NCBI RefSeq assembly: GCF_018760365.1
Contig: NZ_JAHIAB010000007.1
Span: 186,001 to 250,000, forward strand
Source of the DNA: Pseudooceanicola endophyticus
GTDB lineage: Bacteria > Pseudomonadota > Alphaproteobacteria > Rhodobacterales > Rhodobacteraceae
Length of the DNA: 64,000 nucleotides
Reading direction: 5' to 3'
A program made the position numbers and the translations under genes. Below are positions 1 to 64,000 of this stretch, piece after piece (the stretch's first letter is position 1; the number at the start of each line of letters is the position of its first letter). A model generated the notes under the pieces. The model was not told where the DNA came from. It was given only the letters and a program-made list of their open reading frames with translations, and did not search any database.

Positions 1-501
1 CACCGCGGCCAGGAAATCCTCCAGCAGCTTGCCCTGGTCCAGCTGGGACTGCATTGCGCGCCCCTCGTCGTCATTGCCCGGATAGCCGCCCAGCGGCGTC
101 AGCCCGTCGGGCGCCAGCGCGATGAAGCCGGCCTTGGCGACCCGGCGCGCGACATCCTCGATATAGGGGTTCAGGCCGCGATTCTCATGCACCACCACGA
201 CGGCGGGCAGCGCCCCCGAGACCCCGGTCGGACGCACCAGGTAGCCGCGCACCTCTCCATGCCCCCGAGGCGAGGGATAGGTGATGTATTCCGGATGGAT
301 ATCGGGATCGGTGAAGGACACCTGCTGCGCCAGGGCGTAATCGGGCTTCATCGCCTCGTAGATCGCGGCAGCGGACAGGCCGCCCACGGCAAAACCCCCG
401 GCCTTCTCCAGGAAGGCCCGCTTAGAAATCATCCCATGGGCATACTGGTCGTAGAGATGCAGCAGTTTCGGGTGAAAATCGGCAGAGGTCAGTCGGGTCA
501 C
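1..501 (-). CDS. Dienelactone hydrolase family protein (C-terminal part cut off by window edge)
   Basis: Reading leftwards from 501 the frame stays open to the window edge, so only the first 167 residues are present. The start is a GTG at 499-501 with AGGAG six bases upstream; an in-frame ATG at 529-531 has no ribosome site. The N-terminus holds a KR-AFLEKAGG-AVGG stretch like a degenerate Tat leader, then an alpha/beta-hydrolase core with VVVVHENRGLNPYIEDVARR. The Glu after the His in this HENRG turn is the conserved active-site-near Glu of dienelactone hydrolases, and the following LAPDGLTPLGGYPG also fits. Family members hydrolyse cyclic esters; the substrate here is unknown. The nucleophile Cys/Ser region lies beyond the edge and cannot be checked. 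Confidence 0.85.
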   Translation of the reverse strand, partial: MTRLTSADFHPKLLHLYDQYAHGMISKRAFLEKAGGFAVGGLSAAAIYEAMKPDYALAQQVSFTDPDIHPEYITYPSPRGHGEVRGYLVRPTGVSGALPAVVVVHENRGLNPYIEDVARRVAKAGFIALAPDGLTPLGGYPGNDDEGRAMQSQLDQGKLLEDFLAAV

Positions 502-641
502 GGCAGGCTCCTGTCTGGGATGATGTCCCATTAGCTGCCGCCGAATGCCCCTGGGTCAAGCCTCCCTTTCCCGGGAGGCCCCGGAGGGCGCCCCTCCGCC
601 GGTCCCCCGCGCGTCGCCCCCTTGGGACCGACGAAAACCAG

Positions 642-665
642 CCCCCGGCATTACAAATCCGGGGG
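642..665 (-). terminator. Possible terminator hairpin downstream of the small membrane protein
   Basis: Seven-base arms CCCCCGG (642-648) and CCGGGGG (659-665) flank a ten-base loop. Read on the minus strand the stem is followed within six bases by TTTT (634-637 complement). It lies about 50 bases past the stop of the gene ending at 712. The T run is short, so this is tentative. Confidence 0.3.
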
Positions 666-711
666 TCCGTAAACCCGTTGGGCGGCCATGACGGCCGTCA
701 GCGCGCGGCGG

Positions 712-1014
712 TCAGCGTGCCGCGTGATCCCTGCGGGCCACCCGTGCCGGCACCAGGCTGGCACGGCGGCGCAGGGACAGAATCCCGAGGCCCAGCACGC
801 AGACCGGTGTCGCCACCACATAGGCCAGAATCCCGCCCAGCAGCCCGCCTCCGGCCATCCCGGTGCTGACCGCGATCACCAGACCCAGGCCGCCGCCCGC
901 GATTGCCAGACCGAAGCCGCGCGCCGCAGCCAGGGGCTCCGTGCCGTCCTGCATGATGCCATGCCGGGACTGTTCACGATCCGGGACCGTGAACTTGTTG
1001 CTGTCGAAAGCCAT
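712..1014 (-). CDS. Small two-helix membrane protein, function unknown
   Basis: A 100-residue protein. The start ATG at 1012-1014 is preceded by GGAGGGAAGAG, a strong ribosome site, which is the main reason to accept it as real. The first 30 residues are polar and charged. Two glycine/alanine-rich hydrophobic stretches follow at about 33-50 and 54-80, then an Arg-rich cytoplasmic tail (LRRR at 81-84), predicting an inner-membrane hairpin. I do not recognise the family. It is on the same strand as the RND pump gene ending at 1096, 81 bases away, and could be the last gene of that operon or be expressed alone. Confidence 0.65.
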   Translation of the reverse strand: MAFDSNKFTVPDREQSRHGIMQDGTEPLAAARGFGLAIAGGGLGLVIAVSTGMAGGGLLGGILAYVVATPVCVLGLGILSLRRRASLVPARVARRDHAAR

Positions 1015-1095
1015 CTCTTCCCTCCAAGCTTCTCCCCAAGCTTGCAGAGGTTATGTTAACGGCTTCTTTCCTCCCGGCCAATCCCCCGGATCCGA

Positions 1096-4000
1096 TTATC
1101 GCGATTTCGACAGATCCGGCGAAGCCCGGTGCCCTCCCCCATCGGCTCTGGCCTCGGGCGCGCGCGGGAACAGTCGCGCCACCCTTGCGCCCAGACGGTC
1201 GATATAGGTCAGCAGCACCGGCACCACGACCAGCGTCAGCACCGAGGAAGAGATCAGCCCGCCGATCACCGCATGGGCCATCGGCGCGTTCTGCCCCGAG
1301 CCGCCGTGGATGTTCAGCGCCAGCGGCAGCATCCCGAAGATCATCGCCAGCGTGGTCATCACGATGGGCCGGAACCGGGTATGGCCGGCCTCGACGAGGG
1401 CGTCGAACAGGTGCATCCCCGCCCGCACATGCTGGTTGGCGTTGTCGACCAGCAGGATGGCGTTCTTCACCACCAGCCCCATCAGCATGATGAACCCGAT
1501 GGCCGAGAACATGTTCATGGTCGAGCCCCCCACCAGCAGCCCCAGCATCACCCCCACCAGCGCCAGCGGCAGCGAGGACATGATGGCAAAGGGTTGCAGG
1601 AAGCTGCCGAACTGCGAGGCCAGCACCATGTAGATGAAGATCAGCGCCAGCAGCAGCGCGGTGCCGGCGGTGGCCGAGGTCTCGGCAATGTCCTCGGCAT
1701 CCCCGCCCATCGAGGCGGTGTAGCCCGGCGGCAGCGCCAGGGCGGCGATCTTCTTCTTCACCTCGGGCGTCACGTCGCCGGACTTGCGCCCGTCGAGGTT
1801 GGCCTCCACCGTCACCGCGCGCTGGCGGTCGATGCGGGTGATCTCTCCGGGGCCTTCGACGGCGGTGATCTGGGCGATCTGGTCCAGCCGCACCGTGCCC
1901 GAGCCATCGGAATTGGCGACGATCGGCAGGCTGCCAAGCGCCGTCGGATCATCGCGGAAGCGTTTCGGCAGCCGCACCGTCACGTCGATGGAATTGCCCT
2001 CCGGATCGGTCCAGTCGGCAACGCTCGATCCTTCCAGCATCGGGTTCAGCGCATTGCTGACCTGCGTCATGGAGACGCCCAGGTCCGACGCCGCGTCCCG
2101 GTCGATGCGCACCGCCAGCGTCGGCTGGGGATCATCCAGCGTGGTGCCCACATCCACCAGCCCCGGGATGGAGCGCATACTGGCGGCCAGCTGATCGGCC
2201 AGCCGGCCCAGCATGTCCAGGTTCTCACCGTAGATCTTCACCTGCACCGGGGCGGCAATGCCACCGATGCCCGGGTCGGCGGCGACCTTGTACTTGGCGC
2301 CGGGCACCGATTTCAGCGCGTTGCGCACCGGGCCGGTCATCTCCTCGGGGGTGCGGGTGCGCTCCTTCGGATCGCTCATCAGCGCATAGACCGTCGCCAC
2401 GTTGGGAGAGCTCTGGGTGCCCGAATTCACCGTCGCATAGGTGGCCGTCACCTCGGGGAAGGCGCGCAGCACCGCATCGACCTGGGCGATCTTCTCGGCG
2501 GTGCGGTCCAGGGTCGATCCGACCGGCGTGGTCAGCTCCACCTGGATCTCTGAGTTGTCGGCGGGGGGCACGAATTCGGTGCCCACCAGCGGGAAGGTCA
2601 GGATGCCGGCCACGAAGGCGCCAAGCGCGGCCAGCAGCGTGGTCTTGCGCCAGCGCAGGCAGACCCGCAGCAGCCGGGTGTAAAGCCGGCCCAACCCCTC
2701 GAAGGCGCGGTCGAACTGGCCGATGGCGCGGCCCACCCGGCCCCGTTTCGCCCCCGGCACCGCCGTCGGATCGTACCAGACCGAGGACATCATCGGGTCC
2801 AGCGTGAAACTGACGAAGAGAGAGATCAGCACCGCGACCGACACGGTGATGCCGAATTGCAGGAAGAAGCGCCCGATGATGCCGTCCATGAAGGCCACCG
2901 GCAGGAAGACCGCGCAGATCGACAGGGTGGTGGCCAGAACCGCCAGGCCGATCTCGTTGGTGCCCTCCAGCGCGGCGGTGTGGTGGTCCTTGCCCATGTG
3001 CAGGTGGCGCATGATGTTTTCGCGCACCACGATGGCATCGTCGATCAGCAGGCCCACCGACAGCGACAGCGCCATCATGGTCATCATGTTCAGCGTGAAG
3101 CCCAGGAAGTAGATCGCCGCCATGGTCCCGATGACCGAGATCGGCAGCGTCAGCCCGGTGATCACCGTGGAGCGCCAGGAGTTCAGGAACAGGAAGACGA
3201 TGACGGTGGCCAGCGCCGCCCCCTCGACCAGCATGGAGCGCACGGAATGGAAGCTGTCCTCCACCGGCTTGGCATTGTCGCGCAGGATCTTCAGGTCGAC
3301 GCCGTCAAACGCGGCCTCGCCGCGCATCTTGGCCAGTTCCTTGCGCACGTCCTCGGCCACGCCCACGGTGTTGGCGCCCTGCGTCTTCACCACGTCGATG
3401 GCCAGCGCCCGCTTGCCGTCCAGCATCGCCAGGCTTTCGGGTTCGGCCAGCCCGGTGTCGATCCAGGCCACGTCCGCCAGCCGCACCGGCACGCCGCCGC
3501 GCTTGGCGATGATCACGTCACCGAAATCCTGCAACGCGCGGATGCGGCCCTGCACCTGCACCGATTGCTCGGCCCCGCCATCGCTGACCGATCCCGCCGG
3601 CAGGTCGATGGTGTCGGACGCCAGCGCCGCGGTCACCTCGGTCACGCCGATGCCAAGGGCCGCCTGGCGATCCGGATCCACATCCACCTGCACCTCGCGC
3701 GGGCGCCCACCGACGACCGAGGCCCGCCCCACCCCGTCGATATTGGCCAGCCGGGTCGCGATGTCGTCCTCGGCCATCTGGGTCAGATCCCCGACCCCGA
3801 CGGTGGAAGAGCTGATGCCGATCGACAGGATCGGCAGCTCGTTCGGGTCGAAGCGCAGGATCTGCGGCGCCTCGGCGGCATCCGGGAAGTCGCCGGCGAT
3901 CTGGTCGACCTTCTCGCGCACGTCCTGGGCGGCGGAGGCGCTGTCGACCTCGAGCTGGAAGGTCAGCAGCACGATGGAAGAGCTGGTCTGCGCCGTGCTC

Positions 4001-4242
4001 TCGATCGTGTCGAGCCCCGAGAGGGTCGAAACCGCCTCCTCGATGGGCTTGATGATGTCGCTTTCCACCGCCTCAGGGGTGGCGCCGGGATAGGAGGTGA
4101 CGACGGCGACGATGGGAAAATCGACATTGGGCAGCTGCTCGACCGGCAGGCGGGTGTAGGAGAACAGGCCCACCACCAGCATCGCCAGCATCATCATGGT
4201 CGCAAAGACCGGCTGGCTGACGGAAATGCGCGTCAGGATCAT
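1096..4242 (-). CDS. RND efflux pump, inner-membrane permease (system 1)
   Basis: A 1048-residue resistance-nodulation-division permease of full AcrB/MexB-type length. It starts with the usual first helix ([20 protein letters not shown]) and has the [21 protein letters not shown] segment typical of the first periplasmic loop. The proton-relay Asp pair is in the fourth helix, [10 protein letters not shown], near residues 400-403. The repeat half carries the second large periplasmic loop and the [15 protein letters not shown] helix. It should export amphipathic compounds out of the periplasm/inner membrane using the proton gradient, working with the adaptor encoded just upstream (stop and start 4 bases apart) and an outer-membrane channel not found in this window. 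Substrate unknown. Its stop codon is followed by 81 bases before the small membrane protein gene. Confidence 0.95.
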
Positions 4243-4246
4243 GGGA

Positions 4247-5473
4247 TCACTCCGTCTGCGGCTCTGCGATCACGTGGATCGCGGCCCCGGCGCGCAGCCC
4301 TTCCAGCGGCTGGGCGACAATGATGTCGCCGGCGGCCAGCCCGGAGGAGACTTCGGTGACGCGCCCGCCCTCCCAGGTCCGGGCCGTCTGCACCGCCTGG
4401 CGCGTCGCCACGCCGTCGACGACCTTCAGCACATAGGTCCCCTCCGGGTCCTGGCGGATTGCCTCGCTCGGCACGCCCAGGGCATCGGCCTTGGTCTCCA
4501 TCACCAGCAGGCCCGAGGCGAACATGCCGCCGCGCAGCTGGGTGTCGGGATTGTCGAGGCCGACATAGACCGGCAGCATCCGCGTGCCGGAGGCGGCCAC
4601 CGGGTTCACCCGGTCCACCACCCCGGTGAAGGCGGCATCGCCCAGCCCCTCGACCGTCAGCTCGACCCGCTGGCCGGCATGGATGCCCGGGGCATAGCGC
4701 ACCGGCACATCGGCCTCGAACTCCATCCGGGTCAGATCGACGATCGAGAACAGCTCCGTTCCGGTGGCGACATAGGCCCCCGGATCGACATCCCGCTCCG
4801 AGATCATGCCGCTGAAGGGCGCGGCAATGCGGGCCTTGGCAATGGACTCCTCGGCACTTTCCACCTGGGCCTCCAGCGCCTTCAGGCTGGCGGCCAGCTG
4901 ATCGACGCTGGCCTGATCGCTGTCCAGCTCGCTGGTGGCGACGACGCCGCGCTTGACCATGCTGCGGGTGCGCTCCAGCTGGGTCTGGGCCAGGCGCAGC
5001 TGGGCGCGGGTCGCCTCGGCATTGGCGCGCTGCTGGTCCAGGGTGTTCTCCAGCGTCTCGGTGTCGATCTGCGCCAGAAGCTGACCGGCCTGCACCCTGT
5101 CACCGGCACGCACCGCCACGCTTGCCAGCCGCCCCGACACCTCGGCCGAAAGATGCGCCTGGGTTTCCGGCGCCAGCGATCCGGTGACCTTCACCGTGTC
5201 GCGCAGCTCGGCGGGCTGCACCTTTGCCAGTTCCGAGGGCAGCATCTGAAGGGTGATCTGAGGGCTGTCGGTGCCGGTGGCGGCCCCGGGCGCGGGCGTG
5301 CGGTCCTGGCGCAGCCAGAGCGCGCCGCCCCCCAGCACCACCAGCCCCAGCACCACCCAGGGCCAGCGGCGGCGGCGCGGCTTCAGCCCGCGCGCGGCAC
5401 GCGCCTGATCGGCGCGCTCGCGTCCGCTGAGCGCCCAGTCGGGTTTCTCGGGTCTGCTGGTTCCGTCAGCCAT
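4247..5473 (-). CDS. RND efflux periplasmic adaptor (membrane fusion protein, system 1)
   Basis: A 408-residue adaptor. The N-terminus is cytoplasmic and basic (KPRRRR) followed by one anchoring helix at about 39-54, so it is membrane-anchored rather than a lipoprotein. Next come the lipoyl half-motif (LSAEVSGRLASVAVRAGDRVQAGQLLAQID), an alpha-hairpin coiled coil rich in Gln/Ala/Glu at about 140-205, the second lipoyl half (ARIAAPFSGMISERDVDPGAYVATG) and beta-barrel/membrane-proximal domains. It bridges the pump encoded four bases downstream to an outer-membrane channel. The start ATG at 5471-5473 has GGAG six bases upstream. The regulator gene ends 23 bases before it, so regulator, adaptor and pump form one operon. 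Confidence 0.93.
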   Translation of the reverse strand: MADGTSRPEKPDWALSGRERADQARAARGLKPRRRRWPWVVLGLVVLGGGALWLRQDRTPAPGAATGTDSPQITLQMLPSELAKVQPAELRDTVKVTGSLAPETQAHLSAEVSGRLASVAVRAGDRVQAGQLLAQIDTETLENTLDQQRANAEATRAQLRLAQTQLERTRSMVKRGVVATSELDSDQASVDQLAASLKALEAQVESAEESIAKARIAAPFSGMISERDVDPGAYVATGTELFSIVDLTRMEFEADVPVRYAPGIHAGQRVELTVEGLGDAAFTGVVDRVNPVAASGTRMLPVYVGLDNPDTQLRGGMFASGLLVMETKADALGVPSEAIRQDPEGTYVLKVVDGVATRQAVQTARTWEGGRVTEVSSGLAAGDIIVAQPLEGLRAGAAIHVIAEPQTE

Positions 5474-5496
5474 GTCGTCTCCGGTCGGGTACGGTC

Positions 5497-5982
5497 TCAG
5501 GGGTGGTCCGGGTCGGGGGCAGCCGGCAGGCCGTCCTCTCTGCCCGGCACGGCCCGTGCGTTGTCGATGTAATGCGCCGAACTGCGGTAGAAGGCGGCCA
5601 GCTCCAGCACCCGCCCCCGCGCCGCGCCCTGCCCCGGCGCGAACCGGGCCGAGAGCGCCTCGATCCGGGCGGCGTTGCGTCGGAAGCGCCCGGCAAGGGT
5701 ACGCAGGACCGGGGCGTTTGGATGTGCCGCCAGTTCGTAAAGATCATGGCGCCCGCCCACCGGCGACACCCGTTCCAGCATCCCCTGCGCCGCCAGCAGC
5801 CGCGTGTTGGTCGAGACCGAGCCCTTCGAGACCCCGAGCGCCCCGGAGATCTGCCCCAGCGTGCGCGGCGCCCCCTCCAGCAGCAGGTAGCCGAAGACCT
5901 GGCCGGCAATGCGGGGCTTGCCCTGTTCCTGCATGACAAGGCCCATGAGTTCGATGAAATCGGTGGCGGCGTCGGTTGTCAT
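5497..5982 (-). CDS. GbsR/MarR-type transcriptional regulator of RND system 1
   Basis: A 161-residue winged-helix protein when started at the ATG at 5980-5982 (MTTDAATDFIELMGLVMQEQG). Upstream in-frame ATGs at 6009 and 6045 would add residues that do not look like the family, although none of the starts has a clear ribosome site. The FIELMG...GKPRIAGQVFGYLLL opening and the helix-turn-helix at about 41-70 (TLGQISGALGVSKGSVSTNTRLL) are characteristic of the GbsR branch of MarR-like regulators, which often sit in front of adaptor-pump pairs. It is the first gene of the operon and probably represses it, with a candidate operator at 6012-6029. The inducer is unknown. Confidence 0.85.
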   Translation of the reverse strand: MTTDAATDFIELMGLVMQEQGKPRIAGQVFGYLLLEGAPRTLGQISGALGVSKGSVSTNTRLLAAQGMLERVSPVGGRHDLYELAAHPNAPVLRTLAGRFRRNAARIEALSARFAPGQGAARGRVLELAAFYRSSAHYIDNARAVPGREDGLPAAPDPDHP

Positions 5983-6011
5983 GGGGGGACACTGGCAGAG
6001 GCGTTCCATTG

Positions 6012-6029
6012 GTTCAATTGGCACTGAAC
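6012..6029. promoter_or_regulatory. Inverted repeat, candidate operator for the GbsR/MarR-type regulator
   Basis: Arms GTTCA (6012-6016) and TGAAC (6025-6029) are separated by eight bases, just upstream of the chosen start of the regulator gene. A second short repeat, ATTG-GTT-CAAT (6008-6018), overlaps it. Position fits autoregulation of the regulator-adaptor-pump operon. Assignment is by position and symmetry only. Confidence 0.35.
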
Positions 6030-6123
6030 GGACCGAATGCGACAAATCCGACAGGAAATCGCGGTCCGGAGATGACCGCGGGACCGCGGTTCTTGCAGGT
6101 CTTACGGCCCCCGCTCCGTCTCC

Positions 6124-6798
6124 CTACGCCGAGGCGCGCCGAATGCGGTCGGCGCGGGCGATCAGGCTGTCCTCGGCGGCGCTGAGCGGCGCGACCTTGC
6201 ACTGCGAGAGCCGCGCGGCCTCTTGCGCGGGCAGGCCCAGCACCCGCAGGATCGCCGCCACGGCCTCTTCGGCATGAGAGGGGTGGCCCTCGATCTCGTG
6301 GACCATGACGTTGAACATGCCCGCCTCGATGAATTCCAGCGCCAGGTGCATCGGCATGGTGCAGAACCGCCCCGTGCGGATGCCCCAGCCCAGGTAGTCC
6401 GGCATCAGCTCGTGAACCAGGCTGCCGGGGCCGCCGCCCTGGCGCCCCATCCGGGCATGGAACTGCGACAGAAGGGGATAGCGGCGGAAGGTTTCCACGA
6501 AGGTCAGCAGGTCGCTGGCCAGGGATTCGGCAGGATCCTTCACGCCCGGCTCGGCCGACAGCACCAGCGCCACCAGTTCGCGCACCACCGTCATCTTGGC
6601 GTCCTGAAGCGCGTCCTCAAGCTGGGTGTAGTAAGTGTAGAAGGTGCCCCGGGACAGGCCCGCCCCGGTCACGATATCCTCGATCACCACGTTTTCCGGC
6701 CCCTTGGCCGCAATCGCCAGCACGGCGGCCTCCACCAGCCGGGCGCGGGTCTTTTCCCGGCGGGTGGCGGCGGTGATCTGTCGGTGGTCCGGTCTCAC
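6124..6798 (-). CDS. TetR/AcrR family regulator of RND system 2
   Basis: A 224-residue TetR-type repressor. After a basic N-terminus (TRREKTRARLVEAAV) the helix-turn-helix spans about 37-58 (VVIEDIVTGAGLSRGTFYTYY), with the GTFYTYY recognition helix end that is diagnostic for the family. The C-terminal two thirds is the variable all-helical ligand and dimerisation domain. Its start codon overlaps the stop of the pump gene by four bases (ATGA), so it is the last gene of the adaptor-adaptor-pump operon. By analogy with other efflux-linked TetR proteins it should repress this operon and release on binding a pump substrate. The clearest palindrome for it to bind is at 12087-12099 in front of the operon. 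Confidence 0.92.
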   Translation of the reverse strand: MRPDHRQITAATRREKTRARLVEAAVLAIAAKGPENVVIEDIVTGAGLSRGTFYTYYTQLEDALQDAKMTVVRELVALVLSAEPGVKDPAESLASDLLTFVETFRRYPLLSQFHARMGRQGGGPGSLVHELMPDYLGWGIRTGRFCTMPMHLALEFIEAGMFNVMVHEIEGHPSHAEEAVAAILRVLGLPAQEAARLSQCKVAPLSAAEDSLIARADRIRRASA

Positions 6799-9700
6799 CC
6801 CTGCTCTTCCTTCGGCGGACGCACCCCGAAGACCGCGCAGTAAAGCGCCGGCGCGAACAGGAGCGTGATGATCGTGCCCGCGATGATCCCGCCCATCATG
6901 GCATAGGCCATCGGGCCCCAGAACACCTGCCGCGAGATCGGGATCAGCGCAAGGCTTGCCGCTGCGGCGGTCAGCAGGATGGGCCGGGCGCGGCTGTCGG
7001 AGGCCTCAAAGACCGCCTCCCAGCGGGTGCGCCCCTTCGCCAGCAGGTCCTTCACCTCCTGGAACAGGATGACCGAGTTGCGGATCAGGATGCCGATCAG
7101 CGCCAGCACGCCCAGGATCGCCACGAAGCCCAGCGGCGCCCCCGATGGCAGCAGAGCCGCCACCACCCCGATCAGCCCCAGCGGCGCCACCGCAAGGACC
7201 ACGATCATCAGCCGGAAGCTTTGCATCTGCACCATGACGAGGGTCAGCATGATCAGCAGCATGATCGGCACCACCGCCAGGATCGGCGCCTGGCTTTCAC
7301 CGCTGGATTCCACCGCACCGCCCAGGGCGATGTTGTAGCCCGCCGGCATGTCCGCGCGGAACGCCTCTACCTTCGGCGCCAGATCCGCGACGATGGTGGC
7401 GGGCTGGGTATCGCCCAGAACGGCGCCCTCCACGGTGATCGTCGGCACCCGGTCGCGCTGGTAGATCACCGGCTGCTCGGTCGTCCATTCCAGCTTGGCG
7501 AAGGAGGACAGCGGCACCGGTTCGCCATCGGAATTTCCGAACTGGAGGTTTTCGAGCGTTTGCAGCGTGCTGCGGTCGCCCTCGACGCCGCGGGCCAGCA
7601 CCTCGACCAGCTTGTCGCCGTCGCGCAGGTCGGTGACCGAGGACCCCGAGAAGAGCTGGTAGAGCACATTCGCCACGTCCTGCTGGGTCAGCCCCAGCTG
7701 GCGCAGCCGCGCCTGGTCCAGCTGCACCCGCACCACCCGGGCCGGTTCGTTCCAGTCCAGGCTGATCGCGGTCAGGCGGGGGTCCTGCCCCAGCACGCCG
7801 GCCAGCTTGCGCGCGGTGTCGCGCAGCACTTCCGGATCATGCCCCGACACCCGGTACTGCACCGGCTTGCCCACCGGCGGACCAAGCGAGAGGAACTTGG
7901 GGAAGAACTCCACCCCGGCGGTGCGCGCATCATAGGCGCGGATCTTCTCGGTCAGGGCGTTGCGGGCGGCAAGGCCCGGGGTCATGATCACCACCTGTCC
8001 CATGCTGGGCGTCGCGGTCGGCGCATCCAGCGTCAGGATGAAGCGCGGCGCCGCGCGGCCCACATAGGCGCTCCAGTAGGTGGTTTCGGGCTGCTGGGCG
8101 AGCCAGGCCTCGAAATCCGTGATCGCCTTGTCGGTGGCGGCGAAATCGGCGTTCTGGCGCAGCGTCACGTCGACCAGCACCTCGGGGCGGTCCGAGGTCG
8201 GGAAGAACTGCTGCTCGACCCGGCCCAGCCCGACGACGGAGGCGGCGAAGACCAGCACGGTCAGCAGGATCGTCACCCATTTGAAGCGCATCGCCAGGCG
8301 CAGCGCCCGGTGGAAGCCCCGGCGCAGGCGGCCCGGCGCATGGGCGTCGTGCTTCTTCATGCTTTTCGGCAGGAAGGTCGCCCCCAGCACCGGCGCGAAC
8401 AGCACCGCGACGATCCAGCTGAGCACCAGAGAGATCGCGATCACGTAGAACAGCGAGCGGGTGTATTCCCCCGCCTGAGAGCTGTTCAGCCCGATCGGGA
8501 TGAAGCCTGCCACCGTGACCAGCGTGCCGGTCAGCATCGGGAAGGCGATGGAGGTCCAGGCATAGCTGGCGGCCTTCACGCGGCTCTCGCCCTGCTCCAT
8601 CCGGCTGATCATCGTCTCGATGGCGATCATCGCATCATCGACCAGCAGGCCGAGCGCGATGATCAGCGCGCCCAGCGACACCCGTTGCAGCGTCACCCCG
8701 ATGGCATCCAGGATCACGAAGGTGATCGCCAGCACCAGCGGGATTGCCAGCGTCACCACCATGCCCGCGCGCACCCCCAGCGACACGAAAGAGACGATCA
8801 GCACGATGATCACCGCCTCGGCCAGGGCCCGCACGAAGTGGTTGACGCTGTCGTCCACCACATGGGGCTGGTCGGCGACGCGGGTCATCTCGATCCCCAC
8901 GGGAAGCTCGGCCTGCACCTTGTCCATCAGCGTCTCAAGCTGCTTGCCGAAATCCAGGATATTCTCGCCGTCGCGCATCCCGATGGCCAGGGCGATGCCC
9001 TGCTTGCCATCCACCCGGAACAGCGCGGAGGGCGGATCCTCGTAGCCTGCCGTCACCGTCGCCACGTCCGAAAGCGTGAAGAAGGTGTCGCCCGCGCGCA
9101 GCGGCGCATAGGCCATCTCGTCGGCGGATTTGAAGTTGCCGGAGGTGCGCACCAGGATCTGCTCGGCCCCGGTGTGGATGATCCCCGAGGGCACGATGGC
9201 ATTCTGCGCCGCCAGCGTGTCCAGCACCGTCTGCTTGTCGAGGCCAAGCGCGGCGAGGCGGGCATTGGAGAACTCGATATGCACCACCGGGTCCTGTGTG
9301 CCGACCAGTTCGACCTTGCCGGCGGCGGGCAGTTGCAGCACCGCGTCGCGGACTTCGTCGACCTTCTCCTCCAGCTCGCGCGGGGAATAGCCATCGCCGG
9401 TGAAGGCGTAGATGGAGCCGTAGACATCGCCGAAGTCGTCGTTGAAGCCGAAGCCCTGGAACTCGTCCGGCATCTGGCTCTTGATGTCCGACATCATCTG
9501 CCGAACCCGCAGCCAGATCTGCTCCACCTCGTCGCCCGGCGTGGTGTCGCGCAGCTCCACGTAGACGACGGCCTGGCCCGGATAGGTCACCGAATGGGTG
9601 TAATCGAGCGTATCAAGCTCCTGAAGCTTCTTCTCGATCCGGTCGGTGACCTGGGTGACCGTCTCTTCCGCCGTGGCACCGGGCAGCGTGCCGGTGATCA

Positions 9701-9845
9701 CCATGGTCTTGATGGCAAAGCTCGGGTCTTCCTCGCGGCCCATGGAGCTGTAGGCATAGATCCCCGCCACCATCGAGATCAGCATCAGGAACCAGATGAA
9801 GGAACGGTGGTTGAGCGCCCAGTCGGACAGGTTGAACTTGGTCAT
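6795..9845 (-). CDS. RND efflux pump permease, TriC/VexF-like (system 2)
   Basis: A 1016-residue RND permease. Its opening, FNLSDWALNHRSFIWFLMLISMVAGIYAYSSMGREEDPSFAIKTMVI, with the REEDPSF segment, is typical of the branch that includes Pseudomonas TriC and MexK rather than AcrB. The proton-relay pair is in GLLVDDAMIAIETMI near residue 403. The gene overlaps both its neighbours by four bases. Two adaptor genes, not one, precede it, matching the TriABC arrangement in which both adaptors are needed. TriABC exports triclosan and uses a separately encoded channel; the substrate here is unknown and no channel gene is nearby. Confidence 0.94.
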   Translation of the reverse strand: MTKFNLSDWALNHRSFIWFLMLISMVAGIYAYSSMGREEDPSFAIKTMVITGTLPGATAEETVTQVTDRIEKKLQELDTLDYTHSVTYPGQAVVYVELRDTTPGDEVEQIWLRVRQMMSDIKSQMPDEFQGFGFNDDFGDVYGSIYAFTGDGYSPRELEEKVDEVRDAVLQLPAAGKVELVGTQDPVVHIEFSNARLAALGLDKQTVLDTLAAQNAIVPSGIIHTGAEQILVRTSGNFKSADEMAYAPLRAGDTFFTLSDVATVTAGYEDPPSALFRVDGKQGIALAIGMRDGENILDFGKQLETLMDKVQAELPVGIEMTRVADQPHVVDDSVNHFVRALAEAVIIVLIVSFVSLGVRAGMVVTLAIPLVLAITFVILDAIGVTLQRVSLGALIIALGLLVDDAMIAIETMISRMEQGESRVKAASYAWTSIAFPMLTGTLVTVAGFIPIGLNSSQAGEYTRSLFYVIAISLVLSWIVAVLFAPVLGATFLPKSMKKHDAHAPGRLRRGFHRALRLAMRFKWVTILLTVLVFAASVVGLGRVEQQFFPTSDRPEVLVDVTLRQNADFAATDKAITDFEAWLAQQPETTYWSAYVGRAAPRFILTLDAPTATPSMGQVVIMTPGLAARNALTEKIRAYDARTAGVEFFPKFLSLGPPVGKPVQYRVSGHDPEVLRDTARKLAGVLGQDPRLTAISLDWNEPARVVRVQLDQARLRQLGLTQQDVANVLYQLFSGSSVTDLRDGDKLVEVLARGVEGDRSTLQTLENLQFGNSDGEPVPLSSFAKLEWTTEQPVIYQRDRVPTITVEGAVLGDTQPATIVADLAPKVEAFRADMPAGYNIALGGAVESSGESQAPILAVVPIMLLIMLTLVMVQMQSFRLMIVVLAVAPLGLIGVVAALLPSGAPLGFVAILGVLALIGILIRNSVILFQEVKDLLAKGRTRWEAVFEASDSRARPILLTAAAASLALIPISRQVFWGPMAYAMMGGIIAGTIITLLFAPALYCAVFGVRPPKEEQG

Positions 9846-10930
9846 TCTTCACGGGCTCCGACGATCTGGCCTGCTTTCAGCGATCCGGCGCCACGGGTGA
9901 CGACCTCGTCGCCCACCGCGATGCCGCTGCGGATCTCGACCCGGGTGCCCAGCGGGGCGCCCAGCGTCACCGTCACGGCCTGCACGGCCCGGCTTCCGGG
10001 GGTGACGCGCCAGACGCTGGGGGCATCGGGCGTGCCGGCAATGGCGCTTTTGGGCAGGGTGATCACCTCTTCGCCGGTGACGGCATAGGTGGCGCGCACC
10101 AGCGATCCGATGCGGAAGGCGGGAAGGCCCGGGCCCTCGGCGATGCGCAACCGCAGGGTCCTGCCGCGCAGCCTGTCATCGGCCACCGGCTCCACCAGGC
10201 GCAACGTGGCGCGGGCGGTTTCGGCATCGCCCTCCTGCCGGCGCAGGGTGAAAACCGCATCCGGCGGCAGCACCGAAAGGAATTCGGCCGGCACGTCAAT
10301 CACCGCCTCCCGTCCCGTCAGATCCGCCAGCGTCAGCACCGTGGTGCCCGAGGCGACCACAGTGCCGACCTCGACCGGGCGGGTCAGGATGATGCCGTCC
10401 GAGGGCGCGGTCAGCGTGGCGTAGTCCAGCGCATCCTGAGCGCTGTCCAGGTCGGCCTGGGCCGAGGTCACACTGGCAGCCGCGGAATCGTAGCTGGCCC
10501 GGGCGGATTCCAGATCGGACTGGCTGGCGATGTTGCGCGCCTTCAGCGATTGCGTGCGCTCCCAGCTGGTGCGCGCGTAATCCGCCTGCGCCTGCGCAGA
10601 GGACAGCGCCGCCTGGGCGGCATCCACATCCTGTTGCAGCGTCACCCGATCCAGCGTCGCCAGCACCTGGCCCTTCTGCACCCGGTCCCCCACCTGCACC
10701 GGCAGGGTCGCGATGCGGCCCACGGTCTGGAAGGCCAGGTCGGTTTCATGGGCGGCCTCGACCTCTCCGGGGAAGGCGCGTTCGCGTGTCGGGTCCGCCG
10801 TCACGATTTCCGAGATCACCGGGCGGGGCGTTGCGGCGGCCCCGGTATCTGTCCCGCTCTCTGCCCGGGTGTCCGCCTGTGCGGGCAGCGCCAGCAGGGC
10901 CAGCAGCGCAAGGGTCATCGGCGCCTTCAT
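9842..10930 (-). CDS. RND efflux periplasmic adaptor, second of a pair (system 2)
   Basis: A 362-residue adaptor with a cleavable-looking signal peptide (MKAPMTLALLALLALPAQA). Lipoyl halves are visible as TVGRIATLPVQVGDRVQKGQVLATLD and DYATLTAPSDGIILTRPVEVGTVVASG, flanking an alpha hairpin of Ala/Gln/Ser-rich heptads at about 100-170. C-terminal beta domains follow. It overlaps the previous adaptor gene and the pump gene by four bases each, so the three proteins are translationally coupled. It corresponds by position to TriB. Both adaptors of such systems are thought to alternate around the pump trimer; that is inference from the TriABC family. Confidence 0.92.
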   Translation of the reverse strand: MKAPMTLALLALLALPAQADTRAESGTDTGAAATPRPVISEIVTADPTRERAFPGEVEAAHETDLAFQTVGRIATLPVQVGDRVQKGQVLATLDRVTLQQDVDAAQAALSSAQAQADYARTSWERTQSLKARNIASQSDLESARASYDSAAASVTSAQADLDSAQDALDYATLTAPSDGIILTRPVEVGTVVASGTTVLTLADLTGREAVIDVPAEFLSVLPPDAVFTLRRQEGDAETARATLRLVEPVADDRLRGRTLRLRIAEGPGLPAFRIGSLVRATYAVTGEEVITLPKSAIAGTPDAPSVWRVTPGSRAVQAVTVTLGAPLGTRVEIRSGIAVGDEVVTRGAGSLKAGQIVGAREE

Positions 10931-11991
10931 GGCTGCACCTCCTGTCCGGCTACGGTCCGGCCCGGGTAAAGCCCCTGGGCGCCCTGCCCCACCACGACCT
11001 CTCCGTCCTTCAGCCCGGAGGCCACCAGGATCGAGTCGTCGGTAAAGGCCGAGATGGTGATCGCACGCAGCGACACGGTATTGTCCGCGCCCACCACCCA
11101 GACCGCCGGCCCCTCCGCGGTCGAGGTCAGCGCCGTCCAGGGCACCGTGATCTCGGGCGGCAGCGGGAAGGTCAGCATCCCCTCGACCGCCTCGCCGATG
11201 GTCAGGGTCCGGGCGCTGTCCTCGTCGATGCGGGCCTTGGTGGTCACCGTGCCGTTGTCGGCCACCACCGGAGAGATTTCCGAGACCGTGGCGGTGACCG
11301 CCTGGCTGCTGTCGCCGGTCACGGGCCGGATCGACACCCGCGCGCCAAGCGCCTGGTCCAGGTCCTCCATGTCGGGCGCCAGAAAGACCGCCTCGCGCCC
11401 CGAGACCCCGGCCAGCGTGACGATGGCGGTGCCCGCGCTGACCACCTGCCCCGGCTCGGCCGAGCGTTCGGTGACCACCGCATCCTCCACGGCGCGCAGC
11501 ACGGTATCCTCCTCGGTGCGGCGGGCGGCGGCCAGCTGGGCCTGGGCCTGGTCCCGCGATCCCTTCGCGGTCAGGTAGCTTTCGGTCGCGCTGTCCAGAT
11601 CCGCCTGGGTGCCCGAGCCGCGCTCCAGCAGGCCCTGCGCCCGGTCCCGCGCCTGCCGCGCCTGCACCAGCGAGGCCTCGGCCGCCTGCAGCGCCGCCTG
11701 GGCCGAACGCAGGCTGGCCTCGGCCTGCTTGGGATCGATCCGGGCGATCTCCTCTCCGGCATGGACCACGTCGCCCACATCCACCGAGACGGAAATCACG
11801 CGGCCGCCATCGCGAAAGCCCGCCGAATAGCTTTCAAGCGCCTCGATCGTGCCGGACAGGCGGAAATCGCGCAGCGGCGTCACCGTCTTCACCGGGACCA
11901 GCTGCACCGGCAGGGCATCGCCCGCCAGAACGGCGCAGGGGGCCGCCAGCGCCAGCGCGCAGAGGGCAGTTGCGGTCAGTAAGGTCCTCAT
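10927..11991 (-). CDS. RND efflux periplasmic adaptor, first of a pair (system 2)
   Basis: A 354-residue adaptor when started at the ATG at 11989-11991, which has GGAGG five to six bases upstream and gives a proper signal peptide (MRTLLTATALCALALAAPCAVLAG). The open frame runs 28 codons further upstream without signal-peptide character. Lipoyl halves are GFRDGGRVISVSVDVGDVVHAGEEIARID and VEDAVVTERSAEPGQVVSAGTAIV, with an alpha hairpin between them (about 75-145). It is the first gene of a four-gene operon (adaptor, adaptor, TriC-like pump, TetR) in which every junction is a four-base overlap. By position it corresponds to TriA. The two adaptors are clearly diverged from each other. Confidence 0.9.
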   Translation of the reverse strand: MRTLLTATALCALALAAPCAVLAGDALPVQLVPVKTVTPLRDFRLSGTIEALESYSAGFRDGGRVISVSVDVGDVVHAGEEIARIDPKQAEASLRSAQAALQAAEASLVQARQARDRAQGLLERGSGTQADLDSATESYLTAKGSRDQAQAQLAAARRTEEDTVLRAVEDAVVTERSAEPGQVVSAGTAIVTLAGVSGREAVFLAPDMEDLDQALGARVSIRPVTGDSSQAVTATVSEISPVVADNGTVTTKARIDEDSARTLTIGEAVEGMLTFPLPPEITVPWTALTSTAEGPAVWVVGADNTVSLRAITISAFTDDSILVASGLKDGEVVVGQGAQGLYPGRTVAGQEVQP

Positions 11992-12077
11992 TCCGGCCTC
12001 CGGTCGGGTGGCTTCGGGCAGCGCACGCCGCCTTGCCCGCAGGCCCGGCCACATGTCGCCTTCACCTCGACTCACAT

Positions 12078-12099
12078 TGACGTCATTGTCAAGTTGACA
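12078..12099. promoter_or_regulatory. Palindromes between divergent efflux operons, candidate TetR operator
   Basis: A perfect 13-base palindrome, TGTCAA-G-TTGACA, occupies 12087-12099, and TGACGTCA (perfect, 8 bases) occupies 12078-12085 directly beside it. A further TGTCA half-site follows at 12104-12108. They lie in the 236-base gap between the adaptor start at 11991 (minus) and the adaptor start at 12228 (plus), where a TetR dimer or pair of dimers could control both operons. Each TTGACA also resembles a -35 box, but I find no good -10 at the right distance in either direction. Confidence 0.5.
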
Positions 12100-12227
12100 C
12101 GGATGTCAGTTTGTCGCGGGGCGGAAACCCGACAAATTTCTCGACGGAAACGGGGCAAGATCCCGTATCATTGCGAAACCTGCCCGCAAAACCGCCCTGC
12201 CCGCCGCCCGAGAAGGACCCTTTTGCC

Positions 12228-13817
12228 ATGCGCGTGATGCTGAGACTCGTGATCGTCGTGACCCTGACACTGATGGCGGCTGGGCTGGCGATCTTCGAGG
12301 GAGAGCGGCTGTGGCGCGCCGTGACCGCCGGGGCGGAGGGCGCGGGCCAAGGTGCCGGCGGGCCGCCGGGCATGGGCGGGCTCGGACGCGGGACGGGCGG
12401 CTACAGCGCCCCCGAGGCCAGGGTCGCCACCACCGCGCCGACCCGCGTCACCCCCGAGATCGCCGCCTATGGCCGGCTGGCGGCGCAGGCCCGCGCCAGC
12501 GTCTGGGCCCCCGCCGCGGGCACCGTGGCCCTGGTCCGCGACGGGCTGGCCGACGGCACCCGCGTCCCCGCCGGAGCGCTGCTGGTGCAGCTGGACGATG
12601 CCGCTGCCGGCACGGCGGTGCAGCTGGCAGAGGCGGCGCTGCACCGCGCCCGGCTGGCCCAGGAGGAGACCACCCGCCAGGCCGAGGCGACCCGCGCTGA
12701 CCTGGACCGGCAGCAGCAGATCCTGGAGATCCGCCAGGCCGAGGCCCGGCGCATCCGGACACTGCTGGACAAGGGATCGGGCGTGCAATCCGACCTCGAC
12801 AGTGCGCGGCTGGCAGTGATCGACGCCGAGCAGAGCCTGGTCGACAGCCGCAACATCCTGGCCGAGCTGGCCAATACCGCCCGCCAGGACGCGCTGGAGG
12901 TTTCCGATGCCGGGGCCGAGCTGGCCAGCGCGCGGCGCGCCCTGGGGGATCTGGGCATCCGCGCCGGGATCACCGGGGTCTTTCACGGCACGGTGCCGGT
13001 GGTGGGCGAGGCGCTGTCCTCGGGGGCCGAGCTGGGCGTGATCACGGATCTCGACCACCTGCAGGCGCGGCTTGATCTGACCGCGCAGGAGATCGACCGC
13101 ATCCAGGCCCCCGGCGGCGGGCTGCAGCCGCTGGCGGTGACGCTGCAGAGCCCCGGCGGGACCCGCAGCTACCCGGCGGTGCTGTCCCACGTGACCCTGG
13201 CCGAGGATGACACCACCGGCACCGCCCGCACCGTGATCGCGCAACTCGACCCCGCCGGCTGCCCCTGCCCCCTGCCCGGCAGCTTCGTCACCGCGCGGAT
13301 CGCGGAGCCGGCGCTGGAGCAGGTGGTCGTGCTGCCCGCCACCGCCCTGTCGGTCGATGGCAAGGCGCTGGTGCTGGGCCAGGACGACCGGCTGCGCGAG
13401 GTCCAGATGACCGTGCTGCGCCGGCTGGGCAACAATGTCGCCGTCGCGGCCCCCGAGACGCCGCTGACCTACGTGCGCGAGCGCAGCCCGCAGCTGGGCG
13501 CCGGGCTGCGCGTGCGCCCGGTGCCGGCCGAGACCGCCACAGAGGCCGCCACAGAAGCCGGGGGGCAGGCCGATGCCGGGGCCCCGGTGCCCGGGACCCG
13601 CGCCACCGGCCTGGCCGGACCCGGCGCGTCCCGCGCCGGCTCCGGCGGCGCCCCGGACGGACCGATGGTGCCCCTGGACGACAGTCGCCGGGCCGCTCTG
13701 GCGGCGCAGGTCCGTGCCTCGGACCTGTCGGAGGGCGCCCAGGCGCGGATGCTGGCGCTGCTGCGCCGCGACGAGGTGCCCCAGGGACTGATCGACCAGC
13801 TCTCGGCAGGGAACTGA
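12228..13817 (+). CDS. RND efflux adaptor with long C-terminal helical tail (system 3)
   Basis: A 529-residue adaptor, long for the family (usually 350-420). The start ATG at 12228 has AAGGA about nine bases upstream and begins a signal anchor (MRVMLRLVIVVTLTLMAAGLAI). A Gly-rich linker follows at about 33-58, then the first lipoyl half (SVWAPAAGTVALVRDGLADGTRVPAGALLVQLD), an alpha hairpin at about 120-245, the second half and beta domains. After about residue 425 comes an Ala/Gly/Thr/Pro-rich linker and a final charged helical segment (LDDSRRAALAAQVRASDLSEGAQARMLALL) absent from ordinary adaptors. A C-P-C motif sits in the beta-barrel part (PAGCPCPLPG). The pump gene begins four bases after the stop. 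Confidence 0.85.
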   Translation: MRVMLRLVIVVTLTLMAAGLAIFEGERLWRAVTAGAEGAGQGAGGPPGMGGLGRGTGGYSAPEARVATTAPTRVTPEIAAYGRLAAQARASVWAPAAGTVALVRDGLADGTRVPAGALLVQLDDAAAGTAVQLAEAALHRARLAQEETTRQAEATRADLDRQQQILEIRQAEARRIRTLLDKGSGVQSDLDSARLAVIDAEQSLVDSRNILAELANTARQDALEVSDAGAELASARRALGDLGIRAGITGVFHGTVPVVGEALSSGAELGVITDLDHLQARLDLTAQEIDRIQAPGGGLQPLAVTLQSPGGTRSYPAVLSHVTLAEDDTTGTARTVIAQLDPAGCPCPLPGSFVTARIAEPALEQVVVLPATALSVDGKALVLGQDDRLREVQMTVLRRLGNNVAVAAPETPLTYVRERSPQLGAGLRVRPVPAETATEAATEAGGQADAGAPVPGTRATGLAGPGASRAGSGGAPDGPMVPLDDSRRAALAAQVRASDLSEGAQARMLALLRRDEVPQGLIDQLSAGN

Positions 13818-13820
13818 GCC

Positions 13821-16800
13821 ATGGGGCTGCTGCGCTTCTTCACCCGCCACGGCACCGCCGCCAACCTGCTGCTGGTCGCCATCGTGGCCTTCGGTCTCTA
13901 TGCCGCGACCCAGATCCGCGCGCAGTACTTTCCCGACGTGGTGTCGGAGGCGATCACCATCACGGTGAAATGGGACGATGCCTCGGCGGAGGATGTCGAC
14001 AAGTCGATCATCGCCGTCGCCACCCCCGACCTGCTGGAGGTCGAAGGGGTCAGCGACCTGTCCGCCATCGCCCGCGACGGCCGCGCCCGCATCACGCTGG
14101 AGTTCGAGCCGGGCTGGAACCTTGACCGCGCGATGAACGAGGTCGAGGCGGCGATGCCTGCGGCCTCGGCCCTGCCGGGTGGCGCGGAAACGCCGGTGAT
14201 CCGGCGCTCGGCCTGGCGGGACGGCGTGCTGACGGTGGTGCTGTCGGGCGATCTGGACCGCCCGCAGATGGAGCGGCTGGGCGAGACGCTGAAGGGCGAT
14301 CTGCAACGCGCCGGGGTGACCCGGATCAGCCTGCGCGGGCTGACCGCGCCGCGCATCGCGGTGGTCGCGGACCCGGCGGCGCTGGCGGAATACGGGCTGA
14401 CCCTGTCGGACCTTTCCGACCAGGTCGAGACCGAGGCCACCGAAGCCTCGGGCGGGCAGCTCTCGGACAGCGCCACCCGGCTGCGCGCCGGGCATGACCG
14501 CCGCGATGCCGACAGCATCCGTGCCATCCGCATCGAGACCGACCGCGGCCCCGTCGCCCTGAGCGACCTGGCCCGGGTTACGGTGGACAGCGCCGGTTCG
14601 GGGCGGGCCTATTTCATGGCGGGCCGCGCCGCCGTGACGATCGCGGTGGATCGTGGCGTCGGCGGCGATGCCCTGAAGATCCAGAAGACCGTGCGGCAGG
14701 TCTCGGACCGGTTCCTGGAAAGCGCTCCCCCAGGGCTGAGGATCGACCTGATCGACAACAAGGCCGCCCGGATCTCGGACCGGCTGGCGATCCTGGTCGA
14801 CAACGGCATCTTCGGGCTGCTGCTGGTGCTGGGGCTGCTCTACCTGTTCCTGTCTCCCTCGGCGGCGCTCTGGGTCGCCGCCGGCATCCCGGTGTCGCTG
14901 GCCGCGGGCATCGGGCTGATGTGGCTGACCGGGCAGTCGCTCAACATGATCTCGCTCTTCGCGCTGATCCTGTGCCTTGGGATCATCGTCGACGATGCCA
15001 TCGTGGTCGCCGAACATGCCGAGTACCGCCACCGCAGCCTTGGCGAACGCCGCCCCCGCGCCGCCGAACGGGCGGCGATCCGGATGCTGGGGCCGGTGCT
15101 GGCCTCGACCGTGACGACCGTGGTGGCCTTCCTGTCGCTGCACTGGGTGGGCGGCCATTTCGGCAGCTTCATCGCGACGATCCCGCTGGTGGTGGCCGCC
15201 GTGCTGGTGGCCTCTCTGGCGGAATGCTTCCTGGTGCTGCCCCATCACATGGCCCGCGGGCTGGGGCGGCTGGACGATGGCCCGCTCGGCGCGCCGGCCC
15301 GCGCCGTCACCCGCGGCTTCGACCGGATGCGCGCCGCGATCTTCGAGCCGGCGCTGCGATGGGTGATCCGGCTGCGTTACGCGGTGCTGCTGCTGGCCGT
15401 GGCCGCCACCCTCCAGGCGGTACTGATGATCCAGACCCGCGAGGTGCAGTGGCGCTTCTTCCAGTCCCCGCGCAGCGACACGATCACCGCCAATATCGCC
15501 ATGCTGGACGGCGCCACCCGCGACGACACCCTGGCCATGCTGAAGGAGGTGGACCGCGCTACCCGGGCCGTGCGCAGCCGTTTCACCGCCGACTACGGCG
15601 CCGATCCCGTGCAATACGAGATCAGCCAGATCGGCGGCACCGCCGGTCGCGGCCTGGCGATCGAAGACGACAAGGACACCGACCTGCTGGCCGCCATCAG
15701 CATCGGGCTGATCCCTCCGGACCAGCGGCCTTACGGCAGCGATGCCTTCGTGCAGGCGCTGGAGGCCGAGCTGCGCAAGCCCGACACGCTGGAAACCTTC
15801 TCGTTCCGGGCCGGGCGCTACGGACCGGCCAGCGACGGGCTGAGCGTGATCTTCGCCGGCGACGACCTGGAGAAGCTGAAGGCGGCCTCCCTGGCCCTCC
15901 AGGAGCAGCTGGCCGGGATCCCCGAGGTCAGCGGCGTCCAGGACGACATGAGCCGCGGCACCATCGACCATGCGCTGAGCCTGAACGCCTATGGCCGGGC
16001 ACTGGGGTTTCAGGTGGGCGCGCTGGCCACCGAATTGTCGGCCCGGCTCTCGGGGCTGACGGCGCTGACCTACCTTGATGGCAGCCGCGAGGCCGAGATC
16101 GACGTCGAGCTGCCAGAGGGCGCGATCAGCGCCGGCTATCTTGACGAGATCCGCCTGCAGTCGCAGGTCACCGGCGAATGGGTGCGCCTGGGCGAAATCG
16201 TCGATGTCGCGCCCCGCCCCGCCCTGGGCAGCCTGCGCCGCGAGAACGGCCGCAACCTGCTGCATGTGACCGGCGACCTGGACGACAGCGACGCCGCCCG
16301 GGCCGAGGCGGTGCGCGACCGGCTGAACAGCGGGATCCTGCCCGGCATCGCGCAGACCTATGGCGTGGACTACGCCCTGGGCGGCCAGGCCGAACAGGAG
16401 CGCGCCTTCCTGAGCGACGCCATGAAGGGCTACCTGATCTGCCTGATCGGCATCTACATGACGCTGGCCCTGGTGCTGGGCCGCTGGGGCCAGCCGCTGG
16501 TGATCCTGGCCGTTGTGCCCTTCGGCCTGATCGGCGTGGTCTGGGGCCATGCGCTGTGGAACATGCCACTGTCGATCTTCTCGGTCGTCGGCATGATCGG
16601 CATGAGCGGCATCATCGTGAACGATTCCATCGTGCTGGTCTCGGCCATCGACGAGAAGCTGCCCAGCCGCGCCACCATCCCGGCGGTGATCGAGGCCACC
16701 TCGCAGCGACTGCGCCCGGTGCTGCTGACCACCCTGACCACGGTGCTGGGCCTGGCACCGCTGCTGACCGAACGCTCCAGCCAGGCGGAATTCCTCAAGC

Positions 16801-16988
16801 CCATGGTGGTGACGCTGTGCTACGGGCTGGGGCTGGGCTTCGTGCTGGTGCTGCTGGTGGTCCCCTCGGTCGTGGTGATCAAGCACGACCTGTCGCTGGC
16901 GTTGCGCAGCACCCGCCGTCTGCCCGGCCTGCTGGCCCGGCTACAGGCCCGTCGCCGCAGGGCCGCCTCCAAACCGTACGAAATGTGA
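13821..16988 (+). CDS. RND efflux pump permease (system 3)
   Basis: A 1055-residue RND permease. The first helix (LRFFTRHGTAANLLLVAIVAFGLYAA) is followed by QYFPDVVSEAITITVKWDDASAEDVDKSI, the loop found in a branch of hydrophobe/amphiphile exporters common in alpha- and gammaproteobacteria. The proton-relay pair is in LGIIVDDAIVVAEHAEY near residues 391-392. The second half repeats the topology and has GMSGIIVNDSIVLVSAID in the matching helix. It works with the long adaptor four bases upstream. Its C-terminus is cytoplasmic and very basic (RLQARRRRAASK). No local regulator gene accompanies this pair; the TetR-type operator region at 12078-12099 is shared with system 2. Substrate unknown. Confidence 0.94.
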   Translation: MGLLRFFTRHGTAANLLLVAIVAFGLYAATQIRAQYFPDVVSEAITITVKWDDASAEDVDKSIIAVATPDLLEVEGVSDLSAIARDGRARITLEFEPGWNLDRAMNEVEAAMPAASALPGGAETPVIRRSAWRDGVLTVVLSGDLDRPQMERLGETLKGDLQRAGVTRISLRGLTAPRIAVVADPAALAEYGLTLSDLSDQVETEATEASGGQLSDSATRLRAGHDRRDADSIRAIRIETDRGPVALSDLARVTVDSAGSGRAYFMAGRAAVTIAVDRGVGGDALKIQKTVRQVSDRFLESAPPGLRIDLIDNKAARISDRLAILVDNGIFGLLLVLGLLYLFLSPSAALWVAAGIPVSLAAGIGLMWLTGQSLNMISLFALILCLGIIVDDAIVVAEHAEYRHRSLGERRPRAAERAAIRMLGPVLASTVTTVVAFLSLHWVGGHFGSFIATIPLVVAAVLVASLAECFLVLPHHMARGLGRLDDGPLGAPARAVTRGFDRMRAAIFEPALRWVIRLRYAVLLLAVAATLQAVLMIQTREVQWRFFQSPRSDTITANIAMLDGATRDDTLAMLKEVDRATRAVRSRFTADYGADPVQYEISQIGGTAGRGLAIEDDKDTDLLAAISIGLIPPDQRPYGSDAFVQALEAELRKPDTLETFSFRAGRYGPASDGLSVIFAGDDLEKLKAASLALQEQLAGIPEVSGVQDDMSRGTIDHALSLNAYGRALGFQVGALATELSARLSGLTALTYLDGSREAEIDVELPEGAISAGYLDEIRLQSQVTGEWVRLGEIVDVAPRPALGSLRRENGRNLLHVTGDLDDSDAARAEAVRDRLNSGILPGIAQTYGVDYALGGQAEQERAFLSDAMKGYLICLIGIYMTLALVLGRWGQPLVILAVVPFGLIGVVWGHALWNMPLSIFSVVGMIGMSGIIVNDSIVLVSAIDEKLPSRATIPAVIEATSQRLRPVLLTTLTTVLGLAPLLTERSSQAEFLKPMVVTLCYGLGLGFVLVLLVVPSVVVIKHDLSLALRSTRRLPGLLARLQARRRRAASKPYEM

Positions 16989-17073
16989 TAAAAAAATCAG
17001 CTGCTTCGCAAAGCTTTGCCGAGCCCCCTACGGAAGCCATTAAATGATTTGCAACGCCGATTTCCAAAGATAG

Positions 17074-17109
17074 CCTCTCAGTAGAGGGGTCCGACCGGTT
17101 CGCAACCGG
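17074..17109 (+). promoter_or_regulatory. Tandem hairpins in the leader of the histidine kinase gene
   Basis: Two stem-loops lie in a row 27-62 bases before the kinase start: CCTCT-CAGT-AGAGG (17074-17087) and CCGGTT-CGC-AACCGG (17095-17109). Neither is followed by a T run, so a simple terminator for the pump gene is unlikely. The kinase start lacks a ribosome site at the usual distance, so folding here could affect its translation. Function is unproven. Confidence 0.35.
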
Positions 17110-17135
17110 ATAGAGAGACAGGCATACGATCATAC

Positions 17136-19049
17136 ATGCGCAAGCAGTTCTCGGCGTCGCCCGGAGGGTACAGGGACACCATCGCACAGGTCCTGAACAG
17201 CCGTTTCATGCAGCCCCTGCTGATCGCAGCGGCGGTGCTGTGCATTCTGACGATCCCGGCGCTGAACTTCCTTGTCAGCAACCGCTTCTCGGAGGCGCAG
17301 ATCGCCGCCAACCAGCTGCCCACCGCCCTGCAGCAGCTGGAACGCAACATCGGCTACTCGGGCTTCATCCACAATTTCAAGAATGCCATCCTGCGCCCGG
17401 CGGAGCCGCGCTACTACGACCTCGCGATCGAGGATTACGAATCCGCGATGGTCGAGCTGCGCACCATCGACAGGCTGGTCGAGGCGCTGGACCGGCCGCT
17501 GGACATCTCGGCACTGGAAAACACGCTGGAACAGTACCGCAGGAATATCGACGTGGCCCGCACTGCCGCCGCCGGCGGCGCCAGCATCCCCGAGGTCGAC
17601 GCCCTGGTGCGGGTGGATGATGCGCCGGCACGCCGGGACCTGGATGCGATCCACGACCAGGCCCAGGCGGCACTGGACGACTGGCTGCGCCGGGACCGGC
17701 TGATCGCGCGGCTGCAGATCCTGGGGCTGACGCTGCTGCTGCTGACCATTGCCGCGGTGGTGATCCTGATCCTGATCGGCACCGGCAAGGCCCGTCGCGA
17801 CCGTCTGCGCGAGGCCGGAGAGCTGAAGGACCGCATCAATGCCCTCAGCCAGCTGACCGCCGGGATCGCCCATGACGTCAACAACCTGCTGGCCACGATC
17901 TACTACGCCGTAGAGCTGGCGCTGGACGACAAGATCCCCGACACCTCCGCACGCTTCCTGGAAAGCGGGCGGCGGGCGATCCTGCGCGGCCAGGCGCTGA
18001 CCGGTCGGCTGCTGGCCTTTGCCCGGCCCCAGCCCGGCCAGGCCCGGAGCCTGTCGGTGCAGGCGCTCTTCTCTGCCGCGGAGGCCCGCCTGGCCCCCGA
18101 CCTGGCCAGCGGGGTCACCCTGCACCTGGCCGAGGACCCCGCCGGTCTGACCCTGTTCTGCGACCAGACCCAGATGGAGGAGGCGCTGTTCAGCCTGTTG
18201 CAGAACGCCAACGAGGCGATCCAGCGCAGCGGCAAGGGGGGCCGGATCACCCTGACCGCCCGCAAGAGCCCCGGGTTGCAGGCCTTCATGCGTACCGATC
18301 GCGACACCACGCGCCCGGCGCTTGGCATGGCGATGACACCTTCGGCGGCGAAATCCCCGGTGAAGGGCCTGGTGGAGCTGATCGTGGAGGACGACGGCCC
18401 CGGCATGTCCGCGAACATCCGGCGCCGCGCCTTCGAACCCTTCTACACCTCCAAGGCCGACCACGCGGGCTCTGGCCTGGGACTGGCGATCACCTACGGC
18501 TATGTCCAGAGCACCGGCGGCGACATGAAGATCACCTCGCGCCCCGGGGCCGGGACGGCCGTCCACATGCTGCTGCCCCAGGGCGGCAAGATCCGCCCCG
18601 CCGAGGACACCCCGCCCGAAGAGGCCTTCCCCCCCGAGGACAGCAGCCCGTCCCACAAGGGCAACCGCGTCCTGCTGGTCGAGGACGAGGCGACGCTGCG
18701 CGACCTGATGCGGATTTCGCTGGAGAACAGCGGCTACCTGGTGCGGGTCGCCGATGATGGGGCCAGCGCCCTCAGCCAGCTGCGCGCCGGAGTGGAGTTC
18801 GACCTGCTGGTGACCGATATCGTGATGCCCGGCCCCATCGACGGCTTCCGCCTGGCCGAGCATGTCGCCCGGATGCGGCCCGGCGTGCCGATCCTCTACC
18901 AGACCGGTAACACCGGCCCGGATCTGGCCGCGCGGATGGTGGTGCAGGCGCCGATCCTGCTCAAGCCCTGCTCTCCGGAGGACCTGGAGACCGCGATCCG
19001 CACGGCGCTGGACCTGGCGGCGCAGCGCAGGGCCGACGCGCAGGACTGA
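17136..19049 (+). CDS. Hybrid sensor histidine kinase with C-terminal receiver
   Basis: A 637-residue protein. Two membrane helices, at about 25-45 and 190-213, bracket a roughly 145-residue periplasmic sensor region that is mostly helical and matches no domain I recognise. A short linker leads to the H-box LSQLTAGIAHDVNNLLAT with the phospho-accepting His near residue 246. The ATP-binding domain has the N-box LLQNANEAI, the G1 box DDGPGM and the G2 box GSGLGLAI. After an acidic Pro/Glu linker a receiver domain carries DIVMPGP with the acceptor Asp near 561 and the conserved Lys in LLKPCSPEDL. The AHDVNNLL form resembles kinases of the NtrB/FixL-like class often paired with separate regulators. 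No DNA-binding partner is adjacent; the convergent receiver protein is the nearest candidate partner. Confidence 0.93.
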   Translation: MRKQFSASPGGYRDTIAQVLNSRFMQPLLIAAAVLCILTIPALNFLVSNRFSEAQIAANQLPTALQQLERNIGYSGFIHNFKNAILRPAEPRYYDLAIEDYESAMVELRTIDRLVEALDRPLDISALENTLEQYRRNIDVARTAAAGGASIPEVDALVRVDDAPARRDLDAIHDQAQAALDDWLRRDRLIARLQILGLTLLLLTIAAVVILILIGTGKARRDRLREAGELKDRINALSQLTAGIAHDVNNLLATIYYAVELALDDKIPDTSARFLESGRRAILRGQALTGRLLAFARPQPGQARSLSVQALFSAAEARLAPDLASGVTLHLAEDPAGLTLFCDQTQMEEALFSLLQNANEAIQRSGKGGRITLTARKSPGLQAFMRTDRDTTRPALGMAMTPSAAKSPVKGLVELIVEDDGPGMSANIRRRAFEPFYTSKADHAGSGLGLAITYGYVQSTGGDMKITSRPGAGTAVHMLLPQGGKIRPAEDTPPEEAFPPEDSSPSHKGNRVLLVEDEATLRDLMRISLENSGYLVRVADDGASALSQLRAGVEFDLLVTDIVMPGPIDGFRLAEHVARMRPGVPILYQTGNTGPDLAARMVVQAPILLKPCSPEDLETAIRTALDLAAQRRADAQD

Positions 19050-19060
19050 GCCGCGCCTCA

Positions 19061-19084
19061 GCGCCGGGCCCGACAGCCCGGCGC
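19061..19084. terminator. Shared hairpin between convergent signalling genes
   Basis: Nine-base perfect arms GCGCCGGGC (19061-19069) and GCCCGGCGC (19076-19084) with a six-base loop fill almost all of the 36-base gap between the convergent kinase and receiver genes. Its symmetry suits a bidirectional terminator, although no T run follows on either side. Confidence 0.55.
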
Positions 19085-19085
19085 G

Positions 19086-19499
19086 TCAGCCCTTCAGCAG
19101 GTCATCGATGGCGGCATGGAGCTTTTGCGGCGGCACCGGCTTTTCCAGCCGGATATTGGCGCCGGTGGTCTCTGCAATTTTCAGGAAATGCCCCTCCGAG
19201 GGGCCGCCCAGCACACCGGACATGGCGATGATCGGCACGCTGCGCTCGGTCGCGACGGGGCCGGTGCGCGTGCCGTTGCGCAGGAAACCGATCAGCCGCA
19301 GCCCGCCACTGCCCACCTGCACCCCCTTCTGCTGCACGAAGAGATCGGTGATCACCAGATCGTAGGCGGTGGCGTCGGCCTTCGCGATGGCCTCATCCGC
19401 CGAAGCGGCGATATCGACCTGATGGCCGCGCTTCTCGATGATCAGCGACAGCATGACGGCCTGGTCGACCTCGTCTTCCATGAGCAGGATGCGTGCCAT
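19086..19499 (-). CDS. Stand-alone response regulator receiver domain
   Basis: A 137-residue CheY-like protein with no output domain. The start is the ATG at 19497-19499, preceded by GGAGG at ideal distance; the frame extends upstream without family character. Acidic pocket residues are in LLMEDE (8-10), the phospho-acceptor is Asp52 (VITDLF), Ser94 stands in the switch position and Lys120 (RLEKPVPP) is conserved. After the acceptor Asp there is a longer loop than usual (QQKGVQVGSGG, about 57-67), which may alter the dimer face. It is convergent with the hybrid kinase gene and could be its phosphotransfer partner, or act by protein-protein contact as single-domain receivers do. Confidence 0.88.
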   Translation of the reverse strand: MARILLMEDEVDQAVMLSLIIEKRGHQVDIAASADEAIAKADATAYDLVITDLFVQQKGVQVGSGGLRLIGFLRNGTRTGPVATERSVPIIAMSGVLGGPSEGHFLKIAETTGANIRLEKPVPPQKLHAAIDDLLKG

Positions 19500-19599
19500 C
19501 GGACCTCCGCAGGCTGGGGCGCTCCCATGACATAATCCGGACCGCCCCGCCTTCAACATCTTGATGAATTGAAAAGGTAAACTTGCGGTGCACCCCGGA

Positions 19600-21348
19600 T
19601 CACTCTGCCGCAGCGCGGCGTTGCCGGCACTCTGGCGCGGCCAGCGCCGTCCAGGCGTCATATTGCGACAGGAAGACCTTGCCGTTCATCTGGTCGAGGA
19701 AATGCGTGCTCTTCAGACGGTCCATCACCGGCCCCTTCACCTCCGAGAGGTGCAGCCCGATGCCGGCGGTGCGCAGCCTCCGGCTGATCGCCTCCAGGCT
19801 TTCCAGCGCCGAATAGTCGATGGAGTTCACCGCCGAGCACATCAGAACCACGTTCTTCACCCGGCTTCCCCGGGCCAGCCGGTCGGCGATCTGGTCTTCC
19901 AGGAAATGGGCATTGACGAAATAGAGGCTTTCGTCGACGCGCAGCGACAGCAGCGCCGGGTCGGTCAGCACGTCGTGGCGGTTGATGTTGCGGAAATGCT
20001 GGCTGCCCGGCACCAGCCCCACCTCGGCGACATGCGGCTTGGTGGTCTTGTAGAGATGCAGCAGGATCGAGATGCCGACCCCGGTGGACACGCCCGCCTC
20101 GACCCCCAGGCCCAGCGTCACCAGGATGGTCGCGGCAACGGCCCAGAAATCGGCCTTGGAATAGGCCCAGGTCTTTTTCAGGATGCTGAAATCGACCAGC
20201 CCCAGCACGGCCACGATGATGGTGGCGGCCAGCGTCGCCTTGGGCAGGTAATGCACCAGCGGCGTCAGCAGGGCGGCGGCAATGGCCAGGCCAACGGCGG
20301 TGAAGGCCCCGGCAGCGGGGGTGCGCGCCCCGGCATCGTAGTTCACCACCGAGCGGGCAAAGCCCCCGGTCACCGGATAGCCACCGGTGAAGGCCGCGCC
20401 GATATTGGCCGCGCCAAGGGCGATCAGCTCCTGGTCCGGGTCGATGCGCTGGTTCTCCTTCGCCGCGAAGGTCTGCGCGACCGAGATGGACTCCACGAAA
20501 CCGATGATCGAGATCAGCAGCGCCGGCACGAACAGCGTGCCCAGCAGCGCCGGCGACAGGTCCGGCAGGGTCAGCGGCGGCAGCGCCTGGGGCACGTCGC
20601 CGACGATGGCAACGCCATGGGCACCAAGGTCGAAGGCCCAGACCGCCAGCGTCGAGGCGATGATCGCCAGCACCGGGCCGGTCTTGGCCAGCATCCCCGC
20701 CAGCCCGGGCTTCAGCCCCAGCCGGACCAGCGCCCCCTTCATCCCCTTGCGGACCCAGAACAGGAAAGCCGTGGCCAGCACGCCGATCACCAGCGTCACC
20801 ACATGGGTCTGGCCGATATGGGCAAAGATGCTCTCGATCACCTCGGGCATGGTGTCGCCCGAGGCCTGCACCCCCAGGATCGACTTCAGCTGGCTGACCG
20901 CGATCAGCAGCCCCGAGGCGGTGATGAAACCGGCGATCACCGGATGCGACAGGAAATTGGCGATAAAGCCCAGCCGGAACAGCCCGGTGAAGACCAGGAT
21001 CGCGCCCGAGAGCAGCGCCAGCGTCAGCGCGGCAGTGGCATAGCCCATGGAGCCCTGCTGGGCCACCTGCCCCACCGCCGTCGCCGTCATCAGCGACACG
21101 ACCGCCACCGGCCCCACCGCCAGCGCCCCCGAGGTGCCGAACAGCGTGTAAAGCAGGATCGGCACGATCGAGGCGTAGATCCCGGCCTCGGGTGGCAGAC
21201 CGGCCAGCAGCGCATAGGCCAGCGACTGCGGGATCAGCATGATCGTCACGATCAGCGCCGCCATCAGGTCGTTGGACAGCGTGGGCCGGTCATAGGCACG
21301 GCCCCATTTCAGGATGGGCAGGTAGCGGGAGAGGACGCGGGCGGCCAT
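19600..21348 (-). CDS. SulP family anion transporter with STAS domain
   Basis: A 582-residue SLC26/SulP transporter. The N-terminal 430 residues are a series of hydrophobic helices with the family signatures (SNDLMAALIVTIMLIPQSLAYALLAGLPPEAGIYASIVPILLYTLFG in the first helices, and the Gly/Ala-rich FTGGYPVTGGFARSVVN region). The C-terminal STAS domain (about 440-560) carries SAVNSIDYSALESLEAI. SulP proteins carry sulfate, bicarbonate or other anions. As the last gene of the persulfide cluster (96 bases after the dioxygenase-like gene), export or exchange of sulfite/sulfate made by that enzyme is the likely role here. The direction of transport and the substrate are inferred from context only. 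Confidence 0.9.
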   Translation of the reverse strand: MAARVLSRYLPILKWGRAYDRPTLSNDLMAALIVTIMLIPQSLAYALLAGLPPEAGIYASIVPILLYTLFGTSGALAVGPVAVVSLMTATAVGQVAQQGSMGYATAALTLALLSGAILVFTGLFRLGFIANFLSHPVIAGFITASGLLIAVSQLKSILGVQASGDTMPEVIESIFAHIGQTHVVTLVIGVLATAFLFWVRKGMKGALVRLGLKPGLAGMLAKTGPVLAIIASTLAVWAFDLGAHGVAIVGDVPQALPPLTLPDLSPALLGTLFVPALLISIIGFVESISVAQTFAAKENQRIDPDQELIALGAANIGAAFTGGYPVTGGFARSVVNYDAGARTPAAGAFTAVGLAIAAALLTPLVHYLPKATLAATIIVAVLGLVDFSILKKTWAYSKADFWAVAATILVTLGLGVEAGVSTGVGISILLHLYKTTKPHVAEVGLVPGSQHFRNINRHDVLTDPALLSLRVDESLYFVNAHFLEDQIADRLARGSRVKNVVLMCSAVNSIDYSALESLEAISRRLRTAGIGLHLSEVKGPVMDRLKSTHFLDQMNGKVFLSQYDAWTALAAPECRQRRAAAE

Positions 21349-21444
21349 CGGAAGATCCTTTCAGGGCGAGAGGCAGCACCTCCCGCGGGCGGGGCACGTG
21401 GTCCGCAGGGGTGGGCCACGGGACGTTTCTCTGGATCGAACGGC

Positions 21445-22329
21445 TCAGAGCCCGTTCAGCGGCACCTTGAGGAAGCGCTTGCCGTCTTCATCCGCCGGCG
21501 GCAGCTCTCCGCCGCGCATGTTGATCTGCAGCGAGGGGATGATCAGCTTGGGCATCGCCAGGGTGGCGTCCCGCTCGGTGCGGAACTTGACGAAGTCTTC
21601 CTTGGTCTTGCCTTCGCCGACATGGATGTTGTGGGCCTTTTCCTCGGCCACGGTGGTTTCCCAGCGGATGTCGCGGCCGTTGGGGCCGTAGTCGTGGCAC
21701 ATGAAAAGACGGGTCTCTCCGGGCAGCGCCAGCACCTTCTGGATCGAGTCGTACAGCGTCGCCGCATCGCCGCCGGGGAAATCGGCGCGGGCCGATCCGC
21801 CATCGGGCATGAACAGCGTGTCGCCGACGAAGGCCGCGTCTCCGATCACGTGCACCATGCAGGCGGGCGTGTGGCCGGGGGTGTGGATCACCCGGGCGGT
21901 CATGGTGCCGATGGTGTAGGTATCGCCATCCTCGAACAGCCGGTCGAACTGGCTGCCGTCACGCTGGAACTCCGTCCCCTCGTTGAAGACCTTGCCGAAG
22001 GTGTCCTGCACCACGGTGATCTTGGATCCGATACCCAGCTTGCCGCCCAGCTTCTTCTGGATGTAGGGCGCCGCCGAAAGGTGATCGGCATGGACATGGG
22101 TCTCGATCAGCCATTCCAGGGTCAGGCCGTGTTCCTCGACGAAGGCGATCATCGTGTCGGCATGGTCATAGGTGATCCGCCCGGCGGCATAGTCGATGTC
22201 CATGACGGAATCGATGATCGCGCAGGCCTGCGAAGCCGGGTCCTTCACCACATAGGAGATCGTGTTGGTGGCCGCATCGAAGAAGCCGGTGACATCCGGA
22301 TGGACGGGGGCGTTTGAATGCTCGGTCAT
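21445..22329 (-). CDS. Persulfide dioxygenase-like metallo-beta-lactamase fold hydrolase
   Basis: A 294-residue metallo-beta-lactamase fold protein of the ETHE1/Blh type. Metal ligands are visible as His78-Val-His80-Ala-Asp82-His83, His153 (HTPGHTPAC), Asp170 (FVGDTLFMPDGGSARADFPGG) and His212 (MCHDYGP). The SARADFPGGDA stretch is the hallmark of persulfide dioxygenases, which oxidise glutathione persulfide to sulfite using one iron bound by two His and one Asp. The enzyme acts in the cytoplasm. The neighbouring YeeE/YedE pair and SulP transporter make a sulfide/persulfide detoxification module, similar to rhizobial bigR-blh operons but with a Crp/Fnr-type instead of an ArsR-type regulator upstream. 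Confidence 0.9.
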   Translation of the reverse strand: MTEHSNAPVHPDVTGFFDAATNTISYVVKDPASQACAIIDSVMDIDYAAGRITYDHADTMIAFVEEHGLTLEWLIETHVHADHLSAAPYIQKKLGGKLGIGSKITVVQDTFGKVFNEGTEFQRDGSQFDRLFEDGDTYTIGTMTARVIHTPGHTPACMVHVIGDAAFVGDTLFMPDGGSARADFPGGDAATLYDSIQKVLALPGETRLFMCHDYGPNGRDIRWETTVAEEKAHNIHVGEGKTKEDFVKFRTERDATLAMPKLIIPSLQINMRGGELPPADEDGKRFLKVPLNGL

Positions 22330-22357
22330 GGCAGGGACTCCGGTCGGTAAGGTGGGT

Positions 22358-22798
22358 TCAGGAAGCGTGCGCTGCCTGGCGTTGGGACTGGACCATCTTC
22401 ACCCCCCGCGCAATGAGCAACCCGGCAATCAGCGCGCCGACGAAGAGGAAGACCTGGGGGATGCCCGTTCCGAGGGCCGGCAGGGCGCCGCCCGGGCAGA
22501 AGCCCGCGATGCCCCAGCCAATGCCGAAGGTCAGCGACCCCAGCACCAGGCGGGTGTCGATCAGGGTGGTGCCCGGCAGCTGGAAGCCGGTTTCGAACAG
22601 CGGGCGCTGGCGGCGGAAGACCAGCCGGTAGCCGGGGATCGCCACCAGCAGCGCGCCGCCCATGACGAAGGCCAGACTGGGGTCCCATGTGCCGGCGATA
22701 TCGAAGAAGTTCAGTACCTTGGCCGGGTTGATCATCCCCGAGATCGCAATGCCGGTCCCGAAGACCAGCCCGATGAGAAGAGCGGTAAGGTAGCGCAT
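22358..22798 (-). CDS. YeeE/YedE family half-size membrane protein (second of pair)
   Basis: A 146-residue membrane protein with four predicted helices. Family motifs are seen as GTGIAISGMINPAKVLNFFDIAGTWDPSLAFVMGGAL and FGIGWGIAGFCPGGALPALGTG, the latter with the conserved Cys in a Gly-rich turn. Full-length YeeE proteins take up thiosulfate through conserved Cys residues; here the fold is split over two genes. Its start ATG (22796-22798) shares one base with the stop of the other half (TGATG), and GGGAGG lies 9-14 bases upstream, so the two halves are translationally coupled and presumably assemble together. Transport of a reduced sulfur species for or from the persulfide dioxygenase is inferred. 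Confidence 0.88.
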   Translation of the reverse strand: MRYLTALLIGLVFGTGIAISGMINPAKVLNFFDIAGTWDPSLAFVMGGALLVAIPGYRLVFRRQRPLFETGFQLPGTTLIDTRLVLGSLTFGIGWGIAGFCPGGALPALGTGIPQVFLFVGALIAGLLIARGVKMVQSQRQAAHAS

Positions 22799-23232
22799 CA
22801 GAAGCCTCCCAGCACGTGGCGGGTGATGAAGACAGAGAGGAAGGCGCCGGCCATGAAGACCAGCGTGGCGATCATCGAGCGGCGCGAGAAGCGGGCATTG
22901 CCGCAGACCCCGTGCCCCGAGGTGCAGCCGCCGCCGTAGGACACGCCGATGCCCACCAGCACCCCGCCCAGCACGATGGCAAGGTTGCCGATCGGGATCT
23001 GCACGACCGGGCCCTTGCCGGTCAGCAGCAGCAGCGCCAGGGGTGCGGCCATCATGCCGATCAGCAGGCTGGCGCGGATGCCCCAGTCCTGGGTGATCCG
23101 CGTGCTCAGCAGGCCCGAGAGGATGCCGGTGGCACCGAAGATGCGCCCGTGCACGGCCATCAGCAGGACCGCGGCCGTGCCGATCAGCAGGCCGCCTCCC
23201 AACGAGGCCAGGGGGGTGAATGCGGTTTCCAT
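22798..23232 (-). CDS. YeeE/YedE family half-size membrane protein (first of pair)
   Basis: A 144-residue membrane protein. The start chosen is the ATG at 23230-23232 with GGAAGGA upstream; an ATG five codons earlier is also possible. The motifs GGLLIGTAAVLLMAVHGRIFGATGILSGLL and GVSYGGGCTSGHGVCGNARFSRRSMIATLVFM are the N-terminal-half signatures of the family, with two Cys in the GGGCTSGHGVCG turn that correspond to substrate-handling cysteines of YeeE-type thiosulfate transporters. It is the first gene of the four-gene sulfur operon and is preceded by the inverted repeats at 23278-23335. Confidence 0.88.
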   Translation of the reverse strand: METAFTPLASLGGGLLIGTAAVLLMAVHGRIFGATGILSGLLSTRITQDWGIRASLLIGMMAAPLALLLLTGKGPVVQIPIGNLAIVLGGVLVGIGVSYGGGCTSGHGVCGNARFSRRSMIATLVFMAGAFLSVFITRHVLGGF

Positions 23233-23277
23233 GTCCTGTCCTTCCATCCGCCGGGGCGCGGGGCCCCGGCCCGGTGT

Positions 23278-23341
23278 GTTTCATGAAACGCTGTGTCGCA
23301 CGTCACCTGCCATTGTGACGGTGACTAGATCACCGAACCAA
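23278..23341 (-). promoter_or_regulatory. Promoter and two palindromes in front of the sulfur operon
   Basis: A 12-base perfect palindrome GTTTCATGAAAC lies at 23278-23289. A second inverted repeat, CGGTGA-CTAGA-TCACCG, lies at 23319-23335. On the minus strand the latter falls exactly in the spacer between a -35-like TTGGTT (complement of 23336-23341) and a -10-like CACAAT (complement of 23312-23317, spacer 18). Occupancy of the repeat would therefore control the promoter of the YeeE-YeeE-dioxygenase-SulP operon. The Crp/Fnr regulator encoded directly upstream is the natural candidate, although the five-base centre differs from classical CRP sites. Confidence 0.5.
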
Positions 23342-23399
23342 GAAAAAGATGCAGAAAATCGAATGCCGGCCCGAAATCCGCCCGCGCCCCGAAATCCGG

Positions 23400-24074
23400 T
23401 CAGCCTGCCGAGCGCGCCATGCGTTCGAGCCCGGCGCGCCCGGTGATCTTCACGGCGCCGCGGGATTGCTCGACCCAGCCGCGGCGCTGGAAATCCGCCA
23501 GCGTGCGCGAGATCACCTCGCGCGCGGTGCCCAGTTCGTTGGCCAGCACCTGATGGGTGGCATGAACCGTGTCGTCGGTCCCGGCCAGCTCCAGCAGGCG
23601 GGCGGCCAGCCGCACGTCAAGGCGCTGGAACACGATGTCATCGATCAGCGTCAGCAGATCGGTGATCCGGCGCGAGAAGGCACGGAACACCATTTGCCGG
23701 AACAGCGGAGAGCGCGCCACAAGGCTGTCGAAGGTCACGCGCGAGATCGCCAGCGCCTCGACGTCGGTCTCGGCGACGCCATCGGCAGAGTAATCCTCGT
23801 AGGCCAACATGCAGGCGGTGGTCATCACGCAGCTGTCGCCGGCATGAACCCGGTAGAGCGAGACCTCGCGCCCGGTTTCCGACTTCTGCTGCACCCGCAC
23901 GGTGCCCTGCACCAGCATCAGCAGGTTGTCACCGCTGTCGCCGGGCTGAAAGATCTGCTCTCCGGCGGCATAATGCACCAGGCGACTGCCCTTCACGAGT
24001 TCCTCGCGCAGGTCCTCGGGCAGATCCGCGAGGCCGTCGAAACGCGCCAGCCAATCCTGTTTGAGAAAGGTCAT
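23400..24074 (-). CDS. Crp/Fnr family regulator, candidate sulfur-responsive thiol switch
   Basis: A 224-residue Crp/Fnr protein. The cyclic-nucleotide-binding-like beta-roll covers about 20-125 (YAAGEQIFQPGDSGDNLLMLVQGTVRV), followed by the dimer helix and a winged helix-turn-helix at about 170-205 whose recognition helix reads TAREVISRTLADFQRRG, with the family's E-x-x-S-R. The Fnr iron-sulfur N-terminal cysteines are absent. The only two cysteines are Cys82 and Cys88 (GDSCVMTTACML), a C-x5-C pair inside the beta-roll. It lies on the same strand just upstream of the persulfide operon, separated by a 167-base promoter region. Sensing of persulfide or redox state through the Cys pair is inference. 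Confidence 0.9.
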   Translation of the reverse strand: MTFLKQDWLARFDGLADLPEDLREELVKGSRLVHYAAGEQIFQPGDSGDNLLMLVQGTVRVQQKSETGREVSLYRVHAGDSCVMTTACMLAYEDYSADGVAETDVEALAISRVTFDSLVARSPLFRQMVFRAFSRRITDLLTLIDDIVFQRLDVRLAARLLELAGTDDTVHATHQVLANELGTAREVISRTLADFQRRGWVEQSRGAVKITGRAGLERMARSAG

Positions 24075-24659
24075 CGGGGTCTCCGGTCGAACTGGCCCGA
24101 GTATAGGCCAGCCCCGGCAGAGGGAAAAGCCGCAGCGTGTCGCGCCCCCTGCCGTCCCCTGCCAGGAGCGGGCGGCGCTCCAATTACCATTAGTCGGATA
24201 TCATTTTAAATAGATGCATCCCCACGGAATTAATGGAACCCTCATCCATTAGCGCTAACGCGGGTTTTTCCGACCCGCCCCATTAACGATACGATACGGT
24301 TTTCAACTGGACAGTCGCCGGGATCTCGACAAAGTGGCGGCACGGGTGGCCGCCAGCGGCGCCACCACGACGGAAATCGGTCACTGACGGACTGATTCGC
24401 CCCTTGTTTGTCCGGGTGTGTAGGACCAACAGAGCCAATAAAACTTGGCATCTGAGCGCGATTTCTATATCCGCCGACAATCCCCGGAACCGTCCCGTTT
24501 CTACCCGATCGCGCGATTCGCCTACCCCTTCGGATAGGACATCTTTCCAAAGAACACCCCGCTCTGCCCGAAGTAATATTGCTGGGCGGATGCCATTTAC
24601 CTTAATCAATGGAACCCGGGACTATTCAAAACACGCCTATAATCCGCAAAGGAAACAAA
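24075..24659. other. 585-base intergenic region, locally AT-rich, with repeated CCATTA
   Basis: No gene is convincing here. The left end holds the promoter region of the Crp/Fnr gene, with a TATACT -10-like box on the minus strand (complement of 24100-24105) and a weak -35. From 24181 to 24300 the DNA is much richer in A/T than its surroundings and has CCATTA at 24187, 24246 and 24280 and inverted at 24231, plus a 10-base palindrome TTAGCGCTAA at 24249-24258. The rest is a long leader for the sqdB-like gene. A TATAAT at 24638 is too close to the start codon to be its -10 box. Confidence 0.6.
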
Positions 24660-25877
24660 ATGGCTCGCATTCTTGTTCTGGGCGGCGACGGCTTCTGCGG
24701 CTGGCCCACTTCCCTTCACCTGTCCGCGCTCGGCCACGATGTCGCTATTCTGGACAATCTTTCCCGCCGCCGCATCGACGCGCAGCTGGGATCCGACAGC
24801 CTGACCCCGATCGCGTCCATCGAGACCCGGATCGCTGCCTGGTCCGACCTGACCGGCCGGGACATTGCCTTTTACAACACCGATGCCGCAGATTTCGCGG
24901 CCCTGCGCCAGACCCTTGCCACGGTCCGGCCCGATACCATCATCCATTTCGCCGAACAGCGCGCCGCCCCCTATTCGATGAAGGGCGCCGAAGAGAAGGT
25001 CTACACGGTCAACAACAACATCGGCACCACGCACAACCTGCTGGCCGCCGTGACCGAACTGGGCCTGCACACCCATATCGTCCACCTGGGCACCATGGGC
25101 GTCTACGGCTACGACGGCGACGGGCTGGAGATCCCCGAAGGCTACCTGAACGTCTACGTGCCCGGCGACAACAAGCAGATCTTCCAGCGCGAGATCCTCT
25201 ATCCGACCAACCCCGGCTCGGTCTACCACATGACCAAGTCGATGGATCAGCTTCTGTTCCAGTTCTACGCCAAGAATGACCGGCTGCGGATCACCGACCT
25301 GCACCAGGGCATCGTCTGGGGCACCCAGACCGAGGAAACCCGGATGGACGAGCGGCTGATCAACCGCTTCGACTATGACGGCGACTACGGCACCGTGCTG
25401 AACCGCTTCCTGATGCAGGCCGCCATCGGCCACCCGCTGACGGTGCACGGCTTCGGCGGCCAGACCCGCGCCTTCATCAACATCCAGGACACCGTGCGCT
25501 GCGTGGCGCTGGCCGTGGCCAACCCGCCCGAGGAAGGCGACCGGGTGAAGATCATCAACCAGATGACCGAAACCCACCGCGTCCGCGACCTGGCCCGGCT
25601 GGTCAGCGCCGTCACCGGCGCCCGGGTCGCGATGGTCGAGAACCCGCGCAACGAAGCCCCCGAGAACGAGCTTCGCGTGTCCAACAAGACCTTCCTGTCG
25701 CTCGGCCTCGATCCGATCACGCTGAAGAACGGCCTGCTGGACGAAACGCTGGAAATCTCGCGCAAATACGCCCACCGCTGCCGCAAGGACATGATCCCCT
25801 GCGTCTCGACCTGGACCCAGAGCCAGCACCCCGGCGTCGTCTCGAACGAGGTCCCGCTGTTCGCCGTGGGAAAGTAA
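24660..25877 (+). CDS. sqdB: UDP-sulfoquinovose synthase homologue (SqdB/SQD1 family)
   Basis: A 405-residue extended short-chain dehydrogenase. The start ATG at 24660 has AAAGGA seven bases upstream. The NAD-binding turn is GGDGFCGWPTSLHLS (8-22), a form specific to SQD1-like enzymes rather than general epimerases. The catalytic set is seen as the Thr of HLGTMGVYG (about 145) and the Tyr/Lys of VYHMTKSMDQ (about 189 and 193). The protein also has the FAEQRAAPYSMK and HQGIVWGTQTEET segments of the family. SQD1 makes UDP-sulfoquinovose from UDP-glucose and sulfite. In sulfolipid loci sqdB stands with sqdD/sqdC or sqdX; here it is followed by a BcsB-like protein and a membrane glycosyltransferase instead, so a polysaccharide rather than a lipid may be the product. 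Confidence 0.85.
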   Translation: MARILVLGGDGFCGWPTSLHLSALGHDVAILDNLSRRRIDAQLGSDSLTPIASIETRIAAWSDLTGRDIAFYNTDAADFAALRQTLATVRPDTIIHFAEQRAAPYSMKGAEEKVYTVNNNIGTTHNLLAAVTELGLHTHIVHLGTMGVYGYDGDGLEIPEGYLNVYVPGDNKQIFQREILYPTNPGSVYHMTKSMDQLLFQFYAKNDRLRITDLHQGIVWGTQTEETRMDERLINRFDYDGDYGTVLNRFLMQAAIGHPLTVHGFGGQTRAFINIQDTVRCVALAVANPPEEGDRVKIINQMTETHRVRDLARLVSAVTGARVAMVENPRNEAPENELRVSNKTFLSLGLDPITLKNGLLDETLEISRKYAHRCRKDMIPCVSTWTQSQHPGVVSNEVPLFAVGK

Positions 25878-25910
25878 CCCCCGATCAAAGCTAGACGAAC
25901 CGCCTGACCG

Positions 25911-25932
25911 CCCGTGCCCTTCGGGGCGCGGG
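25911..25932 (+). repeat. Stem-loop with TTCG tetraloop between sqdB-like and BcsB-like genes
   Basis: A nine-pair stem (one G-T pair) with arms at 25911-25919 and 25924-25932 closes a TTCG loop, an exceptionally stable RNA tetraloop. It lies in the 92-base gap between the two genes and has no T run after it, so it more likely stabilises or partly attenuates the transcript than ends it. Confidence 0.5.
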
Positions 25933-25969
25933 TGCTTCGGTGCGGCCCAAGACATTTAGGTACGAATTC

Positions 25970-27610
25970 ATGCGACTGTTTGGCCTGGCCCTTCTGGCCT
26001 TCCTGCTGGCCGGCGCGGCCGTGGCGCTGTCCTACCTGCGCGCCGACGACATCCTGGTGAAGGCCCGCGACCTGGTGAGCAACCCGCCGCTGCGCTTCGA
26101 ACAGGTGACGCCGGTGCAGTCGCACCCCAAGGACCAGACCACCCTGACCCTGCGCGCCGACCCCGAGGCGCCGATGATCCTGTCGGGCGTGCCCGCCTAC
26201 CAGGGGGCGGCCTTCGTGCTGCCCTTCGATGCCCGCCCCACCGGCGGCACGCTGGTGATCGACACCACATCCCAGACCCTGCCCGGGATCGAGGCGGTAT
26301 TGCGCGTCACCCTCAACGGCACCCGCCGCGCCGAGCTGCTGCTGGGCGCCGGCCACCTGACCCGCCGGATCGAGATCCCGCTGACCGCCGAGGAGCTTTC
26401 GGGCGGCGTGCTGCCGGTCTCCTTCAGCCTGCAGGGCCATGGCACCAACGCCCCCTGCTCCGAGGACGGCATTGGCGCCGTGGTCGAGATCGAGCCCTCC
26501 AGCGCGCTGCACCTGGAACTGGACAAGCCGGTCTCAAGCCTGCGCGACCGGGTCATCGCCTGGGGCGATACGGTGCGCATCGGCTGGCCCGAGACGCTGG
26601 ACCGGGACACCCGCCAGCAGCGTCTGGCCCTGGGCGCCGCGCTGATCCGCCAGCACTATGCCCTGGCCTTCCGGACCGCCCCCGGGGCCGACGCCCTGAC
26701 CACCGAAGACCTGGCCGCGCTGCAGGCGCTCCGCCCGCTGCCCACCGCCCTGCGCACCCGCAGCGAGGCCGAGGTCCTCAGCTATAACTGGCCCGTCGAC
26801 CTCTCGACCCTGGGCGGCAATGGCGGCACCCGGCATTTCTACCGCGACACCACTTGGCGCGCGCGCTTCGATCCCGGCCAGCTGCCCGAGGGCGAGGTGC
26901 CCCGGACCCTGCATCTGAAGATGGCGCTCGGCCCGCTGCCGCGCGATACCGACTGGACCGTCTCGGTCACCGCGAACGGCAACCTGGTCAGCGCGGCCAA
27001 GCTGCCCGGCGACATCGGGACCTACACCCCCGAAATCGCCCTGCCCGCCCTGCCCGCCAACCAGCCCGCCACGATCGAGATCACCGCGACCTCGGATTAC
27101 GACATCACCGGGATCTGCAACAACGGCCCGCAGCTGCTGGCCGAGCTTCAGCCCGGCACCACCGTCACCGGCGGGCCCAGCCCTCTGGCCGATCCGCTGG
27201 GCGCGCTGCGCCGCCGCATCGCTCGGGACGGGCATCTGGGCGTGACGCTCGGCACCGAACTGACCGGCCCCGAGGCCGCCCGGATCGCGCCGCTGATCGC
27301 CACCCTGGCCCCCGCCGGCACCGCCATCACCGCCGGAGACGACAGCGCCCACCCCCTTGCCGTCGCCGTGTCCGGCGCCCTGGTGGCGGATGCCGCGGCG
27401 CTGACCCGGCCCGGCTGGGACCACTGGGTGATCTGGTCAGATCCCGACACCCAGCTGCCGCGCGCCCTGCCGCTGGCACAGGCCGAAAGCCGCTACGGCG
27501 GGCTGATCTGGCCGGCGGCGGTGCTGCTGTCGCTGCCGGTGCCGCCCCGCCCCGCCACCGTGCCGCAGGATCCCGCCGCACCGCAGCCCGCCGCCGTGCC
27601 GATCCGCTGA
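25970..27610 (+). CDS. BcsB-like periplasmic polysaccharide-synthase partner
   Basis: A 546-residue exported protein. The ATG at 25970 begins a signal anchor (MRLFGLALLAFLLAGAAVALSYL). The rest is beta-rich, with repeated segments of the type TLVIDTTSQTLPGIEAVLRVTLNGTRR and LPVSFSLQGHGTNAPCSEDGIGAVVEIEPSSALHLEL. The C-x(n)-WxxI-x-x-x-S-x-L-x-L pattern around Cys163 and a second Cys near 383 resembles the carbohydrate-binding/flavodoxin-like repeats of cellulose synthase subunit BcsB. A clear C-terminal membrane helix, present in BcsB, is not seen; the tail is Pro-rich. BcsB-type proteins guide the nascent glucan out through the periplasm. The glycosyltransferase gene follows after nine bases. 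The assignment is by pattern and context; a search could change it. Confidence 0.6.
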   Translation: MRLFGLALLAFLLAGAAVALSYLRADDILVKARDLVSNPPLRFEQVTPVQSHPKDQTTLTLRADPEAPMILSGVPAYQGAAFVLPFDARPTGGTLVIDTTSQTLPGIEAVLRVTLNGTRRAELLLGAGHLTRRIEIPLTAEELSGGVLPVSFSLQGHGTNAPCSEDGIGAVVEIEPSSALHLELDKPVSSLRDRVIAWGDTVRIGWPETLDRDTRQQRLALGAALIRQHYALAFRTAPGADALTTEDLAALQALRPLPTALRTRSEAEVLSYNWPVDLSTLGGNGGTRHFYRDTTWRARFDPGQLPEGEVPRTLHLKMALGPLPRDTDWTVSVTANGNLVSAAKLPGDIGTYTPEIALPALPANQPATIEITATSDYDITGICNNGPQLLAELQPGTTVTGGPSPLADPLGALRRRIARDGHLGVTLGTELTGPEAARIAPLIATLAPAGTAITAGDDSAHPLAVAVSGALVADAAALTRPGWDHWVIWSDPDTQLPRALPLAQAESRYGGLIWPAAVLLSLPVPPRPATVPQDPAAPQPAAVPIR

Positions 27611-27619
27611 GGTGACGCC

Positions 27620-29470
27620 ATGGCAATGACCGAGACCGACAAGCGCAGCGAGATCATCTTCGACTCCGTCGACAGCAACCCGCGCCGCTTTGCCGTCGCG
27701 GTGCCGCAATGGAAGGCGCCCGCCACCCTGGTCAGCTTCGTTCTGATCGCCTGGGGCCTGCTGTGGCTGCGCGGCCTGCCCGGGATGGACCGGGTCTTCA
27801 CCGGCCATGACTTCCTGCTGACCGACTATGCGGGCAGCCATTCCATCGCGGTGCGGATCTTCGTCCTGGCCTTCTTCCTGGCCTTCTCGCTCTTTGCCAC
27901 GGCCTCTTTTCTGGGACGGCTGATGTTCCTCGTCGACCTGCTGGTCACCTATGCGCTGCTCTGTGCGGTCCTCGATCTGGCCAATGGCGTGATCGCCACC
28001 TTCGGAGGCATCCGCTACCCGATGGCCCTGACCGAGATCGCCAGCGGCATCTTCGGCTTCGCCCTCTTCGCCTTCAAGCTGCTGGAACGCGGCCAGATGC
28101 CCTCGCGCATCCAGATGGTCTACCGGCCCGGGCGCACCGGGCCGGCGCTGGTCCGGCTGATTGTCACCCTGGCCCTGGCTGCCGCCGGCGCCTGCTGGGT
28201 CGCCGCGCTGGATCTGCCGCTGGTGCACTGGCTGCGCGCGGTGTCGCTGCTGGGGGGGATCGGGCCCGGGGTCTTCCTGTTCCTGCCGCTGTTCTTCGTG
28301 CAGATCTACCTGCTGGGCCGCTGGGACGACTGGCGCGTGCAGCGCCGCCGCATCCGCGATCCCTTCACCCCGCCGCTCAGCATCATCGTGCCCGCCTACA
28401 ACGAGGAATACATCATCGCCCGCACCATCGAGGCGATCGATGTCGCCGCCTCGAACTATGCCGGGCCGGTGCATGTGCTGATCCTCGACAACAACTCCTC
28501 GGACCGGACCGGCCAGATCGCCCGCGACGCGCTGGCCGCCTGCCGTGCCGCCACCGGCGAGGTGCTGCACATCCCCACCCCCGGCAAATCCCACGCGCTG
28601 AACGCGGGCCTTGCCGCCGTGCAGACCGAGTTCCTGATCCGCGTCGATGCCGATACCCAGCTGGGCCGCGACAACCTGGCCCGGGCGATGCAGTATTTCC
28701 GCGATCCCGGCGTGGGCTGCGTCGGCGGGATGCCGATGCCCCCCGGCGGCGGCCCCTTCGACAGCGCCCGCCTGCTGGAGGTCATGGTCAAGCACGGCTT
28801 CTATTCGGTGGGCTTCACCGCCATCAACTGCGTGGTCGGCATCCCGGGCATGTTCGTGTGCTACCGCACCGCCCACCCGCGCGAGCTGGGCGGCTTCGTC
28901 GAGGGCATGAACGGAGAGGATACCGACATTTCCCTGCGCATCGGAGAGATGGGCTATCTCTCGGTGGTCGATCCCAACATCCGCTACATTTCCGAGGTGC
29001 CGACCACCTACCGCCACATGCGCGAGCAGCGCATCCGCTGGTTCCGCTCAGTCTACCACATCAGCGCACGCTGCCGGGACCTGATCTATTCGCCCTGGCC
29101 GACGCTGCGCGGCAAGCTGCTGCTGCCCTTCATGCTGGTGAACTCGGGACGCCGCACCATGCTGCTGCCGCTGTTCCTGTTCGGCCTGATCGAGCATTTC
29201 GGCCAGTTCAACCCGGTTCGCCCGGTGCTGTGGTCGGCAATCCTCGCGCTGCTGATCGGGGCGCCGGCGCTGATGGCGATCTTCGCCGCCTGCGCCAATG
29301 GCCGCCCCGGCGCGATCCGCGCCATGGGGCCCTACCTGCTGTTCCGCTTCCTGAGGGCCTATTTCACGCTGGAATCCATGCTCTCGATCCGGATCACGCC
29401 GCGCCGAGAGGATCTGGCCCGCGCCTACCTGAAGAACATCGTGCCGCGCAAGCCGCTGCGGGTGGCCTGA
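27620..29470 (+). CDS. Membrane family-2 glycosyltransferase, processive-synthase type
   Basis: A 616-residue protein with GAGGTGA seven bases before its start. Helices at about 31-50, 73-97, 98-117, 130-155, 172-195 and 205-232 precede a cytosolic GT-A domain beginning with LSIIVPAYNEEYIIARTIEAID. Catalytic features are the DxD (Asp343-Ala-Asp345, VDADTQ), the acceptor-side Glu-Asp of NGEDTDIS (about 432-433) and QRIRW (about 470-474), the Q-x-x-R-W signature of processive synthases such as cellulose, hyaluronan and chitin synthase. Two or more C-terminal helices follow. There is no PilZ domain at the C-terminus. With the BcsB-like partner it should polymerise and export a glycan; use of UDP-sulfoquinovose is inferred from the first gene of the unit. 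Confidence 0.85.
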   Translation: MAMTETDKRSEIIFDSVDSNPRRFAVAVPQWKAPATLVSFVLIAWGLLWLRGLPGMDRVFTGHDFLLTDYAGSHSIAVRIFVLAFFLAFSLFATASFLGRLMFLVDLLVTYALLCAVLDLANGVIATFGGIRYPMALTEIASGIFGFALFAFKLLERGQMPSRIQMVYRPGRTGPALVRLIVTLALAAAGACWVAALDLPLVHWLRAVSLLGGIGPGVFLFLPLFFVQIYLLGRWDDWRVQRRRIRDPFTPPLSIIVPAYNEEYIIARTIEAIDVAASNYAGPVHVLILDNNSSDRTGQIARDALAACRAATGEVLHIPTPGKSHALNAGLAAVQTEFLIRVDADTQLGRDNLARAMQYFRDPGVGCVGGMPMPPGGGPFDSARLLEVMVKHGFYSVGFTAINCVVGIPGMFVCYRTAHPRELGGFVEGMNGEDTDISLRIGEMGYLSVVDPNIRYISEVPTTYRHMREQRIRWFRSVYHISARCRDLIYSPWPTLRGKLLLPFMLVNSGRRTMLLPLFLFGLIEHFGQFNPVRPVLWSAILALLIGAPALMAIFAACANGRPGAIRAMGPYLLFRFLRAYFTLESMLSIRITPRREDLARAYLKNIVPRKPLRVA

Positions 29471-29491
29471 AACGCGGAACCGGAGCCGCCC

Positions 29492-30190
29492 CTACTGCCA
29501 GGCCGCCACGGGTTCGCGGCTGGGCCGCGCTGCGGGCGCGACCGGGCCCGGCGCGCCCAGGGTGCCGCCATGGCAGATGTGATCGGACAGCAGCGCCGTC
29601 GCCCGCGCCCCGTCCCCCGCCAGCACCGCCGCGACCAGGATCCGGTGCTCGCGCAGCGTCAGCGCCGTGCGCGCCGCGATGCGTTCGTTCTGATGCCGCA
29701 GCACCGCCATTTTCGGCGCAATCGCCCGGTAGCTGTCGGCCAGGTAGCTGTTGCCGGCGGCGTCGATGATTTCCTGATGGAATTCGGTGTCGACGGCGCG
29801 GTATTCGAAATCATCGCCCAGTTCCAGTGCCGCCTCCATGCGCAGCACGCAGTCCTGCAGCCGCCGCCCCAGACGCGCCGCATCCTGCTGCATCGCCGTG
29901 GCAAGGGCCGCCCCCTCCAGCGCCACCCGCACCGCGCTGATCTGCGCAAGGTCCTGATCCTCCAGCTGGAAGACGAAGGTGCCGCGCTGCGGCACCACCT
30001 CGACCAGCCCCTCGGCCTCCAGCCGGTTGATCGCCTCGCGGATCGGGGTGCGGCTGACGTTGAGCTGCTGCGCCAGACGGACCTCGGACATGTGGCTGCC
30101 CTGCGCCAACCGCCCGCCGATGATCCAGCTGCGCAGCATAGAGGTGACCTGTTCCGTCAGTGAGCGGGGCTTGAAGGGGGGAGCATTCAT
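29492..30190 (-). CDS. GntR family regulator, FCD subfamily
   Basis: A 232-residue regulator started at the ATG at 30188-30190, with AGGA seven bases upstream; the frame extends 13 codons further without support. The winged helix spans about 12-75, with the recognition region EVRLAQQLNVSRTPIREAINRLEAEGLVE. The C-terminal helical FCD domain has the metal/ligand-binding pattern in ...AVDTEFHQEIIDAAGN... and LREHRILVAAVLAGDG, including the conserved Asp, His and His positions. The tail is Pro/Ala/Arg-rich. It is convergent with the glycosyltransferase gene and follows the other GntR gene on the same strand by 152 bases. Its targets are not obvious; the inverted repeat at 30305-30324 lies upstream of it. 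Confidence 0.9.
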   Translation of the reverse strand: MNAPPFKPRSLTEQVTSMLRSWIIGGRLAQGSHMSEVRLAQQLNVSRTPIREAINRLEAEGLVEVVPQRGTFVFQLEDQDLAQISAVRVALEGAALATAMQQDAARLGRRLQDCVLRMEAALELGDDFEYRAVDTEFHQEIIDAAGNSYLADSYRAIAPKMAVLRHQNERIAARTALTLREHRILVAAVLAGDGARATALLSDHICHGGTLGAPGPVAPAARPSREPVAAWQ

Positions 30191-30304
30191 CGTGTTTTCC
30201 TGGCTTGGACTGGCTGGGAAACGCCGCATTTACCCTGCGTTTCTAGACCGTTACCGCCCCACGGGGCACTGCCAGAACATTAGCCGTATGCTCACGATAT
30301 TTTT

Positions 30305-30324
30305 AGCTATAGGAAATCATAGCT
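30305..30324. repeat. AT-rich inverted repeat between the two GntR genes
   Basis: Arms AGCTAT (30305-30310) and ATAGCT (30319-30324) with an eight-base spacer, in an A/T-rich pocket of the 152-base gap. It lies 19 bases past the stop of one GntR gene and 115 bases before the start of the other, so it could be an operator of the downstream GntR gene or a weak transcript end. On the minus strand it is followed by TAAAAATA rather than a T run, which argues against a terminator. Confidence 0.35.
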
Positions 30325-30342
30325 GGATTTTGCCGATGAAAC

Positions 30343-31107
30343 TCATTCTTCCATGAAGCGGCTCAGCGCTCGGGCCTCCTGATCCCCCATCAGCGCCCAG
30401 GCGGTTTCCATGTGGGATTTCATGATCGCCCGCGCCGCGCCCGCATCGCCCTCGCGCAGCGCCACCAGAAGGCGGCGGTGGAAATCGTGGCCGCGCAGGC
30501 GCAGCTCCGGATTGGCGGGCGCGTAAAGCTGGCGCGACACGGTGATGTCGGTCAGCAGCTTCACGGTGAATTCGATCACGAAGCTCAGCAGGCGGTTTTC
30601 GCCCTGCGCCGCCAGCAGCGCGTGGAATTTCAGAGAGGCAACATGCTGCGCGCGCTCCTCCTCCGGGGTGGCGGCGGGGCTGGCGTAGTCCTCGGTCAGG
30701 GCCTCCAGCTCGGCCAGCGCCTCCTCCGAAAGCCGCCCGGCCAGCGCCGCGACCAGCTCTGGCTCCAGCGCGCGGCGCATCTGGTAGGCATCGCCGATGG
30801 TCAGGTCCTGAAAGTAGAAGTAGTTGCCCAGCAGCGCCGTGGCGCGTTCGGTGCTGACCGCATGAACGAATGATCCCCCGCCCGGCCCGGTGCGGGTGCG
30901 GATCAGCCCCTGCGCCTCAAGGATGCGCATCGCCTCGCGGATCGTGCCCTTGGCCATGCCGAAGGTCTCGATCATCTCGGGTTCGCTGGGCAGGCGGTCG
31001 CCGGGCTTCATGGCGCGTTCCACGACCATGTCCTTGATCGCCTCGGCCACCGCCGCCGGGCGCGAAAGCTTCGCTTCAGGTTTCGAGCGGGTGGTGGCAG
31101 GCGGCAA
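30343..31107 (-). CDS. FadR/GntR family regulator, last gene of the peptide-type ABC operon
   Basis: About 254 residues. The frame is open well upstream inside the ATPase gene, and no ATG precedes the conserved region. A TTG at 31105-31107 with GAGAGG seven bases before it is my best start; a GTG at 31050 is the alternative. The DNA-binding domain reads AAVAEAIKDMVVERAMKPGDRLPSEPEMIETFGMAKGTIREAMRILEAQGLI, and the C-terminal FCD domain has HFHALLAAQGENRLL-like and GHDFHRRLLVALREGD segments carrying ligand-binding histidines. The overlap with the end of the second ATPase gene implies co-translation with the transporter. It probably autoregulates that operon through the twin palindromes at 36543-36581. 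Confidence 0.85.
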   Translation of the reverse strand: MPPATTRSKPEAKLSRPAAVAEAIKDMVVERAMKPGDRLPSEPEMIETFGMAKGTIREAMRILEAQGLIRTRTGPGGGSFVHAVSTERATALLGNYFYFQDLTIGDAYQMRRALEPELVAALAGRLSEEALAELEALTEDYASPAATPEEERAQHVASLKFHALLAAQGENRLLSFVIEFTVKLLTDITVSRQLYAPANPELRLRGHDFHRRLLVALREGDAGAARAIMKSHMETAWALMGDQEARALSRFMEE

Positions 31108-32044
31108 GCTGGTCCTCTCCCATCTGGCGCAGCGCCGGGTCTTCGCGCCGGCAGAGGTCTGTCGCCCGAGGGCAGCGCCCGGCAAAGGCGCAGCCCGCAG
31201 GCGGGTTCAGCGGATCGGGCAGTTCGCTGCCCTTCTGCTCGGGCGCGCTCAGGGGGCGTCCCACCACCGGCGCACTCTCCGCGAGAAGCCTAGTATAGGG
31301 ATGACGGGGAGAATTGAATATCTCTTCCGCCCGCCCGACCTCGACCACGGCGCCGAAATACAGCACCACAACCCGGTCCGAGATCGCCTCGACCACCGCG
31401 AGATCGTGGGAAATGAAAAGGTAGGTCAGCCCCAGGTCGCGCCGAAGCTGCCCCAGCAGGTTCAGCACCTGCGCCTGCACCGAGACATCGAGCGCCGAGA
31501 CAGGTTCATCCAGGATCAGGATCTCGGGGGCGGCGGCCAGGGCACGGGCGATGCCGATCCGCTGCGCCTGCCCGCCCGAGAATTCATGCGGGTAACGTTC
31601 CAGGAACTCCGCGCGCAGGTTCACGCTGCCGAAGATCTCGGCGATGCGGGCCTCGCGCGCGGCGCGGTCCATGCCGTGCAGCTGCTTCAGCGGCACCTCA
31701 AGGATCTGCCGGATGGTCTTGCGCGGGTTGAGGCTGCTGATCGGGTCCTGGAAGACATACTGGATCAGCCGTCCGAAAGCCGCCGGATCGGCGGTATCAA
31801 GCGCCTTTCCAGCAATCTCGATCTGCCCCGTCGAGGGCGGGATCAACCCCACCAGCATCCGCGCCAGCGTGGACTTTCCGCATCCCGATTCCCCCACGAT
31901 GCCAAGGGTTTCGCCCTTTCTGACCTGAAGCGAGAGCGGCCGCACCGCGCGCACCCCGGGCCGCGCCTTGCCGAACAGGGGCTTGGGCAGCGGGAAGGTC
32001 TTTGACAGCTCGGTGATGGTCAGGGCGTTCATCTCGGCACTCAT
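31076..32044 (-). CDS. Peptide-type ABC importer ATPase, DppF/OppF-like
   Basis: A 322-residue ATPase started at the ATG at 32042-32044, which overlaps the preceding stop by four bases and has GAGGAGG seven bases upstream. It has Walker A (GIVGESGCGKSTLAR), the Q-loop (YVFQDPISSLNPRKT), the signature FSGGQAQRIGIARAL, Walker B (LILDEPVSALDVSVQAQVL) and the switch His (FISHDLAVVE). The C-terminal oligopeptide/dipeptide ATPase extension (PLNPPAGCAFAGRCPRATDLCRREDPAL) with spaced cysteines is diagnostic of the Dpp/Opp class and may bind a cluster. It pairs with the ATPase half of the fused protein encoded immediately upstream. Confidence 0.93.
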   Translation of the reverse strand: MSAEMNALTITELSKTFPLPKPLFGKARPGVRAVRPLSLQVRKGETLGIVGESGCGKSTLARMLVGLIPPSTGQIEIAGKALDTADPAAFGRLIQYVFQDPISSLNPRKTIRQILEVPLKQLHGMDRAAREARIAEIFGSVNLRAEFLERYPHEFSGGQAQRIGIARALAAAPEILILDEPVSALDVSVQAQVLNLLGQLRRDLGLTYLFISHDLAVVEAISDRVVVLYFGAVVEVGRAEEIFNSPRHPYTRLLAESAPVVGRPLSAPEQKGSELPDPLNPPAGCAFAGRCPRATDLCRREDPALRQMGEDQLAACHHPLET

Positions 32045-33909
32045 GTCGGGGCCTCCTCGGGGAACAGGCAGCGCACGGCGCGGGGGGCGGCCCCTTCCAG
32101 CGCGATCTCGCCGCGCCGGCAGGCCTCCTGCGCCTTCGCGCAACGCGGGGCGAAGGCACAGCCCTCGGGCAGCTTGTCGACCACCGGGGGCAGCCCGGGG
32201 ATCGCGGCCAGCGTGCGGCGCCCGCCGCCCAGCTCGGGCACGCAGGCGATCAGGCGTTTCGTGTAGGGATGGGCGGGCGCGTCGAGGATCTGCATCGTCG
32301 GCCCCTCCTCGACGATGCGGCCCGCATACATCACCGCCACCCGGTCGCAAAGCTGGGCGACGACGCCGAAATCATGGGTGATGAACAGGATCGCAAGGCC
32401 CCTTTCGCGCCGCAGCTCGTCCAGCAGCGACAGGATCTGCGCCTGCACCGTGACGTCGAGCGCGGTGGTCGGTTCATCCGCGATGATCACCTCGGGCTCG
32501 TTGATCATGGCCATGGCGATGCCGACACGCTGGCGCATGCCGCCCGACATCTCGTGCGGGTAATTCTCCAGCCGGCTTTCGGGGTTGGGGATGCGGACAG
32601 CCTCCAGCATCTCCAGCGCGCGGGCGCGGGCCTGCGCCTTCGGCAGGGCGCGGTGGCTCCGGATCGCCTCGATCAGCTGGTCGCCGATGGTGAACAGCGG
32701 ATGCAGAGTCGCCAGCGGATCCTGGAAGATATAGGCCACCTTCGCGCCGCGCCGCGCCCGCAGATCCCCGGGCCGGAGCGAGAGCAGATCGGTGCCGTCA
32801 TGGCGCACCGCCCCGCCTGTGATCACACCCGGAGGCGAGGCCACAAGCCCCATCACCGACAGCGCCGTGACGGATTTCCCGGACCCGCTTTCACCAATGA
32901 TCCCAAGGCATTCTCCTGGCTTCACATGCAGCGAGACATCGTTGACCGCGCGGTAGACCCGGCGCCCGACATGGAACTGGGTTTCCAGGTTCTGCAGATC
33001 CAGCACGCCCTGCTGCGGTACCTCGGGCACATGCTCGCGCGCCACCCGGGTGGCGGCGCGGGGCCGCGACAGGGCGCCCGATTTCAGCCGCGGGTCCAGC
33101 GCGTCGCGCACCCCGTCGCCCAGCAGGTTGATCGACATCACGATGAGGAAGATCATGATCCCCGGCACGACCGAGCTGTGCGGCGCGGTGATCAGCGCCG
33201 CGCGCGCCTCCCCCAGCATGGAGCCCAGATCCGCCTGCGGTGGCTGGCTGCCCAGTCCCAGGAACGACAGGCCCGCGGTCTCCAGGATCATCCAGCCGAC
33301 GGTGGTCGAGATGCCGATGACGATGACCGGCAGGACGTTGGGCAGCAGCTCCGACAGGATGATCCTTGTGTGCCCCAGCCCCGACAGCCGCGCCGCGTCG
33401 ATGAATTCGCGCCCCGCAAGGCCCACGGTCAGGCCCCGGATGTTGCGGGCGAAGAAGGGCACGTTGACGGCGGCCACCGCGATCAGCGCATTGACCAGGC
33501 CCGGCCCCAGGGCCGCGACGATGGCCAGCGCCAGCAGGATGTAGGGAAAGGCCATCAGCATGTCGATCAGCCGCATGATGACATTGTCGGTGCGCCCGCC
33601 GAAATAGCCCGCCACGATCCCGATGGCCGATCCCGTCACCGCCGCCCCCAGCGCCGCCACGGTCCCCACCGCCAGGCTGAGCCGCGTGCCAAGCAGCAGC
33701 CGCGACAGCAGATCCCGGCCCAGATTGTCGGTGCCCAGCAGATGGCCGGGGCTGAAGGGCCGGGCAAAACGCTCGGCCGTGTTGGTGACATCGGGCGGTT
33801 GCAGCGGCAGCAGCGGCGTCACCAGCGCCAGCGCCACGATCCCCGTGATCACGACGCCCCCCAGCGCCGCCAGACGGTTGCGCAGCAGCAGTTTCAGAAA
33901 TCCGCTCAT
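32041..33909 (-). CDS. Fused ABC permease (DppC-like) and ATPase (DppD-like) in one polypeptide
   Basis: A 622-residue fusion. The start ATG (33907-33909) overlaps the previous permease stop by four bases. Residues 1-280 are a DppC-type permease ([18 protein letters not shown]..., the [22 protein letters not shown] motif, the [15 protein letters not shown] coupling-helix region, ending DPRLKSG). A short Arg/Pro linker follows, then a DppD-type ATPase from about 300: Walker [17 protein letters not shown] near 340, the signature [15 protein letters not shown], Walker [21 protein letters not shown], and the Cys-containing C-terminal extension ([21 protein letters not shown]). No stop or frameshift separates the parts. 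The importer thus has one free and one tethered ATPase. Peptide-like substrate is inferred from family. Confidence 0.93.
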
Positions 33910-34853
33910 GCCTTGATCCTCGGGTCCAGAAGGCCCTGGACCACGTCCACGGCAATGTTGAAGACCACGTAGCAGGCCGCCACGAAGACCACGCCGCCCT
34001 GCACCAGCAGGATGTCGCGCTTCAGGATCGCATCGACCAGCATCCGCCCCACCCCGGGCCATTGAAAGACCATCTCGATATAGACCGCCCCCGACAGCAC
34101 AAAGCCCGCCTGCAGGCCCAGCACCGGCAGGATCGACACCATGGCGGCCTTGAGCGCATGGCGCAGCACCACCCGGGTTTCGCTGACGCCTTTGGCGCGG
34201 GCGGTGCGGATATAGTCCTGGCGCAGCACCTCCAGCATCGCCGATCGGGCCATCCGCGCGATCACCCCGGTGGCCACGGCGGCCAGCGCCAGTGCTGGCA
34301 TCGCCAGGTGGCGCGCCAGATCGGCCAGATCGCCGCCGCCATAGATCGCATACATCCCCGAGACGGGCAGCCATTTCAGCCGCACCGCGAAGATCAGGAT
34401 CATCATCATGCCCAGGAAGAAGCTCGGCACCGAGATGCCGATCAGCACCACGAAGGTGATCGCCCGGTCCGCCCAGCCATATTGCCGCGCCGCCGAGACG
34501 ACGCCCGCCAGCACGCCGAGGATCGCGCAGAGCACGAAGCTGGTCCCTGCCAGCACCATGGTGGCGCTGAAACGATCCAGGATCTCGTCCAGGACGGGAC
34601 GGTTCAGCGCATAGCTGCGCCCGAAATCCCCGGTCAGCATGTGGCCCAGCCAGATGAAGTAGCGCTGCACCAGCGGCTTATCGAGCCCGAGCGAGGCATT
34701 GATGCGCGCGACGTTCTCGGGCGTGGCATAGCTGCCGAGGATGGCGGTGGCGGGGTCTCCGGGGATCATGGCCATGATGAGGAACACGATGACCGTGATC
34801 CCCAGCAGCACCGGGATCGCCGAGACCAGGCGCCTCAGGATATAGCCCGTCAT
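33906..34853 (-). CDS. Peptide-type ABC importer permease, DppB-like
   Basis: A 315-residue permease with six predicted helices. The N-terminal signature MTGYILRRLVSAIPVLLGITVIVFLIMAMIPGDPA is typical of DppB/GsiC, as is the periplasmic RINASLGLDKPLVQRYFIWLGHMLTGDFGRSY region. The coupling segment is DYIRTARAKGVSETRVVLRHALKAAM, near the C-terminal third. It is the first of two permease units; the second is fused to an ATPase in the next gene, overlapping by four bases. The binding-protein gene lies 66 bases upstream, separated by the hairpin at 34885-34904. Confidence 0.93.
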   Translation of the reverse strand: MTGYILRRLVSAIPVLLGITVIVFLIMAMIPGDPATAILGSYATPENVARINASLGLDKPLVQRYFIWLGHMLTGDFGRSYALNRPVLDEILDRFSATMVLAGTSFVLCAILGVLAGVVSAARQYGWADRAITFVVLIGISVPSFFLGMMMILIFAVRLKWLPVSGMYAIYGGGDLADLARHLAMPALALAAVATGVIARMARSAMLEVLRQDYIRTARAKGVSETRVVLRHALKAAMVSILPVLGLQAGFVLSGAVYIEMVFQWPGVGRMLVDAILKRDILLVQGGVVFVAACYVVFNIAVDVVQGLLDPRIKA

Positions 34854-34884
34854 CAGAGCTCTCCTCGTCTGGCTGTCGGATGGC

Positions 34885-34904
34885 GGGGGCGCCGCGACGC
34901 CCCC
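34885..34904 (-). terminator. Stem-loop between binding-protein and permease genes
   Basis: Arms GGGGGCG (34885-34891) and CGCCCCC (34898-34904) with a six-base loop lie 16 bases past the stop of the solute-binding protein gene. No T run follows, so it probably slows 3' decay of the binding-protein message or reduces read-through rather than ending all transcription. Confidence 0.5.
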
Positions 34905-34919
34905 GGGATTCAGGCGGGA

Positions 34920-36509
34920 TCAGGCCTTGGTGACCTTGCCCAGCTCCAGCAGGAACGAGGGCTGCAGGGTAAAGTGCGACACCGCCGCCGAGGTCACGGC
35001 GTTCTGCTTCCAGTTTGCCACGAAGACCCAGGGCGCGTCGTCATGGACGATCCCGGCCATCTTGCGATAAAGCGCGCCGCGCTTGTCCTGATCGGTTTCC
35101 TTGCGGGCCTCTTCCAGCAGGCTGTCGACCTCCGGGTTGGAATAGTAGCCGGAGTTGAAGCCGCCCTGATCGGGGAAGGCCGCCGTGCGCAGGGTCAGGA
35201 AGGGCAGCGTGTCGGGATCATTGGTCATCCAGGCCATCTCGGCCATGTCGGCCTGCCCCTCCAGCCCGGGGTTCACCTTGCCGAGGAAGGTGTTCCATTC
35301 GAAGGTCTCGATCTTCACGTCGAAGCCCACGGCCTTCAGATCCGCCTGGATCGCGGTGCCCATCGGGATCGGGTCCAGCATCCCCGATCCGCCCTCGGTC
35401 ACGTAGAAGGTCACCGACAGATCCGTGGCGCCGGACTGCGCGATCAGCGCCTTCGCCTTCTCGGGATCGTAGGGATAGGGCTCCAGGCTGTCGTCATAGG
35501 CCCAGGAGAACGCCGGGGCGACGGGACCGTTCGACACCGCCGCCGTGCCCTCCAGCACATCCCCGCAGAGCGCCTTCTTGTTGATCGCGTAATTCGCCGC
35601 CTGCCGCAGCAGCTTGTCGGCAAAGGGGCCGTCCTTCATGTTCAGGATCAGGAACCAGACATGGGGCCCGGCCTGCTCGGCCAGCTTGAAATCCTGGGTC
35701 CGGAACTGCGCCAGCGCCGTCGGCGGCACCTCGACCATCATGTCGATGCCGCCCGACAGCATCTCGGCCACGCGGGTATTGGCATCGGTGATGGGCCGGA
35801 AGACCAGCGCCTCCAGCTCCGGGGCGCCATCCCAGTAATCGGGGTTCTTCTCCAGCACCACCGCCTCGTTCGAGCGCCATTCCTTGAACTTGAAGGGCCC
35901 GGTGCCGACCGGGCTGCGGCCAAAGTCCTTCCCCCCCGCCTTCACCCCCGCGGGCGAGACGATCAGCCCGGTCGGATAGGCCAGGTTCGACAGGAAGGGC
36001 GCATAGGGTTCGTTCAGGGTGAACTTCACCGTCCTGGCATCCACCGCCTCGGTCTGCGTGATGGCCGAGAAGAAGAAGGCCAGCGGGAAGGGGCCGGTGT
36101 CGTGATAGGGATGATCCTCGACCAGCATCCGGTCGAAGTTGAACTTCACCGCCTCGGCATCGACGGGCGTGCCGTCATGGAACTGCACGCCCTCCTTGAG
36201 GGTAAAGGTATAGACCGTGCCACCCTCCGAGATCTCCCAGCCCTCCGCCAGCGCCGGCTCCACCTCCAGCGTGCCGGACTTGTAGCGCACCAGCCCGTCG
36301 TAAAGGTTCACCAGGATGCGGAAATCATTGACGGCGGTGTCGGCGGCCGGGTCCAGCGACTTCGGCTCGGCGATCTGGCCGACGATCAGCACGCCGGCGG
36401 GCGTCTGCGCCAGCGCCGGGCTGGCCGCACAAAGCGCCAGCGCGCTCACCGCCATGGTCGATCCTGCCAGGCCAAGGAAGCCCCGGCGTGTCCAGCTTGC
36501 AGATGTCAT
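34920..36509 (-). CDS. Peptide-type ABC transporter substrate-binding protein, Tat-exported
   Basis: A 529-residue family-5 (DppA/OppA-like) binding protein. The ATG at 36507-36509 has AGGGGAG eight bases upstream; a GTG three codons earlier overlaps that ribosome site and is unlikely. The signal sequence WTRRGFLGLAGSTMAVSALALCAASPALA has a twin-arginine motif, which is unusual for this family. The mature part shows the family's LNEPYAPFLSNLAYPTGLIVSP, GTGPFKFKEWRSNEAVVLEKNPDYWDGAPELEALVFRPI and ANYAINKKALC segments. It delivers its ligand (peptide, nickel or opine-like are all possible in the family) to the permease pair. It is the first gene of the operon, controlled from 36540-36567. Confidence 0.93.
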   Translation of the reverse strand: MTSASWTRRGFLGLAGSTMAVSALALCAASPALAQTPAGVLIVGQIAEPKSLDPAADTAVNDFRILVNLYDGLVRYKSGTLEVEPALAEGWEISEGGTVYTFTLKEGVQFHDGTPVDAEAVKFNFDRMLVEDHPYHDTGPFPLAFFFSAITQTEAVDARTVKFTLNEPYAPFLSNLAYPTGLIVSPAGVKAGGKDFGRSPVGTGPFKFKEWRSNEAVVLEKNPDYWDGAPELEALVFRPITDANTRVAEMLSGGIDMMVEVPPTALAQFRTQDFKLAEQAGPHVWFLILNMKDGPFADKLLRQAANYAINKKALCGDVLEGTAAVSNGPVAPAFSWAYDDSLEPYPYDPEKAKALIAQSGATDLSVTFYVTEGGSGMLDPIPMGTAIQADLKAVGFDVKIETFEWNTFLGKVNPGLEGQADMAEMAWMTNDPDTLPFLTLRTAAFPDQGGFNSGYYSNPEVDSLLEEARKETDQDKRGALYRKMAGIVHDDAPWVFVANWKQNAVTSAAVSHFTLQPSFLLELGKVTKA

Positions 36510-36539
36510 CTCGGGCACTCCCCTGTTGGTATGGAATCG

Positions 36540-36582
36540 AATTTATCATGATAATTTGCCCGGTCAAATTTTTCATGATAAT
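36540..36582. promoter_or_regulatory. Divergent promoters overlapped by twin palindromic operators
   Basis: A perfect 12-base palindrome TTATCATGATAA (36543-36554) and a one-mismatch copy TTTTCATGATAA (36570-36581) are centred 27 bases apart in the 100-base gap between the binding-protein gene (minus) and the DUF1028 gene (plus). On the minus strand TTGACC (complement of 36562-36567) and TAAATT (complement of 36540-36545) make a promoter with a 16-base spacer covered by the first palindrome. On the plus strand TTGCCC (36556) and GATAAT (36577) are covered by the second. A GntR dimer at each site would control both directions; the FadR/GntR protein closing the operon is the likely binder. Confidence 0.6.
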
Positions 36583-36609
36583 TAGGGGCAGATCAGACGA
36601 AAGCAGACC

Positions 36610-37275
36610 ATGACCTATTCGATTCTTGTGCGAGACCCAGACACCGGCAGCCTGGCGGGGGCGGCCACCACCGGATCGCTCTGCGTGGGGGGCTGGGTGC
36701 TGCGGGGCGACCTGCGGGCCGGGATGTCGGCCTCCCAGGGGGCCTCGCCCTCGACGCTCTGGGGCGGGGACGTGCTTGCGGCCATGCGCGCGGGCGCGAC
36801 CGCCGCCCAGGCGGTCCGCCAGATCACCGGGGCCGACAGCGGGCGCGGCTACCGCCAGCTCTCGGCGCTGGCCCGCGACGGCATCGGCGCCAGCTTCACC
36901 GGCCCCCTCAACACCCCGCAGATGGGCGGCCTGGTCTTCGACAACGGCGTGGCGGCGGGCAACCTGCTCTCCAGCACCGACGTGATCGCGGCGGCAGCCG
37001 AGACCTGGCAGCAGACCCGCGGCCCGATCGGAGAGCGCCTGATCGCCGCCCTGCGCGCCGGAGAGGCCGCCGGCAGCGACAGCCGCGGCCTCCTCTCGGC
37101 CGCCCTGCTGATCCTGCACCCCGACCAGGCCCCCCTCACCCTGCGCATAGATTACCACCCCGGCGACCCGATCGGCGCCCTCGCCGATCTCTTCGCCCGC
37201 GCCACCAGCGGCGACTATGCCTTCTGGGCCCGCCAGGTCCCCTCGCTCTCCCAGCCCGAACGCGGCCTCGACTGA
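36610..37275 (+). CDS. DUF1028 domain protein, Ntn-hydrolase-like fold
   Basis: A 221-residue protein that begins MTYSILVRDPDTGSLAGAATTGSLCVGGWV, the N-terminal signature of DUF1028 proteins. Further family segments are GMSASQGASPSTLWGGDVLAAMRAGATAAQAV, GASFTGPLNTPQMGGLVFDNGVAAGNLL and the C-terminal LRIDYHPGDPIGALADL. The fold resembles N-terminal-nucleophile hydrolases and Thr2 could be the nucleophile after Met removal, but the reaction is unestablished. It is transcribed divergently from the peptide-type importer, with shared operators, which suggests that it acts on the imported compound as an amidase or peptidase-like enzyme. No signal peptide, so cytoplasmic. Confidence 0.85.
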   Translation: MTYSILVRDPDTGSLAGAATTGSLCVGGWVLRGDLRAGMSASQGASPSTLWGGDVLAAMRAGATAAQAVRQITGADSGRGYRQLSALARDGIGASFTGPLNTPQMGGLVFDNGVAAGNLLSSTDVIAAAAETWQQTRGPIGERLIAALRAGEAAGSDSRGLLSAALLILHPDQAPLTLRIDYHPGDPIGALADLFARATSGDYAFWARQVPSLSQPERGLD

Positions 37276-37345
37276 ACGGCCCTCGCCCTGCCGTTGCACC
37301 GGGCACGCGCCCTCCCTGTCATCTGGCCGCAAATATCCCGGGGGA

Positions 37346-37379
37346 ATCGCGCCGCAGGCGCGATGGGGGCAGCGCCCCC
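37346..37379. repeat. Tandem GC-rich hairpins, Rhodobacterales-type intergenic element
   Basis: Two perfect stem-loops abut: ATCGCGCC-GCA-GGCGCGAT (37346-37364) and GGGGGC-AGC-GCCCCC (37365-37379). They follow the DUF1028 gene by 70 bases and are preceded by CAAATATCCCGGGGGAAT. The pairing of a GCGC hairpin with a GGGGGCAGCGCCCCC hairpin after an AAATATCC box is a pattern I associate with gene ends in Rhodobacterales genomes. It is probably the transcription end of the DUF1028 gene. The association comes from memory, not from a search. Confidence 0.55.
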
Positions 37380-37460
37380 GCCGCCCGTCCATCCACAACC
37401 TGCACAGGAATTGACCATTTGCCCACGAACGGGAAAAGTCCCGCAACGGCATCATCCCGC

Positions 37461-37489
37461 TTGACTTGCACCCCCGCCCTGTCGCCCTA
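37461..37489 (+). promoter_or_regulatory. Possible promoter of the polyamine-type importer operon
   Basis: A good -35-like TTGACT (37461-37466) is followed at 17-19 bases by GCCCTACT, a poor -10. It lies about 65 bases before the binding-protein start. Only the -35 is convincing. Confidence 0.25.
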
Positions 37490-37554
37490 CTCAGTCACCG
37501 GATCATCTGGGCAGGCACAGGCCCGATTCACTCAGGAAGCGACAGGTCAGCGAC

Positions 37555-38571
37555 ATGAAGAAATCCCTCATGGTCTCCGCCCTCGCGCTCGTGGCCTCGG
37601 CGGCTGCGGCGCAGGCCGAAACTCTCACCATTTCCTGGTGGGGCTACAACGGCGACAAGCTCAACGCCAACATCATCGAGCCCTTCAAGCAGAAGTGCGG
37701 CTGCGACGTCGTGTTCGAGACCGGCAACAACGCCGACCGTCTGGGCAAGCTGGCCGCGCGCGGCGGCAAGGGCGTCGACGTGATCTTCCTGACCGACGCC
37801 TATTCCCAGGTCGGCATCGAGAACGGCGTCTTCGCCAAGTTCGACCGCTCCAAGCTGACCAACCTCGACAAGATCTACCCGATCGCCCGCGATCCCCAGA
37901 ACGGCTACGGCCCGGCCTATACCGTGGGCCGCATCGGCATCGTCTACGACGCCGACAAGGTGGCGCCGATCACTTCCTGGAACGACCTGTGGCGCGATGA
38001 CCTGAAGGGCAAGATCTCCCTGCCCAGCATCACCACCACCGCCGGCCCGATGTTCGTGGTCGAAGCCGGCAAGCATGCCGGTGTCGATGCCTACGAAGAC
38101 CCCGATGCCGCCTTCAAGGCGATCGAGGAGATCAAGCCGAACACCGTCAAGAACTACAACACCGGCTCCGAGATGGTGAACCTCGCCTCCACCGGCGAAA
38201 TGTCGGTCACCATGACCCAGGACTTCACCCTGAAGTCTCTGAAGGACGCGGTGCCGGGCATGACCTGGGCGAACCTCTCGGATGGCGACATCGCGGTGCT
38301 GAACACCGTGAACATCCCCAAGGGCGCCTCCAACCCGGAGCTGGCCTACCAGTTCATCGACTTCCTGCTCTCGACCGAGGTGCAGCAGAAGGAAGCCGAA
38401 CAGGGCGTCGACGCGCCGATCAACATGGACGTCAAGCTCTCGGCCGACCAGGCCAAGATGTGGACCTATGGCCAGGACCAGATCGACGCGCTGAACATCA
38501 TGGATTACAGCAAGATGAACGAGGCGAAGACCGACTGGGTCGATCGCTGGAACGAAATCTTCGGCATGTGA
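37555..38571 (+). CDS. Polyamine-type ABC transporter solute-binding protein
   Basis: A 338-residue periplasmic protein with signal peptide MKKSLMVSALALVASAAAAQAE. The mature start LTISWWGYNGDKLNANIIEPFKQKCGCDVVFETGNNADRLGKLAARGG, the VDVIFLTDAYSQVGIENGVF stretch and the TVGRIGIVYDADKV hinge region follow the PotD/AfuA-like fold (family 1/6 extracellular binding proteins). A Cys pair (KCGCD) near the N-terminus could form a disulfide. The genes downstream are for deaminase, nucleoside hydrolase, phosphoribosyltransferase and adenine deaminase homologues, so the ligand may be a purine nucleoside or base rather than a polyamine. Family alone does not settle this. The gene is separated from the permease genes by two strong hairpins. 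Confidence 0.88.
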   Translation: MKKSLMVSALALVASAAAAQAETLTISWWGYNGDKLNANIIEPFKQKCGCDVVFETGNNADRLGKLAARGGKGVDVIFLTDAYSQVGIENGVFAKFDRSKLTNLDKIYPIARDPQNGYGPAYTVGRIGIVYDADKVAPITSWNDLWRDDLKGKISLPSITTTAGPMFVVEAGKHAGVDAYEDPDAAFKAIEEIKPNTVKNYNTGSEMVNLASTGEMSVTMTQDFTLKSLKDAVPGMTWANLSDGDIAVLNTVNIPKGASNPELAYQFIDFLLSTEVQQKEAEQGVDAPINMDVKLSADQAKMWTYGQDQIDALNIMDYSKMNEAKTDWVDRWNEIFGM

Positions 38572-38580
38572 TCACAGCCC

Positions 38581-38601
38581 GCCGGGGGGCCTTCCCCCGG
38601 C
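38581..38601 (+). repeat. First stem-loop after the polyamine-type binding-protein gene
   Basis: Arms GCCGGGGG (38581-38588) and CCCCCGGC (38594-38601) with a five-base loop begin ten bases after the stop codon. A second stem follows at 38616. Together they should protect or limit the transcript end of the binding-protein gene. Confidence 0.55.
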
Positions 38602-38615
38602 ACCAGACAGCAACC

Positions 38616-38654
38616 GGGACGCGGGGTCAGCCCTCCGCGTCCCGTCTTGATTTT
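38616..38654 (+). terminator. Terminator-like hairpin (attenuator) before the permease genes
   Basis: Nine-base perfect arms GGGACGCGG (38616-38624) and CCGCGTCCC (38635-38643) with a ten-base loop are followed by GTCTTGATTTT. This is the most terminator-like structure in the window, and it stands inside an operon, 50 bases before the next gene's ribosome site. Partial termination would give more binding protein than permease. Confidence 0.6.
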
Positions 38655-38703
38655 CCGGCCCGGCCCCCCCCCGCCCGGCCCATTCCCGGAGAAGGAGCAG
38701 CCA

Positions 38704-39531
38704 ATGTCTCCCCGTCAGCGTGCCTGGGTGCTCTCGGCCCCCGCGCTTTTGCTGGTCATCGTCTTCCTGGGCCTTCCGGTCCTCTCGACGCTGGCCACAA
38801 CCTTCGGTGACCCCAAGGGTCCCTTCCATCAATATGCCGCCTTCTTCGACAGCAAGCTGCGCATGCGCGTGCTCTGGCGCACCCTCGAGGTCGCGCTGGT
38901 CACCACCGCCGTCTCGCTTTTCGTGGGCTTCGTGACCGCCTGGGTGGTGTCGAAGGCACCGGCCCGCATCAAGTCCCTGCTGATCATCGCGGCGGTCTTC
39001 CCGCTGCTGACCGGCGTGGTGGTGCGCTCCTTCGCCTGGCTGGTGATCCTGGGCAAGAACGGCATCGTCAACGAGACGCTGCTGCGCCTGCACCTGATCA
39101 GCGAGCCGCTGAACATGCTCTACACGCAGTTCTCGGTCACCATCGCGATGATCTACCTCTTCGTGCCGCTGATGATCCTGACGCTTGTGGGCGTGCTGGA
39201 AGGCATCCCCCAGGACCTGACCGATGCCGCGGCAAGCCTGGGGGCGAAGCCCGCCGCCGCCTTCCGCCAGGTGGTGCTGCCGATGGCGGTGCCCGGGCTG
39301 ATCGTCGGATCGGTGCTGGTCTTCACCGGCTCCTTCACCAGCTACGCCACGCCCCAGCTGCTGGGCGGAGAGCGCCAGATGATGATGGGCACCTTCCTGT
39401 ACCAGCGCGCCATGGTCACCTTCGACTGGGTCGGCGCCTCGACCATCGCCGCCGTCATGGTGGTGGTGACGCTGGTCACCGTGCTGATCATGTCGAAACT
39501 GGCGCAACGCCTGAACCCAGTCGCGGGGTAA
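38704..39531 (+). CDS. Polyamine-type ABC permease, PotB-like
   Basis: A 275-residue permease with six predicted helices. The ATG at 38704 has GAAGGAG six to seven bases upstream; the frame runs further up through a Pro-rich stretch that is not protein-like. The first helix is RAWVLSAPALLLVIVFLGLPVLSTLATTF. The coupling-helix motif is EGIPQDLTDAAASLGAKPAAAFRQVVLPMAVPG, the family EAA loop. It forms the translocation channel with the second permease encoded five bases downstream. Confidence 0.92.
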   Translation: MSPRQRAWVLSAPALLLVIVFLGLPVLSTLATTFGDPKGPFHQYAAFFDSKLRMRVLWRTLEVALVTTAVSLFVGFVTAWVVSKAPARIKSLLIIAAVFPLLTGVVVRSFAWLVILGKNGIVNETLLRLHLISEPLNMLYTQFSVTIAMIYLFVPLMILTLVGVLEGIPQDLTDAAASLGAKPAAAFRQVVLPMAVPGLIVGSVLVFTGSFTSYATPQLLGGERQMMMGTFLYQRAMVTFDWVGASTIAAVMVVVTLVTVLIMSKLAQRLNPVAG

Positions 39532-39535
39532 GATC

Positions 39536-40324
39536 ATGAAAACCAAGACCCACCCGCTGCTGATCGCCTTCGCGGCCCTCGTCTTTGCCTTCCTGATCGG
39601 GCCGCTGATCATCATCATCGGCGCCTCGCTGTCGGATTCCAGCTTCCTGACCTTCCCGCCGCGCGGCCTGACCCTGCACTGGTACGAGAACGTCTTCGCC
39701 ATCTCGGCCTTCCCGCGCACCATGTGGACCAGCTTCCAGCTGGCGGTGGGCGGCACGGCGCTGTCGATGTGCATCGGCATCCCCGCCGCCTACGCCATGG
39801 CGCGCTACCGCATCCAGCTGCCGCGTTTCCTGGGCAATATCTACGTGCTGCCGATCCTGATCCCCGAGATCGTGCTGGGCTTCTCGCTGATGAAGTCCAT
39901 GGCCATCGGGATGGACATGCCGATCATGGCCTCGCTGATGATCGGCCATGCGCTGATCGTGCTGCCCTACTGCGTGCGCGTCGTCGGCGCCTCGCTGAAC
40001 TCCTTCGACTTCTCGATCGAGGAAGCGGCGATCAGCCTGGGTTGCCCGCGCTGGAAGGCCTTCTTCACCGTGGTCCTGCCGAACGTCCGCGCCGGCATCA
40101 TCGCGGGCTTCATCCTGGCCTTCATCACCTCGATCAACGACGTTTCCGTCTCGATCTTCCTGACCGGCCCGGGCGTCTCGACCCTGCCGATCCAGATCCT
40201 TGCCCATATGGAGCAGTTCTTCGATCCGACCATCGCCTCGGTTTCCGTGCTGCTGATGTTCGTGACCGTGGCCGTGATGGCCGTCGTCGAACGCACCCTG
40301 GGCCTGACCTTCCTGACCAAGTGA
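39536..40324 (+). CDS. Polyamine-type ABC permease, PotC-like
   Basis: A 262-residue permease. The N-terminal helix is HPLLIAFAALVFAFLIGPLIIIIGASLSDS, and the EAA-type loop reads NSFDFSIEEAAISLGCPRWKAFFTVVLPNVRAGIIAG. Six helices are predicted. It starts five bases after the first permease gene and ends six bases before the ATPase gene, so all are co-translated. The substrate is that of the binding protein. Confidence 0.92.
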   Translation: MKTKTHPLLIAFAALVFAFLIGPLIIIIGASLSDSSFLTFPPRGLTLHWYENVFAISAFPRTMWTSFQLAVGGTALSMCIGIPAAYAMARYRIQLPRFLGNIYVLPILIPEIVLGFSLMKSMAIGMDMPIMASLMIGHALIVLPYCVRVVGASLNSFDFSIEEAAISLGCPRWKAFFTVVLPNVRAGIIAGFILAFITSINDVSVSIFLTGPGVSTLPIQILAHMEQFFDPTIASVSVLLMFVTVAVMAVVERTLGLTFLTK

Positions 40325-40329
40325 GCGCC

Positions 40330-41391
40330 ATGACCGTTTCCCTGTCCCTCGAACAGATCACCGCCCATTACGGCGCCACCAAGGTTCTGGAAGACCTCTC
40401 GCTGCATGTCGGCGAGGGAGAGCTGGTGTCGCTGCTGGGCTCCTCCGGCTGCGGCAAGACCACCACGCTGCGGCTGGTGGCGGGCTTCCTCGAACCCACC
40501 TCGGGCGCCATCAAGCTGGGTGAACGTGACCTGACCCGCCTGCCCGCCCATGCCCGCGACATCGGGCTGGTGTTCCAGACCTATGCGCTGTTCCCGCACC
40601 TGACCGTGCGCGACAACGTGGCCTTCGGGCTGAAACAGCGCAAGGTCGCCACCGCCGAGCGCAACCGCCGCGCCGACGACATGATCGAGCGCGTCGGCCT
40701 TGGCCACCTGGCCGATCGCTACCCGGCCAACCTCTCGGGCGGTCAGCGCCAGCGCGTGGCGCTGGCCCGCGCCCTGGTGATCGAGCCGCCGCTGCTGATG
40801 TTCGATGAGCCGCTCTCGAACCTCGATGCGAAGCTGCGTGTCGACATGCGGGTCGAAATCCGCCGCCTCCAGCAGGCCAACGGCACCACCGCGCTCTACG
40901 TGACCCACGACCAGGAAGAGGCCTTCTCCATCTCCGACCGCGTGGCGATCATGAACGCCGGGCAGATCATGCAGCTCGACACGCCCGAGGTGCTGTATTC
41001 GCGCCCCGCCAACGCCTTCGTGGCGGATTTCGTGGGCTTCGAGAACATGATCCCGATGCGCGCCATCGGCGAGGCCGGCGATGCCGTGCGCGCCGAGATG
41101 GCGGGCGGTGCCACGCTCGACTTCCCGAAATCGCAGTTCACCGTGCCGTCGCAGGACTTCGTGCTGGCAACCCGCCCCGAGGGGCTGGCGGTGTCGACCA
41201 CCGACTGGGGCATCCCGGCAACGCTGGGCCTGCGCACCTATCTGGGCCGCGCCTACCAGTACCAGTGCACCACCCCGGCAGGCGAGGTGAAGGCCAACGG
41301 CCCGCTGAGCGCGCCCTATGACGAGGGGCTGCACGTCAACCTGATCCCCCTGCCCGAGCAGTGCTGCCTGCTGCCCGCAGCCTCGGCATGA
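40330..41391 (+). CDS. Polyamine-type ABC ATPase, PotA-like
   Basis: A 353-residue ATPase started at the ATG at 40330; a GTG at 40321 overlaps the previous stop and is less likely. Walker A is GSSGCGKTT (37-45), with the Q-loop LVFQTYALFPHLT, signature NLSGGQRQRVALARAL, Walker B LLMFDEPLSNLDAKLR and switch His YVTHDQEEAFS. The C-terminal third is the TOBE-type regulatory domain (residues about 240-350) ending in EQCCLLPAASA, with an adjacent Cys pair. The stop overlaps the start of the amidohydrolase gene by four bases, which ties the importer to the enzymes downstream. Confidence 0.94.
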   Translation: MTVSLSLEQITAHYGATKVLEDLSLHVGEGELVSLLGSSGCGKTTTLRLVAGFLEPTSGAIKLGERDLTRLPAHARDIGLVFQTYALFPHLTVRDNVAFGLKQRKVATAERNRRADDMIERVGLGHLADRYPANLSGGQRQRVALARALVIEPPLLMFDEPLSNLDAKLRVDMRVEIRRLQQANGTTALYVTHDQEEAFSISDRVAIMNAGQIMQLDTPEVLYSRPANAFVADFVGFENMIPMRAIGEAGDAVRAEMAGGATLDFPKSQFTVPSQDFVLATRPEGLAVSTTDWGIPATLGLRTYLGRAYQYQCTTPAGEVKANGPLSAPYDEGLHVNLIPLPEQCCLLPAASA

Positions 41392-42701
41392 AGATCCTGA
41401 CCAATGCCCGCATCCTGACCATGGATGCGGGCCTTACCGAGCACGCGCGCGGCTGGATCGCGCTGCAGGACGACCGGATCGTCGCGCTTGGGGACGGCCC
41501 CGCCCCCGAAGGCGAGACCGAGGACATGGGCGGCGACCTGATCCTGCCCGGCATGGTCAATCCCCACTGCCACATGCCGATGACCCTGTTCCGAGGTCTG
41601 GGCGAGGACGTGGATGACCGCCTGTTCCGCTATATCCTGCCGCTGGAGCGCGCGCTGGTCACCGCCGATGTGGTCGAAACCGGCGCCCGCCTTGCCGCGC
41701 TTGAGATGATCCGCGGCGGCGTCACCTGTGTGGCGGACATGTATTACTTCGAGGACCGCATCAGCGCGGTGCTGGACGAAAGCGGCCTGCGCGGTGTCGT
41801 GGGCCAGACGCTGGCGAATTTCGCCGCCCCCGATCATGGCTCCATGGACGAAGGCTTTGCCCGGCTCGACGCGCTGGCGGACCTTTACGCGGATCATCCG
41901 CGCATCACCGCCTCGGCTGCGCCGCACGCGCCCTATTCCACCGGCCTCGAGGTGATGGCCCGGGTCGCGCGCTGGAACGAGGGGCGCGGCCTGCCCGTGC
42001 AGATGCACCTGGCCGAAACCCGGCCCGAGCTGGACTGGGCCGAGCGCGAACACGGCTGCACCACGGTCGAGGTCGCCGAGCGCGCCGGTCTGCTGAGCCC
42101 GCATCTGGTCGCCGCCCATTGCATGTACCCGACCGGGGCCGACATGGACCTGATGGCCACGCGCGGCGTCAACGTGGCCTACAACGCGCGTTCGAACGGC
42201 AAGGCCGGGCGCGGCATCGCCCCGATCAACGCCCTGCGGGCACGCGGCGTGAACGTCGGCATCGCCACCGACGGGCCGATGTCGGGCAACACGCTGGACC
42301 TTTTCAGCCAGTTCGGCCCCGCGACCATGTTCCAGAAGATCGCCGCCGGCACCCGGGGCGCCTTGCCCTGCGTCGACGTGATCCGCATGGCCACGATCGA
42401 GGGCGCGGCAACGCTGGGCATGGCCCATCGCATCGGTTCCCTTGAACCCGGCAAGCAGGCCGACCTGATCCGCATCAGCCTGGACGATCCGCGCCTGCAT
42501 CCGATCTACGACATCTACTCCATGCTGGTCTTCGCGACGCTGGCCAGCGACGTGCGCGCCACCATGGTCGCCGGGCAATGGCTGATGCAGGACCGCAAGG
42601 TGCTGACGCTGGATGCGAAGAAGGCGATGGCGGACCTTCTTCAGGTGGCCGACCGCTTCAAGGCCCGCATCGCCGAAATCGACAGGGAGCATCTGCAATG
42701 A
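41388..42701 (+). CDS. Amidohydrolase/deaminase of the ATZ/TRZ (MTA/SAH deaminase-like) family
   Basis: A 437-residue metal-dependent amidohydrolase; its ATG overlaps the ATPase stop (ATGA). Metal ligands are His60 and His62 (MVNPHCHMPMTLFRGLGED), the His of VQMHLAET, the His of VAAHCMYPTG and the Asp of GIATDGPMSGNTLDLF. The HxHxPMTLxRG and DGxxSxNxLDLF motifs are those of deaminases acting on S-adenosylhomocysteine, methylthioadenosine, 5'-deoxyadenosine or guanine-type substrates. Its coupling to an importer, a nucleoside hydrolase and purine genes fits deamination of an adenine-type nucleoside in the cytoplasm. The exact substrate cannot be read from sequence alone; the nearest alternatives are hydroxy-triazine-like or guanine deaminases. 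Confidence 0.87.
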   Translation: MKILTNARILTMDAGLTEHARGWIALQDDRIVALGDGPAPEGETEDMGGDLILPGMVNPHCHMPMTLFRGLGEDVDDRLFRYILPLERALVTADVVETGARLAALEMIRGGVTCVADMYYFEDRISAVLDESGLRGVVGQTLANFAAPDHGSMDEGFARLDALADLYADHPRITASAAPHAPYSTGLEVMARVARWNEGRGLPVQMHLAETRPELDWAEREHGCTTVEVAERAGLLSPHLVAAHCMYPTGADMDLMATRGVNVAYNARSNGKAGRGIAPINALRARGVNVGIATDGPMSGNTLDLFSQFGPATMFQKIAAGTRGALPCVDVIRMATIEGAATLGMAHRIGSLEPGKQADLIRISLDDPRLHPIYDIYSMLVFATLASDVRATMVAGQWLMQDRKVLTLDAKKAMADLLQVADRFKARIAEIDREHLQ

Positions 42702-43573
42702 TCGTCATCGACACCGATCCCGGCCTTGACGATGCGCTGGCGATCCTGTTCGCGCTGCGCTCGCCGCTGCTGGAAGTCGCGGCGCTGACCTCGGTTTCCG
42801 GCAATATCGGGCTGGGGCTGACCACCGCCAATGCGCTGAACCTCGTGGCGCTGGCCGGCTCTAAGGTTCCGGTGCACCCGGGCGCCGATGCCCCCCTGGC
42901 CCGCGCCCATGAGCCCGAAATCGCCATTCACGGCGATGACGGTCTGGGCGGCGTGGTGCTGCCTGCCAGCCCCGAAGCGCCCGCAGGCTCCGCCATCGCC
43001 GCACTGGCGCAGCTGCTGATGGAGCACCCGGCGGACAGCCTCGATCTGCACTGCCTCGGGCCGCTCACCAATATCGCGCTGCTGCTGGATCAGGCCCCCG
43101 AAGCCGCCGCCCGGATCGGCCGGATCATCGCCATGGGCGGCGCCGTCGACACCCACGGCAACTTCGGCCCCGGCAATCGGGCCGAGTTCAACCTGGGCCA
43201 GGACCCGGAGGCCGCGCAGCGCGTGCTGCACGCCGGGCTGGATGTGGTGCTGATCCCGCTGGATGCGACGCGCCAGTTCCGCGCCGATGCTGCCTGGCTT
43301 GCCGCGCTGCGGGCCACCGGACAGGTCGCCGCCGTCACCTCCGCCGATCTGGTGCAGGCCTATTTCGGCGAGACCGAGCGCGAAAGCCGCCCGCTGCACG
43401 ATCCCTGCGTGCCGCTTTACGCGCTTTTCCCGGATCTGTTCACCGTCGAGACCCGCCCCCTTCAGGTGGACGGGATCGGCGCGCTGGTCGAGGGGCCGCA
43501 TCCGATCCGCGTGGCGATGGGCCTTGATGCCCCCGCCCTGCGCGCGCACCTGCTGGAGGGGCTGGCCGCCTAG
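42698..43573 (+). CDS. Nucleoside hydrolase, IunH/RihA family (first copy)
   Basis: A 291-residue inosine-uridine-preferring nucleoside hydrolase. The Ca-binding loop is D5-T-D-P-G-L-D-D12 at the very N-terminus; the family also shows TNIALLL for the Leu/Thr loop, IIAMGGAVDTHGN and AEFNLGQDPEAA, and the distal ligand Asp in RPLHDPCVPLYAL. It splits N-ribosyl purines or pyrimidines into ribose and base. Its start overlaps the deaminase stop by four bases, so deamination and hydrolysis are probably successive steps. Its stop and the stop of the opposing M20 gene share the bases CTAG. Confidence 0.93.
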   Translation: MIVIDTDPGLDDALAILFALRSPLLEVAALTSVSGNIGLGLTTANALNLVALAGSKVPVHPGADAPLARAHEPEIAIHGDDGLGGVVLPASPEAPAGSAIAALAQLLMEHPADSLDLHCLGPLTNIALLLDQAPEAAARIGRIIAMGGAVDTHGNFGPGNRAEFNLGQDPEAAQRVLHAGLDVVLIPLDATRQFRADAAWLAALRATGQVAAVTSADLVQAYFGETERESRPLHDPCVPLYALFPDLFTVETRPLQVDGIGALVEGPHPIRVAMGLDAPALRAHLLEGLAA

Positions 43574-44739
43574 GCCAGCTCTTCCTCCACGATGGCGCGC
43601 CAGAAGGCGACGCCATGGGGGATGCAGGCATCGTTGAAATCGTAGTTGCGGTTGTGGTGCTGACCGTTCACGCGGGTTTCCCCCATGCCCAGCCAGACAT
43701 AGCAGCCGGGCACCCGGGTTCCGAACTCGGCGAAATCATCCCCGGCGGTCGAGGGCGGGAAGCTTTCGCGCAGCAGATCCGCGCCCAGAGTGGCCCGCAC
43801 GGCGCGGCGGGCGGCCTCGGTCGGGGGCTCGGCATTCACCACCGGCGGAATCCGGCGGGTGAAGGTATAATCCGCCTCAATCCCGTAGCTGGCGGCCAGA
43901 CCCTTCGCATGGCGCCCGATGGCCTCTTCCAGCTGGTCGCGCACCGTCGTCGAATAGGCCCGGGCGGTGCCGCCGATGCGCACCACCTCGGGGATCACGT
44001 TCAGGGCGTTGAAATCGCCCGCCTCCAGCGCGCAGGCGCTGATCACGGCGGGTTCCAGCGGGTCGACCTCGCGCGCGACGATGGAATGCACCTGGCCCAG
44101 GAACTGCCCCGCCACGGTCACCGCATCGCGGCCCTGATGGGGCTTGGCGCCGTGCGAACCGATGCCCCGGAAGGTCACCGTCCAGCTGTCCGAAGAGGCC
44201 AGCTGAGGCCCCGTCACCGCCGCGATCACCCCCAGATCCAGCCCCGGCATGTTGTGCAGCCCATAGGCCGCATCCACCGGGAACTGGTCGAAGAAGCCGT
44301 CCGCCACCATGGCCGCGCCACCGCCGCGCCCTTCCTCGGCGGGCTGGAAGACGAAATGCACCGTGCCGGAGAATGCACCCGACGCCGCCAGCGCCTCGGC
44401 GGCGCCCAGCAGCATCGTGGTGTGTCCGTCATGCCCGCAGGCATGCATCTTGCCGGGGCGGGTCGAGGCATAGGGCAGCCCGGTCTCCTCGGGCATGGCC
44501 AGCGCATCCATGTCGGCACGCAGAAGGATCGCCCGGTTGCCCGACCCGCGCCGCAGCGTGCCCACCACGCCGGTGCCGCCCAGCCCGGTCGTCACCTCGA
44601 TCCCGGCGGCCCTGAGGCGCGCGGCGACGATCCCGGCAGTGCGGGTTTCCTCGAAGCCAAGCTCGGGGTGGGCATGCAGATCGCGCCTGAGCGCACTCAG
44701 TTCCGCGAGGGTATCCGCGTCCATCAGCGGTTTCGTCAT
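43570..44739 (-). CDS. M20 family amidohydrolase (hippurate/IAA-amidohydrolase-like)
   Basis: A 389-residue M20D-type enzyme started at the ATG at 44737-44739, with GGGAGAG seven bases upstream; the frame extends 18 codons further. Metal-site residues are Cys101 and His103 (MHACGHDGHTTML), the Glu pair 135-136 (QPAEEGRGG), the His of AYGLHNMPG and the C-terminal His of NGQHHNRNYDFND. The dimerisation domain lies between (VTFRGIGSHGAKPHQGRDAV). Such enzymes split N-acyl or N-carbamoyl amino acids. It is the only minus-strand gene inside the purine island and converges on the nucleoside hydrolase gene with a four-base overlap. A link to the purine genes is not shown. Confidence 0.92.
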   Translation of the reverse strand: MTKPLMDADTLAELSALRRDLHAHPELGFEETRTAGIVAARLRAAGIEVTTGLGGTGVVGTLRRGSGNRAILLRADMDALAMPEETGLPYASTRPGKMHACGHDGHTTMLLGAAEALAASGAFSGTVHFVFQPAEEGRGGGAAMVADGFFDQFPVDAAYGLHNMPGLDLGVIAAVTGPQLASSDSWTVTFRGIGSHGAKPHQGRDAVTVAGQFLGQVHSIVAREVDPLEPAVISACALEAGDFNALNVIPEVVRIGGTARAYSTTVRDQLEEAIGRHAKGLAASYGIEADYTFTRRIPPVVNAEPPTEAARRAVRATLGADLLRESFPPSTAGDDFAEFGTRVPGCYVWLGMGETRVNGQHHNRNYDFNDACIPHGVAFWRAIVEEELA

Positions 44740-44807
44740 GACTTGCTCTCCCATCCCGGTCGGGGCGAGGGTAAATCCGGAGCACTTAGACACAAGGGGG
44801 AAGCGAC

Positions 44808-45452
44808 GTGAGGACCGACGTCTGGCAGCAGCTGCACACCGACCTGACGCCCGGCGTGCAGCCGGACCGGGAAACCTATGCCGTGGCGATGGGCGACGCC
44901 CAGTTGCTGCTGCCGATCCGCACCCTGCCTGACGGGGCGCGCGGCACCGCCTCGCTGATCCTGAACCAGGCCAGTTTCCCGGTGCTGGATGCCATCGCTG
45001 ACCGCGTGGCGGCGGCGCTGGAGGGCCATGCGCCCGAGGTGATCATCGCCGTGCCGACCCTGGGCCTGCCGCTGGCCGAGGCCGTGGCGCGCCGTCTGGG
45101 CCATGCCCGTCTGGTGCCGCTGGGGACCAGCCGCAAGTTCTGGTACGACGAGGCCCTCTCGGTCGAGCTTTCCTCGATCACCACGCCCAGCGGCGGCAAG
45201 CGGCTTTACGTCGATCCCCGGATGCTGCCCCTGCTGGAGGGCAGGCGCGTGGCGGTCGTCGATGACGTGCTCTCCTCGGGCAAGTCCATCGCCGCCGTGC
45301 TGCGGCTGATGGAGCTGATCGGCGTCGCCCCCGTCGCCATCGGCGCCGCGATGCTTCAGGGCACCGGCTGGCAGGCCCATGTCGGCGCCGTGCCGGTCGA
45401 GGGCGCCTTCGCCACCCCGATCCTGACAAAGACCCCGGAGGGCTGGACATGA
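44808..45452 (+). CDS. Phosphoribosyltransferase, purine salvage type
   Basis: A 214-residue PRTase starting at a GTG at 44808 with GGGGGAAG upstream. The PRPP-binding loop is VAVVDDVLSSGKS (148-160), with two acidic residues followed by SSGKS, and an N-terminal flexible region GTSRKFWYDEALSVELSSITTPSGGKRLY resembles adenine/xanthine PRTases. It converts a base plus PRPP into a nucleotide. The gene is divergent from the M20 gene and overlaps the adenine deaminase start by four bases. With the deaminase next door the base is probably hypoxanthine, xanthine or adenine; which one cannot be said. Confidence 0.85.
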   Translation: MRTDVWQQLHTDLTPGVQPDRETYAVAMGDAQLLLPIRTLPDGARGTASLILNQASFPVLDAIADRVAAALEGHAPEVIIAVPTLGLPLAEAVARRLGHARLVPLGTSRKFWYDEALSVELSSITTPSGGKRLYVDPRMLPLLEGRRVAVVDDVLSSGKSIAAVLRLMELIGVAPVAIGAAMLQGTGWQAHVGAVPVEGAFATPILTKTPEGWT

Positions 45453-47293
45453 CCGAGATCACCGCCGCGGGCGAGGCCCGCCTCCGCCAGACCCTGATCG
45501 CCGTCGCTTTGGGCCGCAAACCCGCCGACCTGCTGCTGCGGGTGGGCCGGCTGCTGGATACCAACACCGGCCTCTGGCGCGAGGATGTCGAGCTGGCGAT
45601 CCACGCGGGCCGCATCGCCTGCGTGGGCCCGCGCGGCAGCTTTGCCGGGACCGCCCTTCGGACCGTCGAGCGCCCGCAGCTCTCTGCCGTGCCCGGGCTG
45701 GGCGAGGTACACAAGCATATCGAAAGCAGCCACGTCACCCCGGAATACGAGGCCGCGCTGGTCATCCCGCGCGGCAACACCTGGACCTGCGAGGCCAGCC
45801 ACGAGTTCTCGAACGTGGTGCCACAGAAGACGCTGGAGTTCTGGCTGGCCCCGGCGCGGGCCGGCTCGCCGCTGAAGATCTTTCCCCTGCCCGGTTCCGC
45901 CGTGCCGCCCACCGCCTGGGAACACGGCGCGCATCTGGACGGGCAGGACCAGTCCCGCTTCCTGACCCAAAGCCTGATGGCCGCCGGTCTGGACGAGGTG
46001 ATGGACTGGCCCGCCGTGTCCGACCCCGCGAACCCCGCCCATGATCGCCTCTGGTCGATGATGGAGGCCACCTGGGCCGCCCGCGCCGTGGTCGAGGGGC
46101 ACGCCGCCGGGATCCGCGACCTGCCCAACATCAACGCCTTCGCCGCCTCCGGCATCGCTTCGGACCACGAAGCCTGGACCGCCGAGGAGGCCTTCGACAA
46201 GCTTCAGGCGGGCCTTTTCGTCGAGATCCGCATCCACACCGGCCCCGAGATCATCGCCGGGCTGCTGGAACGGGGCCTGACCGACTGGTCGCAGGTGGCG
46301 CTGGCAACAGACGACCGCCCCGCCCAGGAGGTGCTGGCGACCGGGGCCACCGACCGCAACGTACGCATGGCGATCGATGCGGGGCTGGCCCCGGAAAAGG
46401 CGATCCAGCTTGCCACGATCAATCCGGCGCGGCACATGCGGCTGACGCCCTGGGTCGGGTCCCTGACCCCGGGCCGCTTTGCCGATATCGTGCTGCTCTC
46501 GGATGTCGAACGCTTCGAGATCGCCGAGGTCTGGGCCGATGGCCGGCAGGCCTCGGACGGGACCAACTACCTGCTGGAGGTGCCCAGGATCGACTGGCCG
46601 GACTGGGCCCGCCAGACCGTCAACATCGGGCGCGCGCTGAGCGCGCAGGATTTCGCGATCCCCGCCCCCCGCAAAAGCGCGACGGCGCAGGCCGCCGTGT
46701 TGCGCCCGTTCCACTGGACCGACGATTTCCTGACCTTCGATCTGCCCGTCGCCGAGGGCCTGGTGCAGCGCGACGAGAGCCGCAACATCACCAAGTTCGC
46801 CATCGTGGACCGCTACAGCGGCACCGCCTCCGTCTCCAAGATGTTCTGGCTGGGCTGCGGCCCGAAGGACCCCGGGACGGCGCTGTGCTGCTCCATGGCG
46901 CATGACAAGCACAATGTCTGGGCCGTGGGCTCCTGCGATGCGGCGATGGCACTGGCGGTCAATACCTGCGCCCAGATGCAGGGCGGCTGGGTGCTGGTCC
47001 ATCGCGGAGAGGTCGTGGCACGGGTCCCCTATGAGATCGCCGGCCTGATGACCGCCCGCCCCGCCGAGGCGCTGGCGGCGGACATGGCGGCGCTCTATGC
47101 CGCCGGAGAGCAGGTCGAATGGATGTTCGAACCCTCGTTCCACCCCCGCTGGGCGCCGGGCTTCCCGGAGCGGCTGGCCTTCGCGACGCTGACCTGCTCG
47201 CCCTGGCGGTGGAACCTGGTCGCGCCCTCCGACCATGCGCCGGAGGGGCTGGTTCAGGTGCAGACCGGGGAAACCCACCCGGTCGTGTGGTAG
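45449..47293 (+). CDS. Adenine deaminase family protein
   Basis: A 614-residue amidohydrolase with the two-domain plan of AdeC/YfcF-type adenine deaminases (about 580 residues). The first metal pair is His88 and His90 in PGLGEVHKHIESSHVTPEYEAALVIPRG; relatives usually have DxHxHIES, so the Glu86 and Lys89 are variants. Other family marks are AVVEGHAAGIRDLPNINAF, VALATDDRPAQEVLATG (metal Asp), ATINPARHMRL and, in the C-terminal domain, TCSPWRWNLVAPSDHAPEGLVQVQTG. It should turn adenine into hypoxanthine plus ammonia. It follows the phosphoribosyltransferase with a four-base overlap and ends one base from the convergent SURF1 gene. Confidence 0.85.
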   Translation: MTEITAAGEARLRQTLIAVALGRKPADLLLRVGRLLDTNTGLWREDVELAIHAGRIACVGPRGSFAGTALRTVERPQLSAVPGLGEVHKHIESSHVTPEYEAALVIPRGNTWTCEASHEFSNVVPQKTLEFWLAPARAGSPLKIFPLPGSAVPPTAWEHGAHLDGQDQSRFLTQSLMAAGLDEVMDWPAVSDPANPAHDRLWSMMEATWAARAVVEGHAAGIRDLPNINAFAASGIASDHEAWTAEEAFDKLQAGLFVEIRIHTGPEIIAGLLERGLTDWSQVALATDDRPAQEVLATGATDRNVRMAIDAGLAPEKAIQLATINPARHMRLTPWVGSLTPGRFADIVLLSDVERFEIAEVWADGRQASDGTNYLLEVPRIDWPDWARQTVNIGRALSAQDFAIPAPRKSATAQAAVLRPFHWTDDFLTFDLPVAEGLVQRDESRNITKFAIVDRYSGTASVSKMFWLGCGPKDPGTALCCSMAHDKHNVWAVGSCDAAMALAVNTCAQMQGGWVLVHRGEVVARVPYEIAGLMTARPAEALAADMAALYAAGEQVEWMFEPSFHPRWAPGFPERLAFATLTCSPWRWNLVAPSDHAPEGLVQVQTGETHPVVW

Positions 47294-47294
47294 C

Positions 47295-48017
47295 TCAGTC
47301 GCGGCGGCGCAGCTCGCTGAACAGGAAGATGCCGTAGCAGATCAGCACCAGCCCGACCATCGCGAACCAGGTGATCGCGTAGGAGAGGTGCGAGTTGCGG
47401 AAGGCGATCACCGTCTGGCCGCCCTTCGGCCATTCGGGGCCCGCCACGGCGTCTTCATCGACGAAATAGGGCGCGGCATTGTCCAGGCCCTTCGCGGCGC
47501 TCATCGCGGCGATGTCGCGGCGATACCACTTGCCCGCCGCCGGGTCGTCCTTCTGCGAGAAGAGCCACCCCTTGGACTGGCTGATGCGCAGCAGGCCGGT
47601 GACCGTGACCTCGCCCTCGGGCGGGGTGCGGGTGGCGGGATCGCGCAGCTTCTCGGGCACCAGGCCGCGGTTGATCCAGACCAGCGTGCCGTCGTCGCGT
47701 TTCAGCGGCGTCATCACCCAGTAGGAGGGGCCGTAGTCGGAGGGCGTGTAGACCTGAAGCTCGTCCTGGTTCAGGAAGCTGCCCTTCAGGGTCACCCGCA
47801 GGTATTCGGCGCTTTCGGTGGTGACGTCCGGCCAGTCGCCGGGTCCGGGCGCGGGCACCGGATCGGCATGGACGCGTTCGTCCACCCGCTGGATCAGGTC
47901 CAGCTTCCAGTGCAGCCGGTGCACCTGCCAGATCCCGAGGCTGGCAAAGCCCCAGAGACCGAAGAGAGCGAAGAGCGTGACGATGATCGTCAGCGGCCAT
48001 CGGATGTTGCGCGTCAT
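47295..48017 (-). CDS. SURF1 family protein, oxidase assembly factor
   Basis: A 240-residue protein with two membrane helices, at about 10-32 and near 212-232, enclosing a large periplasmic domain, the plan of SURF1. Family motifs are the W-Q-V-x-R-L-x-W-K-L start of the domain (GIWQVHRLHWKLDLIQRVDERVHADP), LVWINRGLVPEKLRDPAT and the C-terminal HLSYAITWFAMVGLVLICYG. SURF1 helps insert haem a into haem-copper oxidases. It follows the quinol oxidase operon directly. Paracoccus denitrificans has a comparable qox-linked SURF1 serving a ba3-type quinol oxidase, so this oxidase may carry haem a rather than haem o. Confidence 0.92.
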   Translation of the reverse strand: MTRNIRWPLTIIVTLFALFGLWGFASLGIWQVHRLHWKLDLIQRVDERVHADPVPAPGPGDWPDVTTESAEYLRVTLKGSFLNQDELQVYTPSDYGPSYWVMTPLKRDDGTLVWINRGLVPEKLRDPATRTPPEGEVTVTGLLRISQSKGWLFSQKDDPAAGKWYRRDIAAMSAAKGLDNAAPYFVDEDAVAGPEWPKGGQTVIAFRNSHLSYAITWFAMVGLVLICYGIFLFSELRRRD

Positions 48018-48107
48018 GGGCGCCTTCCATCTTTGGGTCAGGAACGGAAACGGGGGACGGATTGCCCGCCCCCCGTCTGTGGTGTCGTCAGTGGCCCGGG
48101 GCCGGTC

Positions 48108-48530
48108 TCAGTGACCGGTTTCCTCGGTGCCGCCGTGCTCCATGTTGTCCATGTCCAGGGGCATGGCTTCGCCGCCCTGGGCATCCATCAGCGCCTTCAT
48201 GTCGTTGGGCATCGGCATCATGTTCTCGTTCATGTTGTGCATGACCCAGAGCGAGCCTGCCATGACGATGACCAGGATGACGATGGCCAGCATGGTGGCC
48301 GCCATGGTCCAGCCGCCCTCGCCCTTGGTGTCGAGGTGCAGGAAGTACACGAGGTGCACGATGATCTGGATGGCACCCAGACCCATGATGATCCCGATCT
48401 TCATGTTCGAGGACATTGCCGGGTCGCCCATGACGATCCCGAAGGGGATGATCGTCAGGATGATGGACATGGCGAAGCCCATCATGAGCTTGCCCATCGT
48501 GCCGTGGCTGTGCGTGGTGGGGGTGCTCAT
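48108..48530 (-). CDS. cyoD: Quinol oxidase subunit IV (CyoD)
   Basis: A 140-residue membrane protein with three predicted helices (about 14-35, 45-67 and 78-100). The segments GFAMSIILTIIPFGIVM, GAIQIIVHLVYFLHLD and the short loop before the last helix match CyoD/QoxD. The C-terminal 40 residues are Met/Glu/His-rich (NMNENMMPMPNDMKALMD, HGGTEETGH), longer than in E. coli CyoD. It is a small accessory subunit that helps copper-site assembly. It begins one base after the subunit III stop. Confidence 0.93.
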   Translation of the reverse strand: MSTPTTHSHGTMGKLMMGFAMSIILTIIPFGIVMGDPAMSSNMKIGIIMGLGAIQIIVHLVYFLHLDTKGEGGWTMAATMLAIVILVIVMAGSLWVMHNMNENMMPMPNDMKALMDAQGGEAMPLDMDNMEHGGTEETGH

Positions 48531-48531
48531 A

Positions 48532-49182
48532 TCAGATCAGCCTCACGAGGTAGACGAAGGAGAAGACGCCGATCCACACGAGGTCGAGGAAGTGCCAGAA
48601 CATGCTGAGCGTACCGAGACGACGCATGTTGGCCTCGGTCAGGCCATGGATGCGCAGCTGCACAGACAGGGTGATCAGCCAGATCAGGCCCGAGGTCACG
48701 TGCAGACCGTGGGTGCCGACCAGCGTGAAGAACGCCGACAGGAAGCCCGAGCGGTCCGGACCCGCGCCGATGTGGATCAGGTGACGGAATTCGTAGAGTT
48801 CCATCGCGATGAAGCCCGCACCGAAGATCGCGGTGATGATCAGCCACAGCGAGGTGCCGTCAAGCTTGCCGGCCTCTGCGCGCAGCATCGCCACGCCGAA
48901 GGTCACGGACGAGATCAGCAGCAGGGCCGTTTCGATCAGGACGAAGCCCGGTTCGAACAGGTCCTTGGGCGAGGGACCGCCTGCATAGTTGTATCCCAGC
49001 ACCGCGTAGGTCGCGAAGAGCGTGCCGAAGATGATGCAGTCGCTCATCAGATAGATCCAGAAGCCAAGCGGCGTCGGGCTATCGTGATGGCCGTGGTCGT
49101 GCCCATGGGCGTGATCGGCGGGATGGGAGGGGCCAGCAGGCCCCTCCACGCGTCCGGTCAGGGGGGTGTCGATCATGGTCAT
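48532..49182 (-). CDS. cyoC: Quinol oxidase subunit III (CyoC)
   Basis: A 216-residue subunit with five predicted helices. The His-rich N-terminus ([19 protein letters not shown]) precedes [25 protein letters not shown]. Family marks include [46 protein letters not shown] and [21 protein letters not shown]. The start overlaps the subunit I stop by four bases. It stabilises the catalytic subunit. Confidence 0.95.
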
Positions 49183-51176
49183 GCGACGGTTCCCTTGCTT
49201 TCGATCTCCGCGATTTCCGACACCGGAATGTAGTAGTCGCGGTTGTAGTTGAAGGTATGGGCGATGACGGTGCCGATCATGAGCACGAAGCTAATGATCG
49301 CCAGCCACCAGATGTACCAGACCATGGCGAAGCCGAAGACCAGGGCCATGGCGCCAAGGACCACGCCGGTGGCGGTGTTCTTGGGCATGTGGATCGGGCT
49401 GTAGTTGCCGGACCACTTGAAGCCTTCCTGCTTCATGCGCCAGAACTCGTCCTTGCCGCGCACATGCACGTCCTCGGGGAAGTTGTAGTACGCCGGCGGG
49501 GACTGGGTTGCCCACTCCAGGGTACGTGCATTCCACGGGTCAGAGCCGCAGGCCAGCTTCTTCCGGTTGATGGTCGAGTAGAAGAAGTTGAAGAAGGCGA
49601 GCAGGATGCCGGTGAAGATGCACAGCGCACCGATCAGGGCGATGACGAAGTAGATCTGCCAGGCCTGGTCCATGTAGGACTGCATCCGGCGGGTCACACC
49701 CATCAGGCCAAGCGCGTAGAGCGGCATGAAGGCCAGGTAGAAACCGACGAACCAGAACCAGAACGATGCCTTGCCGATACGGTCATCCAGCTTGAAGCCG
49801 AAGGCCTTCGGCCACCAGTAGGTGACGGCCGCGTAGACGCCGAACACCACGCCGCCGATGATCACGTTGTGGAAGTGCGCAATCAGGAACAGCGAGTTGT
49901 GCAGCTGGAAGTCGACCGGCGGAATGGCCAGCAGGACGCCCGTCATGCCACCGATCACGAAGGTGACGATGAAGCCGGTGGTCCAGAGCATCGGCACTTC
50001 GAAGCGCACGTTGCCCTTGTACATGGTGAACAGCCAGTTGAAGATCTTCACGCCCGTCGGGACGGCGATGATCATCGTCGTGATGCCGAAGAACGTGTTC
50101 ACCGCCGCGCCGGAGCCCATGGTGAAGAAGTGGTGCAGCCAGACGATGAAGGACAGGACCATGATGGCCATGGTCGCCCAGACCATCGTCTTGTAGCCGA
50201 ACAGCGGCTTGCCCGAGAAGGTCGCGACGACCTCGGAGAAGACACCGAAGATCGGCAGGATGAGGATGTAGACCTCGGGGTGGCCCCAGATCCAGATCAG
50301 GTTGACGTACATCATCGCGTTGCCACCAAGGTCGTTGGTGAAGAAGTGCGTGCCGACGTAACGGTCAAGCAGCAGCAGCGCGAGGGAGACGGTCAGGACC
50401 GGGAAGGCGGCGACGATCAGCACGTTGGTGCAGAGCGCGGTCCAGGTGAAGACCGGCATGTCGAACAGCTTCATGCCCGGGGCGCGCATCTTGAAGATGG
50501 TCACCAGCAGGTTCACCCCCGACAGCGTCGTCCCGATACCGGCGATCTGAAGCGCCCAGAGGTAGTAGTCCATCCCGGGTCCGGTGGAATAGGCCGCGCC
50601 CGACAAGGGTGGGAAGGCCAGCCAGCCGACGCGGGCGAATTCACCGATGAACAGCGAGATGTTGACCAGCAGCGCGCCTGCCACCGTCATCCAGAACGCG
50701 AAGTTGTTCAGGAACGGGAAGGCCACGTCGCGGGCACCGATCTGCGTCGGCATGACGAAGTTCATGATGCCGGTGATGAAGGCCATGGCGACGAAGAAGA
50801 TCATGATCACGCCGTGGGCGGTGAAGACCTGGTCGAAGTGGTGCGGCGGCAGGTAGCCCTCCGATCCACCGGCGGCCAGGGCCTGCTGGAGGCGCATCAT
50901 GATCGCGTCGGCGAAGCCGCGCACGAACATGATGAAGCCAAGCACCATGTACATGATGCCGATCTTCTTGTGGTCGATGGAGACGACCCAGTTCTTCCAC
51001 AGCGGCGCCCAGAGACGGAAGTAGGTCATCAGGGCCAGCACGATCAGACCCCCGATGGCGACACCCGCGAAGGTGCCGACCAGGATCGGCTCGTGGTAGG
51101 GGATCCAGTCAAGCGTCAGTCGGCCGAAAAGCGGCGACCACGTTTCCTGGGGGGAATGTGTGACTTCAGTTGACAT
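49179..51176 (-). CDS. cyoB: Quinol oxidase subunit I (CyoB), haem-copper catalytic subunit
   Basis: A 665-residue subunit started at the ATG at 51174-51176, eleven bases inside the end of cyoA. It has about fifteen helices. Catalytic features are [14 protein letters not shown] (low-spin haem His), [15 protein letters not shown] (copper His and cross-linked Tyr, D/K-channel region), WLHHFFTMG (two further copper His) and the [16 protein letters not shown] pair near the C-terminal third (haem ligands). It reduces oxygen to water using ubiquinol and pumps protons. The haem type (o or a) cannot be read from the protein; the SURF1 gene downstream argues for haem a. Confidence 0.96.
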
Positions 51177-52239
51177 GCGTGCCTCGCTGAACTTCCAGGG
51201 AGGACAGCTCTTCCTGGTCGTGGGATTCGGTGGGCTCGGCACCCTCGTTGATCGGGTTACCGAAGCTGTCGATGGCGCGCTCGTCGTCGTACTCGTAGGC
51301 GGGCTTGTTCTTGATGCCAGCCAGGCCGCCACCGCCCTGCTTGTCCTGCATCATCATGGTGCTCATGCAGACCTTGCCGGGTTCAACACACAGGCCGACC
51401 ACGCGGTCGAACAGGTTGTCCTCGACGGAGGAGTAGTAGTGCACGGGCTCCGCGATGGTGGGCTTTTCAAGCTGCAGGTAGGAGGTGCGGGTCAGCGGTG
51501 CATTGCTGGCCGCGGCCTTCTGGATCCAGCCCTTGAAGTCGCCTTCGCTCATCGAGATCGTCTGGAACGTCATCTTGGAGAAGCCCGGGCCCGAATAGTG
51601 GCCGGAACGGCTCTCGAAGGTGCCTTCCTTGTCGGCGATCATGTGCAGCTTGGTTTCCATGGCAGGCATGGAATAGACCATCCCGGCCAGGGCCGGCACG
51701 GCGAAGGTGTTCATGACCGTGGAAGAGGAAAGGCGCAGGTTGATCGGGTGATCGACCGGGATCGCCAGCTCGTTCACCGAGGCCACGCCATACTGCGGGT
51801 AGATGAAGAGCCATTTCCAGTCGAGCGACACCGCTTCGACCTCGATCGGGGTGTCCTTGTTCTCCAGCCCCGCATAGTCGAGCGGGCGGTACGGATCCAG
51901 CCGGTAGGTATAGATCGCGGTGAAGATGCCAAGGGCGATCACGATCAGGATCGGAACGCCCCAGACGACGACTTCGATCTTGTTCGAGTGGGTGAACTCG
52001 GGATCGTAGTCGGTCTTGTCCTGACGGGAGGAGCGGTATTTCCAGGGGAAGTAGACGGCCATCACCACGACAGGGATGACGACGATCAACATGATTACAG
52101 TCGAGATGACCAGCAGATTGCGCTCTTGCGCGGCTACCCAGCCGCTGGGGAAGAGCACCTCATACCGGCATCCCGACAGCGCGACCGTCATGGCCAGCGC
52201 GAAGAGGATTTTCCAGGGTCTCAGCAATGTTCGTCTCAT
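51166..52239 (-). CDS. cyoA: Quinol oxidase subunit II (CyoA), lipoprotein
   Basis: A 357-residue subunit. The signal has a lipobox, LSGC with Cys24, then two helices (about 42-64 and 88-110) and a cupredoxin-fold periplasmic domain ([31 protein letters not shown]). The copper-A ligands of cytochrome oxidase are absent ([12 protein letters not shown] is elsewhere), so it is a quinol oxidase subunit. The C-terminus is acidic. It is the first gene of cyoABCD-surf1; the promoter at 52296-52324 is 57 bases upstream of its start. Confidence 0.95.
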
Positions 52240-52295
52240 GAGGCTACACGGCCGCGAGGAACATGCCCTACGACCGGCGGTAAGGTTGCGGCGCG

Positions 52296-52324
52296 TCTAT
52301 AGAACGATGGGCGCGTCGTGGGAA
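52296..52324 (-). promoter_or_regulatory. Candidate cyo promoter
   Basis: On the minus strand TTCCCA (complement of 52319-52324) and TATAGA (complement of 52296-52301) are separated by exactly 17 bases, each matching four of six consensus positions. Transcription would begin near 52289, about 50 bases before cyoA. Confidence 0.4.
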
Positions 52325-52361
52325 CACCCGTGCGATACGGGGGCGACGCCCCTAGCAGTAG

Positions 52362-52376
52362 GCGGCAATGTGCCGC
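52362..52376. promoter_or_regulatory. GCGGCA-ATG-TGCCGC palindrome upstream of the cyo promoter
   Basis: A perfect 6-3-6 inverted repeat centred about 80 bases before the predicted transcript start. Its GCGGC...GCCGC half-sites resemble the GCGNC-type sites described for the redox regulator PrrA/RegA, which controls terminal oxidases in Rhodobacter. The match is by eye. Confidence 0.35.
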
Positions 52377-52777
52377 ACCGGAAGGGCCTTTACCGTTCTC
52401 GGCCTCAGGTTGAAGGCCACTCGCGTCACCTGTTAACTCTTGGATTTCGCTGCGCCGCGGCGCCTCTACCACCTTGTGAAACAGAGGTTCCGGCCTGATT
52501 TTTCAAAGGCTAGGCGCGGCTTCGCTGCGCCCCCGATCCCGGTCGGGTGGTCACGCTCCGGACACGATATGGAGATCGAAATTAACCTTTGAAGAGGGTC
52601 AGGTATGCAACGTAAGCATGGCGGACTCTCACTCAGGTCATGGCTTTTTCGGCCCAGATCAACATAAAGTTGTAACAGTTAATGCCAAACTGTCGCGAAT
52701 ATGCGTCTATTGGACAAAATGACCGTCGGCCCACCCTCTCGCAGAGGCCAGGCCGACTCATGCCAAACGTTAACACG

Positions 52778-52795
52778 GCTGCCGCCGAGGGCAGC
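52778..52795 (-). terminator. Hairpin downstream of the second nucleoside hydrolase gene
   Basis: Arms GCTGCC (52778-52783) and GGCAGC (52790-52795) with a six-base loop, starting 13 bases past the gene's stop. No T run follows on the minus strand, so termination is uncertain. Confidence 0.4.
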
Positions 52796-52808
52796 AGAAA
52801 ACGTGAAC

Positions 52809-53732
52809 TCAGGCCGGGGCGCCGGCGGCCTCGAAGGGCGCGAAGAAGCGTTCGGCCATGACCGTGGGATCGCAGTCCATGCAGACCAGCGCCGGGGTGC
52901 GGCCACTGTCGGGCGCGCGCACCATGCGACCGATCTCGGGGCCTTCCAGCACGCAGGCCAGCGGCGTCTCCTCCAGGGTGAAGAGCTCGGGCTCCAGGCA
53001 GGCGATCACGGCCATCGGATCGTGCAGGCCGCAGCCGACTTCGCCCTTGGAATGGTAGAACTCCAGGTAGAAGTGGCTCATGGCCTTCAGGAAGCTGCCA
53101 TGCTCGGGATGGGCCGCGGCCAGGCGGTCGAAATCCGGGGCCTTCAGCAGCACCTGCATGGTGACATCAAGGCCCACCATCACCACCTTCGCCCCCGAGG
53201 CCAGCACCACGTCGAGCGCATGGGGATCGTGCCATGTGTTCGCTTCGGCCACGGCCGAGACATTGCCCGGCGCGTCCAGCGTCCCGCCCATCACCACGAT
53301 GCGGTCCACATTGGTCGCGAACTCCGGATCCAGGCGGATCGCCTCGGCGACATTGGTGATCGGGCCGATCGGGCAGAGCACCAGCTCTCCCTTGTGCGCG
53401 CGGGCCATGCGGACCAGGAACTCGGGCGCGGTTTCCGAAAGGGCGGCGCGCGCGGGCGTTTCGGCCGGCAGGTGGCCAAAGCCCTCGGGACCGTGGACGA
53501 TATGCGCGGGCTCGAAGGGCGGCAGCTCCAGCGGCTTGCCCGCGCCCTCGGCCACGGGAATGTCGAGGCCGGCGCGTTCCACCAGGCGCAGCGCATTGCG
53601 CGTCGCCTGCTCGATGGTGACGTTGCCGAAGACGGTGGTGAGGCCCAGCAGCTCGATCCCGGGGTGCAGGGCGGCGAAGAGGATCGCCATGGCGTCGTCG
53701 ACGCCCGGATCCGTGTCGATGATCATTTTCAT
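52809..53732 (-). CDS. Nucleoside hydrolase, IunH family (second copy)
   Basis: A 307-residue enzyme starting at the ATG at 53730-53732 (MKMIIDTDPGVDDAMAILFA); a TTG two codons earlier is possible. The Ca-binding loop is Asp6, Asp8, Asp12 and Asp13. Other family segments are LVLCPIGPITNVAEAIRLDP, IVVMGGTLDAPGNVSAVAEANTWHDPHA and GCGLHDPMAVIACLEP. Clearly diverged from the copy at 42698. It is 75 bases downstream of the GH1 gene on the same strand, so it may be the last gene of the aglR-bgl transcript, linking ribose or glucoside-nucleoside use to sugar supply; that link is only positional. Confidence 0.92.
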   Translation of the reverse strand: MKMIIDTDPGVDDAMAILFAALHPGIELLGLTTVFGNVTIEQATRNALRLVERAGLDIPVAEGAGKPLELPPFEPAHIVHGPEGFGHLPAETPARAALSETAPEFLVRMARAHKGELVLCPIGPITNVAEAIRLDPEFATNVDRIVVMGGTLDAPGNVSAVAEANTWHDPHALDVVLASGAKVVMVGLDVTMQVLLKAPDFDRLAAAHPEHGSFLKAMSHFYLEFYHSKGEVGCGLHDPMAVIACLEPELFTLEETPLACVLEGPEIGRMVRAPDSGRTPALVCMDCDPTVMAERFFAPFEAAGAPA

Positions 53733-53807
53733 GGGCAAAGGATTTGCTGCGCGACGCGAGCCGCGTCAATCCTCCACACGCGCAGCGGCCCCTGCCCCGC
53801 CGCTTTT

Positions 53808-55136
53808 TTATGCGCCCCCGAGGGCCCGGGCCAGCGCGTGCCACGAGGCCTTCGGGGTGCGGACCATGGTGTCGAAATCCACATGCACCAGGCCGAAGCG
53901 TTTTTCGTAGCCCAGCGACCATTCGTAATTGTCCATCAGCGACCAGACGTAATAGCCCTGCACCGGCGCGCCCGCGGCAATGGCCGCACGCACCGCCTGA
54001 AGATGGTCCCGCAGGTAATCGATGCGCGCCGCATCCGGCACCGTGCCGTCGGCCTGCACCGCATCGGCATGGGCCATGCCGTTCTCGGTCACGATCAGCG
54101 GCAGGTCCCCGGTATAGTCGCGCGCGGTGCGCAGCAGGAAATCGGTCAGCCCCTGCGGATAGATCTCCCAGCCGGTCTGGGTCTTGGGCAGCGGCCCCCC
54201 GACCTCCTGCAGATGCGGCCAGGAACCGGGCGCCGGGGCGATCAGCTTGCGGGTGTAGTAGTTCACCCCCACCCAGTCGAGCGGCCGGGAAATGGTGTCG
54301 AAATCGTCCTGCCAGCCCTCCGGCATATGCGGCGCGAAGCCCTCCATCACCGCGTCCGGGTAGGCGCGGTGGAAGACCCCGCCCAGGAAGAAGCGGTTGT
54401 AGATCGCGTCATAGCGTTCGGCGGCCAGCACGGCATCGGGGGTGTCGTCGGCGGGGGTGGACCATTCCATGTTGAAGACCCCGCCCAGGTTGCCCATCCC
54501 GAGGCCCCGCATCACCTCGATGGCGCGGCCATGGGCCAGCAGGACATAGTGCATGGCCCGCGCCGTGGCGCGGATATCGCGCAGGCCCGGCGCATGGGCG
54601 CCCCAGAAATGGCTCAGCCAGCCGACGCACCAGGGTTCGTTGATCGGGACGACGGAATGCATCCGGTCGCCGATCCGGCCCATGATCACCTCGGTGAAAT
54701 CGGCGAACCAGCCGGCGATGTCGCGGTTGCGCCAGCCACCCAGGTCCGCCAGCGCCGAGGGCAGCTCCCAGTGGTAGAGCGTCGCGGCGGGCTTCAGGCC
54801 GCGTTCCAGCAGCGCATCGGTCAGCCGGTCGTAGAAATCCAGCCCCTCCTGGTTCACCGCCCCGCGCCCCTCGGGCAGCACCCGCGCCCAGCTGGTGGAA
54901 AAGCGGTAGGCGTCAAAGCCCGCGTCGCGCACCAGGTCCAGGTCCCCGGCGTAGCGCAGGTAATGTTCGCAGGCGCGGGCGCCGTCCTCGCCGCGCACCA
55001 CGTTGCCGGGGGTGGCGGCGAAACTGTCCCAGTGGGTGGGACCGGCGCCGCCGAAGCCGTGCCCCTCGATCTGGTAGGAGGAGGTGGCGGTGCCGAACTG
55101 GAAACCGTCGGGAAAGTCCTTGCGGGTGGGAAGCAT
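53808..55136 (-). CDS. GH1 family beta-glucosidase
   Basis: A 442-residue glycoside hydrolase family 1 enzyme of normal length. It opens with FPDGFQFGTATSSYQIEG, which includes the substrate-binding Gln22. The acid/base is Glu167 in PINEPWC and the nucleophile is Glu351 in IVTENGM, with the aglycone-side YYVWSLMDNYEWSLGYEKRFGLVHVDF. There is no signal peptide, so it acts on imported glucosides in the cytoplasm. It starts one base after the aglR stop and thus belongs to the regulator's own transcript, opposite the alpha-glucoside genes. Confidence 0.95.
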   Translation of the reverse strand: MLPTRKDFPDGFQFGTATSSYQIEGHGFGGAGPTHWDSFAATPGNVVRGEDGARACEHYLRYAGDLDLVRDAGFDAYRFSTSWARVLPEGRGAVNQEGLDFYDRLTDALLERGLKPAATLYHWELPSALADLGGWRNRDIAGWFADFTEVIMGRIGDRMHSVVPINEPWCVGWLSHFWGAHAPGLRDIRATARAMHYVLLAHGRAIEVMRGLGMGNLGGVFNMEWSTPADDTPDAVLAAERYDAIYNRFFLGGVFHRAYPDAVMEGFAPHMPEGWQDDFDTISRPLDWVGVNYYTRKLIAPAPGSWPHLQEVGGPLPKTQTGWEIYPQGLTDFLLRTARDYTGDLPLIVTENGMAHADAVQADGTVPDAARIDYLRDHLQAVRAAIAAGAPVQGYYVWSLMDNYEWSLGYEKRFGLVHVDFDTMVRTPKASWHALARALGGA

Positions 55137-55137
55137 G

Positions 55138-56169
55138 TCAGCCTTTCACGGGAACGGGGCCGGTAGAGCGCCCGACCACCAGCTCGGCCTCGAGCATGTG
55201 GGTGACCGGGGCGGCGGCGGGATTGGCGATCAGCGCGACCAGCTTTTCCGCCAGGATGATCCCGGCGCGCCGCACCGAGGACCGCGTGGCGGTGAAGATC
55301 GGCACGTCCTCGCCGTTCTTCAGGTAGGACAGGTCGTCGTCATGGGTGATGACCGAGACGTCGCGCCCCATCCGCAGCCCGGCCTCCTGGATGGCGCGGC
55401 GCACGCCGATGGCCGCCAGCATGGAAGAGGCCAGGATCGCCGTCGGCGGCGCGGCCAGCGCCAGCATGTCGCGGGTGCGGGCAAAGCCGAAGCTTTCGGT
55501 CATCTCGTCGCTGGCCATCAGCGCCGGATCGGGGGCGATACCGGCCCCGGCCAGCGCCTCGGTGTAGCCGGCGCGGCGGCGGCGGGCGAAATCCATCGTC
55601 TCGTGGCCGTTCAGCAGGCCGATCCGGCGGTGCCCCAGATCCAGCAGGAAGCGCGTGGCCCTCTGGAACGAGCGGCGGTTGTTGACGTCGACCCAGTTGT
55701 AGGGCCCCGCCTCTCCGGTCGAGCGGCCATGCACGATGAAGGGCAGCCCGATCTCGCGCAGCAGGGGAATGCGGGGATCCTCGACCAGCGGCCCCTGCAG
55801 GATCACCCCGTCGACGGCGCCGCGGGCGTGCAACTCCCGGTAGACCTTGCCCTCGTCCTCGTCCAGCACCCGGCTGATCATCATGTCGTAGCCATGCCCG
55901 GCCAGCGCCTGGGTCGCCCCGGAGACGAAATCGCCGAACACCGGGTTGACCATCTCGTGCTGGATCGAGGTCGGGATGATCTGCCCGATCACCATGGAGC
56001 GCCCGGTGGCCAGCCCCTTGGCCCGGCTGTTGGGACGGTAGTTGTACTGTCGCGCGGCCTCTTCCACCCGCAGGCGGGTGGCCGTGCTGACCTCCGGATA
56101 GCCGTTCAGCGCCCGGCTGACCGTGGTTTGCGACAGGCCCAGCTTTTCCGACAGGGTCTTCAGGTTCAT
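55138..56169 (-). CDS. aglR: LacI family repressor of the alpha-glucoside locus (AglR)
   Basis: A 343-residue LacI-type protein. The helix-turn-helix covers residues 2-25 (NLKTLSEKLGLSQTTVSRALNGYPEVS) and the hinge helix follows (YNYRPNSRAKGLATGRS). The remainder is the periplasmic-binding-protein-like sugar-sensing core. Divergent from aglE with a 237-base gap that carries the palindrome AAAGCGCTTT twice: one copy overlaps the aglR leader just seven bases before its start codon, the other follows the aglE promoter. It should therefore repress both itself (and the GH1 gene) and aglEFGAK until an alpha-glucoside is present. Confidence 0.93.
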   Translation of the reverse strand: MNLKTLSEKLGLSQTTVSRALNGYPEVSTATRLRVEEAARQYNYRPNSRAKGLATGRSMVIGQIIPTSIQHEMVNPVFGDFVSGATQALAGHGYDMMISRVLDEDEGKVYRELHARGAVDGVILQGPLVEDPRIPLLREIGLPFIVHGRSTGEAGPYNWVDVNNRRSFQRATRFLLDLGHRRIGLLNGHETMDFARRRRAGYTEALAGAGIAPDPALMASDEMTESFGFARTRDMLALAAPPTAILASSMLAAIGVRRAIQEAGLRMGRDVSVITHDDDLSYLKNGEDVPIFTATRSSVRRAGIILAEKLVALIANPAAAPVTHMLEAELVVGRSTGPVPVKG

Positions 56170-56175
56170 GGTTCC

Positions 56176-56185
56176 AAAGCGCTTT
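56176..56185. promoter_or_regulatory. LacI-type operator in the aglR leader
   Basis: Perfect palindrome AAAGCGCTTT, seven bases upstream of the aglR start codon, over its ribosome-site region. Same core as the operator at 56337-56350, centred 163 bases away. Confidence 0.75.
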
Positions 56186-56298
56186 CAAATTTTGTGACTC
56201 ACATCTTTTAGGCGAAATGAGGCGCAGGTCAATCCGTTTGAATTCTCACATTCAGACTGCGATATTCATGCGCATTTCAAGGAAAAATTCACGGGATG

Positions 56299-56328
56299 TT
56301 GACAGCGGGCCGAAGCATCGCATTTAAC
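56299..56328 (+). promoter_or_regulatory. aglE promoter
   Basis: A consensus -35 TTGACA (56299-56304) and a -10-like TTTAAC (56323-56328) with an 18-base spacer. The operator at 56337-56350 begins nine bases after the -10, over the expected transcript start. Confidence 0.6.
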
Positions 56329-56336
56329 ATTCCAAG

Positions 56337-56350
56337 TCAAAGCGCTTTGA
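56337..56350. promoter_or_regulatory. LacI-type operator of aglEFGAK
   Basis: A perfect 14-base palindrome TCAAAGCGCTTTGA directly after the aglE promoter, the standard place for a LacI-family block. The core AAAGCGCTTT recurs at 56176. Confidence 0.8.
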
Positions 56351-56406
56351 AACCCGAGTCGGAGGAGGGACCAGAGCGCCGGAGATTTCAATCGGGAGGA
56401 GTATTC

Positions 56407-57675
56407 ATGAGAAAGACATTTCTCACGGTGACAGCCGTTGCGGCGCTGGCATCCGGCATGGCGCACGCCGAGAACGTGACCGTCTTCGGCCCCTGGCTGG
56501 GCCCCGACCAGGAGGACGTGGAAGCGGTGCTGGACGGCTTTGCCAAGGCCACCGGCTTTACCTATTCCTACGTCGGCTCCGACAGTTTCGAGCAGCAGAT
56601 CCGCATCGATGCGGAGGCCGGATCGGCCCCCAACATCGCGATCTTCCCGCAGCCGGGGCTGGCCGCCGACATGGCGCGCGGCGGCTTCCTGACCGCCCTG
56701 CCCGACAACACCGCCGACTGGCTGAAGGAGAATTACGCCGCCGGCGACAGCTGGGCGAAGCTTGGCAGCTTCAAGGGACCGGACGGCACCAGCAAGGTCT
56801 ACGGCTTTCCCTACAAGGTCGATGTGAAATCGCTGGTCTGGTACGTCCCCGAGAATTTCGAGGACATGGGCTACGAAGTGCCCAAGACCATGGAAGAGCT
56901 GAAGGCGCTGACCGAACAGATGGTCGCCGACGGAGAGACCCCCTGGTGCATCGGCCTGGGCTCGGGCGGGGCGACCGGCTGGCCGGCGACCGACTGGGTC
57001 GAGGACATCATGCTGCGCAACAACCCGCCCGAGGTCTACGACGACTGGGTCAGCAACAAGATGCCGTTCAACGATCCCCGCGTCGTCAAGGCGATCGAGG
57101 ATTTCGGCTGGTTCGCCAAGGATGATGCCAAGGTCGCGGGCGGCGCCGCCGCCGTTGCCACCACCGATTTCCGCGACAGCCCCAAGGGCCTCTTCTCGAT
57201 CCCGGCGCAGTGCTACATGCAGCACCAGGCCAGCTTCATCCCCAGCTTCTTCCCCGAGGGCACCGAGATCGGCACCGATGTCGATTTCTTCTACTTCCCC
57301 TCCTATGCCGACAAGGACCTGGGCAACCCGGTGCTGGGCGCCGGCACGCTGTGGTCGATCACCAATGACAGCAAGGGCGCCGAGGCGCTGATCCAGTACC
57401 TCGAAACCCCCGAGGCGCACGAGATCTGGATGGCCCGTACCGGCTTCCTGACGCCGTTCAAGAAGGTCGACACCTCGGTCTTCGGGGATCCGACCATGAA
57501 GAAGATGAACGAGATCCTGCTGCAGGCCACCACCTTCCGCTTCGACGCCTCCGACATGATGCCGGGTGCGGTGGGCGCGGGCAGCTTCTGGACCGGCATG
57601 GTCGATTTCGTCGGCGGCAAGTCGGCGCAGGACGTGGCCGACGACATCCAGGCCTCCTGGGACGCGATCAAGTAA
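56407..57675 (+). CDS. aglE: Alpha-glucoside ABC transporter binding protein (AglE)
   Basis: A 422-residue periplasmic protein. The ATG at 56407 has GGGAGGAG six bases upstream and opens a signal peptide (MRKTFLTVTAVAALASGMAHAE). The mature protein shows VTVFGPWLGPDQEDVEAVLDGFAKATG, the VDVKSLVWYVPENFEDMGYEVPKTMEELKALTEQM hinge segment, WCIGLGSGGATGWPATDWVED and the C-terminal FWTGMVDFVGGKSAQDVADDIQASWDAIK, as in rhizobial AglE. It binds sucrose, maltose, trehalose or similar alpha-glucosides. It is followed by a strong intercistronic hairpin and then aglF. Confidence 0.93.
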   Translation: MRKTFLTVTAVAALASGMAHAENVTVFGPWLGPDQEDVEAVLDGFAKATGFTYSYVGSDSFEQQIRIDAEAGSAPNIAIFPQPGLAADMARGGFLTALPDNTADWLKENYAAGDSWAKLGSFKGPDGTSKVYGFPYKVDVKSLVWYVPENFEDMGYEVPKTMEELKALTEQMVADGETPWCIGLGSGGATGWPATDWVEDIMLRNNPPEVYDDWVSNKMPFNDPRVVKAIEDFGWFAKDDAKVAGGAAAVATTDFRDSPKGLFSIPAQCYMQHQASFIPSFFPEGTEIGTDVDFFYFPSYADKDLGNPVLGAGTLWSITNDSKGAEALIQYLETPEAHEIWMARTGFLTPFKKVDTSVFGDPTMKKMNEILLQATTFRFDASDMMPGAVGAGSFWTGMVDFVGGKSAQDVADDIQASWDAIK

Positions 57676-57685
57676 GCCGCCACCC

Positions 57686-57707
57686 CGGGGGCCCCGCGGG
57701 GCCCCCG
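57686..57707 (+). repeat. Perfect GC palindrome between aglE and aglF
   Basis: A perfect 22-base palindrome (centre between 57696 and 57697) made only of G and C starts ten bases after the aglE stop. The RNA would fold into a very stable stem with a tiny loop and no T run, typical of structures that protect binding-protein messages and limit downstream expression. Confidence 0.6.
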
Positions 57708-57729
57708 TCGCGACGCACATGAGGGCACC

Positions 57730-58737
57730 ATGAACCCAGCACTTCAGGCCGTCATCACCATCGCCATCGGCGTCGGGGGCTGCATCGGCTATTTCTACCT
57801 GGCCAACCTGATCCTCGACAAGGTGCTCTGCCCGGCGCGCGGGCCCAACATCGGGCGCAACATCAACCGCGCCAACATGATCCGGCCCTGGCTGTTCCTG
57901 TTCCCGGCAATCTTCGCCCTCGGCCTCTACCTGGCCTACCCGGTGGTCGAGACGATCCGCCTGTCGCTGACCCACCGTCTGCCCGGCGGCGGCTACGAAT
58001 GGGCGGGCCTGTCGAATTACCGCCAGATGATGCACGAGCCGAAGTTCTGGGAGGCCATGCGCAACAACATGCTCTGGCTGATCGTGGTGCCCGCCGCCGC
58101 GACCGCCTTCGGGCTTCTGGCGGCCCAGCTGACCGACCGGATCCGCTGGGGCAGCCTGGCGAAATCGCTGATCTTCATGCCGATGGCGATCTCCTTCGTG
58201 GGGGCGGCGGTGATCTGGAAGCTGGTCTACGACGCCCGCCCCGCCGGGTCCGAGCAGATCGGCATCCTGAACGCGGTCTACATGGCGCTTGGCGGTGACA
58301 CCCCGCAGCAATGGCTGACCGTGCCGTTCTGGAACAACTTCTTCCTGATGATCGTGCTGATCTGGATCCAGACCGGCTTTGCCATGGTGATCCTCTCGGC
58401 CGCGCTGCGCGGCATCCCCGACGAAACGGTCGAGGCCGCCATCGTCGACGGCGCCAACCCGTTCCAGATCTTCTTCCGCATCAAGGTGCCGCAGATCCGG
58501 AACACCATCGTCGTGGTCTGGACCACCATCACCATCCTGGTGCTGAAGATCTTCGACATCGTCTTCGCCATGACCAACGGCCAGTGGGAGACCCAGGTCC
58601 TGGCCAACTACATGTACGACAAGCTGTTCCGGGCGAACGACTGGGGCGTCGGCTCTGCCTCGGCCATGGTGATCATGATCCTGGTGCTGCCGATCCTGGT
58701 CTGGAACGTGCGCAACGCGCGCCGCGAGATGCGCTGA
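57730..58737 (+). CDS. aglF: Alpha-glucoside ABC transporter permease (AglF)
   Basis: A 335-residue MalF-type permease. An extra N-terminal helix (VITIAIGVGGCIGYFYLANLILDKVL) precedes the usual core starting RPWLFLFPAIFALGLYLAYPVVETIRLSL, as is known for AglF. The EAA-type coupling motif reads RGIPDETVEAAIVDGANPFQIFFRIKVPQIR. It ends nine bases before aglG with a ribosome site in the gap (GAGGAGA). Confidence 0.94.
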   Translation: MNPALQAVITIAIGVGGCIGYFYLANLILDKVLCPARGPNIGRNINRANMIRPWLFLFPAIFALGLYLAYPVVETIRLSLTHRLPGGGYEWAGLSNYRQMMHEPKFWEAMRNNMLWLIVVPAAATAFGLLAAQLTDRIRWGSLAKSLIFMPMAISFVGAAVIWKLVYDARPAGSEQIGILNAVYMALGGDTPQQWLTVPFWNNFFLMIVLIWIQTGFAMVILSAALRGIPDETVEAAIVDGANPFQIFFRIKVPQIRNTIVVVWTTITILVLKIFDIVFAMTNGQWETQVLANYMYDKLFRANDWGVGSASAMVIMILVLPILVWNVRNARREMR

Positions 58738-58746
58738 GGAGACCCC

Positions 58747-59898
58747 ATGGACAATATCGCCGGCAAGAAAAGCGCGCTGAGCTGGGCCGTGCACCTTTCG
58801 GTGCTGGTGCTGGTGGTGCTCTGGCTGCTGCCCACCGCGGGCCTCTTCATCTCGTCCTTCCGGACCGCCGACCAGATCGCCGCCACCGGCTGGTGGAAGG
58901 CGCTCTTCGCCTCCGAGCAAAACCTGGCGCTGCGCACCGGTGCCCCCGACAGTGCCCGCCAGGCAGGCGGGCTCTACGTGATCGAGGGCAACCTGCTGGA
59001 GGGAGAGAACCCCGATGCCCGGATCGCCACCTGGGGCACCACGCCGCGCCAGCTGGACGAGTTCAAGGCCGGAGAGACCGGCACCACCCGCGACGGCGCC
59101 AGCCTGACCCTGAAGGCCGACGGCAGCTACCGGATGGAAAGCCCCAGCCCCTTCGAGGGCAAGCGCGGAGAGCGGCTGTTCGCCGTGGCCAAGCTGCCGC
59201 CGAAGTTCACCCTGGCCAACTACGCCCGGGTGCTGTTCAGCGGCAATGCCACCGACAGCATGGCCAAGGCCTTCTTCAACACGCTGACGGTGACGATCCC
59301 GGCGACGATCATCCCGATCCTGATCGCCGCCTATGCGGCCTATGCGCTGGCCTGGATGAACTTTCCCGGCCGGGCGCTGTTGATCGCCGTGGTGGTGGCG
59401 CTGCTGGTGGTGCCGCTGCAGCTGGCGCTGATCCCGCTGCTGAAGCTGCATCTGGCGATCGGCATCGGCAAGGGCTACCTGGGGGTCTGGCTGGCCCATA
59501 CCGGCTTCGGCCTGCCGATGGCGATCTACCTGCTGCGCAACTACATGGCCGGCCTGCCGCGCGACATCATCGAGAACGCCCGCGTCGACGGGGCATCGGA
59601 ATTCGAGATCTTCCGCAAGATCATCCTGCCCCTCTCCTTCCCGGCGCTGGCCAGCTTCGCGATCTTCCAGTTCCTGTGGACATGGAACGACCTGCTGGTC
59701 GCGAAGGTTTTCCTTATCGATGCCACGGGGAAGACCACCGTGATGACCGCGCAGATCGTGGAACTCATGGGCACCCGCGGCGGCAACTGGGAGATCCTGG
59801 CGACTGCCGCCTTCGTCTCCATCGCGGTGCCGCTGATCGTCTTCTTCGCCATGCAGAAATACCTGGTGCGCGGCCTGCTGGCCGGCTCCGTCAAATAG
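58747..59898 (+). CDS. aglG: Alpha-glucoside ABC transporter permease (AglG)
   Basis: A 383-residue MalG-type permease. After the first helix (VHLSVLVLVVLWLLPTAGLFISSF) there is a large periplasmic insertion of roughly 100 residues (about 45-150) before the second helix, a known peculiarity of AglG. The coupling motif is RDIIENARVDGASEFEIFRKIILPLSFP. With AglF it forms the transport channel. It is followed by aglA after ten bases. Confidence 0.94.
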   Translation: MDNIAGKKSALSWAVHLSVLVLVVLWLLPTAGLFISSFRTADQIAATGWWKALFASEQNLALRTGAPDSARQAGGLYVIEGNLLEGENPDARIATWGTTPRQLDEFKAGETGTTRDGASLTLKADGSYRMESPSPFEGKRGERLFAVAKLPPKFTLANYARVLFSGNATDSMAKAFFNTLTVTIPATIIPILIAAYAAYALAWMNFPGRALLIAVVVALLVVPLQLALIPLLKLHLAIGIGKGYLGVWLAHTGFGLPMAIYLLRNYMAGLPRDIIENARVDGASEFEIFRKIILPLSFPALASFAIFQFLWTWNDLLVAKVFLIDATGKTTVMTAQIVELMGTRGGNWEILATAAFVSIAVPLIVFFAMQKYLVRGLLAGSVK

Positions 59899-59908
59899 GA
59901 TCTTGCCA

Positions 59909-61558
<1,650 letters not shown>

Positions 61559-61564
61559 GGCACC

Positions 61565-62656
61565 ATGGCTCAGCTCAAGCTCAGGGACGTGGAAAAGACC
61601 TATGGCGGGCTCGTCAACGTCCTGAGGCATATCGACCTGGAGATCGAGGCCGGCGAACTGATCGTCTTCGTCGGCCCTTCGGGCTGCGGCAAGTCCACGC
61701 TGCTGCGGATGATCGCGGGGCTGGAGAAGATCTCGGGCGGGACACTCGAGATCGACGGGCAGGTCATGAACGACGTGCCCCCCGCCCAGCGGGGCATCGC
61801 CATGGTGTTCCAGAGCTACGCGCTCTACCCGCACATGACCGTGCGAGAGAACATGGCCTTTGCCCTGAAGATCGCCAAGAAATCCAAGGCCGAGATCAAT
61901 GCCGCGGTCGAGGAGGCCGCCCGCGCCCTGCAGCTTGAGCCCTACCTGGACCGTCTGCCCAAGGCGCTGTCCGGCGGGCAGCGCCAGCGTGTCGCCATCG
62001 GGCGCTCGATCGTGCGCGACCCGAAGATCTACCTCTTCGACGAACCGCTCTCGAACCTGGATGCGGCGCTGCGCGTCGCCACCCGGATCGAGATCGCCCA
62101 GCTGAAGGAGCGGATGCCGGACCGCACGATGATCTACGTCACCCACGACCAGGTGGAGGCGATGACGCTGGCGTCGCGCATCGTGGTGCTGGCCAACAAG
62201 GGGATCGCCCAGGTGGGCACGCCGCTGGATCTCTACGAACGCCCCGAGAACGAGCTGGTGGCGCAGTTCATCGGCTCTCCGGCGATGAACCTGCTGCCCG
62301 GCACCATCACCGGCACCGGGGCGCAGACCACCGTGCAGCTCGATCACGGAGAGATCGCGGTCTCGGCCATCCCGACCACCGACGGCGACATGGGCAAGGC
62401 CGTCAACATCGGCATCCGCCCCGAGCACCTGTCCCCGACCGAGGGGCCGGAGGCGCTGTTCCGCGGCCGGGTCGACTATTCCGAGGCCCTGGGCGAGGTG
62501 ACGCTGCTGTATTTCGAGGCCCGCGGGGCCGAACCGGCGCTGATCGCCAAGCTGCCCGGCATCCATGCCGGGCTGCGCGGCCAGACCGTGGCGCTGCGCG
62601 CCGATCCCGACCGCGTGCACCTGTTCCACGAGGGCCGCTCGATGCGGCCCGCGTGA
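61565..62656 (+). CDS. aglK: Alpha-glucoside ABC transporter ATPase (AglK)
   Basis: A 363-residue MalK/UgpC-type ATPase. Walker A is GPSGCGKST (37-45), the Q-loop FQSYALYPHMT, the signature LSGGQRQRV (135-143), Walker B IYLFDEPLSNLD (155-166) and the switch His in YVTHDQVEAMT. The following LDAALR differs from the usual LDAKLR. The C-terminal regulatory domain starts near 235 (QFIGSPAMNLLPGTI) and contains GIRPEHL. It drives sugar uptake through AglFG. Convergent with the HAD gene, ten bases apart. Confidence 0.95.
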   Translation: MAQLKLRDVEKTYGGLVNVLRHIDLEIEAGELIVFVGPSGCGKSTLLRMIAGLEKISGGTLEIDGQVMNDVPPAQRGIAMVFQSYALYPHMTVRENMAFALKIAKKSKAEINAAVEEAARALQLEPYLDRLPKALSGGQRQRVAIGRSIVRDPKIYLFDEPLSNLDAALRVATRIEIAQLKERMPDRTMIYVTHDQVEAMTLASRIVVLANKGIAQVGTPLDLYERPENELVAQFIGSPAMNLLPGTITGTGAQTTVQLDHGEIAVSAIPTTDGDMGKAVNIGIRPEHLSPTEGPEALFRGRVDYSEALGEVTLLYFEARGAEPALIAKLPGIHAGLRGQTVALRADPDRVHLFHEGRSMRPA

Positions 62657-62666
62657 GCGACGGCGT

Positions 62667-63314
62667 TCAGGCGGTCTGGTCTTCGGGCAGCCGCGCCAGC
62701 AGATCGGCCAGCGGGCGCACCCCCTCGAGCAGATCGCCCTCGGCATGGGGCACCGCATAGACGGTGGCCCCAGCCGCCAGCCCGGCGCGCATCCCAGTGG
62801 CGCTGTCCTCGACCACGGCGCAGGCCTCGGGGGCCACGCCCAGCAGCAAGGCGGCGCGCAGGTAGGGTTCTGGCGCGGGCTTGCCCTGCACCACGTCGTT
62901 GCGGGTCACGCTGACCAGACCCGGGCGCTCCAGCCCGAGGGTCGCGATATTGGCCGCCACGATCATCCGGTCGGAATTCGACACCAGCGCCTGCGCCACC
63001 CCCAGCGCCGCCAGCCGATGCCAGAGCGCCAGCGTTTCCGGGATCGCCGGGATCTCGGGCGCATGAGAGATGTAGTCGGCAAAGCGCCGCTTCGTCCATT
63101 CCGCCATGCCCAGCGGCAGGCCGTAATCGCTTTGCAGCAGACCCAGGGACATTTCCTCGCTGCGGCCCACGGTGCGTTCGTGGAAATCCTCTGGCAGGGT
63201 CACGCCGACGCTGGCGGCCACCCGGCGAAAGGTCTCCAGGTGCAGCGGTTCGCTGTCGGCCAGCGTGCCGTCGATGTCCCACAGGACGGCGGCATGGGGA
63301 AAACCTTCGGTCAT
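62667..63314 (-). CDS. HAD superfamily phosphatase, beta-phosphoglucomutase-like
   Basis: A 215-residue haloacid-dehalogenase protein started at the ATG at 63312-63314; the frame runs 59 codons further without family character, and no start has a good ribosome site. The nucleophile motif is WDIDGTLADSEPLH (Asp13 and Asp15), motif II is LVSNSDRMIV, the Lys is in VVQGKPAPEPYLRAA and the final acid pair in AVVEDSATGMRAGLAAGA. The helical cap after residue 20 is of the beta-phosphoglucomutase/phosphoglycolate phosphatase type. Position after the sugar operon suggests a sugar phosphate substrate, but this is not shown by the sequence. Confidence 0.9.
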   Translation of the reverse strand: MTEGFPHAAVLWDIDGTLADSEPLHLETFRRVAASVGVTLPEDFHERTVGRSEEMSLGLLQSDYGLPLGMAEWTKRRFADYISHAPEIPAIPETLALWHRLAALGVAQALVSNSDRMIVAANIATLGLERPGLVSVTRNDVVQGKPAPEPYLRAALLLGVAPEACAVVEDSATGMRAGLAAGATVYAVPHAEGDLLEGVRPLADLLARLPEDQTA

Positions 63315-63526
63315 GCGCGGCACGCGGCGGGACGGAGGGGCAGGAACACGGGGGATATCTCCTTCAGGGCAGGTTGCCCCCATGTTAGCGGTCCCGGCGG
63401 GCGCGGGGCAAGCCGGGCCGCCCCGCAGGACCTGCCCGCTGCCCCTGCGACAGCCAGATGCCCCATGGGCAAGCGCCCGCCCCCGTGGCACTCTGGTCGC
63501 AACCTGACCCCGGGAGCCCGCCCACC

Positions 63527-63871
63527 ATGTACCCCCTGCTGTCTTCCTGCCGCCAGCACCCCCGGCTGGGCCTTGCCTTCGGGCTGGCGCTGGTGGTGGC
63601 GCTGATCTGCCTGCTGCGGCTGGGGCTGGTGCTGGCCGACTGGCATCCCCCCGACCGTCACGAAATCGAGCCCTGGATGACCGTCGGGCTGATCGGGCGC
63701 ATCAACCATGTCAATCCGCGCCGCATCGACCAGGTGGCCGGCCTGCCCTCTCCCGGCAAGCACCCCTACACGATCGAGCAGATCGCCCAGATGCAGGGCA
63801 CCGACACCGCCACCGTAATCGCCCGAATCGAGGCCGCGATCACCCAGCTCAAGTCCCAGGCCGCGCCATGA
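63527..63871 (+). CDS. Small membrane-anchored protein of unknown function, upstream of DedA
   Basis: A 114-residue protein with CGGGAG upstream of the ATG at 63527; the frame extends 23 codons further back without support. One hydrophobic helix at about 14-37 (LGLAFGLALVVALICLLRLGLVLADW) is followed by a polar domain of about 75 residues (HPPDRHEIEPWMTVGLIGRINHVNPRRIDQVAGLP) ending in a helix-rich tail. I do not recognise the family. Its stop overlaps the start of the DedA-like gene by four bases, so the two are co-translated and may act together. Confidence 0.75.
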   Translation: MYPLLSSCRQHPRLGLAFGLALVVALICLLRLGLVLADWHPPDRHEIEPWMTVGLIGRINHVNPRRIDQVAGLPSPGKHPYTIEQIAQMQGTDTATVIARIEAAITQLKSQAAP

Positions 63872-64000
63872 GCCTGACCGAATGGCTTCTTGCGCTGGTG
63901 CCCAGCTACGGCCCGCCGCTGCTGGGCGGGGTGATCTTCCTGTCCTGCTTCGCCCTGCCGCTGCCGGCCTCGATGATGCTGATGGCGGCGGGCGGGTTCT
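63868..64000 (+). CDS. DedA-like membrane protein, N-terminal fragment cut by window edge
   Basis: Only 44 residues are present: MSLTEWLLALVPSYGPPLLGGVIFLSCFALPLPASMMLMAAGGF. The short amphipathic start followed by a helix and the LPLPASMMLMAAGGF turn fits the DedA/SNARE-associated family (undecaprenyl phosphate/phospholipid transport-related membrane proteins), whose first re-entrant region reads LPxPxExxLxxAG. The rest lies outside, so the call is tentative. The ATG overlaps the previous stop (ATGA). Confidence 0.6.
   Translation, partial: MSLTEWLLALVPSYGPPLLGGVIFLSCFALPLPASMMLMAAGGF

Follow-up and report, generated by a model that had tools for sequence, protein, structure and literature searches.

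The window, by which we mean the whole 64,000-nucleotide stretch of DNA that was analysed, corresponds to C44:186001-250000 of a 5.2 Mb genome. Three open reading frames were found in it at the place and on the strand given by the original prediction, and they are listed here with the features that identify them.

24660-25877, + strand: SqdB-type UDP-sulfoquinovose synthase (Pfam Epimerase at 83.3 bits, SQD1 structures, catalytic residues)
25940-27610, + strand: BcsB-like protein (N-terminal membrane anchor, CBD1-FD1-CBD2-FD2 domain order)
27620-29470, + strand: GT2 membrane synthase (Pfam GT2 models; DxD, ED and QxxRW motifs; helices either side of the catalytic domain)

The SqdB and BcsB-like genes are separated by 62 bases, and the BcsB-like and GT2 genes by 9 bases. 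SqdB has two possible starts, the ATG at 24609 or that at 24660, and the latter is the likelier because AAAGGAAAC lies immediately 5' of it.

Sequence and structure of the three proteins

The first gene encodes a close homolog of known UDP-sulfoquinovose synthases. A PDB search matched it to the Arabidopsis SQD1 structures 1qrr and 1i24 (E 4e-101), and it shares 63% identity over 390 residues with the SqdB encoded beside sqdD on Sinorhizobium pSymB. The SqdB/SQD1 residues of the original prediction were recovered, including the GGDGFCGW turn and all four SQD1 catalytic residues, Thr145, Tyr182, His183, and Lys186 (SQD1 numbering). Across 78 cassette SqdBs, Tyr182, His183, and Lys186 are invariant (78/78), position 145 is threonine in 77 and serine in one, and Arg101 is kept in 77 with one gap. 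The available excerpt of the Agl3 paper names Thr145/Tyr182/Lys186 as the SQD1 triad and reports that a Thr-to-Ala mutant of Agl3 is still active (PMC4388408), so the threonine alone is poor proof of SqdB activity. Given the close homology and the intact active site, the product of the cassette SqdBs would be UDP-sulfoquinovose.

An SqdB-like enzyme could also make another 6-modified or a 5,6-unsaturated UDP-sugar, which would leave the polymer unsulfonated. For instance, the same excerpt describes the conversion of UDP-glucose to UDP-glucose-5,6-ene without a sulfur donor (PMC4388408), and the window SqdB scores 338.9 bits against NCBIfam NF041015, below the equivalog cut-off of 575. However, of the 149 genomes in our family survey, 37 have an SqdB match of E 1e-60 or lower and none reaches 575; three family SqdBs that adjoin an SqdD homolog score only 331-342 bits. 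Because SqdBs beside SqdD also miss it, the cut-off does not part true from false here, and the low score was dropped as an argument against SqdB identity. Only nine columns separate cassette from sqdD-linked SqdBs under the rule used, none of them a catalytic residue, and with the identity to the Sinorhizobium protein this makes a different sugar nucleotide very unlikely. In an SqdB tree of 102 rows, built by a quick search and having several long branches and a weak root, the 11 SqdBs next to sqdD form one side of a branch (support 99) and 77 of the 78 cassette SqdBs form one side of another (support 87). The exception, from locus L091, clusters with three other SqdBs, two of them encoded next to PAPS reductase and one whose context is unknown.

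The second protein matches PF03170 (BcsB) at 32.5 bits against a cut-off of 21, over residues 72-195 only, and the top matches of its model among solved structures are BcsB, with the CBD1-FD1-CBD2-FD2 fold. A profile search of the PDB with the family alignment returned two matches, neither of them credible. The C-terminal alpha-beta part of BcsB, PF20916, was found neither in the window protein nor in 58 aligned members (E <= 0.01), and is carried at 173.8 bits by the BcsB of the genome's own cellulose operon. A hydrophobic segment is N-terminal in 80 of 81 family members and C-terminal in 6 of the 81. The predicted likeness to BcsB is therefore borne out in the PF03170 match and the fold, but not at the ends of the protein, which has an N-terminal anchor and is missing the C-terminal parts of BcsB. 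It may work as BcsB would, yet we do not class it as BcsB, because PF20916 is absent and a C-terminal anchor is rare.

The third protein had been credited with a full D-DxD-ED-QxxRW set. DxD (D343, D345), ED (E433, D434), and QxxRW (Q470, R473, W474) are in place and occur in 82/82 members of the GT family, window counted; the leading aspartate (D290) fares less well, its column holding D in 31/82 and N in 51/82. An AF2 model of GT2 (pLDDT 91.1, pTM 0.90) has helices flanking the GT domain on both sides, and its structural matches are led by PcManGT, 1.4 Z above hyaluronan synthase and 1.8 Z above BcsA. A comparison of the pair with BcsAB had been proposed with the original prediction; the models give the BcsB fold for one protein and, for the other, that of the GT2 enzymes of the hyaluronan and cellulose synthases and PcManGT. 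Neither mark of BcsA is seen in the cassette GT2: its TIGR03030 score is 23.5 bits where the cut-off is 699.1, and Pfam returns no PilZ match in the window protein.

Linkage, distribution, and neighboring genes

Genome contigs were scanned with a profile of the GT only, which found 126 relatives, and the best 80 of the 126 were analyzed. All three genes are present in 75 of these 80 loci, 74 of which keep the order and direction. Five of the 80 loci were sources of the GT profile, and without them the three-gene set is found in 70 of 75. Because 75 of 80 loci fetched by the GT alone have all three genes, the association is more than chance. The departures are as follows: in L091 all three genes are present with SqdB convergent, in L103 the BcsB-like gene is absent at the locus, and L080, L087, L093, and L106 have no SqdB neighbor, yet all four genomes encode an SqdB elsewhere, which in the L106 genome adjoins sqdD. 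In 50 of the 77 loci with all three genes (82 examined), the stop of the BcsB-like gene and the start of the GT gene share 4 bases.

The original prediction called for a search of Rhodobacterales, and the neighborhood does recur there but is not restricted to that order. Carriers among the best 80 of 126 include Rhodobacterales, Sphingomonadales, Devosia, Nocardia, Rhodococcus, Gordonia, and others, so that the cassette occurs in Alphaproteobacteria (many of them marine) and in some Actinomycetota; it is also found on a Rhodococcus qingshengii plasmid. In the family survey, the BcsB-like protein occurs in 7/149 genomes, with SqdB and GT beside it in all seven and SqdB convergent in two (G038 and G073). 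At the level of the class, a GT at E 1e-80 was found in 3/385 genomes, window genome counted.

This linkage bears on what the GT might use as donor. UDP-glucose is a frequent substrate of GT2 synthases with this fold and the cassette has a single glycosyltransferase, so the GT and BcsB-like protein might make a neutral glucan from UDP-glucose, with UDP-sulfoquinovose serving as a minor decoration or passing to another acceptor through unlinked enzymes. SqdB, however, adjoins the GT in 76 of the 80 loci (best 80 of 126) and in two phyla, and pairwise identities of GT and SqdB correlate with a rho of 0.89 over 2926 pairs (shared ancestry left in), a pattern that fits a dedicated donor. Furthermore, none of the ten neighbor families present in at least 6 loci is a second transferase, as judged by annotation or sequence with part of them scanned. 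We consider a neutral glucan improbable.

Some neighbors were examined as possible partners. The window and 5/6 actinobacterial loci have a SulP sulfate transporter next to the cassette but 0/75 others do (E 1e-15), and a persulfide dioxygenase adjoins it in the window and L053 alone; both were rejected as conserved partners on their patchy occurrence. A hybrid histidine kinase has homologs near 33 of the 82 loci examined, a small molybdopterin-domain protein near 32, and a LuxR-type regulator near 31. They were rejected as cassette-specific, the molybdopterin-domain protein being present in 85/149 family genomes, and the trio is a common module.

A further family, a putative barrel, has about 300 residues and is beta-rich by pattern. 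The one member scanned gave a weak 18.1 bits against BBP2_2, below the cut-off of 23.7, and a profile search of the PDB with the barrel alignment had no matches. The family was found in the flanks of 18 cassette loci by clustering and of 21/80 (best 80 of 126) by profile; when 15 of those 18 are aligned, 15 columns are invariant and six of these are arginine. It is present in 22 of 56 cassette genomes (7 family genomes plus 49 of the 80 loci, the set also searched for SqdD); 12 of the 22 are profile sources and 10, the window genome among them, are not. Neither of the two actinobacterial genomes among the 56 has it. In the family survey it occurs in 3/149 genomes, all of them carriers (3/7 with the cassette vs 0/142 others; one-sided Fisher 6.5e-5, or 0.0014 without G100, the one of the three that supplied a profile sequence). 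The copy in the window genome, at C12:113839-114723, is unlinked to the cassette and adjoins the hybrid histidine kinase, molybdopterin-domain protein, and LuxR-type regulator described above. The family is probably an outer-membrane barrel and a candidate pore, and its arginines may face an anionic chain, much as the alginate porin has a positive pore.

Relation to sulfolipid synthesis

Plant sulfolipids (SQDG) contain sulfoquinovose, and the locus had been described as having no sqdD or sqdC. This holds more widely: at E 1e-8, neither SqdD nor SqdC has a homolog in the window, and the searched flanks of the remaining cassette loci have none either. A nearby sulfolipid glycosyltransferase partner had been named as evidence against a polysaccharide. 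Genome-wide, SqdD was not found in the window genome at E <= 1e-10, and no second SqdB was found there. To the question of whether cassette genomes also keep a separate sqdBDC locus, the answer is yes in 5/56, where SqdD lies beside its own SqdB and an SqdC homolog in an operon separate from the cassette; in the remaining 51/56, which include the window genome, SqdD was not detected.

With SqdD undetected in 51 of 56 genomes, the cassette might replace it. The GT would then transfer a single sulfoquinovose to a membrane lipid or an envelope acceptor, and the BcsB-like protein would move or present the glycolipid. The top structural match of the GT, PcManGT, is by its title a mannosyltransferase, which is in keeping with such a role, but QxxRW, invariant in 82/82 cassette GTs, is missing from the PcManGT alignment row. 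The partner protein has the fold of BcsB, for which we know of no use in lipid glycosylation. The coexistence of cassette and sqdBDC in five genomes, as well as the association of the barrel family with the cassette, also argue against a substitute for SqdD, which we regard as unlikely.

Proposed mechanism and comparison with known systems

From homology, motif conservation, gene linkage, missing SqdD matches, and fold, all of which are computed results, we infer the donor use of the GT, polymerization, linkage, and export route outlined below. In our preferred reading, to which we give moderate confidence, the three genes encode a synthase-dependent system for polysaccharide secretion that includes the enzyme for its precursor, and the product would be a sulfonated exopolysaccharide or capsule and not SQDG. 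The original prediction of a polysaccharide machine using sulfoquinovose gains support from the recurrence of the genes, the SqdD pattern, and the folds, with the product itself being deduced. First, SqdB would convert UDP-glucose and sulfite to UDP-sulfoquinovose, as its close homology and intact active site suggest. Next, to judge from motifs and fold, the GT2 would act as an inverting enzyme that polymerizes either sulfoquinovose only or sulfoquinovose together with glucose, and the chain would cross the inner membrane through the enzyme's own helices, as in BcsA and hyaluronan synthase. GT2 enzymes are inverting, and so the linkage is probably beta. The N-terminally anchored BcsB-like protein, by its fold, would then take and guide the chain beyond the inner membrane. 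In some Gram-negative carriers, a last step may be release of the anionic chain through the barrel with its invariant arginines, whether linked or unlinked, a role suggested by association and sequence. More tentatively, and with rather more doubt than belief, we propose that the product is a beta-linked sulfoquinovose homopolymer, in effect a 6-sulfonated cellulose-like chain, and that the dedicated GT2-BcsB-type machine secreting it has passed between Alphaproteobacteria and Actinomycetota.

The original prediction knew of no described bacterial exopolysaccharide synthase of this type, and among the matches listed in open-licence PMC papers none was recognizable, from its title or the opening of its abstract, as a bacterial sulfoquinovose polymer. 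In the excerpts available, sulfoquinovose appears as the headgroup of SQDG, and it and its conjugates, treated as SQDG and derivatives, are counted among the most abundant organosulfur metabolites (PMC13372026). Sulfolobus glycans contain it (PMC4388408, PMC9549778), and a 2025 mat paper includes UDP-sulfoquinovose synthase, in its excerpt, among the sugar-nucleotide enzymes used to gauge cyanobacterial exopolysaccharide potential (PMC12555021). The excerpt of a Salmonella capsule paper mentions it only as cited catabolism (PMC7922415). If our reading is correct, the secreted polysaccharide would be a second pool of sulfoquinovose, polymeric and non-lipid, the cassette would give a genetic handle on strongly anionic sulfonated polymers, and it would be an example of BcsB-type secretion retooled to another sugar.

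Several known systems share parts with the cassette. Archaeal Agl3 is a UDP-sulfoquinovose synthase whose product goes into surface glycans, not into a lipid (PMC4388408, in excerpt), as that of the cassette SqdB may do; however, the glycan in Sulfolobus is a protein N-glycan, whereas the cassette has a GT2-BcsB pair and a putative secreted polymer. The sqdBDC pathway for SQDG has an SqdB with the same active site, as seen in the Sinorhizobium protein, but places SqdD (a GT8) and SqdC beside it, neither of which is in the cassette. Hyaluronan synthase works without a BcsB partner and draws on two UDP-sugars. The layout of the cassette has a parallel in BcsA-BcsB, where a membrane GT2 with DxD, ED, and QxxRW likewise stands beside a CBD-FD-CBD-FD partner, and the presumed sequence of polymerization, inner-membrane crossing, and periplasmic guidance would be the same. 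The window genome has its own cellulose operon at about 257-263 kb of C44, with BcsA (TIGR03030, 887.7 bits), BcsB (PF03170 and PF20916), and a BcsZ-like GH8 protein, so the cassette is not its sole BcsAB-type machine and was rejected as its cellulose synthase. Unlike BcsA-BcsB, the cassette has no PilZ match in its GT, its BcsB-like protein is anchored at the N terminus and is without PF20916, and the operon carries its own UDP-sugar enzyme.

Sulfur genes beside the cassette

Upstream of the cassette in the window lies a block of sulfur genes on the minus strand, which consists of the following members:

within 19600-24074, - strand: SulP permease
within 19600-24074, - strand: protein of the persulfide dioxygenase type, corresponding to the dioxygenase half of Blh and scoring 403 bits, below the cut-off of 625
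within 19600-24074, - strand: DUF6691 protein and a weak Sulf_transp match
within 19600-24074, - strand: Crp/Fnr regulator

Sulfite is the product of persulfide dioxygenases and also the co-substrate of SqdB. When the flanks of cassette loci were searched, a persulfide-dioxygenase-type gene was found adjoining the cassette in the window and in one other locus only (L053). Among the six actinobacterial cassette loci, an alkylsulfatase-type protein is present in the flanks of five (L014, at 10603-12507, and L118, L119, L120 and L121), and SulP is likewise found in five of six; these two actinobacterial neighbors are possibly a sulfur supply. One cassette locus without a BcsB-like gene, L103, carries ahead of SqdB a 429-residue ORF (7234-8523).

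Related loci elsewhere in the window's genome

The genome's copy of the barrel, a probable outer-membrane family associated with the cassette, is located far from it on contig C12. There it is grouped, within L168 5311-10820, with a kinase, molybdopterin-domain and LuxR trio, the molybdopterin-domain protein of which can be found in 85 of 149 family genomes. A cellulose synthase operon and a further GT2 are also encoded:

L171 (contig C44), 7247-13007: cellulose synthase operon of BcsA, BcsB and a BcsZ-like gene, ~7 to 13 kb beyond the window end
L001 (contig C2), 484-2355: GT2 that has a QxxRW motif and bears an MshEN domain at its N-terminus

SqdB-like genes in other settings

On two Rhodobacterales plasmids, a PAPS reductase and glycosyltransferases lie near a SqdB-like gene:

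L136, 6998-10761: SqdB-like gene with PAPS reductase and glycosyltransferases
L137, 6998-8904: the same gene set

These sets may make another sulfoquinovose glycan, with a sulfite supply of its own. An Agrobacterium plasmid (L138, 8998-10218) bears a distant SqdB relative (42%) surrounded by glycosyltransferases, methyltransferases and an AHL synthase. In three family genomes (L123, L124 and L125), SqdB-like genes score 430-452 bits against NF041015, the NCBIfam SqdB model, and are closer to it than the cassette-type SqdB.
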